Part shown: piece by piece, positions 1-64,000 of the stretch
Layout of the letters: every line of letters begins with the position of its first letter
Numbering within the stretch: position 1 is the stretch's first letter
Assembly (NCBI GenBank): GCA_963281255.1
Contig: OY725495.1
Location: forward strand, 4,954,158 to 5,018,157
Direction: 5' to 3'
DNA from: Aphrocallistes beatrix
Lineage: Eukaryota; Porifera; Hexactinellida; Sceptrulophora; Aphrocallistidae
Length of the DNA: 64,000 nucleotides
Program-made: the position numbers and the translations under genes
The notes under the pieces: model-generated
Database searches by the model: none
The model's input: only the letters and a program-made list of their open reading frames with translations
Told to the model about the DNA's origin: nothing

Positions 1-2
1 AG

Positions 3-570
3 ATCTCGGACTGGGCGGCCAGCTGGGGCGGGGACCACCAGGCCTGGGCCATGGCCGGCACGCTGGAGCGACTCAAGCGCGCGAACCGGCGCGGCGCGCA
101 GGAGCAGAACTGGCAGCGCGTGCTGCTGTTCCTGGAGCAGGAGACGCCGGAGGAGCTGCGCGGGGTGCTCGAGTCCATCCAGGCCCTGCGCCGGCAGATC
201 GGACAGGCGCGGGCGGAGAGGGAGGCGGTGGAGACGGAGGGGAGGGAGCTGCAAGAGGCCATCAGCGGCCAGGACTTGTCCGGCGAGATTGCGGACGTGA
301 ACGGGAAGATCAAGGTATGCACCCTAGGATTCATCTTAATCCATGGTCCATTCTAACTATGTGTGTCTGTGTAGGAAGAGAGAGACAAGACCTCCGCACT
401 CCTGCAGGCGATTCAAGAGGAGAAAGAGAAGAGGGAAGCTCTCAAGGTAGGCCACCATCCTCTCATCTGTGTGTTGTTGTTATTGTTGTTCGTAGGAGAA
501 GAGGTTGAAGAAGATGAGTGGGGAGGAGCTGGAGAAGCTGGAGAGACAGCTCGCAGTGCCAGTGCACTAA
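3..570 (+). CDS. Coiled-coil protein, 3' part (partial gene)
   Basis: Three exons (to 314, 375-446, 496-570) join in phase 0 through GT-AG introns of 60 and 49 bp and end at TAA 568-570. The first ATG in view is at 51, but the same frame is open to the window edge, so the true start may lie outside. From that ATG the product is 136 residues, almost entirely charged helix rich in E, K, R, Q and L. It includes a long heptad-like stretch through exons 1-3 and ends in a short PVH tail. A coiled coil is the only structural inference I can make; I do not recognise the family. The stop codon lies 124 bases before the SLAIN-like ATG on the same strand. A read-through splice joining the two genes cannot be excluded, because a weak phase-0 donor-like GTG lies in the last exon. 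Confidence 0.6.
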
Positions 571-693
571 CTCATTCCTGTACTAATATATCCCATCAGT
601 TCTATCTGTGTATTATCCGCTATGATATGACGTCACGACGTAGTTAGAGTATGGGTGTATTATAAGTCTACTGAGATTAGCTAGTTGTTATTA

Positions 694-3600
694 ATGAACC
701 TGGAGGCCTTGAGTGAGGACCAGGTGGATCAGCTGATGGAGCAGCTGGTCCTCGCCAAGATGCAGAAACAGGCCAGGCGGACCCCGGACCCTTTCCCCCG
801 CTCCCAGCAGCCCCCCTCGCCAGAATACCGAGAGCAAACCCCGCCCACGAAGAGACAGGTCTCTAACGGTAAGAAACTCTCCACATTCTGGCCTGTGCTG
901 CTGCATAGAATTCCACTCTCTAAGACAGAGAATTATTTTGATTCTATGGCTATTTTAGAACAGCATAGCACTCTATACCACATCTCCTCGCTTGGTTGAG
1001 TACATACGTTTCTATTCTTTACAATCTGACTTCTCTCCCAGCCTAAAGCCACCATACACTATGCAACAAGTTGCTTGGAACATTCCAACGCAACAACACA
1101 ACTTGTTTTGAATGCAAGTTGTATCGTGTATGGTGGACTTAACCTTCCTTCCTAACATCAAACATTCCCAATTGAGCATAGATGGAAACTGCAACTTCCT
1201 TATGCGCAACTTTAGATATAAAACTAATAATATTTAGAATTTTAATTATTTACGTTTTGGCAAATTTTCAATTTAAGTTGATGCAAACTGTCTAATATTA
1301 AAATTCTGAAGGAATTTTCATAGCAACTAACTTGCTGTTAACAATTATTAATAGCAACAAATATCTTAATTAACAGCTGTTAACACAAACTATTTATTGT
1401 TAACAACGATTAATGCATCTAATTTGCTGTTTAACCGTACAGTAGAGCAGGAACTATTTCCTATAATTGGAATCTTCTACTATAATTGGAATCTTTGGGG
1501 GAAGAAGCCATCCTCGCAGGTCTAATGTGATTGTTTATGTTTAGACATTGGAAAGGCGTCCGTGCGCTCAACTCAGAGAGACGCCAGCTGCTCCGAGGAC
1601 TTAGAAATACTCGACGACTTCTACAGAGAGAATATCGCGCCCGATCTCTCTGAAGAAGAATGGTAAGCTCACATATCTGCATTCCTGAGTAACCAAGGTA
1701 ACCTGCATTCCAATCTAGGCTGTACGTATCTCCGGTGTTCCGGCACTCGGAGCTGCAGAAGAGAATGCGCATCGCTGATTGGCTCAGAATCGGATCTGAG
1801 GACGAGTTCGACGATATGCCGAACTTCAACCCCGCACGGAGAACCGGTATGTCAGAGTTTAATTCGAAATAAGTTATAAATTCTAATAAAATTCTAAAGC
1901 GATTCAGTCCAGCCCTCCCAGACACACGAACTTGGTCTCCATGTACTCCTCCATGCCCCCTGGTCCGCCCTCCCGCCCGGTGCCGCTCTCCTTCACACCT
2001 CCGAATGGGATCACAGCTGAGCTGATGAGCGCCTCGTTCACGCCTATCATTCCGTAGCGCAGCTTGGAGCATGCGCGGTGTATCTGTCTGTAGTCCGAGC
2101 TCATCACGTAGGCGGCCAGTCCCTCCGGCACCTACACACACTCTGCGTAACACGCATACTCGCGCCAGATTGCGTTGCTAGGGCAGTGCGGGTGTGATTA
2201 CTCTGAAGATACATTGCTGATATGTTCAGTTGGATCTCCATCTCAATGAACCCTCATGTTAGTGTCTTCTTTTCAGTCCGTTAATCAACACGGAACTCCT
2301 CGCGGTTAGATGGAACGGTATGGTGGAAATGGTTCACAAAAAAAACCGGAAATAGTTCGACTTTCCAAAAAAAACACTTAATCATAATGATAAAAAGTCG
2401 AAATATTTCCTAAATCTGCAATTCGAACTATTTCCTTTTTCGAAAAGTCGAACCATTTCCGCACTACCGATGGAACCATCCCATCAACTCCTCCACTGAG
2501 GAAGACGAGGAACGAGGATAGCAATTACAGACAGTTAAGACGGAACTACCGAGTTGGCTCTGCGGAGCGCCTCTTCCTCGCTGCTGAAACTGCTGACGCA
2601 GAGGACCGGTCCGAAGGTCTCCTCCCTCCACGGCAGCATCTCCTCCGTCAGTCCCTGCAGGAGCGTGGGGGCGTAGAAGTGCCCCTTCCCCCCCAGCCGC
2701 CTGCCCCCTGTCAGCAGCTCCGCTCCCTTGCTCACCGCGTCCGACACGTGGCGCTCCACCTACCACACACAGGTGTCAAATACCACAGCAACACCTCTCT
2801 ATCCTCATAAAGGTGCGAGCTTATTAATATATTCCCCGCCTGAAATATGCCCACGCGAATGATTGGATAGAAAGTAGCAAAACTTCATTCTAAGGCGCAA
2901 CGAAAAAGAGTTAGCACCTCTTTTGGAGGGATTGTTCGATTTTAGAGTATATATAGTGTGTATATATATTCGCACCTTGTCGAGAGCTGATTGGTTGATG
3001 AGCGGACCTAGCTGCACCCCTTCCTCCCTTCCGTCCCCCACGCGCATCCCCTCCATCAGCTGCTGGCTCCGCGCGCAGAACTCACTCATGCGACTGGCGT
3101 GCACGAAGACTCTGTTCGCAGCGATGCAGGTCTGTCCGTTGTTCCGAAACTTAGCCACCGAAATAGCGCGTAGACTCGTGTCCATGTCAGCTGATTCGAA
3201 GACTATAAAAGGCGCGTTCCCGCCTAGCTCCAGCAGCGCGCGTTTCATAGTCCCAGCTGACATCGCGTACAGCTGTTTCCCGACCGCACAGCTTCCTAGT
3301 TAGCTATAAATAGAGTCCTCATGCCCTTATATGGTCACTCACCTGTGAATGAGATAGCGCGAATGTGCGTGTTTGTACAGAATTCCTCTCCCACGCCTAC
3401 GGCGCCCGCTCGGTCCGCCGGCACCACGTTGAAGACTCCGCGCGGGACTCCCGCCCGGGCGGAGAGCTCGGCGAGGGCGAGCGCGCAGAGCGGCGTCTCC
3501 TCGGACGGCTTCAGCGCCACCGCGCAGCCCGCGGCCATCGCGGCGGCCGCCTTCCTCAGCGGCAGCACGAGCGGGAAGTTCCAGGAGGTGACGAAGGCGC

Positions 3601-6600
3601 AGGGCCCGATTGGCTCCCGCACTGTCGTCAGCTGTCTGTCCGGGGAGGGGGGCGGGATCAGCTGACCGTAGCCGCGCCGGGCTTCCTCCGAATACCACTA
3701 AAACCTCCGTCAACTCACGCCACTTCTATTTTTAGCACGGATCAGCTGATCCTGATACGCAGTAACTCACCTCGAGAAAAGAGGCGCCATAATCAACTTC
3801 CCCCAGCGCCTCCTGAGTTGGTTTCCCCGCCTCCAGTGTCACCAGCATTCCTAGCGCATTCCTATGCTCCATAACCGTATCCAACCAGCGCCGCAGAACC
3901 TTCCCCCGCTCATACCCTGATTTCCCCGCCCAATCTTCCTGCGCCCGCGCTGCTGCCGAGACGGCCTCCCTCGCCTCGCTCCGACCCATCGCAGCCACCG
4001 ACCCGACGCTCTCCTCAGTGGCGGGGTTTGTCACCTGGAACTGTCGGCTGGCGCCCACCCACTCTCCGTTGATGTACCCCTTCGACTTCACGAGGTGTGA
4101 AACCGAGCTCAGTGCGCGCTGCATTCCGATCTATGCCTAGAAACAGTGGATTAGTTTGTGTGACAATTCGGGCGTAGTAGTACGTAGTTCTAATGGATAT
4201 TTTAACACAATTGAAGATTGCACCAATAATTCTAGTAATTGGCTGTGTATATCTATCACACGATTCACATCGAAGCACTGTCAGGTGACCATTCATGGGT
4301 ACAGCACAGTTCATGGGTACAATACAGTTCATGGGTTCAATATATTTGTAGAATATCGACGGAGTCCCTCCCCCACCGTCCCCCTGACCCGGTTCAAGTC
4401 CCCCACACAGTTGGCATTCCCCACCGCCACCTCTCCCCTGGTTGCGCCGAGGGACTCCTCGCCTCTGAACGTCGACATTCTGAAGATCACCACGACCCGG
4501 AGTCGGTACGTGGAGGAGATGGAGAGGAGGCAGAGTATGTCCTCTCCGCCCGCCCGCACCCCCACACCCCAGGACACCGCTGACTCATCAGGTAGGTAGC
4601 TCACTCCGCCGCAGGAATTAGGACGTGAAACCCCAAATCATCTTGTCATGGTTCAATTTTAAATTTATTGCACACTGCACTTAATAGCGCAAGATTTTGT
4701 CAGATTCAGTTTCGAGTGTGCCACTTTATTGTGTCCTCTGATGGTGTCTGCAGAGTACTTGCAGATACCATATAAGGACTGCAGTATATTTTCGAGCTAG
4801 ACAGCTGGTGTTCATATCGGAGTGTTAGTAACGTACTCAGTTGGTTTTATTCGCGGTTGTTAGAACCCACGGCGCTCCAAGCTGTTCCCTGCTCCCAGTC
4901 TGATTGGACAAGAACAGGCGCCAGTTCTCCTCAGACTCCGCTCGAGCGAATGACCAGTCCCCGCCAGCTCATTCAGGTGAGTCCCGTCAGCTGCCAGGAA
5001 CCGACCCCGTTCTTGACACCTCTCGCATCCAATAATTATTCTAATATTCTTATTACTGTGATGGGCAACAATCGACTCGGTTAGAATAGGTCAGGCGGAG
5101 ATTAGTCCCACTGACTCCTCAAAATTCCAACAACGTAGCTACGATACACTTTAACATATTTGCTGAGTAATGCTAATAATCGAATGACGGAGTGTCTCTA
5201 CAAACTATGTGATTGCGGTGATTTATTAAATTCTCACTTCTTCGCAAGGAGCGTTGCGCAATCAGAAAATAGCTCTGCACGAGTTTCATTCCTGTCCAGG
5301 AATTCACTGTTACTCAGCAGAAACTCTCGCACAGAACTTGGTAGAACATCAAACTGACTATTTATAGTTTCTCCTAATTGTGTCTATTCAGCTTTTTTGT
5401 TGCGTAGCATGTGTGAGTCGTCTAATGCAATGATTGCATTCAAAACTATTCTCTTGCAAGAATCTCTAAGATTTCTGTGGTCGTAATAGCTGCATAATTA
5501 TATATTGCGCTGAGTAACGTAGACTCAATCTCTCCAGCATGTCCGAGACTTTGTAATTCTTACGACTACTTATATAGGAGAATCATTGAAGTCCATTGCA
5601 GTAGGACAATCTATCGAGATGATTACCTAGAAATTATCGGCTAAGTCTGCTATTCAATTCAGTATTGGAATGATTCACTGGGATTTGCACTGAAATAACT
5701 GTGACTTGATGCAGAATATTGAGAGGACAAATTGCATACTTTATTTTTAGAATTTATATTCGAATCTCAACAATGCTAATTCTGTCTGCGTAATCAAATT
5801 AGAGTAAATCATTCGCTTCTTGCTAAACATTTTGGAGGGACTTCCCGCATTTCCACTCTTCTATCGAGCTAATTTCCCCGATGTCCCGTTTTTACATAAT
5901 ATTTTTGATTCCTATAACATTTTTGATATGTATAATACATTCCATTGGCCCCCCTTGCATCACTACTCAAGTTGGCTGTATGTATGTGTGTGTTTAATGA
6001 GTGTCAGTAACTAAGCCTAAAGCGACACAGTGGCAGAGTCCCAAGACAGCCCACAGGCCCGCAGGCCTCCCTTCCAGCAGACGAACCTGTTCCAGCAGCA
6101 CCTGCCCTACTGGCCGCTGCTGCAGACTCAGATCTGTGACCACTTCTCCATTCTGAAGCGGGCGCTGTCGCACGCGATTCAGTTCGACGCGGGCCACACG
6201 TGCCAGCGCGTGTTCGCGGAGCTGCTGCAGTTCGTGCGGCGCTACCGGCGACACTTCTCCAAGCGCGACCACGTGGCGCTCATCCGCGTCTGCTTCCGCG
6301 TAGGCTGCCACGACGTGCTGCCGGGGTACGCGCTCTACGCGTGTCTCGGGACGCTCTTCGAACTGCTGAGCGCGCACAAACTCCTCTCCCCCTCCGACCT
6401 CACGCTCCCCTGGCGTCCGCTCTACCAGCTGTACCTCCGCGTGAAGAAGGAGTCCCTGCTCATGCGACAGCCCGCCTACTGGGACCTGCTGGACCCCATC
6501 GTCCAGCTCATCACCGCCGCCTCCTTCTACTTCCCGCCCGAGGCCACGCGGGAGATCCTCTCCGAGCTGTACCCCCAGCTGCACCCCTCCCTCTCCTCCA

Positions 6601-9600
6601 ACACCTACACCCACGTGCTGTCCCTGCTCACGGCCTTCCTGCCGGTGAGCGGCCCACAGGAGACCTGGGGGCTGTGGTTCCACGACGTCACCAGACTCTG
6701 GCTCAACTCCGGACCCATCCTGTCCCGCGGGGACGGGAAGGTGCTGAAACTGCTCGCCCGCTTGGCGCCACACACGGTAGGCCGGGCAGACTGGGCGCCA
6801 TACTTGCACCAGCTGTTCGACCAGTTGCTGAAGAGTGTCAGCATCCCGGTGGGTCCGCACAAACTCCGCTCGCGCACCCTCCTCCCGCCCAAACTCTTCT
6901 CCAAGCTGATCGTCTACTCCATCTGCCCGGGCTCCCGTACCCTGGAGCACCTGGAGCAGCTGATGGGCGCCCTGGAGACCTTCTTCCACCCGTCCAACGA
7001 CGGGCGCCACCTGAAGAGCCTGCTCTCGCTGCTCACCTCGCTCGTCTCCGAGTTCATGTACCGGTGCTCCGTGGAGACCGGCACCAAGCCCGTGCCGGCC
7101 AGTCTGCGCGTTCCGACGGAGTTTCAGCTGCGCGAGGAGGACGTGGACGCGTTCGCGCGGGCTCTGCTGCCGTCGCTGCGGCTGGCGCTCTTCACGAAGG
7201 AGGAGAAGAACCAGCTGCAGGTGGCCACGGCCCTGGGCGCGCTCAGCACTCTGCGCCCGCGCCTCTTCGTGCCGCAGGTGATCGAGGAGGCCAAGGAGGC
7301 GCTGGTCTCCGTGACGGAGCCGCACCGCCTCACGTCGCTGCTGGCCTGCCTCTACGCCGTGTCCGCCTGCCTCACCACCGGACAGCCCGACTTCCCCGAG
7401 GGCCGCGCGCACGTGGTCCCGCTGCTCACCGCCATCCTGCCCGGCCTGGACGTGAACGACGCGCTCAAGACGGCGCTCTCGCTGAAGGTGATCACGCAGC
7501 TGGTGGCCGGCGTCCCATTGGTGGACTGCTCCGCGCAAGGCGGGGAGATCGCCGCGCAGACGCGCCTGCTGGAGGACTTCCTGCTGGAGTTCATCGCCAA
7601 GATGTTCCACTTCCTGGAGTGCGCCACCACCTTCATGACGCTGGGCGAGCTGGAGGGGATGCAGACGGGGCCGCACATCCACACGGTGGAGGCGGGCATG
7701 TCTCTGCAGTCCAGCGTCGTGATGCTCTTCCCCTTCAGCCTCTCCGTCCTGCTCTCCTCCTGCCCGCGCCCGCTCTTCCACACCGCCGTGCGCAAGATCT
7801 TCCAGCTCACCACCGGCATGTGCGGCTCCATCGACAAGCCCGGCACCAGTCCCTACCCCGTCATCATCTCGCACGTGACCACGTGCCGGCACGGCGAGCT
7901 GGCGGCCGGGCTCTTCTTCGCGCACTGCCTCCAGTGCGTGCGCCGAGTGGCGCAGGAGATCCAGCTGGAGCGCGAGGAGCGCGGGGACCCGGAGGTCAAG
8001 TGGAACCTGGAGCTGCTGTCCGCCGTGCTGCAGTACGGCGGCGGCCACGCCCTGTCGCACCTGCAGGAGGTGCGGGACGTGCTCAGACTGACGCGGTACG
8101 CGCGCTGCAAGGAGATCTACCAGATGTCCGCCGGCCTCTTCTACGACGTCATCACCTGTCTGTGCGGGACCTACCTCACCCCCAAGCACCACATGGGGCT
8201 GGACCTGGACGCCAGCCCCGCCGAGCGGGACTTCCTGTCCGACTGGGGCACCTTCTTCTCCAAGAAGGAGATCCAGGCGGAGTGGCACATCCCCACCCAA
8301 GAGGAGGTGTCGGGGGCGGAGTCCCTCCTCACGGAGTTCCTGCTCCCCGAGCTGGACAAGATGCGCCGGTTCGCGGATGGGTCGCTGGTCCTGGGCAAGG
8401 ACGAAATCCAGAACTCGCTCACGCTGATCGACTCCGCCCTGCAGGCCGCCGCCATCCGGTTCGAGGGGACGGAAGAACCGCCGCTGCCTCAGTACGACCG
8501 CCTGCTGCCCCCGGACCTGGCCTACCTCCGCGCGCGCCCGATCTCCTGCCACAAGCCGACGCTGCGGTTCCGCGCGCTCCGAATGGACGCCGTCTTCCCG
8601 CTGATCCACGCCGTGGCGCGCAAGCTGTTCTCGGAGCGGCAGCACGAGACGGAGGCGATGGACGCGCTGGTCTCCATCCTGCACTCCCTGCTCTGGCCGC
8701 CGCCCACGCCCTCGGGCTGGAGCCACGTGCGCATCTTCGAGAAGGTGAAGCAGCTGCTGTCCGTGCGCGTGCGCCACAAGTCCCGCTACGCGCAGTCCTA
8801 CCTGCTGCACCGGCTGGAGGCGGCGCACGACAGCGTGGGCTGGGAGGAGCACCCGTGCCTGCTCACCGGCGGCCAGGAGGCGCTGATGCAGGACCTCCTG
8901 GACCTCGCCACCTCCGAGTACGCCGCCACGCGCCAGTTCGCGCAGCTGCAGCTGGACCACTGCTTCTCCCGCTTCCTGCTCAGCCGCCGCATCCTCCTCC
9001 CGCGGCTGCTGGCGCTCCTGGCCGCCGACACGCCGCGCGAGCGGCTGAAGGGCGCGCTGCACACGATGCTCTTCAACAAGTTCATGCTGCTCGAGTACGT
9101 CTGCCGCAACCCAGACCTCCTGGCGCGCCTGCTTCCCGCGCTGCTGGCGGCCCCGCACACGGACAAGCAGCCGGTCATCGACCTGCTCAGCTCCGTCTTC
9201 GCCGCCATCCGCCAGTACGTGGGCCTCTCCGACCCGCAGCCGCCGCCCTTCTCCGCGGACTCGCGCGCCCTGGCGCTGGACTGCCTGGGCGAGGCCGTGT
9301 CGCCGGAGCAGCTGGCCGTCGCGCGGGAAGTGCGGGAGAGAAATCAGAAGGAAGACCTCGCCGCTTACCTCCAATTCGTGTCCGACCTGATCAAGTTCGT
9401 GCAGCGCCCGACCTCCTCCCTCTTCTTCGAGTTCTCCCTCTCCATCCTGTCCGCAGTGCCGCACCCGTCCCTCCCGCGGCCGCCGGACCTGGTGCCGGCG
9501 CTGCTGCCGGTGCTCACGCACGACACGGCCTCCGTGCGCTACACAGCCATCCGCGTGCTGGAGCGCATCGTCAAGTTCAAGCGCCGCCCCTTCAAGAAGG

Positions 9601-12528
9601 CGCGCCTCTCTGACGTCACCGCCCAGCTCAAGCAGCTCACGCTGCAGCCTGGAGACGGAGAGCTGCGATTGGAATTCGGAGAGAGCGAGGAGAACGAGTG
9701 GCTCTGCGTGCTCAGTTCCGATCTGGCGCCCGACCGGCTGGCCTCCCAGGCGGAGTGGGATGACGTCACCTTCGTGGACGCGTCGGTGGGGTACTCGCGG
9801 ATGAGGGCGCCGGACCTGGAGGTGTTCGCCCCAGCCAAGCAACAGCAGCGACCGCAGGAATGGGACCACGAGGACCAGCTGATCCGGGGCTGGTTCTCCG
9901 AGGAGAAGAACGCCGAGGCGCTGGTCTCCTTTCTGTCGCTGGAGGAGCGCAAGAACGCGGAGGAGTTCCGGCTGCCCGTGGAAGACCTGTTCAAGGGCCT
10001 CGCCAAGTCCTACGGGCCGGAGCCGCTCGCCCACTTCGCCGCGCGGATTCCGCGCCTCGTGACGTCGCCGCTCGAGACGGAGCAGCGCCTGGGGCTGGAG
10101 CTGGCGGCTGGGATGCTCCTGGGCGCCAATCACTGGGAGTGGCACGAGGTGTCGCGGCTGGAGGCCGTGGTGGCGCCGGCCTTCTTCCAGGGCATCCCGC
10201 TCATCAGCAAGGAGACCTCGCCCAACTGGGCCACCTTCGTCAGCCGCCTCCTCTTCAAGAGAGACCCCCGGCGCTTCCTGTGGCTGTGGCGCGGGCTCCT
10301 CTCCCAGCTGTTCGCCCCGGCGGACTCGTGCCACACGACGGCCATGCGTCTGCTGCTGCTGGACTGCGCGCTCTTCTACGGATCCTGGCGCGTGCCCGGC
10401 GTGAAGACCGCACTGCTTCCGCTGCTCGCCGCGCAGATCACCAGCCCCTTCCAGATGCTGCGCTCCCGCGTGGCCCGCCTCCTCGTGACGGTCTTCTCGG
10501 AGGAGGGCCCGCTCACCCACGTCCTCCGCTCCCCCTCCAGGCAGGCCTTCCTCGCGCAGCTCGACAGCTTCGCCCCCGGCAGCGACACCAAGCTCTCCTC
10601 GCTGCCCGCCCCCGAGCGCGAGAGCGTCGTGTGCGGGATCAAAGTCCTGGCCGAGTTCCTGTCCCGCACCGCCAAGCTCGTCCGCTTCTCCCCGGAGCTG
10701 CTGCTCCTCGGGGAGACCATCCTGGCGCAGAGGAATGCGGTGGAGGAGGAGGAGCTGAGCGGACTGCTGGACTCTTTGGCGCACTCTCTCTCCCTCCTCC
10801 AGATCCCCCGCGACGCCGTCCCCGCCCTCCTCGACCTCTTCCGCCGCACGCGGGCGGAGGAGAACTGGCAGCTGAAGCTGGGCCGGCTCTACCTCTTCCA
10901 GGTGCTGGCCTTCCTCAACCTCTTCACCGTCCTGTCCCACCGCCAGCTCGTCCCGCCCGCTGTGCGCGCCGTGCTCACCGGCCTCCTCTCCGACGAGCGG
11001 ATCGAGGTGCGGGACCAGGCCGCCGAGTCGCTGAGCGGACTGGTCCGCTGCGGCTTCTACCGCGGGGAGGAGGTCCGCTCGCTCGTGGCGGAGTTCTCCG
11101 CACAGCTGGGGGTCCCGCCGCAGGGGCGACGGGCGCGCGGGCTCCTGGACAGCTCGCTCCTGGTTCGGAAGCACGCGGGGCTGCTGGGCCTGGGCGCCGT
11201 GGTCCTCGCCTTCCCCTACTCCGTCCCGCCCTTCCTGCCCGACATCGTCATGCAGGTCGGCGCCTTTCTGCAGTCGCCGCCGCCGCTCCAGGCCTCCGCC
11301 AAGCACGTCCTGTCCGAGTTCAAGCGGACGCACTGGGACCAGTGGGACGCGCACAGACTCGCCTTCTCGGACGCGCAGCTGACGGACCTGCGCGGGATGC
11401 TCGTTTCCCCCACCTACTACGTGTGACTGCAATCTCAGATAGATTTATAGAGTTCTTATGTTGATTGTAATTATTTGATTGCGATCTCAACTTATTTTCG
11501 TCGTGATATGACCTTAGTTACCAAGTTGGTGGGATGGAATGTTATGCGTCGTACGGTTTAGGATCCCCACAGACAGTATGAGAGCCCCAGACAGAGTCCC
11601 TCCCCCAAACTGACCAGGGGGCCAGGGGGGGATACTTCGCTGCAGAGAGTGGGGGGATCCGGCTACAGACGCTCCTCCCCCAGTCCCCACGGACTGAAAG
11701 AGGACAGAACTAGCACCCCTCCGAGGATCCCGCACTCCCCAGGGGACAGAAGCCAGCTGATTCAGAGGAGAGAGCTCGCCAACTCTCCCCCTGTCTCCCT
11801 TCCTCCTGACACACGCGTGAGTGCATGCTAACACCTGTTGTATTGTTCTATTCTTTTTGGTTTAATTAGCATTCCGATGCGTCAGAAAGGTTGAGAGGTA
11901 TAATTTAGATTTAATTGATTATCCACAACTGAGTTTGTGAAGTTGTTAGTTCAGAATGTTTGTGTAGGATTTAGTATAGCGCCACTGCTTAAGATAGCGA
12001 ATGTTCCTTCAGATGTCTTAGATGAAAGTAAGGACATTGTACGTTGTTACGAACTAATTCACTGACTAGAATGACGGACTTAGAACTATTAATGAGAACT
12101 ACGGTAATTATAGTCGATGAGAGTAGCCCTCAAATTCTGCAGTTCAGTCCGGGCTGCGTCATCCACAAAGCTTATAAATACTTGTTAGAACTTCTACCAG
12201 TATTTGTATGCATATTCTGATTCTCTTGGATCTCAGAGCTCGAATACTTTATTATTCTGACATTTCGCGGTCATATTTTAATCGGAACTAACAGCTTCTT
12301 GGTTCCAATAGGTCGCCGCCTCGAATCGGGCAACAAACCAGTCCGGGATGAGACGCCCCTCTGGAATCCGGCCTCTTCAAGGTGAGAAAATCTTCTGAAG
12401 TAAATGAAATAAATATGTATTTACAACATTTGCTCTCAGGTGCTCTAGCTCGCCCTCGGGCCCTCCAGCAGCCCTCCAGGTACTCCCTGCCGCCCCCTAA
12501 CAGGATCCGGCTGCCCCCTCCCAACTGA
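694..12528 (+). CDS. SLAIN: SLAIN motif-containing protein homologue (microtubule plus-end factor), host of two nested genes
   Basis: Eight exons (694-868, 1545-1662, 1719-1846, 4352-4591, 4864-4976, 11577-11816, 12312-12381, 12440-12528) join in consistent phase to give 390 residues ending at TGA. Order along the protein: a short N-terminal coiled coil (EDQVDQLMEQL); an acidic stretch leading to EEEWLYVSP near residue 100; a helix (NVDILKITTTRSRYVEEM); a long Ser/Pro/Arg-rich region; and a basic C-terminus with RRPSGIRP near residue 352. This order and these motifs match vertebrate SLAIN1/2, which bind EB proteins and ch-TOG at growing microtubule ends. No clear SxIP motif is seen. Exon 6 uses the second of two adjacent AGs, because the first gives a stop. 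The intron at 1847-4351 holds an antisense SSADH gene, and the intron at 4977-11576 holds PSME4. CTAG lies nine bases before the ATG. Confidence 0.75.
1049..1139. repeat. Short inverted repeat, possible MITE in SLAIN intron 1
   Basis: Arms at about 1049-1075 and 1113-1139 share the imperfect inverted motif CCACCATACAC followed by AT-CAAC. A loop of about 40 bases separates them. No convincing target-site duplication is visible, so it is only described as an inverted repeat. The rest of this 676-bp intron (869-1544) is AT-rich without recognised content. Confidence 0.45.
1904..4124 (-). CDS. ALDH5A1: Succinate-semialdehyde dehydrogenase (ALDH5A1)
   Basis: Five exons (4124-3771, 3697-3343, 3295-2976, 2759-2550, 2131-1904) splice in phase to 488 residues, the usual size of this family. 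The enzyme oxidises succinic semialdehyde to succinate with NAD, the last step of GABA breakdown, normally in mitochondria. The N-terminus (MQRALSSVSHLVKSK) is basic and could be a short import signal. Family motifs seen are YINGEW, TLEAGKPTQEA, WNFPLVLP, the general-base Glu in LELGGNAPF (E259), the nucleophile Cys in NNGQTC (C293), EETFGP and IPFGGVKESG. Its sequence follows mammalian ALDH5A1 closely over the full length, including FLEWYSEEARR. The whole gene lies antisense inside one intron of the SLAIN-like gene, with its stop 58 bases from that intron's donor. An acceptor-like CTAG precedes the ATG by 12 bases. Intron 4 carries a small transposon. Confidence 0.93.
2309..2476. mobile_element. 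hAT-like MITE in SSADH intron 4
   Basis: A 152-bp element (2317-2468) is flanked by the perfect 8-bp direct repeat GATGGAAC (2309-2316 and 2469-2476). Its ends are inverted repeats, GGTATGGTGGAAATGGTTC on the left and GGTAGTGCGGAAATGGTTC on the right strand-reversed. The interior repeats GGAAATAGTTCGA-type sequence in both orientations. An 8-bp duplication is typical of hAT transposons. There is no coding capacity. Confidence 0.75.
5835..5990. repeat. Dispersed repeat, copy 1 (SLAIN intron 5)
   Basis: This segment shares ordered blocks with 28315-28465: CTCTTCTAT-AGCTAATTT, then TCCCGTTTTTAC-TAAT, then ACTCAAGT-GG-TGTA. The two copies are diverged, which suggests an old interspersed element. 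The remainder of the intron stretch 4977-6020 upstream of PSME4 is AT-rich, and I recognise nothing else in it. Confidence 0.5.
6021..6030 (+). other. Splice acceptor that completes the PSME4 start codon
   Basis: The sequence GCGACACAG precedes TGGCAGAG. The PSME4 frame has a stop (TAA) at 6018-6020 and no in-frame ATG until about residue 143. If the exon begins at 6031 and the preceding spliced RNA ends in A, the junction makes A|TG GCA, an ATG at exactly the expected N-terminus. The donor exon or leader that provides the A is not identified. Confidence 0.5.
6031..11426 (+). CDS. PSME4: Proteasome activator PA200 / BLM10 (PSME4), single long exon
   Basis: A 1,798-codon frame runs without an intron and ends at TGA. 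PA200 caps the 20S proteasome core and stimulates peptide (and acetyl-histone) degradation in the nucleus and cytosol. The N-terminal third contains the family block LPWRPLYQLYLR and the RLAPHTVGRADWAPYL-type repeat. The body is a long alpha-helical HEAT-like solenoid (for example IRVLERIVKFKRRPFKK), with conserved RIEVRDQAAESLSGL near the C-terminus. The last residues are SPTYYV, a C-terminal HbYX motif that docks into the alpha ring; human PA200 also ends in SPxYYA. Human PA200 is 1,843 residues, so the length fits. The frame starts without ATG (see the acceptor at 6021-6030), so a tiny 5' exon or a spliced leader must complete it. The gene lies in the same orientation inside a SLAIN intron. 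Being intronless among split neighbours, it could be a retrocopy. Confidence 0.93.
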
Positions 12529-12903
12529 CGGAGGCAGTTGTACATAGTTGAGTGCACATTTGTACAATGTTTTATTTATTGGTGTTTTTATTTTGTATTA
12601 TTTACACTTTTCTTTGACGTCACTTCTCTCAGGGAAGTTTGGAAATGCATTGAAGAGATATCTCAGTATATCTCTGTATCCTGGAGTAAACACAAATATT
12701 TCAGGGCTAACGTCTGCGATAATATTACTCGCATTTTAACTAAATAGTATCTAACGAGCGAATATTTGAATGTTGATTGGTTAAGTTCGATCAACATTGT
12801 TACTTTTGGTTTCGGTTGCTGGGAATAGCTCCTGGTTACGATTAATTGCCATGGTATGCACGCTGATGATAATCCCTCCTAACTTCGCCAGAGGCCGTTA
12901 GCT
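12529..12903. other. Spacer between SLAIN-like gene and TAT
   Basis: The 375 bases are AT-rich. I see no coding, repeat or RNA feature apart from GCCGTTAG immediately before the TAT start, which looks like a splice acceptor. Confidence 0.5.
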
Positions 12904-14618
12904 ATGTCGGTGCCAGGAACTGAGGATTCTGCGTGGCGCATCTCGGGGAAGCCGTCCGTCCTGGGCATCTGCAACCGCATCCGCGAGGTGGTGGAGCGGA
13001 TCCGGTTCCAGGAGTGTCCGGGGAAGGAACTGATCGAGCTCACGCTCGGGGACCCCACGCAGTGCGGGCTGTACCCGCCGCACCCCGAGATGGTGCGCGC
13101 CGTGAGCGCGGCGGCCGAGGCGGGGACGGAGAACGGGTACAACACGGCCCGCGGGTCCCTCGCCGCCAGGACCGCTCTGGCCGAGAAGTACAGCTGTCCG
13201 CAGGCGCCGGTCTCTCCTGACGACGTTTTCCTCGCCAACGGATGCTCAGGTATGGTATGTGTGTTTGTTCATTGTTTATGTGGCAGCAGCGCTAAGGTGT
13301 GAATCCAATTCTCACATTTCAGAGGCGATCGAGTTCTCGTTCCGCGCGCTCTGCAGTCCCGGACAGAACCTGCTGACCCCGTGTCCGGGGTTCGGACTCT
13401 ACGGGACCCTCTGCTGCTCCCTGGGACTGGAGAACCGCCTCTACCGCCTGGACCCCGCCAAGAACTGGGAAGTGGACCTCGGCGACCTGGAGAGCAAGAT
13501 CGACAGCCAATCAGCAGCCATCCTCGTGAACAACCCGTCCAACCCCTGCGGCGCCGTCTTCTCCCAGCAGCACCTGCTCGACATCATCCAGGTACACTTC
13601 CTTATAAGGAAATGCATACTTCCTTAAAAGGAGTTGCATAATTCCTTATAACGAGATGCATACTCTCTAATAAGGAGATGCATACTTCCTTATAATGAGA
13701 TGCATACTCTCTTATAAGGAGATGCATACTTCCTTATAAGGAGACGCATACTTCCTTATAAGGAGATGCATGCTTCCTTATAAGGAGATGCGTGTAGTTG
13801 GCGGAGAAACACAGACTGCCGATCATCGCAGATGAAGTCTACGCGGGGATGGTGTTCAGCGGGAACACATTCCATTCCGTCGCATCCCTCTCCAAGTCCG
13901 TGCCGGTCCTCTCCTGCGGGTCTCTGGCGAAGAGGTGGCTGGTGCCGGGCTGGCGGCTGGGTTGGGTGCTGGTGCACAACCGGAAGGGGATCCTGCAGGA
14001 GGACCTGTACTCCTCCGTCGACAAACTGGCGACGTGTGTGCTTGGCCCCTGTTCCCTCATACAAGGTCGGTGTCGCTTCTCTCCTGGAAACTGTTCTCTA
14101 TTCATTAACTCCAACTTGGGTGGTCTATTTAGGCGCACTTCCCCGGATTCTGTCAGTGCCTCAGAGCTGGCACGATGACGTCGTGCAGCAGATAGAGTCC
14201 ACCGCTCTCACCTGCTACAACTCTCTCCTCCCCGCGCCCGGCCTCACTCCCATCAAACCCCAGGTAAGTCTCTGCCCCATTCCTCCATTCTCAGTTCCAT
14301 CCCATTCCTGCTATGTCTGTGCTGATAGGGAGCGATGTACATACTGATTGAAGTGGACTTTCCCAAATTCCCTTCTATTTCCAATGTCGCTGAATTCGTG
14401 CAACTCCTCTGCAAAGAAACTTCCGTCAAACTCCTCCCAGGATCCGTGAGTTATATTTATAACACGGGTGTCACACCTGCCACCTGTTCTAAATTTAGAT
14501 TCTTTAGTGCTTCGAGCGCGACACCTCAGTTCGCATTGTCACGATTGGAAAGGCTGAAAGGATGCGAGAGGCCTGCGAGAGGATTTGTGAGTTCTGTACT
14601 CTCCACTACAAACCCTGA
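12904..14618 (+). CDS. TAT: Tyrosine aminotransferase
   Basis: Six exons (12904-13249, 13323-13591, 13798-14065, 14133-14263, 14329-14445, 14508-14618) join in phase to 413 residues. The product is a PLP-dependent class I aminotransferase that converts tyrosine and 2-oxoglutarate to 4-hydroxyphenylpyruvate and glutamate in the cytosol. Seen are LGDPTQCGLYPPH, NNPSNPCG, the PLP-ring Asp in IADEVYAGMVFS (D217), and the Schiff-base Lys in CGSLAKRWLVPGWRLGW (K250), then GAMYILIEVDFPKFP and a C-terminus like that of mammalian TAT. The last exon must use the second of two nearby acceptors, since the first reads a stop. TTAG lies two bases before the ATG. Intron 2 is almost entirely a palindromic 22-bp minisatellite. 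The stop faces the stop of glutathione synthetase, 155 bases away. Confidence 0.93.
13598..13795. repeat. 22-bp palindromic minisatellite filling TAT intron 2
   Basis: About nine copies of GATGCATACTTCCTTATAAGGA with minor changes occupy nearly all of the intron 13592-13797. Each unit contains two palindromes, TCCTTATAAGGA and ATGCAT. The last unit runs directly into the acceptor GTGTAG. Confidence 0.9.
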
Positions 14619-14773
14619 GCACTTACAACCAACCACATCTCCAATACTCTCTTAGAACTTTCAATTAAGTCTGTACTACCCTTTATACATTTTTTATAAT
14701 TTGACTTGTGTATAAGTATAATTGTAATTACTGCATACAAAAATAAGTTATTTCGGTGGGAAAGTGAGAGGTG

Positions 14774-16731
14774 TTACAAAGTGTCCACGAGGTGGATGGA
14801 GTCCATGTGTGCCCGACCGCTGCAAACGCCGCCGTCCTCGGTGCGGGAATCCTTGGTCCGGTACCCGTACCCTGCCGTGACGTCATGGGTCAGAAGAGGG
14901 CCCCTAGCAACGAACATTCCAAACACGCCCACTTCCTGGACGGTTTGTGTCCGCGTGAGAGCAGCGCTGCTGTGTAGCGGCGCGATGAGGTAGTTGGGGG
15001 TGAGAGGAGGTGTCAAACGCTCCATCAGGATGTATGCTCCTCTCTTCTCGCCCGATAGCGACCTAATGGGAGATTGGAATGCGTATCTATTTATAGCAAC
15101 GGTGAGCTAGGCACTTACTCTAGCAGTGCCACCAGCTCCTGTCCGTAGGAGTTGTTCCCTCCGCCTTCTCTCTGCGGCTTCAGCACCCACGCGTCCGGAC
15201 AGCCGATCGCCTCCTTGGAGACTCGGTCGGCCTCGGGGGACGGGAACAGGGAGTACTGACGGGCGAACAGCTCCATCAGTCCCTCCCGCTCCTCCTCGGA
15301 AGCGTCCGGAAGAAACCGGCGCACCGCCTCCGGGTCTGTCAGTCTCTGCTGCATTCTTTTAGTACCACACAGTTGCATAGCAACGTCAGGAATCTGAATG
15401 GCCTTGCTTCTCTCCATCACAGCTCGCACCTCCCACCCTCTCTCCGAGTAGTCGGATGGCCTGTACCCCTCTCTGTAGTAGCAAACTCCTACCTACCGAT
15501 AGTACATGCTGCTTACATTCCTTTGTACCCGACCTGTATCCTCCGTGGTAGTCCCTACATTCCTATGTACCCGACCCGTATCCTCCGTGGTAGTCCCTAC
15601 ATTCCTATGTACCCGACGCGTAACGTGCAGGCTTACCTCGGCGCTGGACAGGAAGAGGCGTCCGTCGTGGGAGCTCAGTTCTGTCTCCAGTTCCTCGAGG
15701 CTGCGGCGCGCTACGGGCACGCCGTGTCGCAGCAGCAGCTGCGCGCGGAGGAACTCCTTGTCGTAGCGGTTGGCGTCGGAGTCCGCCGCCACCATGAGGA
15801 CGCAGGGTCGCTCAGTCTCTGGGACCGTCCGGATGTACTCCTCCCGAGCCAGCGCCAGCAGCTCCGCCGTGCGGTCCGCCGCCTCGAAGGTGGGAGGGGT
15901 CGCCTCTCTAGACAGCGGGCATTAACACACAGACAGAAATAGAACCGCCGGAGACACTGACCTGTGGAGGATGCGGGAGATGTCGCGGTGAGCTCTCTCC
16001 ACGCGCTCAGTGATGGAGGAGAGGGAGACTGCTATCGTATTCACTTCCACCTGCTTCATTCCGCCCCTCCCCGCGCTGCAGTGCAGCATGTAGTCGCTCC
16101 GAAGTATGCCTATATAAGGGCATATGCATATCTACAATGTACATTGGATATATGTGTTGATCATGGCGGGATCACTAGCCAATAAAATTAGTACGCGTAT
16201 GGAATATCATCTACGGAGGCACCCCAAACCGGACAAAATCATACCTACTATCTCCTGTACTTTATCAGTAATGAATAGCGATATCATCACAATGCATTCA
16301 ATTGTAATCCTCCAACTGACGTGCTCCTATCCTAAGGGGTCAATGGGAATTCATTCCTAACGCACGGGCTGTAGTCAAGTACCTGCAGCGGGACGCGCCT
16401 CCCTAGCGAGGCGGGTGGTCTTGAATATCTCGCATAGTTTCCTCATCATCTCGTCGCTAAGCACGGCGCGCATGGTCTCCTCCACGAACTCGTGGTCGCG
16501 GCTGACGCGGTGGTAGAGCCGCGTGAGCAGCGGCTGCGCGGCCAGGATCCGCCAGTAGTGCGGGCGCGGGAACGGGGAGGGGAGGAGGGTGCAGGGGACC
16601 GTCCTCTGGGTGTCCACTGGATGCGAGGCGCTGTCTGAGAACGCCACGCCCTCCCGGACCAGGATTGCGTGCGCCAGGCTGTACAGACTCGAGGCTCCGT
16701 CTGGGAGCAAGGAGAGATCTAGTTCGCTCAT
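14774..16731 (-). CDS. GSS: Glutathione synthetase
   Basis: Five exons (16731-16383, 16109-15962, 15907-15637, 15492-15119, 15062-14774) join in phase to 476 residues, against 474 in human. The enzyme adds glycine to gamma-glutamylcysteine with ATP, the second step of glutathione synthesis, in the cytosol. Visible family motifs are LRSDYM, QVEVNTIAVS, YYREGYRPSDY, the glycine-rich ATP-grasp loop VLKPQREGGGNN (about residues 358-369), AYILMERL, and a C-terminal region equivalent to the substrate lid (EDGGVCSGRAHMDS). The 3' end converges on TAT. The 5' end faces the ankyrin gene 489 bases away. Acceptor-like GAG or CTAG lies 0-12 bases before the ATG. Intron 3 contains three copies of a 42-bp repeat. 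Confidence 0.93.
15508..15622. repeat. 42-bp tandem repeat in GSS intron 3
   Basis: Nearly three units of TACATTCCTATGTACCCGAC followed by CCGTATCCTCCGTGGTAGTC lie between GSS exons 3 and 4. Copies differ by one or two bases. Confidence 0.85.
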
Positions 16732-17220
16732 CTCAGCTATTGCTAGGGTCCAGTTGGATGTTACTATGGAAGTTCGCTATTAGCCAAGAACCATTAATAC
16801 ATAAAGTTTCCTGACATTCGCAATTCAAGTGTTCAGATTCTAGAAACTTTAGTGCTGGAATTAAGGATGGAACGAAGTGCAAAATTGTAACGAAAAACTA
16901 TACGAACGAATATCAAATATTCGTTCGTCTAATGGAAACTTTAAATCCATATAACCACATAGTAATATTATGTATTTCTATATCTGGTCGTGCTGCATAA
17001 ACCCAGGCAATATATTATTGAATATCCGCCTAGTCAACTTCACCATAAATTTCCTAAATTGTTTGACAGAAGTCAGGGAAATACCTTCGTTAGGAAGGGT
17101 TCCTGCCGATACACCTTCGAATTCAATGCCTTTCCACTGAGGCAATCCGCCGGTGTGCACGGCGGGTGGTGCTTATGATCCGGCATTCCCTTCTAGCGCC
17201 TGACAACTGTAGCTTAGAGG
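16732..17220. other. Divergent intergenic region, GSS / ankyrin gene
   Basis: The 489 bases separate two genes transcribed away from each other, so both promoters probably lie here. I recognise no TATA box or other defined element. CATTCCCTTCTAG and TTAG before the ankyrin ATG look like splice acceptors. Confidence 0.45.
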
Positions 17221-20200
17221 ATGCCGGTAGGGACAGAGGCCCGCAAGTCTCTGGAGCAGCTGAAGGAGTTCCCGGACTACGCCAACAAGCCGAACCCGCT
17301 CCACCGGGCCGCCGCCCGCGGGGACGTGGCATTCCTGCAGACACTCCATGACAACCTGGACCTGAGTAAAATATGCATGCGGGACAGTTTGGGCGCCACT
17401 CCGTTGCATGTGGCCACGCGGGAAAACAGGCACCAGTGTCTGCAGTGGCTGCTTGACAACACAAGTGAGTAATGGAATGTTTTCTTCTGGTCACACATTC
17501 CTATCTCTGCCACCTCACAGGTCTGTCTGTCGCTGAGCGCGCGAGCGCCGGGGAGACGCCGCTCCACGTGGCGGCGGCCCGCGGACACGCGTCGCTGCTG
17601 CAGCTGCTCGTCCGCCACGCCGCCCCCTCCGCGGAGGCCCGCGCCGCCGCCCTGCTGACCCCGGACAGCCAGCGCCTCACCGCGCTGCACCTGGCCGCGC
17701 TCAAGGGCCACCAGCCGGTCGTCAACTGGATCGTGATGGAGTACAAGGCATTCCTCGCGCCGGTACGTGTTGCTAGGCAGGCTATCTCGCCCTGTAATTT
17801 AACTAATCGTGAGATATGGGAAATTAGTATTACGAACAGTGTTCTAAATCGTGGGACACACGACGAGAGTTGGGAGGCCTGGTTATAGCGGTGCGTGTTC
17901 ATAGCTCCCTCTCTTAGCTGATGGAGACCGGAAATGTGACGCCGGCACACCTGGCCGCCTCCGAAGGACACCTCGAGGTGTTGCGCACCCTCCTCTCCTC
18001 CGCCAATCGCTACAACGGCTGGGGCGAGGCCCGGGACCCGGACGGGACGCCGATCGCTTACTTCGCCGCGCAGGAGGGCCGCCTGGACTGTCTCAAGTTC
18101 TTGCTGGAGGAGATCAGTGTGGCGCCTGAAGCTGCCTGCCAACAGGACGGGATGACTGGAATGCACGCGGCCGCTCAGTCGGGACATGACGTGATCATAA
18201 AGTACGTATTTCTGTAAATAGGAAGAAGTGAGTGAACCGAGATTGATTGAGTTGTTAGGTACTATGTTGGGAAGTTGGGCGATGACGTCATCAAATGGAG
18301 AACGAATGACGGAGCCATTCCTCTCCACTTCGCCGCTGGCACAGGACATTCCAGCACCGTGGAGTTGTTGCTAGCGCGTGACGAGACTGGATCGACGCTT
18401 GGAATGACGGACGACAACCTGAGTGAGTTGGAATGAATAATACTCGAATCGCCGGAATAATGTAATTTAATGAATCGTGGTCTACAAGTTAACTATGTAC
18501 GATTCCATCACACTCTACATCTCATTCTTGGTTGCATTCCAATGTAGTGACTCCGTTGCATGAGGCGATAAATTTCGGGTTTCCTGAGTGCGCGCGCATC
18601 TTGATGGCGGCGGGAGCAGAAGTGAGAGCCGAGGACAAAGATGGACACTCCCCGCTCTCCATTGTGTCCCAGGATGCATTCCATCCTTGCCGTTCCGTAG
18701 TCATGGAGGCTATGGAGTCGAAACCTGAGGATGTTGCGAATGAAGAAACCCAACTTCAGAGAATTCCTGAGCAAGAGAGTGGTAACCAGGGAAGCGATTC
18801 TCCAAGGTCGATTACTCCTCAAAACCCAACTCCGCGTTCCAGCCGCTCCAGCTCTGTGCATTCCGCGCATTCCACAAAGCCCACTCCGTTGCCAGAGAAG
18901 AGGAAGAGTTTGGGAGAGTTGTCCTACCTCCTGTCGCCCCTCCTATCCGACTCCTCCCCCGCACCCCCAGGGGACAAGCTGCTGGCGGGGATGGGCCGGC
19001 GCACCGCGAGGAGACAGCGCAGATGGCTCTCCAGACCCGTCGCCCCCCCTCCCCTCCTCCCCCCGCCCCCCCCGCCGTCCCCTCCCGCCGCCCCTGAGTT
19101 CCCCGCGCCCGCCTTTGGCGATCAGATCCGAGAGGCGTCCGACCGCATCGCGACTCGCGGGGCTCAGTCAGAGGCGCCGAGGCGCCAGCTGGGCAGCTTG
19201 GTGAAGGAGAGGATGAGCAGCCTCGGCGGAGCCCCGGCCGCGCCCCCGGCTCCTGAGCTGCTACCGGTAGCGGAGGAGACCGGTAGGGCCGTCGTACCTG
19301 TGGGGGGTGAACCGGTCCAAGCTCTCCCGGCCGACTTACCGGTGAGTGAGGAGATGAAATTTTTCTACGGAGATAAGACTGAAAGTGACCAATCAGATTC
19401 CGAAACTACTCTATCCCAATCACCGGATAATACCGGTTCCTTGGATTCCGCGGTTGAGACCGGTACGGATCGAGACGAGGCGCCTGAAGACCCAGTCACA
19501 GATGAACAGGACCAATCAGAACACAGTCGCGCGGAACTAACCGGAACTGCGGCGTTGCCGGAAATAGAATTCATCGAAGTGGACTCTCTGCCATCAGATC
19601 CCGAGTGCCCGCCGGAAGGCCCGGTCCTGGGACTGTCGGCCCTCCCCGTGGAGGAGATCCTGGCGTCCGGCTTCTACGAGGAGCGTCGAGCCAAGCGCCG
19701 GTTCGCCGGGCTGCGCCGGATCGGGAAGCTCCTCGGACGCAAGGAGCGAGAGGAGTCTCCGGGGGAGGGACTGGCGGCCTTCGAGGCGATCATGCAGCGC
19801 AACCTGATCATTCAGGAGCAGATCCGCTCCGCGCCCTACCCCCAGCTGCCTCCGGGGATCCTGGCGCCGGTCGCGACCAGCACCGCAGCGCGGGGAGCGG
19901 CAGATGCACCGGCTTGGCCGGAGGAAATTCCCGCGGAGTCTCAGAGCGCAGACACCCGCGCTCCTCCCAGTTCCAGCAGCGAGAGCGTCCCCGAGGTGCA
20001 GATGCGACACATCCGTTCTGTCCCGCAGAGCCCCCTGCGTCCTGTCTCCACTACCATCGCCATCCAGACCGAGGGCCCGTTTCAGTTTGCAGAGCCACCC
20101 GCCCCGCCTTTCACGGCCAGCCCCACTCCCGCCCCTGTGCCTGTGCCGGTCCCAGCTGCAGAGGTCAGACCCCGCGTGGAAGTGAGTTCGCGCATCGCCG

Positions 20201-21279
20201 ACCTGACTCAGAGCTTGCTCGTTGCGGCCGTGCCGGTTCCACGGCCGTACTCTCCGGACGCTGTCTACGCTTCTCCCCGTCCCCGTCCCCGCCCCCCGGG
20301 CGCCATTCAGGCCATAGAGAATGTGGACTCCCACAAGAATGTGTCCGCAGAGAAAGAGATTTCGCTCCACTTCCAAGCCCCGCCTCAGACTCAAATCACC
20401 CAATCAGAAGGTGTCAAATTGTCCCCCGCCCCCGTTCTGTCCTCTGCCCCCGCCACCTCAGGCTACGACGTGCCCAGCTGGGGCGAGGCGCGGGAGTACC
20501 TGCGGCGCGTGACGGCCAGACAGCAGGCCGGCGCCGCGGACTACGAAGACGAAATGATCGCGCCGGTGGAAACGGAGACTGGCGCCCTGCCTGTGACTGG
20601 ACCGGATAAGAAAAATGAAACTCCGAAAGAATCGGACAGAACGGAAGAAGCAGCGGATTTGGTCGCGGAGGCGCCCCTCCCTTCCCTCCCTCGCTCCCCC
20701 CGCCTTCAGAACCTCAAGGCCGCCTCAGAGCCGCTGAAAGACCAGGATTCCACTCCGAACCGCCGGAAGCTGACGCCGGCCGCCCCACGGCCCAGAGAAG
20801 GGACAGAGGTTCAGAAACTGAGACAGAAATTCTCAGAAAGTCCTCAATCGGACCTGTCCCGGCCTCAGAAACCTCGCACTGCTCCTCTGAGGCCACAAAG
20901 TGCACCTCTCAAACCGGTTCGCACTCCCGCGGGGTCGGTAGAGACGGCGAGGGGACCGGTACGTCCTGTGAAGTCGCCCCTGGCCGTCCAGAAACTCTCC
21001 TCGGTGAAGGAGGAAGCCCCGATTGCCAGCCAGCTGCTCATGGACATGCTGATGCAAAGTGGCGGACGAAAACCTGCCACAGCGACACCTCTCGACCTCC
21101 TCATCGAGAAATCGGAGCTAGCTGGGGACACGGGGGCGGGGGAAGAGGTGTCAGGCGAGGGAGGTGGCGGAGAGGAGGTGCAGGTGGTGAGGGTGGGGGA
21201 GGAGGACGGCATGAGGGCCGAGGTCCAGGGTCTGAGTCTGAGTGGACAAGTCAGAGAGAGAATGAAGATGTTCCACTGA
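17221..21279 (+). CDS. Large ankyrin-repeat protein, espin-like
   Basis: Five exons (17221-17464, 17521-17762, 17918-18201, 18259-18422, 18548-21279) join in phase to 1,221 residues. The first 400 residues are ankyrin repeats with repeated TPLHVA/PLHFAA/TPLHEA cores (PLHRAAARGD, ATPLHVATREN, TALHLAALKGH, TPAHLAASEGH, MTGMHAAAQSGHD, AIPLHFAAGTGH, TPLHEAINFGFPECARILM). The final 2.7-kb exon encodes a low-complexity tail: a polyproline run (about residue 485), Ser/Thr/Glu-rich stretches, a basic-acidic segment (EERRAKRRFAGLRRIGKLL) and a C-terminus ending REMKMFH-like. The tiling of repeats with a PPPPPP segment resembles espins, which are actin-bundling proteins of microvilli and stereocilia. 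The tail does not clearly match, so espin-like is an inference. A general ankyrin scaffold is the alternative. TTAG lies three bases before the ATG. Confidence 0.75.
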
Positions 21280-21706
21280 ATTCTTTTCTTATTTATTATT
21301 ATTCATTGAATGTTGCTATTCCTAACTACTTCCGTCCTTCACTGCACTCCTCTCTCTGCTCTGTCCAAGCGGGACTTGAATGGACCAGGGACGGAGGCTA
21401 GGCGGGATTGCCGCTTGCGTGAATTCGTTCTGAGTGTTGGGACTAGAAACATTTAAAATTGGCAATGAACCGAAGCGTCAGGATATTTTGGTTTTTCTTA
21501 TTCCGTCATTCTCGCTGGGCTCCGAAGTGTCCAATAATCCGTATCGTCCAGTTTCCATGGATCCTGGCGACACACGGCCTTTCCAGTCCCAGTCCGCTCC
21601 CAAACGAGTTTGCGGTTAACAATCTGTGTCAGCTGATTTCCAGCTGATGCTGCGAGTTCTGCTCAGAACGAGGAGGTTACCCTGGCAACCATTTGTTCCC
21701 GCTAGA
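21280..21706. other. Spacer before GPD1 with upstream in-frame ATG
   Basis: Mostly unremarkable. An ATG at 21647 is in frame with GPD1 and would add 20 residues resembling a basic amphipathic presequence. However, the strong acceptor TTTGTTCCCGCTAG at 21692-21705 would remove it if used for trans-splicing or for a 5' intron. Confidence 0.45.
21692..21705 (+). other. Pyrimidine-rich splice acceptor deciding the GPD1 start
   Basis: TTTGTTCCCGCTAG ends one base before ATG 21707. It has the polypyrimidine-AG form of an acceptor, and no upstream coding exon is needed for this protein. This favours 21707 over the upstream in-frame ATG 21647. Confidence 0.5.
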
Positions 21707-22994
21707 ATGGCAGCTTCGGTGTCTCAGGGGACGCGGGTGTGTCTCGTGGGGTCGGGGAACTGGGGCAGCGCGGTGGCCAAGATCGTGGGGAACAACGTGC
21801 AGCGCCTGGAGGGCTTCAGCCGTGACGTCACGATGTACGTGTACGAGGAGATGGTGGGCGCCGAGAAGCTGAGCGAGATCATCAACACCCGCCACGAGAA
21901 CGTCAAGTACCTGCCCGGCGTGCGCCTGCCGGACAACGTCCGCGCCGACCCAGACCTGGTCTCCTCGGCCCGCGACGCCGACGTCCTCGTCTTCGTGGTG
22001 CCGCACCAGTTCGTGGCGGGCATCTGCGCGCGGCTGGAAGGGCGCCTGAAGCCCGGCGCCGTGGGGGTCTCTCTGATCAAGGGGCTGGACGCGCGGGAGG
22101 GCGGACAGCTGGAGCTGGTGTCGCAGCAGATCGCGCGCGCTCTCGGTCTGCCCATGTGCGTCCTGATGGGCGCCAACATCGCCACCGAAGTGGCGCAGGA
22201 GTCCCACTGCGAGGCCACACTCGGGTGCAAGGACAAGCAGCAAGGTGAGTGAGCGCTGAGCCGTAGAGGAGAGCTGTCGTGATTGTTATTGTTTACTAGG
22301 ACTGCTGCTGAAGAAGCTGTTCTCCACGGACTATTTCAAGATTGACATCGTGTCGGACACGGAGGCCGTGGAGATGTGCGGGGCCCTGAAGAATGTGGTC
22401 GCGTGCGCCGCGGGGTTCGTGGATGGAATGGACCTCGGATCCAACACCAAAGCAGCCATCATACGAATCGGTAGGTTGCATTCCATTCTACCAATCTGGC
22501 TGCTACCCACCATCTGATAAATGGATTTGTATTATAACAATCGGGGTTGAAACTGTTTAAAACTTGACTAAAAGCGCCGGAAATTATTAAGTTTTACAAA
22601 ATGCCAGATTTAAGTGATTTGATGGTACCGCATCCCGCTAGGTCTGTCCGAGATGGTGCGCATCATCCAGAAGCTGTACCCGGAGACGAAGTTGGACACA
22701 TTCTTCCAGTCCTGCGGGGTGGCGGACCTGATCACCACCTGCTACGGGGGCAGGAACCGGAGGGTGTCCGAGGCGTTCGTGCGGACAGGAAAGCCGCTCG
22801 CCGAGCTCGAGCAGGAGATGCTGAACGGACAGAAGCTGCAGGGCCCCGCCACGGCGCAGCTCATCCACGGGGTCTTGGGGCGGGAGGGGTTCATCGGACA
22901 GGTTCCCCTCTTCGACAAAGTTCACGCCATCTGCTTCCAAGCGGCCCCGCCCGCCTCCCTCCTCGAAATATTCAGTCTCAGTTCCAACCTCTGA
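21707..22994 (+). CDS. GPD1: Glycerol-3-phosphate dehydrogenase (NAD+), cytosolic
   Basis: Three exons (21707-22244, 22300-22470, 22642-22994) join in phase to 353 residues, close to human GPD1 (349). The enzyme interconverts dihydroxyacetone phosphate and glycerol 3-phosphate with NADH, linking glycolysis to lipid synthesis and the glycerophosphate shuttle. The NAD-binding loop is VCLVGSGNWGSA (about residues 11-22). Further matches are HENVKYLPG, VFVVPHQF, SLIKGLDA, MGANIATEVA, the catalytic Lys in CGALKNVVA (K210), NTKAAIIR, and CGVADLITTCYGGRNRRVSE with NGQKLQGP. The C-terminal tail after PLFDKVHAICF diverges from the vertebrate form. Starting at ATG 21647 instead would give 373 residues with a basic N-terminal extension, conceivably a targeted isoform. 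Confidence 0.93.
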
Positions 22995-23308
22995 GCTCTG
23001 ATAGCCTCGCTTGCACTTCACAGCAATCCTCATCTGGATTGGATTTTGAATTGTATTATATTTATTCATTTTCCTCGCATCCATCGTAGTGTTCTATCTA
23101 TTTATTGCAGCTTTAGAAATATTTGAGTGACGTTACAGAGTTTAATGAAGTGTGCGGCTAGAATAATGCGAAGATTCAAATCATTTGAATCCTGTCGGGG
23201 GCACAGCTCGCAAAGCTCATTGTTAATTCCTTTAACTCTTTTTTCGATGCACGAAGGATTCTCGGATCAGCTGTTCTAATTAATCATAACTCTGGAAGCT
23301 TTCACACC

Positions 23309-23417
23309 TTAACTGTAGAATGCCCAGCATTTATATGGCTTCAGTTCCATAGAAAATGGCTGGGAGACATCCGCGATATCGGGGACACTGTGTCCCCTCT
23401 GGGCATTCTACGGTTAA
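23309..23417. mobile_element. piggyBac-like MITE
   Basis: TTAA at 23309-23312 and 23414-23417 flank an element of about 100 bp. Its ends are the inverted repeats CTGTAGAATGCCCAG and (reversed) CCGTAGAATGCCCAG. TTAA target duplication with C-rich terminal repeats is the piggyBac signature. The interior is non-coding. Confidence 0.75.
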
Positions 23418-23568
23418 AGACAAGTTTTGTCCAAATAAGTTTGAATATCTCTCATTGCCACTCCATTGCATTCATGAATCAATCTTCCGCAAAAAATGAA
23501 TGTCTACTGTATTTAGGTATCATTGACTAATCAATTTTCCGAGTTAAAAGGTGTCAAAATAAGGATTG

Positions 23569-23875
23569 TACAGTACACCCTCGCTAATCCGAACAGCTCT
23601 GTGCCAATGATAAAAACATCGTTTGGATTAGTGAATTTGTTCCGATTCGTGAAATAACATTAATTCAATGGGGTATTAACTATAGTAAATTTGTATTGTT
23701 AGAATATTAAGAATAATATTAAGTTATGACTGGTTTTTTTAACTACTTAGTTTTCTCAATCATTGAAAGATATAATATTATGAACGTTGATTTAAAGCAT
23801 AGAGGCGAATAAGATTATATTTTGGCTGTTCGGATTGTAAGAATAAAGTGTTCGGATTAGCGAGGGTGTATTGTA
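23569..23875. mobile_element. pogo/Tigger-like MITE
   Basis: A 303-bp element (23571-23873) is flanked by TA dinucleotides. The left end CAGTACACCCTCGCTAATCC and the reversed right end CAATACACCCTCGCTAATCC are near-perfect terminal inverted repeats that continue into GAAC. Subterminal copies of GTTCGGATT are present inside. TA duplication with CAGT-type ends fits the pogo/Tigger branch of Tc1/mariner. No transposase frame is present. Confidence 0.8.
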
Positions 23876-24513
23876 TGACAAATTCAAGCTTCTGAAAAAA
23901 GTAGTATTATGATTTACACCTGTGAGCCAAATTTGGTTAAAATTATATTTTTCGATACTTTTATGCTACCCACAAATTTCGTGACATTTCTTCTACAGTA
24001 CCTCCTTATATACGCGATTACTGACTAGGTCTACACTGTTCGATTCGCTCATTCCACTCGCAATAAGAACGGAGTTCATTTTAGTGCAGCAATAACAGCT
24101 TTAAAACTCGGGGTATACTGATGCAGCTCTAGATGACGGACTAGCTGATCAGGAGAGCGGGAATCCCGTGGGTCGGTAGGATTGTGGGTGTGATTGGGGA
24201 TGGGTGGAAGATGGGAAGTGGGCCGTTCAAATAATTTTCCCGGGCGATTTTATAAGCCAGTCCGTCACTGGCCTTTATGCCGTGGAATAGACTAAATTCT
24301 ATCGAGCTCTCATTTTAAAATAAAGACTCCCGTTAGCCTCGACTAATTCATTCATTGAAACAGCTAAGTCTGAATTTCTAACTTACAAATAATCCCACAA
24401 ATCTCACTGTAATATGAGTCTAATAATAGCAACGTTACACAGAAACAGTACAATGCTAGCACTAATATAGTATCAAATTCAAACAGGCAGAGCTCCTAAA
24501 TCCGCACTGATTT

Positions 24514-25913
24514 CTACTGTTCTCCTTGTCCATCCTCTCCTTGACCGTCAGCTACGAATAGAAAGCGAATGATAAAATGTAGGTCGACAGACCAATAGAA
24601 CTGCTCCATCAAAACACAAACAGAATTATACAAATTTACACTTGAAAATTGGTTGCTAAAAGGCGAACTCCACCGTATCAACATGACAGTAATTTTCTTT
24701 TGAGTAGATTAAGCTCATACAAGACATACACGTATAATGCAAGCATCCCCTAACGCCTCAAAATACTACAGGTTAAAATATAATAGCACGTCCCTGGTCT
24801 ACAAATACCATGTATACAAGCGAAACAGTGCTAAGAATAGAGGTGCAAACTCACCGTCCTGCATGTCGGACGTCCAGAGAGTGAGGTTGTCTCGTAGCAA
24901 CTGCATGATGAGAGTGGAATCCTTGTAGGAATCCTCGTTTAAGTTATCCAACTCAGCAATTGCGTCATCGAACGCTTTTTTCGCGAGTTTGCACGCCTCG
25001 TCTGGCTTGTTCCGGATCTCGTAGTGGAAGACGGAGTAGTTCAGTGCCAGCCTAAACACGGGAAGTTAACGCTTGTCCTAGCTGTGTGTAAGCGGAGCGG
25101 AACTAACCCTAGTCGGATGGGATGAGTAGAGGGCAGGCCTTCTTTTGTAACTTCGCCGTCTTCCTTCGAGTCGTCCTTGGTTGCTAGGTTTTGGGCCTCT
25201 TTGTACGCTTCGGAGGCTTTGTCGGCGGATTTATCTCTTCCTTCCCCAGTCTTGTACTCGGCCATGTACCGACAGTAGTCTCCCTTCCTAACAGACACAC
25301 TTCAATACGCATCTAATCGGAACTGAAACTATGGAGCGGCACTCACATCTTGTAGTAGAACACCTTGCACTCGGGCTGCAAGTCCACATCTCCGGAGAGA
25401 AGGTACTTGTCTAGCACTTCTAGGATCTTCTCGCAGATGTCGTCGAGTTCTTGCTCCACCTTGGACCTGTATTCCTACACACAGCCACAATGAACCACTT
25501 CCCACACCAGCCTGGGATACATCACATGTCTAGCACTTCCTAACGGGACAGGACAGAGACTGCTCACAGACACAGAACGAACCTTGATGATGGTGAGTTT
25601 CTTGTCCGTGTCGGGCTTAGCTCGGCTCTCCTCCTTCTGCTCGATGGAGCTGATTATGCGCCAGGCCGCGCGGCGGCTGCCGATCACGTTCTTGTAGGCC
25701 ACGGAGAGCAGATTCCGCTCCTCCGTCGTGAGGATGGACTTCTTCTGGTGCTTCTGCTTCACCACCTCTTCCATGGACTTCACCATCTCTACACACACCG
25801 CCGCGTTAAGCAACCGACGCTGACACTGACATTACTCGGGACTTACCGTCGTATCTTTCCGCCTGCTCTGCGAGCTTGGCTTCGAATACCAGAGGGTTGA
25901 ATTCTTCATTCAT
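24514..25913 (-). CDS. 14-3-3 protein, paralogue A
   Basis: Six exons (25913-25847, 25788-25583, 25474-25347, 25287-25108, 25051-24855, 24551-24514) splice in phase to 271 residues. 14-3-3 proteins form dimers that bind phosphoserine/threonine motifs on many signalling partners. Signature 1 is [20 protein letters not shown] and signature 2 is [20 protein letters not shown]. The phosphate-binding Arg-Tyr pair is in DYCRYMAEY. Exon 4 carries an unusual Lys/Asp/Glu-rich insertion before [13 protein letters not shown], making the protein longer than the usual 245-255 residues. The tail ends [16 protein letters not shown] lies four bases before the ATG. It is the first of three tandem paralogues; exons 1 and 2 match paralogue B almost perfectly. 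Confidence 0.94.
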
Positions 25914-26211
25914 GTTGCTAGGGTAGCGCTAGTCAAAAGCTAATTGGTAGTTAAACGGAGATTCAAAAGCCAAACGATCGTTAGAAACATTAGGGACCAG
26001 TTTTGAACCCAAAGTCGAATTCTGTGAAATACAATTAATTTACACATTAAAATCTTGAAAATATTTCCTAAACATTGCCGGGATCCTATGTAAGTAAATT
26101 CAAGGTTGGCTTGAGACGGGCCTACTATGTATTGAAATACCACTAATGTAGCGTTAGTATTAATGGCTCAATAGAACAAACAGAGCGAATATTTGTTGCG
26201 AAGGCCAGCTA

Positions 26212-27837
26212 TCATTGATCTTGATCCTCTGTCGGTTCTACAGACAGAACACAGTCAACTCAGAACTTACGCGGACTAAGACAGACTAGAAACTCACCGT
26301 CCTGCATGTCGGACGTCCAGAGAGTGAGGTTGTCTCGTAGCAACTGCATGATGAGAGTGGAATCTTTGTACGAACTCTCACTTAAGTTATCCAACTCAGC
26401 AATTGCGTCATCGAACGCTTTTTTCGCGAGTTTGCACGCCTCGTCCGGCTTATTCTGGATCTCGTAGTGGAAGACGGAGTAGTTCAGTGCCAGCCTAAAC
26501 ACGGGAAGTTAACGCTTGTCCTAGCTGTGCGTAAGCGGAGCGGAACTAACCCTAGTCGGATGGGATGAGTGGAGGGCAGGCCTTCTTCCTTGGTTGCTAG
26601 GTTTTGGGCCTCTTCGTACGCTCCGGAGGCTTTGTCGGCGGCTGTCTTTCTAGGATCTCCAGCCTTGTACTCGGCCATGTACCGACAGTAGTCTCCCTTC
26701 CTAGCAGACACACTTCAATACGCATCTAATCGGAACTGAAACTATGGAGTGGCACTCACATCTTGTAGTAGAACACCTGGCACTCGGACTCCAGCTCGAC
26801 ATCTCCGGAGAGAAGGTACTTGTCCAGCACTTCTAGGATTTGATCGCAGATCTCGTCGAGTTCTTTCTCCACTTTCTCCTTGTACTCCTAAGCAGTCGCA
26901 ATAAACCACCTCGCATACTCTACTACAGTGGCTTTGATCATGGGTCTGTACTATAGGATGCACATTACTAAGTGAGTGTTGGTGTCCGACCAACCGTAAT
27001 TCCTCTCCTAGAAAGTGCTTATAAGATAGCGACTTTAACGTATAAATCGTCATGGTTGATTCTCATTTTGTGTTATAAACTATTCTACATACCAAGTTCA
27101 CATCATGATAGTATTTGAAGCCAGAAATGAGATCTCAATGGTTAATATAGGTATTTCACTGTGAGATTTCTTAATGTTTCGAATCGAATTTCGCCCTTCT
27201 CGTGAATCTCGCACTGGAGCCGCACTGTTGCCTTGTCGACCGACATGTGCTGACCAATGAAATTGCAGGGTTTTATATTACAGTTGAAGTTATTATGATT
27301 GGTTAATAGAAATTGGACACATCTTAATGCAAATAAATAATTCAGGGCTTTCTAAGTTTGAAATCTGATTAGTGGACATCGGAATTATAGCTGTGTACTA
27401 TTCAGATAAAATATACCAGCATTTTCACATCCCTCTGATACCTTGGATATGTCGACCGATTCTTCCTAACGGGACAGGACAGACTGCTCACAGACACAGA
27501 ACGAACCTTGATGATGGTGAGTTTCTTGTCCGTGTCGGGCTTAGCTCGGCTCTCCTCCTTCTGCTCGATGGAGCTGATTATGCGCCAGGCCGCGCGGCGG
27601 CTGCCGATCACGTTCTTGTAGGCCACGGAGAGCAGATTCCGCTCCTCCGTCGTGAGGATGGACTTCTTCTGGTGCTTCTGCTTCACCACCTCTTCCATGG
27701 ACTTCACCATCTCTACACACACCACCGCGTTAAGCAGCTGACGCTGACACTTACATTACTCGGGACTTACCGTCGTATCTTTCCGCCTGCTCTGCTAGCT
27801 TGGCTTCGAATACCAGAGAGTTGAATTCTTCACTCAT
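26212..27837 (-). CDS. 14-3-3 protein, paralogue B
   Basis: Six exons (27837-27771, 27712-27507, 26887-26760, 26700-26551, 26494-26298, 26237-26212) splice in phase to 257 residues, with the same intron positions as paralogue A. Both family signatures are intact and the exon 2 product is identical to that of A. The acidic insertion of exon 4 is shorter than in A. The terminal exon encodes EPTEDQDQ, matching paralogue C (EPTEDQDK) rather than A, so the gene is a mosaic of its neighbours. Intron 2 is 619 bp and has no recognised content. CTAG lies four bases before the ATG, and the upstream flank is duplicated from A. Confidence 0.94.
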
Positions 27838-27986
27838 GTTGCTAGGGTAGCGCTAGTCAAAAGCTAATTGGTAGGTTAAGTTTAAAGTTGACAACGAGGT
27901 CGGGTCTATGGAATGATTGAATGAATATAGGATTTTTACACAAGAAAACAGAGAGCGCAGTATTCGTAGCGGAGGCCACGCTGCTA

Positions 27987-29894
27987 TCATTTATCTTGAT
28001 CCTCTGTCGGTTCTACAGATAGAACACAATCAACTCAGAACTCACGCGGACTAAGACAGACTAGAAACTCACCTTCTTGCAGTTCGGACGTCCAGAGGGT
28101 GAGGTTGTCTCGCAGGAGTCCCATAATCAGGGCGGAGTCCTTATAATTATCCTCAGACAAACCGTCGATCTGCCCTATTGCATCTTCGAATGCGGCTTTC
28201 GCCAGGTTACAGGCCTCGGCCGGGTCCTTCCTTATCTCGTAGTGGAGCACGGAGTAGTTGAGAGCTAACCTGAGAGGTTCGGTGATAGCCTTGGTCTCAA
28301 TTCCCACTCTAATTCATACGCGCCAACCGTCCCGTTTTGGCGGGACGCACGCAGTTTCGCTCTTCTATTAAGCTAATTTGTCCCGTTTTTACGTAATTTT
28401 CCCATCAATATGATCATGTCCCGCTTTTATCATGACTCAAGTCGGTATGTACGCGAATCTTTCACTCCGACTGGTCAAGAATTAGACAGAGCTCTACGTC
28501 CTTGCAGGTCGGGCGCTAGTTGACTCGCGGGCAAATGCAAGGACGCTCAAAATCGAATTTCGATTTTTTTATGATTCTCCATTGATACTAACAACTGCGA
28601 TATGCGGTAACTAGGATTTGGTTTTACCGTGAATTGGGAACTCCACAAAACCATCGTCGTGTGCGAATTAATAAATGCGAATGAAAGCTATTCGGAACAG
28701 ATTCCAATGCAGGGACTCTGTCTCTATGTAGCGTCCAGAACAGTGGTTTGAATTGGAATACGGTAGGACTCGGATAAGAGGGGTCGCTGTGAAATTTAAA
28801 ATGTGTGAACTAACCAAACACGTATCACCCGAAAATTATATTTTTACAATCCAAAACAAAAATATATAGCAAAACGGTTTTAACAGAAAGGAAGAGTTAT
28901 ATGCGTACTGAATGAGAAATAAAATCAATTCGTTGCTTTTGTTCGTAAATTTTACCGGCGAACTCCGACGAGAAAGCTGCCCGACTCAGAACTGACATAA
29001 AAATTTAATTCATAAAAGAGACTTACCCGATTCGGATCGGGTCTGAAGCTTTCAATGCTGGCTCTCCGTCTGTTCCTTTCGCTAATGTCTCCGCTCTTTG
29101 GTAGGCCTCCAACGCACTTCCCACCACAGACTCCCTCTTCTCGCCCGACATGTACTCCGCCTGGTAGCGGTGGTAGTCCCCTTTCCTATCAGAGACAAGG
29201 CCGCTCTAATCTCAAATGATTACATCGAAATTGCCGTCTCCAAATCGATAATATTATATAGGAAATTTATTTAAAGTTTCGCGATATTAAACAATGAATT
29301 ATTAAATCCTAAGCCTACAAGAACGTTTCGCGCCTTGGCAGCACTGCTGGCTGGAAGGAAAGAGAACTCACATTTTATGGTAGAACACCTTCTCGTCCAG
29401 AGCGAGATCCTCCCTCTTCAGCAGGCTGTGCTCTATCACATCGAGAACGTCCGCTGTGATCTCGTCCAGTTCGCTCTCGATCTTCCTCCGAAACGCCTGC
29501 AACAAACAAATCGCTCACTGCTTTGAATTAAATACGCACGCCTAGCTCCGTAACGCACCTAGCAACGTAACGCACCTGGATAATATTCAGCTTGGCGGGG
29601 TCGGGGTCACTCTTCGACTGTCTCTCCTCGATTCCCTGGATGACTCTCCAGGCGGACCGGCGGTTTCCGGTTACGTTCTTGTAAGCCACGGAGAGCAGGT
29701 TCCGCATTTCCACGGTTGGGGCCTCGGTCAAGTGTTGGAGCACTCGTTTCATGCACTCGACCATCTCTACACACAAACACGGATAAACAGCCAAGCGCCG
29801 TCAAACCCTGACCTGCCGCCAGCGCACCTTGATACCGCTCCATCTGCTCGGCGAGCTTGGCCTGGTACAGGGCTTTGTTGAATTCCGCTGTCAT
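27987..29894 (-). CDS. 14-3-3 protein, paralogue C (diverged)
   Basis: Six exons (29894-29828, 29766-29576, 29496-29372, 29185-29027, 28269-28073, 28012-27987) splice in phase to 254 residues. Intron positions match A and B, but the protein is clearly diverged: [17 protein letters not shown] at the N-terminus, [22 protein letters not shown] for signature 1, DYHRYQAEY at the phosphate site, and [19 protein letters not shown] for signature 2. Exon 2 is five codons shorter than in A and B. It is probably the older duplicate. Intron 4 (28270-29026, 757 bp) contains a dispersed repeat near 28315-28465. CTAG lies six bases before the ATG. Confidence 0.94.
28315..28465. repeat. Dispersed repeat, copy 2 (14-3-3 C intron 4)
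   Basis: Diverged copy of the segment at 5835-5990, sharing CTCTTCTAT-AAGCTAATTT, GTCCCGTTTTTAC-TAAT and ACTCAAGT-GG-TGTA in the same order. The left edge CCGTCCCGTTTTGGCGGGAC is itself a short palindrome. Confidence 0.5.
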
Positions 29895-30169
29895 TGGTTG
29901 CTAGGAAGAGTGTTGGAATGCAGGCTAGAATTGTCAGTAGAGCAGCGCAGTTGAACGACTCCAGAACTACTTCTATTTATTGGAGAGCGCTAGCTCTACT
30001 GACGTCCATAGCAACCATAGCAACTGTATTATAACTGAGCTCTCTTACGTAAACGCTGCATAGCAACTGCTCTTAGTCTCTAGCAACATGATACTGGGAA
30101 CTTGATATAGCACAGTAGATTTCTGATAGGGAACAGTTGTTTGGGATTTAATTAGCTTAGCGAACCAAA

Positions 30170-30499
30170 ATGCCTGCGGGAGATGCTCCAATAGAAAAGA
30201 GAGGCAGATTCAAGTCAGGGAGGGTCTGGAAGGAGCCCAGGACGCCAGCGGGCAGGAGGGTTAGGGACCGCGCCCTCAAGACGACTTGGCGGAAGAAAAT
30301 GAAGCTGAAGGAATCCAGAGAGTTGGTCCGACGGTTGGAGGTCGAGGCGAAAGCTTTGCGGCTGGAAAAGCTGAAGAAGGACCGCGCGCGGCGGTCTGCC
30401 ACTGAGAAGAAGAAAGCGGAGAATCAAAGGAAGAACGACAAAGCTCAGAGTAAGAAAAGACATTTCAACCCAAAGAAAAGAAAGCGACTCCGATTATGA
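30170..30499 (+). CDS. CCDC86: CCDC86/Cgr1-family nucleolar protein
   Basis: A single exon of 109 residues, very basic and helical. It begins with a short lead-in to GRFKSGRVWKEPRTP, continues with LKTTWRKKMKLKESRE, and ends with a Lys/Arg-rich coiled coil and KKRKRLRL. The order SGRVWK, then a short spacer, then a Trp-containing basic helix, matches the C-terminal domain of vertebrate CCDC86 (cyclon) and yeast Cgr1. Those proteins are linked to nucleolar integrity and 60S ribosome maturation. The long N-terminal region of vertebrate CCDC86 is absent, so the size is nearer fungal Cgr1. TTAG lies nine bases before the ATG. It diverges from 14-3-3 C across 275 bases. Confidence 0.75.
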   Translation: MPAGDAPIEKRGRFKSGRVWKEPRTPAGRRVRDRALKTTWRKKMKLKESRELVRRLEVEAKALRLEKLKKDRARRSATEKKKAENQRKNDKAQSKKRHFNPKKRKRLRL

Positions 30500-31200
30500 A
30501 ACATTGACAGTTATTCAAATTAATTCAATTCCGAATTTATTTAGAAATCAATATAATTCATTGTGCAATCAAACAATAAATCAAAAGTGAATAGAAACAA
30601 CATCAATTAATATTAGTGCGTGTGTGTACCGATGACATCTCAGTCCAGTGTCCACTGCTGTAGCGAGGAATTACGTATTGTTCAGTAGGCATTCTATTTG
30701 GTTGCTATGGCTACCTTGTGTGGAGTAGGTATGCTTGTATCCCGAGAAAAGACTGGGTCTGCGCTTCTCATCTCGCCGCGAACCTTCAAATTTATATTTA
30801 ATCTTCAAATGCTAAATTGCTAATATTAGCAATCAAATATTTTAACTCGATTGGACCTTGGAATATGAACACAGCTTCAGTGAAATAGAAATTCAGGATT
30901 TGTTCAAATTCTAAAATATGAACTTAGGAAGTTTTAGACCGACTCCGAAACGTTACAAGAATTTTTTACATTTTAATCATCGCAATTATGTTCGAAAAGG
31001 CAATAAGTTCCTTATTCGGACATTCAAAGATACTTCAGCTGTTTTGAACTCACCGAGTAAGGGCCCTGCAGGGAGGTCTGGGACCTGACTGTCAGGAATG
31101 GAGTCCGCCGCTGTGTAGCCTCTCAACTGCAGAGAAACGGAAACATTTGTAAGACTAAATTCCTGAGTTTCTTCCTCTCTCTGGGAATTTGTCCTTTAAT
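30500..31200. other. Spacer between CCDC86-like and SH3 genes
   Basis: The 700 bases between two convergent genes are AT-rich. On the minus strand, 31132-31058 has an acceptor followed by an open stretch (LRGYTAADSIPDSQVPDLPA). This could be an optional terminal exon of the SH3 gene via a GC donor, but I do not call it. Confidence 0.4.
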
Positions 31201-32569
31201 TTATTCTCTGAAACTAGATCTAAACCTAAATCCCAAACTCGCCTTTGCGCCCAGTAGCGTCCGATGCTGTGCCACTGCCCGCATCTCGTGCGGCAGACTG
31301 ACCCTCTCGGAGTGGCTGACGGACCTGAGGAGGGGGCGCTTGGGACTCGAGGTGCGGATTTGAGATTCCGGGAGACACCTTCGGGCCTCCTGATGGGATC
31401 GCGTCAGGATCCTAGAGAGAAGAGTCAATCCTTCGCTCGACAGGACAGACGCCGAACTCACCTGTCCTCCCTGGCGTCGGCGGGGATGGGGGTGCAGTAG
31501 TGCTTCTTGGAGAGGCGGCAGTGCGAGTAGGGTACGAAGCCTCCCTCCCCGCTCTTCAGCTCCGCCCACAGCCAGTCCCCCAGCTTGTAGGTCACGCGCA
31601 CCTAGCACAGACCATAACTCAGAGCTCAGAGCTGATTGGTGGAACTTACTCTCTGTCCCCTGGTCACGGTCAGCATGCTGGGCCCGCACGCCTGGGCGTC
31701 GCGCATGACGGTCATGCGGAGGTTGGCGGGGTTCCCGGGCGTGGAGGAGAGCAGCGCCTTCTTGGCTTCCTGGTAGCTCTCACTCAGCTCGCTCTGCCTG
31801 TTCGAGTGCAGCGACTTGCTGAACCCCCGATCCCTGTCTAAAGGGGAGGTAGCATACATATCTAGCTACATACATATCTAGCTACATACAGCTCTAGCTG
31901 GCACTCACCTGTGCTGGAGCTCTCTCTGTCCTTGTCCTCCAGCCAGGACCAGCTCTTGAACCTGGCGTCCTAAGGGCGGAATTAGTTAAAATTCAATGCG
32001 GCCATTCCACTCGAGTGAGTACCAGCACACATTTGCAACTTTGTTACACGCAGCAAGCGAGTAACCTATTTCTATATAAGTGCATAGTAAAAGACGAAAA
32101 GCTTTTCGGTGGGTATTTAAGCTAATTAGCATTACGAGCTCTCATCCCTGGTTCCGAGGACCTGAGTGGGAAGGCTGGGATTACCGTTTCAGGGTCGCAG
32201 TCCCGGATGCTGTTGGCGGCCGCAGCTGGCAGTGAGCTCTGCTTGCTGGGGACCGGAGCGGAGATGTACGGGACCGTTACTGGGGAGACGATGGGGGAGA
32301 TGATGCTCTCCAGATCTGAGTCCAGCGAGTGCTTCGGTCCTGCGTGGTATAAATAGGATTACCTGCATTCCATTGGCTACAGGGCGGATCCAGGGTACAA
32401 GCATCAGCAGCTATGCCATACTAAAGTCATTGAGTTAGCTAGTTTAGAATCTGGAACTGTTCGGTCCCTGGATCCGCCGTCTAAATGTATTATTGGCCTT
32501 ACTTCTGCGGGTCTTCTTGTGCCGGGGGCCCCCTGGGTTCGAGGAGCAGAGAAAGGAGAATAGCGACAT
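31201..32569 (-). CDS. Single-SH3-domain adaptor-like protein
   Basis: Six exons (32569-32503, 32339-32185, 31969-31909, 31837-31650, 31601-31462, 31411-31201) join in consistent phase to 273 residues. After a basic N-terminal patch (HKKTRRRPKH) and a Ser/Pro-rich linker there is one SH3 domain at about residues 137-190. It has the RT-loop side at MTVMRDAQACGPSMLTVTRG, the conserved Trp in LGDWLWAELKSG and the GGFVPYSHC end strand. The C-terminus is Arg/Ser-rich. SH3 domains bind proline-rich ligands. I do not recognise the specific family, although several animal adaptors have the same short basic N-terminus and FVPxSYC ending. The start ATG is in frame with all exons and follows TTCAG by eight bases. 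The gene shares a 263-bp divergent upstream region with RPS15. Confidence 0.7.
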
Positions 32570-32832
32570 AAGAAATACTGAACTGCTCCTTTCCACTTAT
32601 TTATAACTGAGTTGAGATCATTTTCTCTCACTCGTACAAGTGCATCGGAATGGAGCTGAGCATTTTGCTACGGCTGCACCTTCAAAGGTTTCCTGGCCAT
32701 TATGAAGTGAGACATTCGAAGTCTCATTTCTGACTGTAGCGCTGACTAAAGCACTCAGTTACTCACTGCGTTGTACCTACTGCACTGATTCCATCACTCT
32801 ACCACTATAGACACAGTTCTATTAGATTAGCT

Positions 32833-33267
32833 ATGAGCGATCAGCCCAAGAAGAAGCGCGTGTTCCGGAAGTTCACGTACCGCGGCGTGGACCTGGACCA
32901 GCTGCTGGACATGAACAACGAGGAGCTCATCAAGCTGGTGCACGCGCGCGCGCGCCGCCGCTTCATCCGCGGACTCCGCCGGAAGCCGATGGCGCTGATC
33001 AAGCGGCTGCGCAAGGCGAAGAAGGAAGCGGTGGAGCAGGAGAAGCCCGCCTGCGTCAAGACGCACCTGCGGAACATGATCGTCGTGCCGGAGATGATCC
33101 ACAACGTGGTGGGCGTGCACAACGGACGCACCTTCAACCAGGTGGAGATCAAACCGGAAATGCTCGGGCACTACTTGGGAGAGTTCTCCATCACCTACAA
33201 GCCCGTCACGCACGGCCGCCCCGGAATAGGCGCCACTCATTCCTCCCGCTTCATCCCGCTCAAATAA
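32833..33267 (+). CDS. RPS15: 40S ribosomal protein S15 (uS19)
   Basis: A single exon of 144 residues, collinear with eukaryotic RPS15: [17 protein letters not shown], then a basic [19 protein letters not shown] segment, [39 protein letters not shown] and [12 protein letters not shown] at the C-terminus. It lies in the head of the small subunit, near the decoding site. TTAG lies two bases before the ATG. AATAAA-type signals follow at about 33364. Lack of introns is unusual here but the gene is short. Confidence 0.97.
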
Positions 33268-33436
33268 CTGAGAATTTAGTGTAGCGATTAGAGATAATTT
33301 GTTTAGGAATTAGAGTCATTAGAGATAATTGAGCCTTTCCAATCAGACTTTGTTTATTTTTAGAATAAAATTGTAATACACTGAATCTACTTTAATGATT
33401 AATGTTGTGTGACGTCATTGACGCAGGCGTTAGTGA

Positions 33437-36330
33437 ATGCGGACTGCGTGGAGGGAGCCGGCACAGTCCGACCTCACCAAATGGCGCCTCACGTGTGAGA
33501 GAGGGCGCCAGACTTGGCAGTTCGTCGCTGACGTCACGCGGCCTCAGAGCTTCTTCGAGCGGTACTGCCTGGGTCTGACCGCGCGGCCGCCGCAGCGAAC
33601 GGCTGACTCCGCGGCGGAGGCGTTAAGGAGAGGCTGCGACTTCTACTCGAGGCTGCAGGGAGAGGACGGGCACTGGCCGGGCGACTACGGCGGGCCGCTG
33701 TTCCTGCTGCCCGGACTGCTCATCGTCTGCCGCGTGTGCAGCGTTCCGCTCGGCGCCGAGGAGAAGCGCGAGATGGTCCGCTACCTGCGCAACTCCCAGG
33801 GTGCGGACGGCGGTTGGGGGCTGCACTGCAGAGACAAGTCCACCATGTTCGGAACTGTGCTCAACTACGTGGCCCTCAGAATCCTAGGCGCGTCTCTGTA
33901 GCGACCGCGGCGCTGTTGTTGTTACGTTTGCTATTGTTTACTCTTCAGGCGTTCCGGCCGCGGATCGAGATGCGAGCAGGGCCAGGGAGCTGTTCCTCTC
34001 GTGGGGCGGGGCTCTGTCCATCCCCTCGTGGGGGAAGTTCTGGCTGTGCGTGCTCGGGGTCTACTCGTGGGACGGAATGAACTCGATTCTGCCCGAGCTC
34101 TGGATCCTGCCGACCGCGCTCCCGGTGCATCCCTCCAAGATGTGGTGCCACTGCAGACAGGTGCGCACTGAGTGGATGGGAACTGGCGCCTATTTTAGGT
34201 CACGTGTCTTATTCAGGTGTACCTGCCGATGGGCTACTGCTACGCGCGCCGCATCTCCCACACAGACGCGGATCCCTTGGTGAGCTCTCTGAGGTGTGAA
34301 CTGTACCTGCAACCCTACCACCTCATATTCTGGCCCTCGCACCGCTCCAACATCTGCGACCGGGATCTTTACACACCGCACCACCCCGCGCTCTCTCTGC
34401 TTCTGCGGATTCTAAACCGGTACGAGCCGGTCCGCGCCGAGTGGGCGAGGGAACTAGCCGTGACCGAGATTCTGAAGCAGATCCGGGCAGACGACCGGTT
34501 TTCTAACTTCATCTCCATCGGTCCAATCTCAAAGGTTGGAATGTACAGAGTGGATTCTTCCGTGCCACTCCTAATGCGACACTGAATACATCGCTGAGCT
34601 AGGTTGTGGTTCTAAATATAGAATTGCTCTAGGCAATCCAGACATTGGTCGCTTGGCACGCAGAAGGCGCAGAGTCGGAGCACTTCCGGGCGCACGTGTC
34701 CCGCCTGCGGGACTACTTGTGGCTGGGCGCGGACGGAATGAAGATGCAAGGCACGAACGGGTCTCAGCTGTGGGACGCGGCGTTCGCGGTTCAGGCGCTG
34801 CAGGCGGCGTCGCGCGCGGTCGGAGAAAGGAGCGAAGAGCTGCGGAGCTGCATCGCGCGGGCGCACTCCTGGATACGGGACACTCAGATGGAATGTAACC
34901 CGCCGAACTATGCCGAATTCTACAGACAAGCGAACAAGGGCGCGTTCCCGTTCAGGTACGTACTTGCCATGCTGCGTCTCTGAAGTCTGAGATTGAGTGG
35001 CTCCTCTCTGTAGCACTCAGGAGTGCGGCTGGATTGTGTCGGACTGCACCGCCGAGGGTTTGAAAGCTCTCCTCTCGATCGAGTCGGAGCCGGAGCTGGG
35101 CCCACTGCCCGCAGGGGACACGCCCCCGGAGAAGCTCCACGCCTGCGTGGACACTCTGCTGGGGATGCAGAACCGGGACGGAGGCTATGCGTCCTACGAG
35201 CGAAAGAGAGGCGGGACCTTCCTCGAGGTAGCGACTCGTCTTGATTAACTTAGGCGGAGACCCGTTAGTTATATCTACTAAGCCTCTCGGCAGGTGCTGA
35301 ACCCGTCCGAGGTGTTCGGGGACATAATGATCGACTACTCATACACTGAGTGCACCTCCGCAGTGCTCCAGGCTCTGTCGATGTTCTCCGCGCGCCACCC
35401 CAAGCACAGACCGCGGGAGATAGCGGACAGCCTCGCTCGGATGGAGAGATACGTCAGAGACCAGCAGAGGCCGGACGGATCCTGGGAGGGTTCCTGGGGG
35501 GTCTGTTTCACCTATGGGACCTGGTTCGGGATTGAGGCCCTGGTATCCATGGGACATTCCTACTCAGACCCAGCAGTATTCAGTGCTTGCGGGTTTCTAT
35601 TGGATAGGCAGGGCCCTGACGGAGGTTGGGGGGAAGACTTCGAGTCCTGCACTCAGAGACGGTTGGTTTCTTATATACTATTATCCATGGTCCGTGCTTA
35701 TCTGATTCGGACACGTGTGTACTGGAATAGAAACTTTGATCCTTTCACAAAGGTTTATCCGTAATATACTATGTCAGCGAACAATTATAGATCGTAAATG
35801 TGATGGTTTGTAATGTATGTAAGAAAACGAAATATAAACTATTTAGAATTTCTAGCTTGTTATCTCGAGGCTACGATCCTTGTTGAGGGGTCTACAATAA
35901 TAAGTGTAACTATAATATATGACGTATACGCGTATACGTATCTGGATCAATTTATCAATGTAACCTTTGAACAGTGGAAGTTCAGAATTACAAGATTGTA
36001 ATTCGTAATTTGTATCGTAATTCCGAGGTAGAAAAAAGCAGCTATTAATTGGTTAAACTCTGTTTAAGGTACATTCCCCATGAGACGAGTCAAGTGGTGA
36101 ACACGAGTTGGGCGCTAATGGCGCTTATGTCTGCGCAGTGTCCTGCAGAAGAAGCGATTGAAAAAGGCGCCAAACTTCTCATGGACCACCAATTGGCAAA
36201 CGGGGATTGGCCGGAAGAGGATATCAAAGGAGTTTTCAACAAATCCTGCGCGATCGTGTACACATCCTACAAGAACATATTCCCACTATGGGCCCTAGCG
36301 AGATGGAAACTGAGACAAAACAAGAAATAG
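33437..36330 (+). CDS. LSS: Lanosterol synthase (oxidosqualene cyclase)
   Basis: Seven exons (33437-33887, 33949-34160, 34217-34534, 34633-34955, 35014-35227, 35294-35661, 36069-36330) join in phase to 715 residues, against 732 in human. The enzyme cyclises 2,3-oxidosqualene to lanosterol in the ER membrane, the committed step of sterol synthesis. Catalytic DCTAE is at residues 445-449. QW-type repeats are seen ([85 protein letters not shown]). Intron 1 appears to use a GC donor: exon 1 must end at 33887 before GCGCGT to keep RILGVPA in frame, and every GT alternative breaks it. Presence of LSS implies sterol self-sufficiency. TTAG lies three bases before the ATG. Confidence 0.95.
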
Positions 36331-37483
36331 AAAGAATAGAACAAACATTACATATTTTTAGAGAATGCTGCTCATTTACTTTTATACTCACCAACAAAAC
36401 CTGTTCGAATTCGAAATGATAATATACTCATTAGTGATATAAAACCGCCGATAACGATGCAGTAAAAGCTCTTTTTATAAATTAAATAGCATTAAATTAG
36501 AAAAATTCACTCATTCTTTGTGTGAATATTTACCATTTGATTGGTATTAGAGTGAAAGATTGAGGTTGATCATTGTTACTGGGGCATAGCTGAATCCTTC
36601 TGATAACTAATATTTGGGATACATCCTGAAACCCTCCCAATATTTGAAGTCAGATTTCAAAAACGGGATATTTACCTCCATTAATTCAGTAAAATGGACT
36701 CATTACTTGTGTGAATATTTAGAGGTTAACATGCAATATCTCAACAGATTGATATGGACCTCTATAAAGCGGAAACAAGCAGTATATAGCAGGGAAACGA
36801 GATGCAACACTATCGAGGGTTAACATGCAGTACATTTAGATTGAGTCCCGAGAGCACACATTGAGATCGTTTCCTCATGAAAAACTTTATATCATCATCA
36901 ACTTTACGTCATAAAGGATGACAGATGGAGTGCTTATGTTGCCAGGTACGTGAAATATAAAATATGTGCGTTATGTGTATTATGAATATGAAGAAATAGT
37001 TATGACGAATTGATATTGATTCCAGCAATTTAAGTTAGGAGAGGTGAAACGGAGGCTGATGAGGTAGGGCTTCTTATGTTGCTATATTAGATTAGTTAAA
37101 ATATGCATATCATTTAATTAAATGCTTCCTGATCCCGGAACCTCGATTGTAAATATGAACTGAGACCAAATTTGTCACTAATTTAATAGTCAAATTGTGT
37201 TTAAATACATGCGTGTAGGAGATCATATGCATACACGACAAGAATAATATAATGGCATTAAATAAGAGCAGCAGTATCTCGTTGTTTTGCGTCACTGGCA
37301 GGGTAGAGGAGATCACTGTAGATGTGTACATAGTCTCAATCCGAATGCGTCCACGTCACTGCTGCGAATAGACACCAGCACCTCCATGCGTTCATCCTCC
37401 CATCTCTGTCCATGCATCAGTACGGCCGTCCTGTGAGAATCTCCCCGTGTACCCATCTAACTATCCAACTGTGTGCTCCGTCT
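36331..37483. other. AT-rich intergenic region downstream of LSS
   Basis: About 1.15 kb with short repeats of TGTGTGAATATTTA and GAGGTTAACATGCA type sequence. I see no supported gene or RNA. Confidence 0.4.
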
Positions 37484-37860
37484 TGTTAGTCCTTCATCAG
37501 TGTCGCGATTATATCTGTGTTGATCATTCATCATTGTAGTGAAGCAATACGTGTAGCTTCATCAGAGTAGCGAAGAAGTCCATCTAGCTCCTTCATCAGT
37601 GCAATAAACAATCCGTACAGCTCCTTCATCAGGATAGTAACGCGGTCCGTGTAGCTCCTCCATCAGTGTAGTAACGCGGTCCGTGTAGCTCCTCCATCAG
37701 TGTAGTAACGCGGTCCGTGTAGCTCCTCCATCAGTGTAGTAACGCGGTCCGTGTAGCTCCTCCATCAGTGTAGCGACGCGGTCCGTGTAGCTCCTCTATC
37801 AGTGTAGTAACGCGGTCCGTGTAGCTCCTCCATCAGTGTAGTGGCGCGGTCCGTGTTAGT
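37484..37860. repeat. 34-bp minisatellite
   Basis: Around seven good copies of CGCGGTCCGTGTAGCTCCTC followed by CATCAGTGTAGTAA lie at 37630-37855, with degenerate copies back to about 37484. Copies differ by single bases. Confidence 0.9.
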
Positions 37861-38816
37861 CCGCCCCGGATCCACCCCCATCCCTTCCTCTCCGGTCGCC
37901 GAACTGTGGACCCCCCTGCTGTGTGTGCCCCTTCTATGTTTCCCTCCCGCCCGTTCCTATAGTTAATTACTCAGGTTGACTCCTCAGGGTTCCAGCAGCC
38001 GTTTTGTGGCTAACTGTGAATGCACTTGGGACGCATTCATGTACCTTTCCCCAACCTGAGCTAGAATTGGAGGGTGTCAAGGCCGGAGCCCCTCCGAATT
38101 GAGAGACCCCTCATTATGTAACCTAACTGTATACTTACTATACCTATACTTATACCTTGACACCATTTAAGGACCTCCCTATACCCTTAGGATGCAACAA
38201 TCAGTACGATTGAATTTGGATGTAAAATTATGACTAAAACGGACATTAATTTAAACTTAACTTAACTGAACTTGAAACGATACGAGAGTATTCGAACTTA
38301 AACCTACACTGAACTTAATTTTGAACGATATTCGAATTCGACCTTATAACCTAACTTTACACGTGAACGAAAACGAAGAGTTACTCTCTTATTCGACCTT
38401 AAGCTGAACCTTAACCTATCTTAACGAATGTATTGAGGAGACCACATGGACAGACAACTTTGAAGCTCATAATTAACAACCCTCCCCCCAAATATTCTAA
38501 AATTTCGAAACCTAATAGAATCAACAATTTTTAGCTATACCCCTCTAAGGGGTATGCACGATAACGATAAACTGAACCTAGACGGGAGGTATAATTTGGA
38601 ATACCTCATAAAGCGCACTGAAAGTTTATTAACCTAGTCTACTGACCTAACTGCAAAATAATGTACCCTACTACCCAGGAAATGATGAAGTTAGCGATGA
38701 GTGAGGAATGAGGCTAGAGACATCTCACACCTAGAAAGAAGGAGGGAGTTGATTAGTTTGAAAATGGGAAAGAAGTGAGTGATGGCGTTAAGATTTGACA
38801 CATACCTTAGCTCGAC
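37861..38816. other. Intergenic stretch, nothing recognised
   Basis: Contains runs of ACTTAACTTAACTGAACTT-like sequence (38255-38420) of low complexity. No coding region is supported. Confidence 0.4.
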
Positions 38817-38940
38817 AGTCTGGCAGTTTGGAAGTCCCTCAGTCTGAAGATCTGGTAGTCCCTCAGTCAGAAGATCTGATAGTGACAGATAGTCCCTCAG
38901 TCAGAAGATCTGGTAGTCCTTCAGCCTGAATCTGGCGGTG
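38817..38940. repeat. Imperfect ~27-bp tandem repeat
   Basis: About four copies of AGTCCCTCAGTCAGAAGATC followed by TGGT, one of them expanded by an inserted GACAGAT. Confidence 0.75.
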
Positions 38941-39516
38941 AGAATTCTAAAAGAGAAAAGATCAGGTCGGTCTATTTGTAAAGTCTATTTGTCAAGTGTA
39001 AGAGTAGGATAATACGGACCTGCTGGAGAGTTGGCTGTGTAGCGATGCCCCCGGGGGTGATGAGGTGAAGCGTTGAAGAAGGTAGCGAATATTGCCGGCA
39101 ATATAGTTTCTCAGCTTCTTCACCCGTATATATACTCTCTCCGGTCCCACACAGCAGTAGGCATCTGTCAGTAGGCACCTGCCAATAATTATCTGGAGTA
39201 GACACCTATAAGACTAAACACCTGTCGACTAGACTAGAGTGTGGACACCTTTGAAGCAGGTGCTGCCTCTGACAAGTGTTTACTACTGAGTTAGTTCTAA
39301 TTATAACTGCAATAGACAGGAGGTTGCGACAGGTGTCTTCTCCTGCATGGAACGGTGTAGAGTATATATACAAGTGATGAACACAGTTTAGAACAATTTC
39401 AACAGATCCTTTTCGCTCTCCATCACTCTTCCAAACTTCTCATCTGATGGGCTTCTCTCTCCAACTCATCATAGCTAGCTACGTGACAGCAACTGGATAC
39501 CTACAACACATCTACA
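38941..39516. other. Intergenic stretch, nothing recognised
   Basis: No supported gene, RNA or clear repeat. Confidence 0.4.
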
Positions 39517-39780
39517 GCACAACCACATCATATCTCCGGGAAAGCTACGTTACAGCTACAGAATATCTCTGGGAAAGCTACGTTACAGCTACAGCATATC
39601 TCTGGGAAAGCTACGTTACAGCTACATAATATCTCTGGGAAAGCTACGTTACAGCTACAGCATATCTCTCGGAAAGCTACGTTACAGCTACAGCATATCT
39701 CTGGGAAAGCTACGTTACAGCTACAGCATATATATCTCCGCGAAAGCAACGTTACAGCTCCAGGTTATCCTCGGAAAAGC
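39517..39780. repeat. 33-bp minisatellite, open in frames on both strands
   Basis: About eight units of GGGAAAGCTACGTTACAGCT followed by ACAGCATATCTCT. Because the unit is 11 codons with no stop, short frames run through on both strands (repeats of SYVTATEYLWE on + and of CSCNVAFPEIC on -). Neither has gene-like context. Confidence 0.85.
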
Positions 39781-40044
39781 TACGCCGCAATCTACAAGAG
39801 TGAACATTAATGTTTGATGTCATAATTAGTTACGATGTATGCTATTGTAACTTATACTTATAGAAATAACAATTAAATTAGTCATATGGGGTAGAAACAA
39901 ATCAGAAATGAAAGGGTGAATAAGTAGTATATATTTAGTGATTGTTAAACCCTCCTATCCCAAAGCTATGGTGTAAATATATCTTGTGAAAGTAGGTAAC
40001 TGAGTCTTGATTCAAACGAATAAAACAAGAAAATAAATATATAC

Positions 40045-40720
40045 ATTTCGATACATATTTGTGGACATCTAACCTGGCAACATAAGCAATACTAAATAGC
40101 ATTTGCAATCGTCTTAAATGTAGAACAGCGAGCATTAAAGTAAATGTTCGGGAAAATAAATCAACAAACCTCCCTGAATGAATACAAAAACAACACGTTA
40201 CTTTTGTTTCAGAGTAGAAGGGTAGAGTAGATCTATTTCCACTTCATTAATCTAATAATTGAGAAAAACAAAGAAAACAACGAAGAATTAATTGGAATAA
40301 GAGCAAAGTAAACCAGTAACATAAGTGAAATACGTAGTTGTATTTTAAAAGATTTTGATGTAAATTATCTGCGGCCGAATGGTCTTAACGAGATGGTGAG
40401 TTATCTCATCATTGACTAACCTGACTGATCTGACAGTTGGCGAGTAGTATGTATTGTGGGTCTGTTGCAGGCTTGCGGAACAGCCGGCCCCAAGTGCAAC
40501 TCATATGGCAGTGAAGCCAGTGGTACTTCGCACACCACTCAGTTCTAAACGGGCGATTCTCTCCCTTGTATCCAAACATACAGCCAAGAAATGCGTAGCT
40601 CCTGGATGGATAGAACTTCGCAGGAATCATAAAAGACTGTCCTTGAGTCTCACCAACACATTCATCTGCAGAATCCATCTCGATTAACCAAATAATTCTT
40701 GAACCATGGATAACAATATA
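40045..40720. repeat. Tandem duplication, proximal copy
   Basis: This segment resembles 41090-41640 with about 75-85% identity by eye. Shared blocks include TTTCGATACATATTT, GCAATCGTCTTAAATGT, AACACG-TACTTTTGT, GATGGTGAGTTAT and GGCAGTGAAGCCA. The duplication step is about 1.05 kb. Confidence 0.7.
40409..40678 (-). other. Open frame conserved in the tandem duplication, possible exon
   Basis: An 89-codon frame beginning MDSADECVGETQGQ contains a Cys/Trp-rich stretch (WCAKYHWLHCHMSCTWG). The second duplicate at about 41610-41400 also starts MDSAAECAGET and keeps SRSYAFL, but has a stop after KRPF. Retention of the start region could be chance or an old exon. I recognise no family. Confidence 0.25.
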
Positions 40721-41089
40721 TAACTTCAGAGAATCGTGTTAATTTTTCATCGTCTGTGATTGGACCATGGATAAATGATCTAATTAATTTCTAGCATTTG
40801 TATGAAATCAATTGATTCATCATAAATATAAATGTGATGAAGGTTAAGTTCCAAGCTATAGCAAACTTCTTTACCACCCATTTTCTAAACTTTTGCGACG
40901 AAAAAATCCAGTATTAGAAAAAAAAGCAGCGATAAAACTGCTAAATAAGTTGAGTGATTTCATTCATACAAGTGCGCTTCGCTTGCTTCCGCAGCGCGGC
41001 TGGGCCCACATTAATGAATTACAAGCTAGATAACAGCTCTAAATACTTCTGTCTTACTGTTATAATCGATATCACTTGAAAATTTACAA

Positions 41090-41640
41090 AATTTCGATAC
41101 ATATTTAAGTAGATCTAACCTGACAACATAAGCAATAGCAAATAACATTTGCAATCGTCTTAAATGTGGAACAGCGTGCAGCAAAGTAAATTTTAGGGAA
41201 AATAATCAACGAAACTCCCTGAAATAATTCAATTCAAAAACAACACGCTACTTTTGTGTCAGAGTAGCAAAGTAAAGCTAGCAACATAAGTAGTTCAGTT
41301 GTATTTTAAAGGATTTTGATTTAAACTATTTGCGCCAGGATGGTCCTGACTAGATGGTGAGTTATGTCGTCTTTAACTTACCTTACTGGCCTGACAGTCG
41401 TTGAGTAGTGCACATTGTGTAAGTATGTTGCGTGAATGCGAGCCAGCCAGCACCGCTTGCAACTCTGATGGCAGTGAAGCCATGGGTACTTCACACACCA
41501 CTGAGTTCAAAACGGGCGTTTCTCTCCCTTGGATCCTAACAGACGTACAAGAAACGCGTAGCTCCTGGAAGGAGTCTCACCAGCACATTCAGCTGCAGAA
41601 TCCATCTCGATCAACGCTTGGATATTAAGCATTCATGTAC
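41090..41640. repeat. Tandem duplication, distal copy
   Basis: Diverged copy of 40045-40720, lying just before the 159-bp satellite. It lacks the block corresponding to GGATAGAACTTCGCAGGAAT and has a stop in the shared minus-strand frame. Confidence 0.7.
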
Positions 41641-41771
41641 ACAATGAAATAACTTGAAGCAACATTGGTCATAATTCTCAATAATTTCATTACAGAATGT
41701 ATCTCATACCGTAATGATTGTAGGACTATGGATAAGAACATATAACTTTAAAAAAATATTTATAACTCTGT

Positions 41772-44700
41772 AAGGAATGTGGCCAAATGAGAGCGAAGCT
41801 AGGCCTTTTCTGTAAGGAACGTTATAAGAGCAAAGTGAAAGTAAGCCTTTTAAGTGAGGAGCAAATTGAAATTGAAAGTGATCTGAGGCATTTTCAGTTC
41901 GCTGTGGGGGGGTCCAGTGACATTTTGAGGTCGGAATGTGTTCAAATGAGAGCGAAGCTAGGCCTTTTCTGTAAGGAACGTTATAAGAGCAAAGTGAAAG
42001 TAAGCCTTTTAAGTGAGGAGCAAATTGAAATTGAAAGTGATCTGAGGCATTTTCAGTTCGCTGTGGGGGGGTCCAGTGACATTTTGAGGTCGGAATGTGT
42101 TCAAATGAGAGCGAAGCTAGGCCTTTTCTGTAAGGAACGTTATAAGAGCAAAGTGAAAGTAAGCCTTTTAAGTGAGGAGCAAATTGAAATTGAAAGTGAT
42201 CTGAGGCATTTTCAGTTCGCTGTGGGGGGGTCCAGTGACATTTTGAGGTCGGAATGTGTTCAAATGAGAGCGAAGCTAGGCCTTTTCTGTAAGGAACGTT
42301 ATAAGAGCAAAGTGAAAGTAAGCCTTTTAAGTGAGGAGCAAATTGAAATTGAAAGTGATCTGAGGCATTTTCAGTTCGCTGTGGGGGGGTCCAGTGACAT
42401 TTTGAGGTCGGAATGTGTTCAAATGAGAGCGAAGCTAGGCCTTTTCTGTAAGGAACGTTATAAGAGCAAAGTGAAAGTAAGCCTTTTAAGTGAGGAGCAA
42501 ATTGAAATTGAAAGTGATCTGAGGCATTTTCAGTTCGCTGTGGGGGGGTCCAGTGACATTTTGAGGTCGGAATGTGTTCCAATGAGAGCGAAGCTAGGCC
42601 TTTTCTGTAAGGAACGTTATAAGAGCAAAGTGAAAGTAAGCCTTTTAAGTGAGGAGCAAATTGAAATTGAAAGTGATCTGAGGCATTTTCAGTTCGCTGT
42701 GGGGGGGTCCAGTGACATTTTGAGGTCGGAATGTGTTCAAATGAGAGCGAAGCTAGGCCTTTTCTGTAAGGAACGTTATAAGAGCAAAGTGAAAGTAAGC
42801 CTTTTAAGTGAGGAGCAAATTGAAATTGAAAGTGATCTGAGGCATTTTCAGTTCGCTGTGGGGGGGTCCAGTGACATTTTGAGGTCGGAATGTGTTCAAA
42901 TGAGAGCGAAGCTAGGCCTTTTCTGTAAGGAACGTTATAAGAGCAAAGTGAAAGTAAGCCTTTTAAGTGAGGAGCAAATTGAAATTGAAAGTGATCTGAG
43001 GCATTTTCAGTTCGCTGTGGGGGGGTCCAGTGACATTTTGAGGTCGGAATGTGTTCAAATGAGAGCGAAGCTAGGCCTTTTCTGTAAGGAACGTTATAAG
43101 AGCAAAGTGAAAGTAAGCCTTTTAAGTGAGGAGCAAATTGAAATTGAAAGTGATCTGAGGCATTTTCAGTTCGCTGTGGGGGGGTCCAGTGACATTTTGA
43201 GGTCGGAATGTGTTCAAATGAGAGCGAAGCTAGGCCTTTTCTGTAAGGAACGTTATAAGAGCAAAGTGAAAGTAAGCCTTTTAAGTGAGGAGCAAATTGA
43301 AATTGAAAGTGATCTGAGGCATTTTCAGTTCGCTGTGGGGGGGTCCAGTGACATTTTGAGGTCGGAATGTGTTCAAATGAGAGCGAAGCTAGGCCTTTTC
43401 TGTAAGGAACGTTATAAGAGCAAAGTGAAAGTAAGCCTTTTAAGTGAGGAGCAAATTGAAATTGAAAGTGATCTGAGGCATTTTCAGTTCGCTGTGGGGG
43501 GGTCCAGTGACATTTTGAGGTCGGAATGTGTTCAAATGAGAGCGAAGCTAGGCCTTTTCTGTAAGGAACGTTATAAGAGCAAAGTGAAAGTAAGCCTTTT
43601 AAGTGAGGAGCAAATTGAAATTGAAAGTGATCTGAGGCATTTTCAGTTCGCTGTGGGGGGGTCCAGTGACATTTTGAGGTCGGAATGTGTTCAAATGAGA
43701 GCGAAGCTAGGCCTTTTCTGTAAGGAACGTTATAAGAGCAAAGTGAAAGTAAGCCTTTTAAGTGAGGAGCAAATTGAAATTGAAAGTGATCTGAGGCATT
43801 TTCAGTTCGCTGTGGGGGGGTCCAGTGACATTTTGAGGTCGGAATGTGTTCAAATGAGAGCGAAGCTAGGCCTTTTCTGTAAGGAACGTTATAAGAGCAA
43901 AGTGAAAGTAAGCCTTTTAAGTGAGGAGCAAATTGAAATTGAAAGTGATCTGAGGCATTTTCAGTTCGCTGTGGGGGGGTCCAGTGACATTTTGAGGTCG
44001 GAATGTGTTCAAATGAGAGCGAAGCTAGGCCTTTTCTGTAAGGAACGTTATAAGAGCAAAGTGAAAGTAAGCCTTTTAAGTGAGGAGCAAATTGAAATTG
44101 AAAGTGATCTGAGGCATTTTCAGTTCGCTGTGGGGGGGTCCAGTGACATTTTGAGGTCGGAATGTGTTCAAATGAGAGCGAAGCTAGGCCTTTTCTGTAA
44201 GGAACGTTATAAGAGCAAAGTGAAAGTAAGCCTTTTAAGTGAGGAGCAAATTGAAATTGAAAGTGATCTGAGGCATTTTCAGTTCGCTGTGGGGGGGTCC
44301 AGTGACATTTTGAGGTCGGAATGTGTTCAAATGAGAGCGAAGCTAGGCCTTTTCTGTAAGGAACGTTATAAGAGCAAAGTGAAAGTAAGCCTTTTAAGTG
44401 AGGAGCAAATTGAAATTGAAAGTGATCTGAGGCATTTTCAGTTCGCTGTGGGGGGGTCCAGTGACATTTTGAGGTCGGAATGTGTTCAAATGAGAGCGAA
44501 GCTAGGCCTTTTCTGTAAGGAACGTTATAAGAGCAAAGTGAAAGTAAGCCTTTTAAGTGAGGAGCAAATTGAAATTGAAAGTGATCTGAGGCATTTTCAG
44601 TTCGCTGTGGGGGGGTCCAGTGACATTTTGAGGTCGGAATGTGTTCAAATGAGAGCGAAGCTAGGCCTTTTCTGTAAGGAACGTTATAAGAGCAAAGTGA

Positions 44701-45344
44701 AAGTAAGCCTTTTAAGTGAGGAGCAAATTGAAATTGAAAGTGATCTGAGGCATTTTCAGTTCGCTGTGGGGGGGTCCAGTGACATTTTGAGGTCGGAATG
44801 TGTTCAAATGAGAGCGAAGCTAGGCCTTTTCTGTAAGGAACGTTATAAGAGCAAAGTGAAAGTAAGCCTTTTAAGTGAGGAGCAAATTGAAATTGAAAGT
44901 GATCTGAGGCATTTTCAGTTCGCTGTGGGGGGGTCCAGTGACATTTTGAGGTCGGAATGTGTTCAAATGAGAGCGAAGCTAGGCCTTTTCTGTAAGGAAC
45001 GTTATAAGAGCAAAGTGAAAGTAAGCCTTTTAAGTGAGGAGCAAATTGAAATTGAAAGTGATCTGAGGCATTTTCAGTTCGCTGTGGGGGGGTCCAGTGA
45101 CATTTTGAGGTCGGAATGTGTTCAAATGAGAGCGAAGCTAGGCCTTTTCTGTAAGGAACGTTATAAGAGCAAAGTGAAAGTAAGCCTTTTAAGTGAGGAG
45201 CAAATTGAAATTGAAAGTGATCTGAGGCATTTTCAGTTCGCTGTGGGGGGGTCCAGTGACATTTTGAGGTCGGAATGTGTTCAAATGAGAGCGAAGCTAG
45301 GCCTTTTCTGTAAGGAACGTTATAAGAGCAAAGTGAAAGTAAGC
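41772..45344. repeat. 159-bp satellite array, ~22.5 copies
   Basis: The monomer starts ATGAGAGCGAAGCTAGGCC and ends GGTCGGAATGTGTTCAA. I find only one base change among the copies, C instead of A at 42580. The length is 53 codons and the unit is stop-free in one frame on each strand. Consequently a 1,190-codon plus-strand frame (41787-45359) and a minus-strand frame (41704-42582) arise. The plus-strand peptide repeat is hydrophilic (KERYKSKVKVSLLSEEQIEI). There is no gene-like start, intron or UTR context, so satellite DNA is the preferred reading. The last unit is cut after GTAAGC where the Penelope-like element begins. Confidence 0.95.
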
Positions 45345-45701
45345 CTTTTTAATAAATAAATGAGAATATAGGAATTGAGTGAAAAGAAACAAGTTACTAA
45401 AAACGTGAACTTTCTGCTATTTGTAGCTATCATCAGGTTTGTAGAGTTGTAGGCTGATAATAAAATGGTAGCACCTTTGTGAACTTGTAGGTATGATGAG
45501 ATTGAGAAGTTATATTAATGCTCGTATGTGTAAGGGGTAAGGTGATGGGAGTAAATATGGGTATTGTAAGGAGAAGAAACCCAACTAGGTGTTGCGTAAC
45601 TATGGAGATAGTTAGAGCGGAGGTTGCTAAGAGAGCTATAGGGGTTGCGTAACTATGGAGATAGTTAGAGCGGAGGTTGCTAAGGGAGCAGTAGGGGTGG
45701 T
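45345..45701 (-). repeat. Terminal repeat (pLTR), 3' copy
   Basis: Identical by eye to 50574-50930. It contains one hammerhead ribozyme near its 3' end (45387-45440) and an internal direct repeat of about 46 bp (GGTTGCGTAACTATGGAGAT and following, twice). Confidence 0.9.
45387..45440 (-). ncRNA. Type I hammerhead ribozyme (3' pLTR)
   Basis: On the minus strand: CTGATGA core at 45436-45430; stem II GCTA-CAAA-TAGC; GAA at 45414-45412; stem III AGTT (45411-45408) with AACT (45395-45392); cleavage-site base U at 45391. Stem I pairs AAAC (45440-45437) with GTTT (45390-45387). All invariant core bases are present. Predicted cleavage is between 45391 and 45390. Stem I is open, giving type I topology, as known for metazoan and Penelope-type hammerheads. 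The base of stem II has one bulged A. Confidence 0.82.
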
Positions 45702-45716
45702 GGGAGGGTAGAGATT

Positions 45717-47606
45717 TTAAGGGACGTTGGTATGATCGTAAAAGTTTGCTAAGGTAGCGTTATGGTAGAGGATTGAGTCTGGGTAGAGTTTGGTTAACTT
45801 CTTAGCCCAATCCCTTTGCTTTTGTGTGATGTCGTTGTGGGGGGCGCAGAAGTGTGGGGGGTAGATATAGAGGATTTGCCAACTGATTTTTGGTCTTATA
45901 TGCTTAGCGATGCGGTTGAAGCTTTTGGTATCGCATAGGCAGGAGGGGTGGAGGTTAGTGGAAGCAAGATAGAAATGAAGTCTGTGTCTGGTTGGATAGT
46001 GTAGTAGATAAAGGCAGCGATAGTGTGAGCAGGGGATGACTGGGGTAGGGAGGGAGGTGTTAATTAGAGGGTCATAGGAGGTGCAAAGGTTGCACTGGTA
46101 GGTAGGACACGGGTATACGGAATGGACAGGGTTTGTGTAGGGAGGGTGATATGTGATTTGTGATTTTAGGGGGGATAGTCCTGTCGTTGGGATAAGGAGG
46201 AAGGGTTCCTTGATGAGGGGGGTAAGCTGCTTGATAGTGGGGCGCGTATGGGAGAATTGGTATTTAATGATTGGAAGGCGTGGGGGTGGGTTGGGTTGTC
46301 TTATTTTTGGGAAATAGACTGCGTTTGTAAGGTTTATGATGGTGGACTGATAATCGTGGCCTGAACGTTGTAGAGGGGGGAGGTATTTGCGGATGAGGTG
46401 GTTGAGAGTTTCGGAAGGTTTTGTGCCGATCTGAGAGGCGCGGGAGGCTGAGCCTAAGTAGGCTTTTTGGACTAGTTTGGTAGAAGGGTGGTAGGAGTGT
46501 GGGTGGAGGGGGACCGGTTGGCGGTAGGGTTGGATGGTTGGGGAGAAGGTATGGGTGGTTGGATTATAGATGGCGTCCTGGGTTTCATTAGGTGTTGTGA
46601 GTTTTAGGTTGTAGGGAGATAGTGGGAGGTCGTTAATAGGGTAGGTAGCTGTGGCGTCGTCAAAGTATAGGGTAAGGGTTTCGCCTGGTGGTGGGTGGTA
46701 GTCTTTTAGTAGGTAGGCAGTGGCCATGCGTGCGAGTTCGGGGGCTAGGGTGAGGCCCATCGGAATGCCAAGGTCACCCAGATGGTAGATGGATTTCCCT
46801 TCGGTGATGAAATTATAGTCTAGTAGTTTGGTTAGGAGTTTTAGCTCTTGTTTGAAGGTAGGGTAGTAGTGGGTAAAGGCATCTTTAATTAGGTTGTGTG
46901 GGGTGGAGGGATAGAACTGCTCAATATCGCCTGTATAGAGGGAAGGTGGTGGGCCGTGTTGGCAGAGGTTGTTGATGGTTTGGTAGATATCGGATGTTAG
47001 GAAGGGGCTTGCGTTTATGATGGGGGTGAGAAGAGGTCGTAGGAAATTCGCGCAGAGGCAAGAGATAGAGGCCTTATGGTTTAGGATGGGGCGCACTATG
47101 GGTAGTAGGGTGCTGGGGGTTTGGTTATAGATATAGATTTCTGGATGGGGGGTGGTAGAGGTTATAAATGCCGGCTTATGGGTTTTTACTTTAAAGTAGA
47201 AGGTTGGGGGGCGAGAGTCTGTAGTGTTTGTTTTCATAAAAGGGTCTATCTGGAGTAGGGCTGTAAAGAGATTGTCAAAGGCGACTAGGTAGTCGGCGGG
47301 GTGGACTAGGGTGGCTTTGGATTGGATGTATGCATTGTATAGACCTGTTAATGTGTTGTTTTCTATAATGACGAGTCCGGGGCCTTTGTCGGCTGTGAGG
47401 AGGCTGCACTCGTGTTGCTTTATTTGCCTTTTAAGGCGGGAAAGGAGGCGTTTGAAGATTCTATATGTGTGGGAGTGGGAGTTGGGTATATTAAACCGAG
47501 TTACCGGAGGGGTGTTAGTTGAGAGTTTTAGGAGGTGTGAGAAGGGGGTAATGAAGGGGGCCGGGGATGGTTCTTGGGGAAGTTGAAAGTTGGTACCGTA
47601 TTGCAT
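45717..47606 (-). CDS. Penelope-like reverse transcriptase
   Basis: The frame is open from 47807; 47606 is its first ATG and 45717 the stop, giving 629 residues from that ATG. Numbered from 47807, the Penelope N-terminal motif LLTADKGPGLVII is at about 137-149, FYFKVKTHKP at 203-212 and RPILNHKAS near 239. RT motif A is YTGDIEQFYPS (D294), motif B is GIPMGLTLAPELA (347-359), and the catalytic YFDD is at 381-384. A Cys cluster YPCPTYQCNLC (565-575) is followed by CLYLLHYPTRHRLHFYLAST (598-617). This resembles the linker and a degenerate GIY-YIG start of endonuclease-bearing Penelope elements. The tail is HTNVP. Penelope-type RTs prime at broken or telomeric ends. The lack of an ATG upstream in segment S suggests a spliced or unconventional start. 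Confidence 0.88.
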   Translation of the reverse strand: MQYGTNFQLPQEPSPAPFITPFSHLLKLSTNTPPVTRFNIPNSHSHTYRIFKRLLSRLKRQIKQHECSLLTADKGPGLVIIENNTLTGLYNAYIQSKATLVHPADYLVAFDNLFTALLQIDPFMKTNTTDSRPPTFYFKVKTHKPAFITSTTPHPEIYIYNQTPSTLLPIVRPILNHKASISCLCANFLRPLLTPIINASPFLTSDIYQTINNLCQHGPPPSLYTGDIEQFYPSTPHNLIKDAFTHYYPTFKQELKLLTKLLDYNFITEGKSIYHLGDLGIPMGLTLAPELARMATAYLLKDYHPPPGETLTLYFDDATATYPINDLPLSPYNLKLTTPNETQDAIYNPTTHTFSPTIQPYRQPVPLHPHSYHPSTKLVQKAYLGSASRASQIGTKPSETLNHLIRKYLPPLQRSGHDYQSTIINLTNAVYFPKIRQPNPPPRLPIIKYQFSHTRPTIKQLTPLIKEPFLLIPTTGLSPLKSQITYHPPYTNPVHSVYPCPTYQCNLCTSYDPLINTSLPTPVIPCSHYRCLYLLHYPTRHRLHFYLASTNLHPSCLCDTKSFNRIAKHIRPKISWQILYIYPPHFCAPHNDITQKQRDWAKKLTKLYPDSILYHNATLANFYDHTNVP

Positions 47607-47784
47607 CAGGGCTTGTAGGGTTATAGCGAGGGTTAGTGGGGTGGTAGAAGGGGTGAAAACTGGAGGAGGTTTGTAGGTAAGGTTGGTGGGGATGTCGTGC
47701 GGGGGTTCGATATGCTTTTGGTTGTTGTTAAGGGTTGAGGTTTGGGCGTGGTGGAAAAGGGATTTGGCTTCGGGAGTTTGTAGA

Positions 47785-48052
47785 CATACAGGTCCCCAGT
47801 ATTGCACAGGAGAGGTGATTCACTGTACTCACTGGTGTAGAGGAGGTGCTCTACGTGGACGTGCATCTCTGCACCTTAAGCCCTGTACGATCGTCACGAG
47901 GTGAGCATGGCTCTGGACCAGGTGAATAGGGCACTTAAGCCTTTGCCCTGGTCCATTCAACGTTCACGTAATAAGGACCGACATGCGCATCCGGTTACCA
48001 GAGAAGGAGTTGCCACTGCGAACCCAGCCGTAGCCAGGAAACGAAGAGGTTT
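47785..48052 (-). repeat. Segment S, internal copy: structured leader of the RT ORF
   Basis: This 268-bp segment recurs at 50931-51198 with about three substitutions. It contains self-complementary stretches such as GGACCAGG...CCCTGGTCC and is non-coding except for overlap with the RT frame. Together with 48053-48589, where I recognise nothing, it forms the roughly 780-bp gap between ORF1 and RT. It may be a structured RNA, for example for internal initiation or priming; this is inference. Confidence 0.6.
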
Positions 48053-48589
48053 ATCCCAGTGGTAATCCATCGACCATGTCTCGCACTACTAATGTAGCAC
48101 TAACCGCCATCATTGGAGAACTCATATAGATAACTCCTAGGCACTGGCTGCCCTGTCTAGTAATCATGTCATTGGATACTATAAGTTGTACAGCTACCGC
48201 TCAGGGAGCAAGACCCTTCCGGTAATGGTTCTGTCGAGCCTGTACTACGTCCATCGACATGGTGTCTCGCATTACTCTTTGCATACGCCGAAGCTCTGCA
48301 TACCATCCTGCTAAACACAAATTACTAGTCGGGTGGTTTTTACCATGATTGCCAGATTGGTTGGGGACACCAGAGGGGCGTTCTGGCTGCAGCACCATCT
48401 GCACACTGGGTTTTCGGAATATCCTAGAGTTGGAGCTACGACCCAGCCCAATGCCTTATCGGTCTGATACACCTGAGAATATCTCGGTGCGTAGACCGCT
48501 TGCTCTTACATGGAGACAGTGTTCGCATGAGTGTGAGAGGTAGGTAGATAGGGGGAGGGAGGCGGGAGGGAGGAGAACCTCCGCCTCCC

Positions 48590-50542
48590 TTAGTGAAAAG
48601 GAGTTTCGATTGTGAGGTTTTGGAGGAGCCTGGTGTTAGGGTGGAGGATGAATTCGCGAGCTTGCCAGAGTGATGGGAGGGGAGGCCCATTGTGGGTGCA
48701 TCTGCCCATACGGCATAGTTGGGTTTTAATGGGGGGGCAGTTTTTTGTGGATGAGGAGCATTTGGTGTGGAGGTGGGAGACTTCTGGTTGGGTAGATTTG
48801 CCGCACTTGATGCATAGGTCGTAGACTTTGATTGCTTTGTTAAATTGGCCGTATACAAGGAATTGGTCCTGATCTGAGAGTGGGGTTATAGTGGTTTGGG
48901 AAAATAGAGCTCGTTTAGTGGGTAAAGGAGAGAAGGGGCACGCTATTCGTTCTGTGTGGTTAGGGTTGCCTCCAGTAATATGGCTGAAGATAGTTTCGGT
49001 AATGGTTTGGAGGTCGGGGGGAAGGTCGTTAAGATATTGGTTGACTGGTTTGCCTCGTGTTTGAATAGTGAAGGGATGTGGATACTTTATTTGGGCGGCT
49101 CCTAGTATGGTGGAAATAGTAAGGCAGCGGGTGCAGGGGAGGTTTGCTTGTGGGGTGGGTTGGGAGGTAGGTATGCGTGGGGGGCGTCTGGCCTGGGGGA
49201 GGTGCCGTGCTGGTGCTGCGGCATAAGTGTGAGTAGTTGGGCCAGGGGTGGGTAGCGTGTGTGTAAGGAGCGGAGTGTGCCTTATATAGGTTTGGAGGAG
49301 GGTGGCTAGGAATCGGGTGGCCATGTCTTTGTCAGAGAGGTGAAGCATTCTCTGAATGGTTAGGTACTGAGATGTAGCGAATTGGGGGAGGTTTATGAGG
49401 GGGAGAGGGTCCGAAGAGAATGGGGGCTCAGTAGGAGTAGTGGGGTTTGGGGTAAGGAGGTTGTGGAGGCCGTAGGCCTTTGCTTGTTTTGTGTAGGGAG
49501 TGGGTTGGGTAGTGTGGGCGGTATATTTAACTTCGTTAGGTATGTCGATATTGGAGAGCTCATATGTGTAGGCGATGAGGAGGTTGATTAGGAAAGAGAT
49601 TAGGCTGCGGGGAACCGACCTTAAGATTGCGTCCGTGGACTGGGCGATAGCTAGGACTTGGTGGGAGGGGAGTGTGTCTGTAAGGGGGTCGTACACAAAT
49701 TGGTATTGGGTTGAGGTTAGGATGGTAGAAAGGGCTGAGCTTTCGGGGATGAGTAGGTTGCCTTGTGCTGGTTGGGGGTGTGGGACTGGCTGGGAAGCGT
49801 GGGTCGGGTTTAGTGGGGGTACCGAGGAATACGTGGAATGGAACTTGCGTGGGTGGTGGGGCGGTTTGTTGATTGTATTGGGTAAAGGGGGTTGGGGGGT
49901 TGTGTTTGCGCGTGGAGGTTGGTAGGGGGGGAAGGGAGGTTCTTCGCGTGGAGATTGGTGGCGTGGGATAGGAGTTTCTTGGTGGAAGGGGGGTTGTTGG
50001 AATGGGAGGGGGGTGGGGAGAGTTTGGCAGTCCATAGGGAGGTTATAAAGGATGGGCTGTGGGGGGAAGGGTTCTTGAGAGTTTGGCGACTGTTGGTGGT
50101 CCTGGTAGCTTGAGTGGGAGGATGGGACCTGGTATGGGCGGTTTATAGTTAGGTGTTGGGTAGAAGGGTTTGTGGGAGGTAGTGGGTGAGTGGAGATTTC
50201 CGCGATGGGAGGTGGTGGTTTAGTATGAGGTGGGTGTATGGAGGTGGGTTTGTTAGAGGAATTGGGCGTAGGGGGTTTGGGAGGAGATGAGGTGGGAGAG
50301 TGGTAAGAAGTTTGTGGAGAGTGGGAGGAGGGTTGAGTGGATGAAGGAGATGATGGAGATGATGAGGATGATTGGGAGTTTGGTGATGAGGATTGGGTTG
50401 GTGAGGAGGGTTGTTGAGGGGTTGGTTGATTGATTGCTATGCGGGAGGCAGAGCGGGTTAAAGGTTTTGCATTATAAAGGGAGTGGAATACTGAGGATAC
50501 CGATCGGGGTTTGCGACGGGAGTTCTTAGGTGCGTTTGACAT
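48590..50542 (-). CDS. Penelope-like element ORF1 (Pro-rich, Cys-motif protein)
   Basis: From ATG 50542 the product is 650 residues beginning MSNAPKNSRRKPRSV. The frame is open 40 codons further upstream, into the terminal repeat, but the internal ATG is preferred because the upstream part lies over the leader conserved in the 905-bp repeat. The first 300 residues are Ser/Pro/Gln/Thr-rich and probably disordered. The second half is more ordered. It has PCTRC, then LCIKCGKS...HLHTKC and further Cys/His near the end (LCRMGRCTHNG), which suggest zinc-binding knuckles for nucleic-acid binding as in other retroelement ORF1/Gag proteins. I do not recognise a specific family. It lies just downstream of the hammerhead in the 5' terminal repeat. 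Confidence 0.72.
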   Translation of the reverse strand: MSNAPKNSRRKPRSVSSVFHSLYNAKPLTRSASRIAINQPTPQQPSSPTQSSSPNSQSSSSSPSSPSSTQPSSHSPQTSYHSPTSSPPKPPTPNSSNKPTSIHPPHTKPPPPIAEISTHPLPPTNPSTQHLTINRPYQVPSSHSSYQDHQQSPNSQEPFPPQPILYNLPMDCQTLPTPLPFQQPPFHQETPIPRHQSPREEPPFPPYQPPRANTTPQPPLPNTINKPPHHPRKFHSTYSSVPPLNPTHASQPVPHPQPAQGNLLIPESSALSTILTSTQYQFVYDPLTDTLPSHQVLAIAQSTDAILRSVPRSLISFLINLLIAYTYELSNIDIPNEVKYTAHTTQPTPYTKQAKAYGLHNLLTPNPTTPTEPPFSSDPLPLINLPQFATSQYLTIQRMLHLSDKDMATRFLATLLQTYIRHTPLLTHTLPTPGPTTHTYAAAPARHLPQARRPPRIPTSQPTPQANLPCTRCLTISTILGAAQIKYPHPFTIQTRGKPVNQYLNDLPPDLQTITETIFSHITGGNPNHTERIACPFSPLPTKRALFSQTTITPLSDQDQFLVYGQFNKAIKVYDLCIKCGKSTQPEVSHLHTKCSSSTKNCPPIKTQLCRMGRCTHNGPPLPSLWQAREFILHPNTRLLQNLTIETPFH

Positions 50543-50573
50543 AGTCGATTTAGTAACAAGTACTATAGGTAGG

Positions 50574-50930
50574 CTTTTTAATAAATAAATGAGAATATAG
50601 GAATTGAGTGAAAAGAAACAAGTTACTAAAAACGTGAACTTTCTGCTATTTGTAGCTATCATCAGGTTTGTAGAGTTGTAGGCTGATAATAAAATGGTAG
50701 CACCTTTGTGAACTTGTAGGTATGATGAGATTGAGAAGTTATATTAATGCTCGTATGTGTAAGGGGTAAGGTGATGGGAGTAAATATGGGTATTGTAAGG
50801 AGAAGAAACCCAACTAGGTGTTGCGTAACTATGGAGATAGTTAGAGCGGAGGTTGCTAAGAGAGCTATAGGGGTTGCGTAACTATGGAGATAGTTAGAGC
50901 GGAGGTTGCTAAGGGAGCAGTAGGGGTGGT
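50574..50930 (-). repeat. Terminal repeat (pLTR), 5' copy
   Basis: Same sequence as 45345-45701. Joined at 50930/50931 directly to segment S, with the RT ORF missing between them. ORF1 starts 32 bases downstream on the minus strand. Confidence 0.9.
50616..50669 (-). ncRNA. Type I hammerhead ribozyme (5' pLTR)
   Basis: Exact counterpart of 45387-45440 at +5,229: CTGATGA core, GCTA/TAGC stem II, GAA, AGTT/AACT stem III, AAAC/GTTT stem I. Cleavage is predicted between 50620 and 50619, about 80 bases upstream of the ORF1 ATG, so it would define the 5' end of the element RNA. Confidence 0.82.
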
Positions 50931-51198
50931 CATACAGGTCCCCAGTATTGCACAGGAGAGGTGATTCACTGTACTCACTGGTGTAGAGGAGGTGCTCTAC
51001 GTGGACGTGCATCTCTGCACCTTAAGCCCTGTACGATCGTCACGAGGTGAGCATGGCTCTGAACCAGGTGAATAGGGCACTTAAGCCTTTGCCCTGGTCC
51101 ATTCAACGTTCACGTAATAAGGACCGACATGCGCATCCGGTTACCAGAGGAGGAGTTGCCCCTGCGAACCCAGCCGTAGCCAGGAAACGAAGAGGTTT
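50931..51198 (-). repeat. Segment S, upstream copy fused to the pLTR
   Basis: Matches 47785-48052 with three visible differences (GGACCAGG to GAACCAGG, GAGAAGG to GAGGAGG, GCCACTG to GCCCCTG). It is joined directly to the terminal repeat without the RT ORF and ends exactly where the 905-bp array begins. The S plus pLTR unit is therefore an internally deleted derivative of the element. Confidence 0.85.
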
Positions 51199-54100
51199 TT
51201 TAATAAGAGTAAATGAGTAGTACAGGAATTGAATGAAAAGAATAGTTACTAAGTGAATAACTTTCTGGCTTATATAGCCTTCGTCAGTTCTGAAGGTGAG
51301 AATGGTTGATAGAAATTTGAAAGGTTGCCGCGAATTGTTAAGTGCTGTTGTTAAGGGAATGTAGATATGACGATGACAAGGAATGGAAGTTTTTGCAAGT
51401 AATTTAAATGGAAACGGTGGACTGTGGAGTGTTTTAAGGAGAGACCTTATGTTGCTAAGGAGCGAAACTGTGGAATTTTGGCGAAATTAATGGAAACGGG
51501 TTGAAAGTTGACCTTTTGGAGAAATTTATGGACGATGGGGAGTTAATTTAGGCATTTTATAGCGGAACGATGGGAACGGAGACGGAACGGTGCTTTTGAG
51601 GTTGCAACTGTTGGAAAGGGGAGCGGAATGGAGACTTTTTGGAACGAAACTGTTGGAATGGGAGCGGAGTCGGTGCTTTTGATTGGAGATCGTGGAAACG
51701 GGAGCGGAGTAGGTGCTTTTGAGTTGGAAATGTAGGAACGGGAGGCGAATCGAAGCCTTTTGATAGGGAACGGTTGAAAGGCGAGTAAGTTGGGCATTTT
51801 ATGGCGAGTTGAAGGGGTCCGGTGCCGAGTTGTAGGCTTTTTCGGTTGTTAGGTTGTGGTTGCGGAAGGGCGTAAGCAGGGCTTTTTGGAGTGGAGCGAG
51901 TGGAACGGAAGAGGACTGTGGAGGCTTTTAGGATTGGTAGATGTGGTTGGGGTGGGCGGTTGTTAGGCATTTTTGGGTTGGAATGTTGGTATGGCGAAGG
52001 GGAGACGGAGGCTTTTTGGGACGAGGCAGTAAGCCTCGAAAAAAGGGAACGATTGGTGTTTTTGCGGCGAAGTTGATATAGTAACAAGTAGGTTGGTAGG
52101 TATTTTAATAAGAGTAAATGAGTAGTACAGGAATTGAATGAAAAGAATAGTTACTAAGTGAATAACTTTCTGGCTTATATAGCCTTCGTCAGTTCTGAAG
52201 GTGAGAATGGTTGATAGAAATTTGAAAGGTTGCCGCGAATTGTTAAGTGCTGTTGTTAAGGGAATGTAGATATGACGATGACAAGGAATGGAAGTTTTTG
52301 CAAGTAATTTAAATGGAAACGGTGGACTGTGGAGTGTTTTAAGGAGAGACCTTATGTTGCTAAGGAGCGAAACTGTGGAATTTTGGCGAAATTAATGGAA
52401 ACGGGTTGAAAGTTGACCTTTTGGAGAAATTTATGGACGATGGGGAGTTAATTTAGGCATTTTATAGCGGAACGATGGGAACGGAGACGGAACGGTGCTT
52501 TTGAGGTTGCAACTGTTGGAAAGGGGAGCGGAATGGAGACTTTTTGGAACGAAACTGTTGGAATGGGAGCGGAGTCGGTGCTTTTGATTGGAGATCGTGG
52601 AAACGGGAGCGGAGTAGGTGCTTTTGAGTTGGAAATGTAGGAACGGGAGGCGAATCGAAGCCTTTTGATAGGGAACGGTTGAAAGGCGAGTAAGTTGGGC
52701 ATTTTATGGCGAGTTGAAGGGGTCCGGTGCCGAGTTGTAGGCTTTTTCGGTTGTTAGGTTGTGGTTGCGGAAGGGCGTAAGCAGGGCTTTTTGGAGTGGA
52801 GCGAGTGGAACGGAAGAGGACTGTGGAGGCTTTTAGGATTGGTAGATGTGGTTGGGGTGGGCGGTTGTTAGGCATTTTTGGGTTGGAATGTTGGTATGGC
52901 GAAGGGGAGACGGAGGCTTTTTGGGACGAGGCAGTAAGCCTCGAAAAAAGGGAACGATTGGTGTTTTTGCGGCGAAGTTGATATAGTAACAAGTAGGTTG
53001 GTAGGTATTTTAATAAGAGTAAATGAGTAGTACAGGAATTGAATGAAAAGAATAGTTACTAAGTGAATAACTTTCTGGCTTATATAGCCTTCGTCAGTTC
53101 TGAAGGTGAGAATGGTTGATAGAAATTTGAAAGGTTGCCGCGAATTGTTAAGTGCTGTTGTTAAGGGAATGTAGATATGACGATGACAAGGAATGGAAGT
53201 TTTTGCAAGTAATTTAAATGGAAACGGTGGACTGTGGAGTGTTTTAAGGAGAGACCTTATGTTGCTAAGGAGCGAAACTGTGGAATTTTGGCGAAATTAA
53301 TGGAAACGGGTTGAAAGTTGACCTTTTGGAGAAATTTATGGACGATGGGGAGTTAATTTAGGCATTTTATAGCGGAACGATGGGAACGGAGACGGAACGG
53401 TGCTTTTGAGGTTGCAACTGTTGGAAAGGGGAGCGGAATGGAGACTTTTTGGAACGAAACTGTTGGAATGGGAGCGGAGTCGGTGCTTTTGATTGGAGAT
53501 CGTGGAAACGGGAGCGGAGTAGGTGCTTTTGAGTTGGAAATGTAGGAACGGGAGGCGAATCGAAGCCTTTTGATAGGGAACGGTTGAAAGGCGAGTAAGT
53601 TGGGCATTTTATGGCGAGTTGAAGGGGTCCGGTGCCGAGTTGTAGGCTTTTTCGGTTGTTAGGTTGTGGTTGCGGAAGGGCGTAAGCAGGGCTTTTTGGA
53701 GTGGAGCGAGTGGAACGGAAGAGGACTGTGGAGGCTTTTAGGATTGGTAGATGTGGTTGGGGTGGGCGGTTGTTAGGCATTTTTGGGTTGGAATGTTGGT
53801 ATGGCGAAGGGGAGACGGAGGCTTTTTGGGACGAGGCAGTAAGCCTCGAAAAAAGGGAACGATTGGTGTTTTTGCGGCGAAGTTGATATAGTAACAAGTA
53901 GGTTGGTAGGTATTTTAATAAGAGTAAATGAGTAGTACAGGAATTGAATGAAAAGAATAGTTACTAAGTGAATAACTTTCTGGCTTATATAGCCTTCGTC
54001 AGTTCTGAAGGTGAGAATGGTTGATAGAAATTTGAAAGGTTGCCGCGAATTGTTAAGTGCTGTTGTTAAGGGAATGTAGATATGACGATGACAAGGAATG

Positions 54101-57100
54101 GAAGTTTTTGCAAGTAATTTAAATGGAAACGGTGGACTGTGGAGTGTTTTAAGGAGAGACCTTATGTTGCTAAGGAGCGAAACTGTGGAATTTTGGCGAA
54201 ATTAATGGAAACGGGTTGAAAGTTGACCTTTTGGAGAAATTTATGGACGATGGGGAGTTAATTTAGGCATTTTATAGCGGAACGATGGGAACGGAGACGG
54301 AACGGTGCTTTTGAGGTTGCAACTGTTGGAAAGGGGAGCGGAATGGAGACTTTTTGGAACGAAACTGTTGGAATGGGAGCGGAGTCGGTGCTTTTGATTG
54401 GAGATCGTGGAAACGGGAGCGGAGTAGGTGCTTTTGAGTTGGAAATGTAGGAACGGGAGGCGAATCGAAGCCTTTTGATAGGGAACGGTTGAAAGGCGAG
54501 TAAGTTGGGCATTTTATGGCGAGTTGAAGGGGTCCGGTGCCGAGTTGTAGGCTTTTTCGGTTGTTAGGTTGTGGTTGCGGAAGGGCGTAAGCAGGGCTTT
54601 TTGGAGTGGAGCGAGTGGAACGGAAGAGGACTGTGGAGGCTTTTAGGATTGGTAGATGTGGTTGGGGTGGGCGGTTGTTAGGCATTTTTGGGTTGGAATG
54701 TTGGTATGGCGAAGGGGAGACGGAGGCTTTTTGGGACGAGGCAGTAAGCCTCGAAAAAAGGGAACGATTGGTGTTTTTGCGGCGAAGTTGATATAGTAAC
54801 AAGTAGGTTGGTAGGTATTTTAATAAGAGTAAATGAGTAGTACAGGAATTGAATGAAAAGAATAGTTACTAAGTGAATAACTTTCTGGCTTATATAGCCT
54901 TCGTCAGTTCTGAAGGTGAGAATGGTTGATAGAAATTTGAAAGGTTGCCGCGAATTGTTAAGTGCTGTTGTTAAGGGAATGTAGATATGACGATGACAAG
55001 GAATGGAAGTTTTTGCAAGTAATTTAAATGGAAACGGTGGACTGTGGAGTGTTTTAAGGAGAGACCTTATGTTGCTAAGGAGCGAAACTGTGGAATTTTG
55101 GCGAAATTAATGGAAACGGGTTGAAAGTTGACCTTTTGGAGAAATTTATGGACGATGGGGAGTTAATTTAGGCATTTTATAGCGGAACGATGGGAACGGA
55201 GACGGAACGGTGCTTTTGAGGTTGCAACTGTTGGAAAGGGGAGCGGAATGGAGACTTTTTGGAACGAAACTGTTGGAATGGGAGCGGAGTCGGTGCTTTT
55301 GATTGGAGATCGTGGAAACGGGAGCGGAGTAGGTGCTTTTGAGTTGGAAATGTAGGAACGGGAGGCGAATCGAAGCCTTTTGATAGGGAACGGTTGAAAG
55401 GCGAGTAAGTTGGGCATTTTATGGCGAGTTGAAGGGGTCCGGTGCCGAGTTGTAGGCTTTTTCGGTTGTTAGGTTGTGGTTGCGGAAGGGCGTAAGCAGG
55501 GCTTTTTGGAGTGGAGCGAGTGGAACGGAAGAGGACTGTGGAGGCTTTTAGGATTGGTAGATGTGGTTGGGGTGGGCGGTTGTTAGGCATTTTTGGGTTG
55601 GAATGTTGGTATGGCGAAGGGGAGACGGAGGCTTTTTGGGACGAGGCAGTAAGCCTCGAAAAAAGGGAACGATTGGTGTTTTTGCGGCGAAGTTGATATA
55701 GTAACAAGTAGGTTGGTAGGTATTTTAATAAGAGTAAATGAGTAGTACAGGAATTGAATGAAAAGAATAGTTACTAAGTGAATAACTTTCTGGCTTATAT
55801 AGCCTTCGTCAGTTCTGAAGGTGAGAATGGTTGATAGAAATTTGAAAGGTTGCCGCGAATTGTTAAGTGCTGTTGTTAAGGGAATGTAGATATGACGATG
55901 ACAAGGAATGGAAGTTTTTGCAAGTAATTTAAATGGAAACGGTGGACTGTGGAGTGTTTTAAGGAGAGACCTTATGTTGCTAAGGAGCGAAACTGTGGAA
56001 TTTTGGCGAAATTAATGGAAACGGGTTGAAAGTTGACCTTTTGGAGAAATTTATGGACGATGGGGAGTTAATTTAGGCATTTTATAGCGGAACGATGGGA
56101 ACGGAGACGGAACGGTGCTTTTGAGGTTGCAACTGTTGGAAAGGGGAGCGGAATGGAGACTTTTTGGAACGAAACTGTTGGAATGGGAGCGGAGTCGGTG
56201 CTTTTGATTGGAGATCGTGGAAACGGGAGCGGAGTAGGTGCTTTTGAGTTGGAAATGTAGGAACGGGAGGCGAATCGAAGCCTTTTGATAGGGAACGGTT
56301 GAAAGGCGAGTAAGTTGGGCATTTTATGGCGAGTTGAAGGGGTCCGGTGCCGAGTTGTAGGCTTTTTCGGTTGTTAGGTTGTGGTTGCGGAAGGGCGTAA
56401 GCAGGGCTTTTTGGAGTGGAGCGAGTGGAACGGAAGAGGACTGTGGAGGCTTTTAGGATTGGTAGATGTGGTTGGGGTGGGCGGTTGTTAGGCATTTTTG
56501 GGTTGGAATGTTGGTATGGCGAAGGGGAGACGGAGGCTTTTTGGGACGAGGCAGTAAGCCTCGAAAAAAGGGAACGATTGGTGTTTTTGCGGCGAAGTTG
56601 ATATAGTAACAAGTAGGTTGGTAGGTATTTTAATAAGAGTAAATGAGTAGTACAGGAATTGAATGAAAAGAATAGTTACTAAGTGAATAACTTTCTGGCT
56701 TATATAGCCTTCGTCAGTTCTGAAGGTGAGAATGGTTGATAGAAATTTGAAAGGTTGCCGCGAATTGTTAAGTGCTGTTGTTAAGGGAATGTAGATATGA
56801 CGATGACAAGGAATGGAAGTTTTTGCAAGTAATTTAAATGGAAACGGTGGACTGTGGAGTGTTTTAAGGAGAGACCTTATGTTGCTAAGGAGCGAAACTG
56901 TGGAATTTTGGCGAAATTAATGGAAACGGGTTGAAAGTTGACCTTTTGGAGAAATTTATGGACGATGGGGAGTTAATTTAGGCATTTTATAGCGGAACGA
57001 TGGGAACGGAGACGGAACGGTGCTTTTGAGGTTGCAACTGTTGGAAAGGGGAGCGGAATGGAGACTTTTTGGAACGAAACTGTTGGAATGGGAGCGGAGT

Positions 57101-60100
57101 CGGTGCTTTTGATTGGAGATCGTGGAAACGGGAGCGGAGTAGGTGCTTTTGAGTTGGAAATGTAGGAACGGGAGGCGAATCGAAGCCTTTTGATAGGGAA
57201 CGGTTGAAAGGCGAGTAAGTTGGGCATTTTATGGCGAGTTGAAGGGGTCCGGTGCCGAGTTGTAGGCTTTTTCGGTTGTTAGGTTGTGGTTGCGGAAGGG
57301 CGTAAGCAGGGCTTTTTGGAGTGGAGCGAGTGGAACGGAAGAGGACTGTGGAGGCTTTTAGGATTGGTAGATGTGGTTGGGGTGGGCGGTTGTTAGGCAT
57401 TTTTGGGTTGGAATGTTGGTATGGCGAAGGGGAGACGGAGGCTTTTTGGGACGAGGCAGTAAGCCTCGAAAAAAGGGAACGATTGGTGTTTTTGCGGCGA
57501 AGTTGATATAGTAACAAGTAGGTTGGTAGGTATTTTAATAAGAGTAAATGAGTAGTACAGGAATTGAATGAAAAGAATAGTTACTAAGTGAATAACTTTC
57601 TGGCTTATATAGCCTTCGTCAGTTCTGAAGGTGAGAATGGTTGATAGAAATTTGAAAGGTTGCCGCGAATTGTTAAGTGCTGTTGTTAAGGGAATGTAGA
57701 TATGACGATGACAAGGAATGGAAGTTTTTGCAAGTAATTTAAATGGAAACGGTGGACTGTGGAGTGTTTTAAGGAGAGACCTTATGTTGCTAAGGAGCGA
57801 AACTGTGGAATTTTGGCGAAATTAATGGAAACGGGTTGAAAGTTGACCTTTTGGAGAAATTTATGGACGATGGGGAGTTAATTTAGGCATTTTATAGCGG
57901 AACGATGGGAACGGAGACGGAACGGTGCTTTTGAGGTTGCAACTGTTGGAAAGGGGAGCGGAATGGAGACTTTTTGGAACGAAACTGTTGGAATGGGAGC
58001 GGAGTCGGTGCTTTTGATTGGAGATCGTGGAAACGGGAGCGGAGTAGGTGCTTTTGAGTTGGAAATGTAGGAACGGGAGGCGAATCGAAGCCTTTTGATA
58101 GGGAACGGTTGAAAGGCGAGTAAGTTGGGCATTTTATGGCGAGTTGAAGGGGTCCGGTGCCGAGTTGTAGGCTTTTTCGGTTGTTAGGTTGTGGTTGCGG
58201 AAGGGCGTAAGCAGGGCTTTTTGGAGTGGAGCGAGTGGAACGGAAGAGGACTGTGGAGGCTTTTAGGATTGGTAGATGTGGTTGGGGTGGGCGGTTGTTA
58301 GGCATTTTTGGGTTGGAATGTTGGTATGGCGAAGGGGAGACGGAGGCTTTTTGGGACGAGGCAGTAAGCCTCGAAAAAAGGGAACGATTGGTGTTTTTGC
58401 GGCGAAGTTGATATAGTAACAAGTAGGTTGGTAGGTATTTTAATAAGAGTAAATGAGTAGTACAGGAATTGAATGAAAAGAATAGTTACTAAGTGAATAA
58501 CTTTCTGGCTTATATAGCCTTCGTCAGTTCTGAAGGTGAGAATGGTTGATAGAAATTTGAAAGGTTGCCGCGAATTGTTAAGTGCTGTTGTTAAGGGAAT
58601 GTAGATATGACGATGACAAGGAATGGAAGTTTTTGCAAGTAATTTAAATGGAAACGGTGGACTGTGGAGTGTTTTAAGGAGAGACCTTATGTTGCTAAGG
58701 AGCGAAACTGTGGAATTTTGGCGAAATTAATGGAAACGGGTTGAAAGTTGACCTTTTGGAGAAATTTATGGACGATGGGGAGTTAATTTAGGCATTTTAT
58801 AGCGGAACGATGGGAACGGAGACGGAACGGTGCTTTTGAGGTTGCAACTGTTGGAAAGGGGAGCGGAATGGAGACTTTTTGGAACGAAACTGTTGGAATG
58901 GGAGCGGAGTCGGTGCTTTTGATTGGAGATCGTGGAAACGGGAGCGGAGTAGGTGCTTTTGAGTTGGAAATGTAGGAACGGGAGGCGAATCGAAGCCTTT
59001 TGATAGGGAACGGTTGAAAGGCGAGTAAGTTGGGCATTTTATGGCGAGTTGAAGGGGTCCGGTGCCGAGTTGTAGGCTTTTTCGGTTGTTAGGTTGTGGT
59101 TGCGGAAGGGCGTAAGCAGGGCTTTTTGGAGTGGAGCGAGTGGAACGGAAGAGGACTGTGGAGGCTTTTAGGATTGGTAGATGTGGTTGGGGTGGGCGGT
59201 TGTTAGGCATTTTTGGGTTGGAATGTTGGTATGGCGAAGGGGAGACGGAGGCTTTTTGGGACGAGGCAGTAAGCCTCGAAAAAAGGGAACGATTGGTGTT
59301 TTTGCGGCGAAGTTGATATAGTAACAAGTAGGTTGGTAGGTATTTTAATAAGAGTAAATGAGTAGTACAGGAATTGAATGAAAAGAATAGTTACTAAGTG
59401 AATAACTTTCTGGCTTATATAGCCTTCGTCAGTTCTGAAGGTGAGAATGGTTGATAGAAATTTGAAAGGTTGCCGCGAATTGTTAAGTGCTGTTGTTAAG
59501 GGAATGTAGATATGACGATGACAAGGAATGGAAGTTTTTGCAAGTAATTTAAATGGAAACGGTGGACTGTGGAGTGTTTTAAGGAGAGACCTTATGTTGC
59601 TAAGGAGCGAAACTGTGGAATTTTGGCGAAATTAATGGAAACGGGTTGAAAGTTGACCTTTTGGAGAAATTTATGGACGATGGGGAGTTAATTTAGGCAT
59701 TTTATAGCGGAACGATGGGAACGGAGACGGAACGGTGCTTTTGAGGTTGCAACTGTTGGAAAGGGGAGCGGAATGGAGACTTTTTGGAACGAAACTGTTG
59801 GAATGGGAGCGGAGTCGGTGCTTTTGATTGGAGATCGTGGAAACGGGAGCGGAGTAGGTGCTTTTGAGTTGGAAATGTAGGAACGGGAGGCGAATCGAAG
59901 CCTTTTGATAGGGAACGGTTGAAAGGCGAGTAAGTTGGGCATTTTATGGCGAGTTGAAGGGGTCCGGTGCCGAGTTGTAGGCTTTTTCGGTTGTTAGGTT
60001 GTGGTTGCGGAAGGGCGTAAGCAGGGCTTTTTGGAGTGGAGCGAGTGGAACGGAAGAGGACTGTGGAGGCTTTTAGGATTGGTAGATGTGGTTGGGGTGG

Positions 60101-63100
60101 GCGGTTGTTAGGCATTTTTGGGTTGGAATGTTGGTATGGCGAAGGGGAGACGGAGGCTTTTTGGGACGAGGCAGTAAGCCTCGAAAAAAGGGAACGATTG
60201 GTGTTTTTGCGGCGAAGTTGATATAGTAACAAGTAGGTTGGTAGGTATTTTAATAAGAGTAAATGAGTAGTACAGGAATTGAATGAAAAGAATAGTTACT
60301 AAGTGAATAACTTTCTGGCTTATATAGCCTTCGTCAGTTCTGAAGGTGAGAATGGTTGATAGAAATTTGAAAGGTTGCCGCGAATTGTTAAGTGCTGTTG
60401 TTAAGGGAATGTAGATATGACGATGACAAGGAATGGAAGTTTTTGCAAGTAATTTAAATGGAAACGGTGGACTGTGGAGTGTTTTAAGGAGAGACCTTAT
60501 GTTGCTAAGGAGCGAAACTGTGGAATTTTGGCGAAATTAATGGAAACGGGTTGAAAGTTGACCTTTTGGAGAAATTTATGGACGATGGGGAGTTAATTTA
60601 GGCATTTTATAGCGGAACGATGGGAACGGAGACGGAACGGTGCTTTTGAGGTTGCAACTGTTGGAAAGGGGAGCGGAATGGAGACTTTTTGGAACGAAAC
60701 TGTTGGAATGGGAGCGGAGTCGGTGCTTTTGATTGGAGATCGTGGAAACGGGAGCGGAGTAGGTGCTTTTGAGTTGGAAATGTAGGAACGGGAGGCGAAT
60801 CGAAGCCTTTTGATAGGGAACGGTTGAAAGGCGAGTAAGTTGGGCATTTTATGGCGAGTTGAAGGGGTCCGGTGCCGAGTTGTAGGCTTTTTCGGTTGTT
60901 AGGTTGTGGTTGCGGAAGGGCGTAAGCAGGGCTTTTTGGAGTGGAGCGAGTGGAACGGAAGAGGACTGTGGAGGCTTTTAGGATTGGTAGATGTGGTTGG
61001 GGTGGGCGGTTGTTAGGCATTTTTGGGTTGGAATGTTGGTATGGCGAAGGGGAGACGGAGGCTTTTTGGGACGAGGCAGTAAGCCTCGAAAAAAGGGAAC
61101 GATTGGTGTTTTTGCGGCGAAGTTGATATAGTAACAAGTAGGTTGGTAGGTATTTTAATAAGAGTAAATGAGTAGTACAGGAATTGAATGAAAAGAATAG
61201 TTACTAAGTGAATAACTTTCTGGCTTATATAGCCTTCGTCAGTTCTGAAGGTGAGAATGGTTGATAGAAATTTGAAAGGTTGCCGCGAATTGTTAAGTGC
61301 TGTTGTTAAGGGAATGTAGATATGACGATGACAAGGAATGGAAGTTTTTGCAAGTAATTTAAATGGAAACGGTGGACTGTGGAGTGTTTTAAGGAGAGAC
61401 CTTATGTTGCTAAGGAGCGAAACTGTGGAATTTTGGCGAAATTAATGGAAACGGGTTGAAAGTTGACCTTTTGGAGAAATTTATGGACGATGGGGAGTTA
61501 ATTTAGGCATTTTATAGCGGAACGATGGGAACGGAGACGGAACGGTGCTTTTGAGGTTGCAACTGTTGGAAAGGGGAGCGGAATGGAGACTTTTTGGAAC
61601 GAAACTGTTGGAATGGGAGCGGAGTCGGTGCTTTTGATTGGAGATCGTGGAAACGGGAGCGGAGTAGGTGCTTTTGAGTTGGAAATGTAGGAACGGGAGG
61701 CGAATCGAAGCCTTTTGATAGGGAACGGTTGAAAGGCGAGTAAGTTGGGCATTTTATGGCGAGTTGAAGGGGTCCGGTGCCGAGTTGTAGGCTTTTTCGG
61801 TTGTTAGGTTGTGGTTGCGGAAGGGCGTAAGCAGGGCTTTTTGGAGTGGAGCGAGTGGAACGGAAGAGGACTGTGGAGGCTTTTAGGATTGGTAGATGTG
61901 GTTGGGGTGGGCGGTTGTTAGGCATTTTTGGGTTGGAATGTTGGTATGGCGAAGGGGAGACGGAGGCTTTTTGGGACGAGGCAGTAAGCCTCGAAAAAAG
62001 GGAACGATTGGTGTTTTTGCGGCGAAGTTGATATAGTAACAAGTAGGTTGGTAGGTATTTTAATAAGAGTAAATGAGTAGTACAGGAATTGAATGAAAAG
62101 AATAGTTACTAAGTGAATAACTTTCTGGCTTATATAGCCTTCGTCAGTTCTGAAGGTGAGAATGGTTGATAGAAATTTGAAAGGTTGCCGCGAATTGTTA
62201 AGTGCTGTTGTTAAGGGAATGTAGATATGACGATGACAAGGAATGGAAGTTTTTGCAAGTAATTTAAATGGAAACGGTGGACTGTGGAGTGTTTTAAGGA
62301 GAGACCTTATGTTGCTAAGGAGCGAAACTGTGGAATTTTGGCGAAATTAATGGAAACGGGTTGAAAGTTGACCTTTTGGAGAAATTTATGGACGATGGGG
62401 AGTTAATTTAGGCATTTTATAGCGGAACGATGGGAACGGAGACGGAACGGTGCTTTTGAGGTTGCAACTGTTGGAAAGGGGAGCGGAATGGAGACTTTTT
62501 GGAACGAAACTGTTGGAATGGGAGCGGAGTCGGTGCTTTTGATTGGAGATCGTGGAAACGGGAGCGGAGTAGGTGCTTTTGAGTTGGAAATGTAGGAACG
62601 GGAGGCGAATCGAAGCCTTTTGATAGGGAACGGTTGAAAGGCGAGTAAGTTGGGCATTTTATGGCGAGTTGAAGGGGTCCGGTGCCGAGTTGTAGGCTTT
62701 TTCGGTTGTTAGGTTGTGGTTGCGGAAGGGCGTAAGCAGGGCTTTTTGGAGTGGAGCGAGTGGAACGGAAGAGGACTGTGGAGGCTTTTAGGATTGGTAG
62801 ATGTGGTTGGGGTGGGCGGTTGTTAGGCATTTTTGGGTTGGAATGTTGGTATGGCGAAGGGGAGACGGAGGCTTTTTGGGACGAGGCAGTAAGCCTCGAA
62901 AAAAGGGAACGATTGGTGTTTTTGCGGCGAAGTTGATATAGTAACAAGTAGGTTGGTAGGTATTTTAATAAGAGTAAATGAGTAGTACAGGAATTGAATG
63001 AAAAGAATAGTTACTAAGTGAATAACTTTCTGGCTTATATAGCCTTCGTCAGTTCTGAAGGTGAGAATGGTTGATAGAAATTTGAAAGGTTGCCGCGAAT

Positions 63101-64000
63101 TGTTAAGTGCTGTTGTTAAGGGAATGTAGATATGACGATGACAAGGAATGGAAGTTTTTGCAAGTAATTTAAATGGAAACGGTGGACTGTGGAGTGTTTT
63201 AAGGAGAGACCTTATGTTGCTAAGGAGCGAAACTGTGGAATTTTGGCGAAATTAATGGAAACGGGTTGAAAGTTGACCTTTTGGAGAAATTTATGGACGA
63301 TGGGGAGTTAATTTAGGCATTTTATAGCGGAACGATGGGAACGGAGACGGAACGGTGCTTTTGAGGTTGCAACTGTTGGAAAGGGGAGCGGAATGGAGAC
63401 TTTTTGGAACGAAACTGTTGGAATGGGAGCGGAGTCGGTGCTTTTGATTGGAGATCGTGGAAACGGGAGCGGAGTAGGTGCTTTTGAGTTGGAAATGTAG
63501 GAACGGGAGGCGAATCGAAGCCTTTTGATAGGGAACGGTTGAAAGGCGAGTAAGTTGGGCATTTTATGGCGAGTTGAAGGGGTCCGGTGCCGAGTTGTAG
63601 GCTTTTTCGGTTGTTAGGTTGTGGTTGCGGAAGGGCGTAAGCAGGGCTTTTTGGAGTGGAGCGAGTGGAACGGAAGAGGACTGTGGAGGCTTTTAGGATT
63701 GGTAGATGTGGTTGGGGTGGGCGGTTGTTAGGCATTTTTGGGTTGGAATGTTGGTATGGCGAAGGGGAGACGGAGGCTTTTTGGGACGAGGCAGTAAGCC
63801 TCGAAAAAAGGGAACGATTGGTGTTTTTGCGGCGAAGTTGATATAGTAACAAGTAGGTTGGTAGGTATTTTAATAAGAGTAAATGAGTAGTACAGGAATT
63901 GAATGAAAAGAATAGTTACTAAGTGAATAACTTTCTGGCTTATATAGCCTTCGTCAGTTCTGAAGGTGAGAATGGTTGATAGAAATTTGAAAGGTTGCCG
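51198..64000 (-). repeat. 905-bp hammerhead-bearing satellite array (14+ copies, runs off the window)
   Basis: The monomer starts TTTTAATAAGAGTAAATGAG and repeats at exactly 905-bp steps (51198, 52103, 53008 ...) to the end of the window. I see no differences between copies. The first 100 bp resemble the Penelope terminal repeat (TTTTAATAA...AAATGAG, AGGAATTGA-TGAAAAG, GTTACTAA, CTTTCTG). The last 30 bp (TAGTAACAAGTA...GGTAGG) resemble the leader before ORF1. The middle (about 350-830 of the unit) is made of roughly 40-bp subrepeats around GGAACGGGAGCGGA and TGCTTTTGA. No convincing protein is encoded: the 176-codon minus-strand frame lacks an ATG at its start. Each copy holds one hammerhead. 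Confidence 0.95.
51239..51291 (-). ncRNA. Type I hammerhead ribozyme, repeated in every 905-bp unit
   Basis: Minus strand: stem I AGAA (51291-51288) and TTCT (51242-51239); core CTGACGA (51287-51281); stem II GGCT (51279-51276) with AGCC (51270-51267) and a 5-base loop; GAA (51265-51263); stem III AGTTA (51262-51258) with TAACT (51248-51244) and a 9-base loop; cleavage-site base A at 51243. All invariant core positions fit CTGANGA...GAAA...UH. One A-A mismatch lies at the base of stem II. Copies occur every 905 bases, fifteen within the window, the last at 63909-63961. Cleavage would cut a multimer transcript into 905-nt monomers. Stem III is short, so efficient cleavage may need a dimer, as in other metazoan satellite hammerheads. 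Confidence 0.85.

Follow-up and report, generated by a model that had tools for sequence, protein, structure and literature searches.

A hammerhead-bearing 905-bp satellite next to a Penelope-like element at a contig end of the sponge Aphrocallistes beatrix

Type I hammerhead ribozymes (HHRs) are recognised by a CUGANGA ... GAAA core, a residue H17 other than G and three helices, with stem I open. Minimal type I forms in the pseudo-LTRs (pLTRs) of Penelope-like elements (PLEs) were reportedly described by Cervera and de la Pena in 2014. Among the mobile elements of chromosome ends, Terminons are grouped with the endonuclease-deficient telomeric PLEs, and Drosophila HeT-A/TART are telomeric retrotransposons of the non-LTR (LINE) type, in which we know of no hammerheads. 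The Poseidon PLE of Anolis carries minimal type I hammerheads in its pLTRs (PMC11167929). Passages of PMC3846280 place endonuclease-deficient telomeric PLEs in bdelloid rotifers and others, and complex repeats of Chironomus are among those mentioned in passages of PMC10844300. Hammerhead satellites, Penelope elements and noncanonical chromosome ends are usually studied separately; here we describe a contig end at which all three stand in a single physical series.

The window, a stretch of 64,000 nucleotides analysed as a whole, has its right edge at the end of a 5.02-Mb contig. From inside outward it contains a telomere-type array (41774 to 45349), a PLE (45346 to 50930) and a terminal array of 905-bp units, the features of the last being as follows:

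51196 to 51206, plus strand: array start, a six-T run followed by AATAA, homologous to the site of the PLE 3′ end (45346 to 45355)
51198 to 64000, unstranded: 14.15 terminal tandem copies of the 905-bp unit, running to the contig end
51239 to 51291, minus strand: type I hammerhead, copy 1 of 15, seen by pattern, structural scan, model R1 and covariation; predicted cut 51243/51242
51552 to 52017, plus strand: telomere-type body of the 905-bp unit; its G-rich strand has 11 GC[N]TTTT motifs, separated by gaps of 39 to 45 bp and one of 83 bp

The first-pass annotation had proposed at least 14 identical monomers, and this was borne out: 11,898 positions (51198 to 63095) compared at a lag of 905 gave no mismatch, and the 14.15 copies are a lower bound, with the contig (C9, 5,018,157 bp) stopping exactly at window position 64000. 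Each unit consists of a hammerhead-bearing head and the body, and encodes no reverse transcriptase (RT). The 11 motifs of the body compare with 1.4 ± 1.1 in dinucleotide shuffles, and none was found on its opposite strand. The annotation had also called the family unlike those known, a view we could not uphold: the head is related to the pLTR of the neighbouring PLE (73% over ~100 bp), and the body is made of telomere-type repeats. Dispersed 70 to 75% copies of the body lie on contigs C7, C10, C13, C14 and C17; these were dropped as candidates for further arrays, two of them (L033 and L035) sitting between inverted repeats, and we read them as probable pieces caught in transposon-like elements.

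The same annotation had read a complete minus-strand type I hammerhead into every monomer. Its core and architecture stood, in 15 copies at steps of +905 bp (the last at 63909 to 63961): the letters CUGANGA and GAAA and a non-G H17 are all intact, the three helices are present, and H17 of the first copy is the A at 51243, in agreement with 51243/51242 as the predicted cut site. Completeness did not stand, as the base of helix II is an A.A mismatch. The 100.5-Mb assembly contains the exact 43-mer of the core 15 times, always within the array, and not once on the other strand (reversed control, 0). A structural scan with a score of at least 11 picked out 23 motifs in the window and the loci scanned with it. 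The window accounts for 17 of them, and of the six rows from loci one, L012, repeats a window copy. Five mononucleotide shuffles (282 kb, one strand) averaged 0 motifs. Covariance model R1, built from four sequences that include the 905-bp unit, scored each array copy at 60.1 bits; across 22 sources it matched the window and 9 loci and left 12 loci without a match, and among 46 further sources it matched L087 alone. Eleven distinct rows, of which one was truncated, were aligned by fitting to a model containing the 905-bp unit; in this alignment standard pairs filled 85% of the pair cells, against 26 to 46% with the partners slid, and helix covariation scored 0.624, against 0.159 ± 0.036 in shuffles and at most 0.095 in the slid controls. 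A further covariance model, of the leave-out kind, was set aside because the aligner had misplaced the helices.

As its own test the annotation had named an Rfam hammerhead covariance match, and on that test it formally fails: no Rfam family reached its gathering threshold in the window, a permissive scan of positions 50401 to 52400 (E ≤ 10) returned no hammerhead, and RF00163 gave three subthreshold matches in the whole genome, none in the array, with subthreshold matches also in 11 of 14 control genomes. The motif is nevertheless recovered by R1 together with its relatives and is supported by the covariation. Judged from sequence, each 905-bp monomer carries real type I hammerhead architecture, and the motif appears to resemble the minimal Penelope-type HHR.

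Inside the array and the PLE lies a region of the kind found at other contig ends:

36720 to 41773, unstranded: subtelomeric block, common to the C7-right and C8-left ends
41774 to 45349, plus strand: telomere-type satellite array of the ordinary kind, 22.5 copies with a period of 159 bp

Each of the 19 large contigs carries, at both of its ends (38 in all), tandem satellites whose G-rich strand faces outward and which contain the motif GC[A/C]TTTT. Inspection of these 38 ends showed no simple repeat; (TTAGGG)4 is missing from the 19 large contigs and turned up only on the small contig C26. The 905 array has every mark of these telomeric satellites (it ends a contig, turns its G-rich strand outward and has GC[N]TTTT phased at ~40 bp), and the assembly places there what is probably the physical terminus of a chromosome. 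The 159-bp array, with 4 mismatches in 3,417 positions at that lag, belongs to the family of the other-end satellites; the main matches of the block are 81 to 90% identical, one being 71%, and the order of block and then satellite recurs at both of the other ends read further inward. A 905-bp unit or a model-detected HHR was found in the last 1.2 kb of only 1 of the 38 ends, so telomeres in this genome do not depend on the hammerhead. The word telomere is absent from passages of PMC10282587 and PMC10280926. As to other genes of this genome, its PSME4 has a match in the human protein, and mitochondrial COX1, with 11 in-frame TGA codons, can be read through under code 5.

The PLE between the two arrays has the following parts:

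45346 to 50930, minus strand: two-ORF PLE, with HHR-bearing pLTRs and an RT-like ORF2
45346 to 45701, minus strand: pLTR2, its 3′ end abutting the telomere-type array, with the T run at 45346 to 45349 common to both
45387 to 45440, minus strand: hammerhead in pLTR2 (pattern, scan, model R1)
45717 to 47819, minus strand: ORF2, a 700-codon stop-to-stop open frame; putative RT with DKG and YFDD, degenerate GIY-YIG-like C terminus
45963 to 45971, minus strand: YLA in place of the YIG motif, the catalytic glycine lost
47785 to 48540, unstranded: spacer between the ORFs, right edge set by eye
48590 to 50743, minus strand: ORF1, a 717-codon stop-to-stop open frame
50574 to 50930, minus strand: pLTR1, identical to pLTR2 over 357 bp
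50616 to 50669, minus strand: hammerhead in pLTR1 (pattern, scan, model R1 at 56.1 bits)
50931 to 51198, plus strand: partial spacer copy of 268 bp, copying 47785 to 48052 with 3 mismatches and adjoining pLTR1

The insertion comprises one full unit of 5,229 bp, about 356 bp more and the piece of spacer, and its pLTRs are direct. ORF1 has no Pfam match at E ≤ 1, and ORF2 matches RVT_1 below the curated cutoff (E = 9.5e-5) and no PDB sequence at E ≤ 1; the N-terminal DKG motif of ORF2 is what we take to be a PLE hallmark. At least 65 ORF2-related stretches occur in the genome. An intact GIY-YIG endonuclease is lacking: YLA, YLS or YLT stands at the YIG site in the subfamily copies of the window, C3 and four places on C6, and YIG or YVG at the same site in 12 other loci, some near-identical to each other. 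The Pfam GIY-YIG family matches neither ORF2 nor the families with intact YIG or YVG. In another PLE, a glycine-to-alanine change at this site abolishes nuclease activity (PMC11167929). The copy at 50931 to 51198 is the sole other place in the genome where the spacer was found; a broken dispersed element was ruled out, the segment being the PLE's own spacer and matched nowhere else, and splicing is disfavoured, no GT-AG boundary being seen in the letters inspected by eye. We prefer an origin that would involve template switching or a defective upstream repeat.

The PLE and the 905 array both begin at a homologous site, a T run followed by AATAA, which lies 40 to 45 nt 3′ of the HHR cut. In other PLE families, four copies from three loci end 35 to 42 nt past the cut at a TA run, by distances counted by eye and with L021 lacking the TA run and L026 cut off. 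The 3′ end of the PLE points inward, as expected for priming from a chromosome 3′ end. On balance we lean towards reading the 905-bp unit as a noncoding, PLE-derived hammerhead telomeric repeat that reverse transcription seeded at the chromosome end and that was later amplified. The unit would join a pLTR-type module, providing the hammerhead and the start of reverse transcription, to telomere-type repeats of ~40 bp. An endonuclease-deficient PLE RT would prime on the exposed G-strand 3′ end and begin at the fixed A-rich site 3′ of the hammerhead cut, with PLE RNA or a related noncoding RNA of the 905-nt type as its template. One such event may have placed the PLE onto the old telomere-type array and another may have seeded the 905-bp unit outside the PLE, the array afterwards expanding and being kept uniform, and the hammerhead may process minus-strand multimers. 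The array, the motif with its covariation, the terminal position and polarity within the assembly, the PLE-like element, its lost nuclease glycine and the common start site are observed; terminal priming, use of the enzyme of the neighbouring PLE and RNA processing we infer.

Several observations weigh against a PLE-derived telomeric repeat. PLE RT stretches as a whole are neither enriched at the ends nor oriented to them (28 of 49 clusters; KS P = 0.35; the clusters come from 65 listed stretches, with 64 of 247 first-look candidates scored), the nuclease-deficient relatives on C3 and C6 are interstitial, and R1 finds no HHR in the C6 relatives examined. The unit or an HHR is seen at a single end, HHR-free arrays are equally homogeneous, the HHR fold is not the one of minimum energy, and the ends are those of an assembly. 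Relative dating is weak, with 0 differences in 357 positions between the pLTRs, 3 in 268 in the spacer copy (perhaps an older divergence) and 0 in 11,898 in the array; with the pLTRs identical, we do not hold the array to be far younger than the PLE.

The chances are about even that the array is maintained at the DNA level, the unit having been captured once at the end, by break repair or a single retro-insertion, and multiplied by recombination with the hammerhead as a passenger; rolling-circle copying of DNA circles and unequal exchange, as in telomerase-free (ALT-like) telomeres, are examples of such a route. The absence of differences over 11.9 kb fits a recent DNA amplification, and satellites without a detected HHR are as homogeneous, the lag identity over the last 1.2 kb rounding to 1.00 in 23 of the 37 other ends. 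Units are common to several ends, C8-left and C14-left looking identical, and the TERT RBD and TERT C-terminal Pfam families had no match in searches run without a positive control. The homogeneity, which the annotation had taken as a hint of circles, is common to HHR-free arrays and is therefore no evidence for RNA circles. A purely DNA-level route leaves unexplained, however, why the array and the adjacent PLE insertion should start at one homologous site and why a PLE-type HHR module is united with telomere repeats. DNA amplification is compatible with prior seeding by reverse transcription.

We hold it possible, though less likely than not, that the hammerhead is a decayed and inactive fossil of a PLE pLTR carried along in a telomeric satellite. 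The minimum-energy fold of the isolated motif (−10.2 kcal/mol) differs from the HHR fold, which reaches −4.2 kcal/mol with a stem III of 5 bp and −6.8 with one of 7 bp, and stem I has a pair probability of 0.00 in contexts of 120 to 400 nt; the thermodynamic fold was discarded as support for the HHR, the HHR fold not being the minimum. This competing fold, the A.A at the base of helix II, the Rfam result and the altered HHR cores elsewhere in the genome (L018 and L087) are in line with decay. The intact core letters argue against it, as does stem I, whose AGAA/UUCU differs from the AAAC/GUUU of the neighbouring pLTR by fully compensatory changes.

With type I architecture in every monomer, a minus-strand transcript of several units might in principle be cleaved to 905-nt RNAs, and a retrozyme-like circular RNA is possible. 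We think it unlikely that the array itself arose by rolling-circle reverse transcription, a circularised 905-nt RNA being copied for many laps by the PLE RT from the chromosome 3′ end. Given the position of the start site, a cleaved linear RNA would yield only 40 to 45 nt of cDNA, so many laps would call for a circular RNA or a multimer left uncut; the PLE insertion, too, is longer than one full unit, by about 356 bp, and animal retrozyme RNAs are partly circular according to passages of PMC7229834. Uncut tandem transcripts would serve equally, however, array homogeneity is not diagnostic, and work on the Anolis PLE found unprocessed RNA to be the main template and the HHR not to be required in vitro (PMC11167929). 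The fuller scenario, with hammerheads both cutting and closing telomere-like circles of 905 nt and a nuclease-dead Penelope RT copying them from the chromosome 3′ end, strikes us as improbable. That the array is internal or miscounted and the contig merely broken there is very unlikely: the contig does stop inside the array, but the polarity and motif family are the same at 38 of 38 ends, and immediately inside lies the subtelomeric block also present at the two other ends read.

The 905 series hints that ribozyme-bearing mobile RNA can help build chromosome ends. If growth were RNA templated, genomic hammerheads would gain a concrete role, and a mobile enzyme related to telomerase would be seen to contribute complex telomeric satellites; regardless of this, here is an animal genome with, apparently, complex satellites at every end of its 19 large contigs.

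Like Poseidon PLEs, the window PLE has direct pLTRs and an HHR upstream of the apparent internal start of reverse transcription, together with a putative RT and a GIY-YIG-like C terminus; unlike in them, its nuclease glycine is gone and it lies within a telomere-type region, and the 905-bp unit is without an RT. With bdelloid telomeric PLEs it would share attachment to a chromosome end and additions one outside the other. Passages of PMC3846280 describe telomeric repeats added there onto a truncated 5′ end, whereas here simple repeats are missing from the 38 ends and an HHR-bearing satellite forms the end. The label retrozyme-like, given in the first-pass annotation, fits in part: as in metazoan non-LTR retrozymes and the newt and schistosome satellites, the units are tandem and noncoding with one type I HHR each, but passages of PMC7229834 and PMC6155905 give retrozymes 150 to 450 bp and many copies, in contrast with 905 bp, one terminal locus and an HHR that is judged by eye to be minimal and to lack the canonical loop contacts. 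The composite repeats of Meloidogyne, which belong to the complex telomeric repeats without telomerase, are likewise G-rich, oriented end units in place of a canonical repeat; passages of PMC10844300 put them mostly at one end and offer no evidence that transposable elements are linked to them, whereas here such units occupy both ends of all 19 large contigs, one end having a PLE and an HHR unit. As in Drosophila HeT-A/TART, the end would be elongated by reverse transcription of a mobile-element RNA.

The window forms the right end of contig C9 and closes with a tandem array that runs from 51198 to its last base with a period of 905 bp (14.15 copies); at lag 905, we found 0 mismatches over the 11,898 positions compared. 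On the minus strand, each unit contains CTGACGA, stem-loop II, GAAA, stem-loop III and A^TTCT, and a closing AGAA upstream gives a type I hammerhead (HHR) architecture with stem I open and a predicted cut site at 51243/51242. The first-pass annotation had described the satellite as a retrozyme-like array of self-cleaving hammerhead units. Its letters and coordinates, including the period, core and cut, were correct, but it overlooked an A.A at the basal pair of helix II and a standing below the Rfam threshold: no Rfam family reached threshold in the window, and a scan of 50401–52400 gave no hammerhead even at E ≤ 10. The exact 43-mer core has 15 matches in the 100.5-Mb assembly, all within the array. 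Related motifs are found in the inward neighbor, a Penelope-like element (PLE) with pseudo-LTRs (pLTRs):

45346–50930, minus strand: PLE, in the order pLTR1, ORF1, spacer, ORF2, pLTR2
minus strand, within the PLE: ORF1, 717-codon open frame
minus strand, within the PLE: ORF2, 700-codon open frame with a reverse-transcriptase core, DKG and YFDD motifs
50616–50669: HHR copy in a direct repeat flanking the reverse-transcriptase element
45387–45440: HHR copy in a direct repeat flanking the reverse-transcriptase element

Elsewhere in the genome, the HHR lies downstream of the ORF at several related reverse-transcriptase loci. From four sequences (the 905-bp unit, the window pLTR and two from locus L016), we built a covariance model and searched 22 sources with it. 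Beyond its own sequences, it matched L015, L018, L020, L021, L025, L026 and L038 as well as truncated HHRs at the margins of L016 and L017, and gave no match at E ≤ 1 in 12 loci; among 46 further sources, L087 was the sole match. Across the 11 distinct rows aligned, standard pairs filled 85.4% of the pair cells versus 26–46% in slid controls, 11 of 13 pairs showed two-sided changes, and the covariation score was 0.624 versus 0.159 ± 0.036 in shuffles. As the rows had been aligned by fitting to the model, these figures lean towards the structure. Stem I is nonetheless clearly compensated across relatives (AGAA/UUCU, AAAC/GUUU, UGUA/UACA and GAAC/GUUC). TATA occurs in stem-loop II of 7 of the 10 distinct full-length HHRs, and the 905-bp cut site matches an initiator-like CTATTCT; ribozyme and core promoter may overlap.

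The predicted folding of the isolated motif and its contexts is evidence against hammerhead activity. The preferred fold of the 53-nt motif pairs the core GAAA with the stem I strand at −10.2 kcal/mol, versus −4.2 for the hammerhead fold or −6.8 with a 7-bp stem III, and the stem I pair probability was 0.00 in 120–400-nt contexts. In the Anolis PLE, hammerhead cleavage requires the element's protein, and the hammerhead is dispensable for in vitro insertion (PMC11167929).

Read outward, the PLE starts at GTAAGCCTTTTTAATAAATAAATG and the array at GAGGTTTTTTAATAAGAGTAAATG; both starts fall at the same homologous place, a T-run and then AATAA, 40–45 nt 3′ of the cut in the RNA sense. In other PLE families, four copies at three loci stop 35–42 nt past the cut at a TA run, as counted by eye, with L021 having no TA run and the L026 sequence incomplete. 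We read the common start as a probable fixed internal start of reverse transcription, with a geometry resembling that of the Anolis Poseidon element PAc, where reverse transcription also starts 3′ of the cut. With a start ~45 nt past the cut, cleaved linear RNA would template only ~45 nt. The PLE copy spans one 5,229-bp unit and about 356 bp more, so neither it nor a long array could come from such RNA; the template would have to be a circle or a multimer left uncut.

We take the element to be Penelope-like from these ORF2 motifs and from its HHR-bearing pLTRs. ORF2 matched RVT_1 at E 9.5e-5, below the cut-off; its C-terminus, recognised neither by Pfam nor by PDB sequences, shows Cys pairs, YIG or YVG, and an R..H pattern in relatives. 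The subfamily copies compared (the window, C3 and four places on C6) have YLA, YLS or YLT at the YIG position; 12 other loci, some near-identical to one another, have YIG or YVG. In PAc, replacement of this glycine by alanine abolishes DNA cleavage (PMC11167929). Nuclease-deficient PLEs probably prime from exposed chromosome ends (PMC3846280). As such priming predicts, the 3′ end of the window PLE points inward on the old telomere-type array.

Next to pLTR1, 50931–51198 repeats part of the spacer (47785–48540), which matched nowhere else in the genome; this partial copy points to template switching or to an upstream repeat that was defective. On contig C3 (L087 1191–1800), an element related to the window PLE is arranged in tandem: its RT end is followed by a pLTR, an HHR with an altered core and the next ORF1, and it has the same TTATTAAAAAGCC stretch. 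On C9 at 0.72 Mb, a decayed PLE reverse-transcriptase piece lies between two inverted hammerhead-like motifs whose sequence type differs from the others, L039 1959 (−) and 2967 (+); one is the best RF00163 match (21.6 bits, below cut-off).

Besides C9-right, we examined 1.2 kb from each of the remaining 37 large-contig ends (19 contigs) and, among the small contigs, the left ends of C5, C21 and C22. Tandem satellites were present at 38/38 large-contig ends, C9-right included, as was the C-strand motif AAAA[G/T]GC; the three small-contig ends had no such satellite. GC skew was negative at left and positive at right ends, placing the G-rich strand outward. Periods were mostly 116–201 bp, with 43 bp at C9-left and C14-right and 905 bp at C9-right; the satellites at all 38 ends are based on a ~40-bp repeat, in units of 43–201 bp plus the 905. 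(TTAGGG)4 was absent from the 19 large contigs, its four matches all lying in a degenerate CCCTAA array of the 14-kb contig C26 (L083 1480–2080), either a relic or contamination. The telomeres of this animal genome appear to be non-canonical. A telomerase search with two domain families gave no match and, having no positive control, says little.

A satellite 21-mer had 629 matches; among those listed, one was inside C1 and the rest lay either in the window's 159-bp array (41774–45349) or no more than ~8 kb from the ends C7-right and C8-left. At C8-left and C7-right, a repeat block on the inner side of the arrays covers 4,343 and 3,974 of 5,774 window bases (36000–41773), with main matches of 81–90% identity and one of 71%. 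Together, these place the chromosome's ordinary telomere-type array at 41774–45349 and everything beyond outside it. The subtelomeric block (window 36720–41773, L090, L091) is common to at least three chromosome ends and holds 24-, 33- and 34-bp minisatellites. Further inward, a single 1801-aa open frame at 6021–11426, in 64–68% GC surroundings, matches the proteasome activator PSME4 (human chains, E 1.8e-187).

The G-rich strand of the 905-bp unit holds 11 GC[N]TTTT motifs (N optional) versus 1.4 ± 1.1 in dinucleotide shuffles and 0 on the opposite strand, spaced 39–45 bp with one gap of 83. The body aligns to the 159-bp satellite (z 8.4) and the 43-bp unit (z 4.5), and the head (HHR and ~45 nt downstream) is 73% identical to the neighboring pLTR over ~100 bp; the unit thus joins a PLE-type HHR module to telomere-type repeats. 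Elements with GGAAAATTCGTCGCA-type inverted repeats (L033 2664–3317, L035 2938–3573) hold a 70–75% copy of the body, and another inverted-repeat element (L038 2525–3780; arms 32 nt, 97% complementary) a copy of HHR and body. Blast matches on C1 (second place), C6, C11 and C14 span similar parts of the unit.

Over 357 bp, the two pLTRs show no difference; mismatches number 3/268 in the spacer copy, perhaps through pre-existing divergence, 0/11,898 in the 905-bp array and 4/3,417 in the 159-bp array. Both PLE and 905-bp array are therefore recent, and divergence does not give their order; the outer position suggests that the array is the later.

The balance tips slightly towards a PLE-derived hammerhead telomeric repeat as the best-supported reading: terminal reverse transcription would have seeded the repeat at the chromosome end, and the 905-bp repeat would have been amplified afterwards. 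Amplification by DNA recombination stands at even chances, about as likely as that reading and compatible with retro-seeding. The bold case, direct rolling-circle reverse transcription of the array, gains no proof of an RNA route from uniformity, since 23 of the 37 other ends, with no HHR detected, also had lag identities rounding to 1.00. The lack of PLE enrichment at contig ends and the detection of an HHR at 1/38 ends tell against a general role. The open-access literature searched gave no earlier account of a chromosome end made up of an HHR satellite; hammerheads in PLEs, retrozymes, telomeric PLEs and complex telomeric satellites are each known separately.
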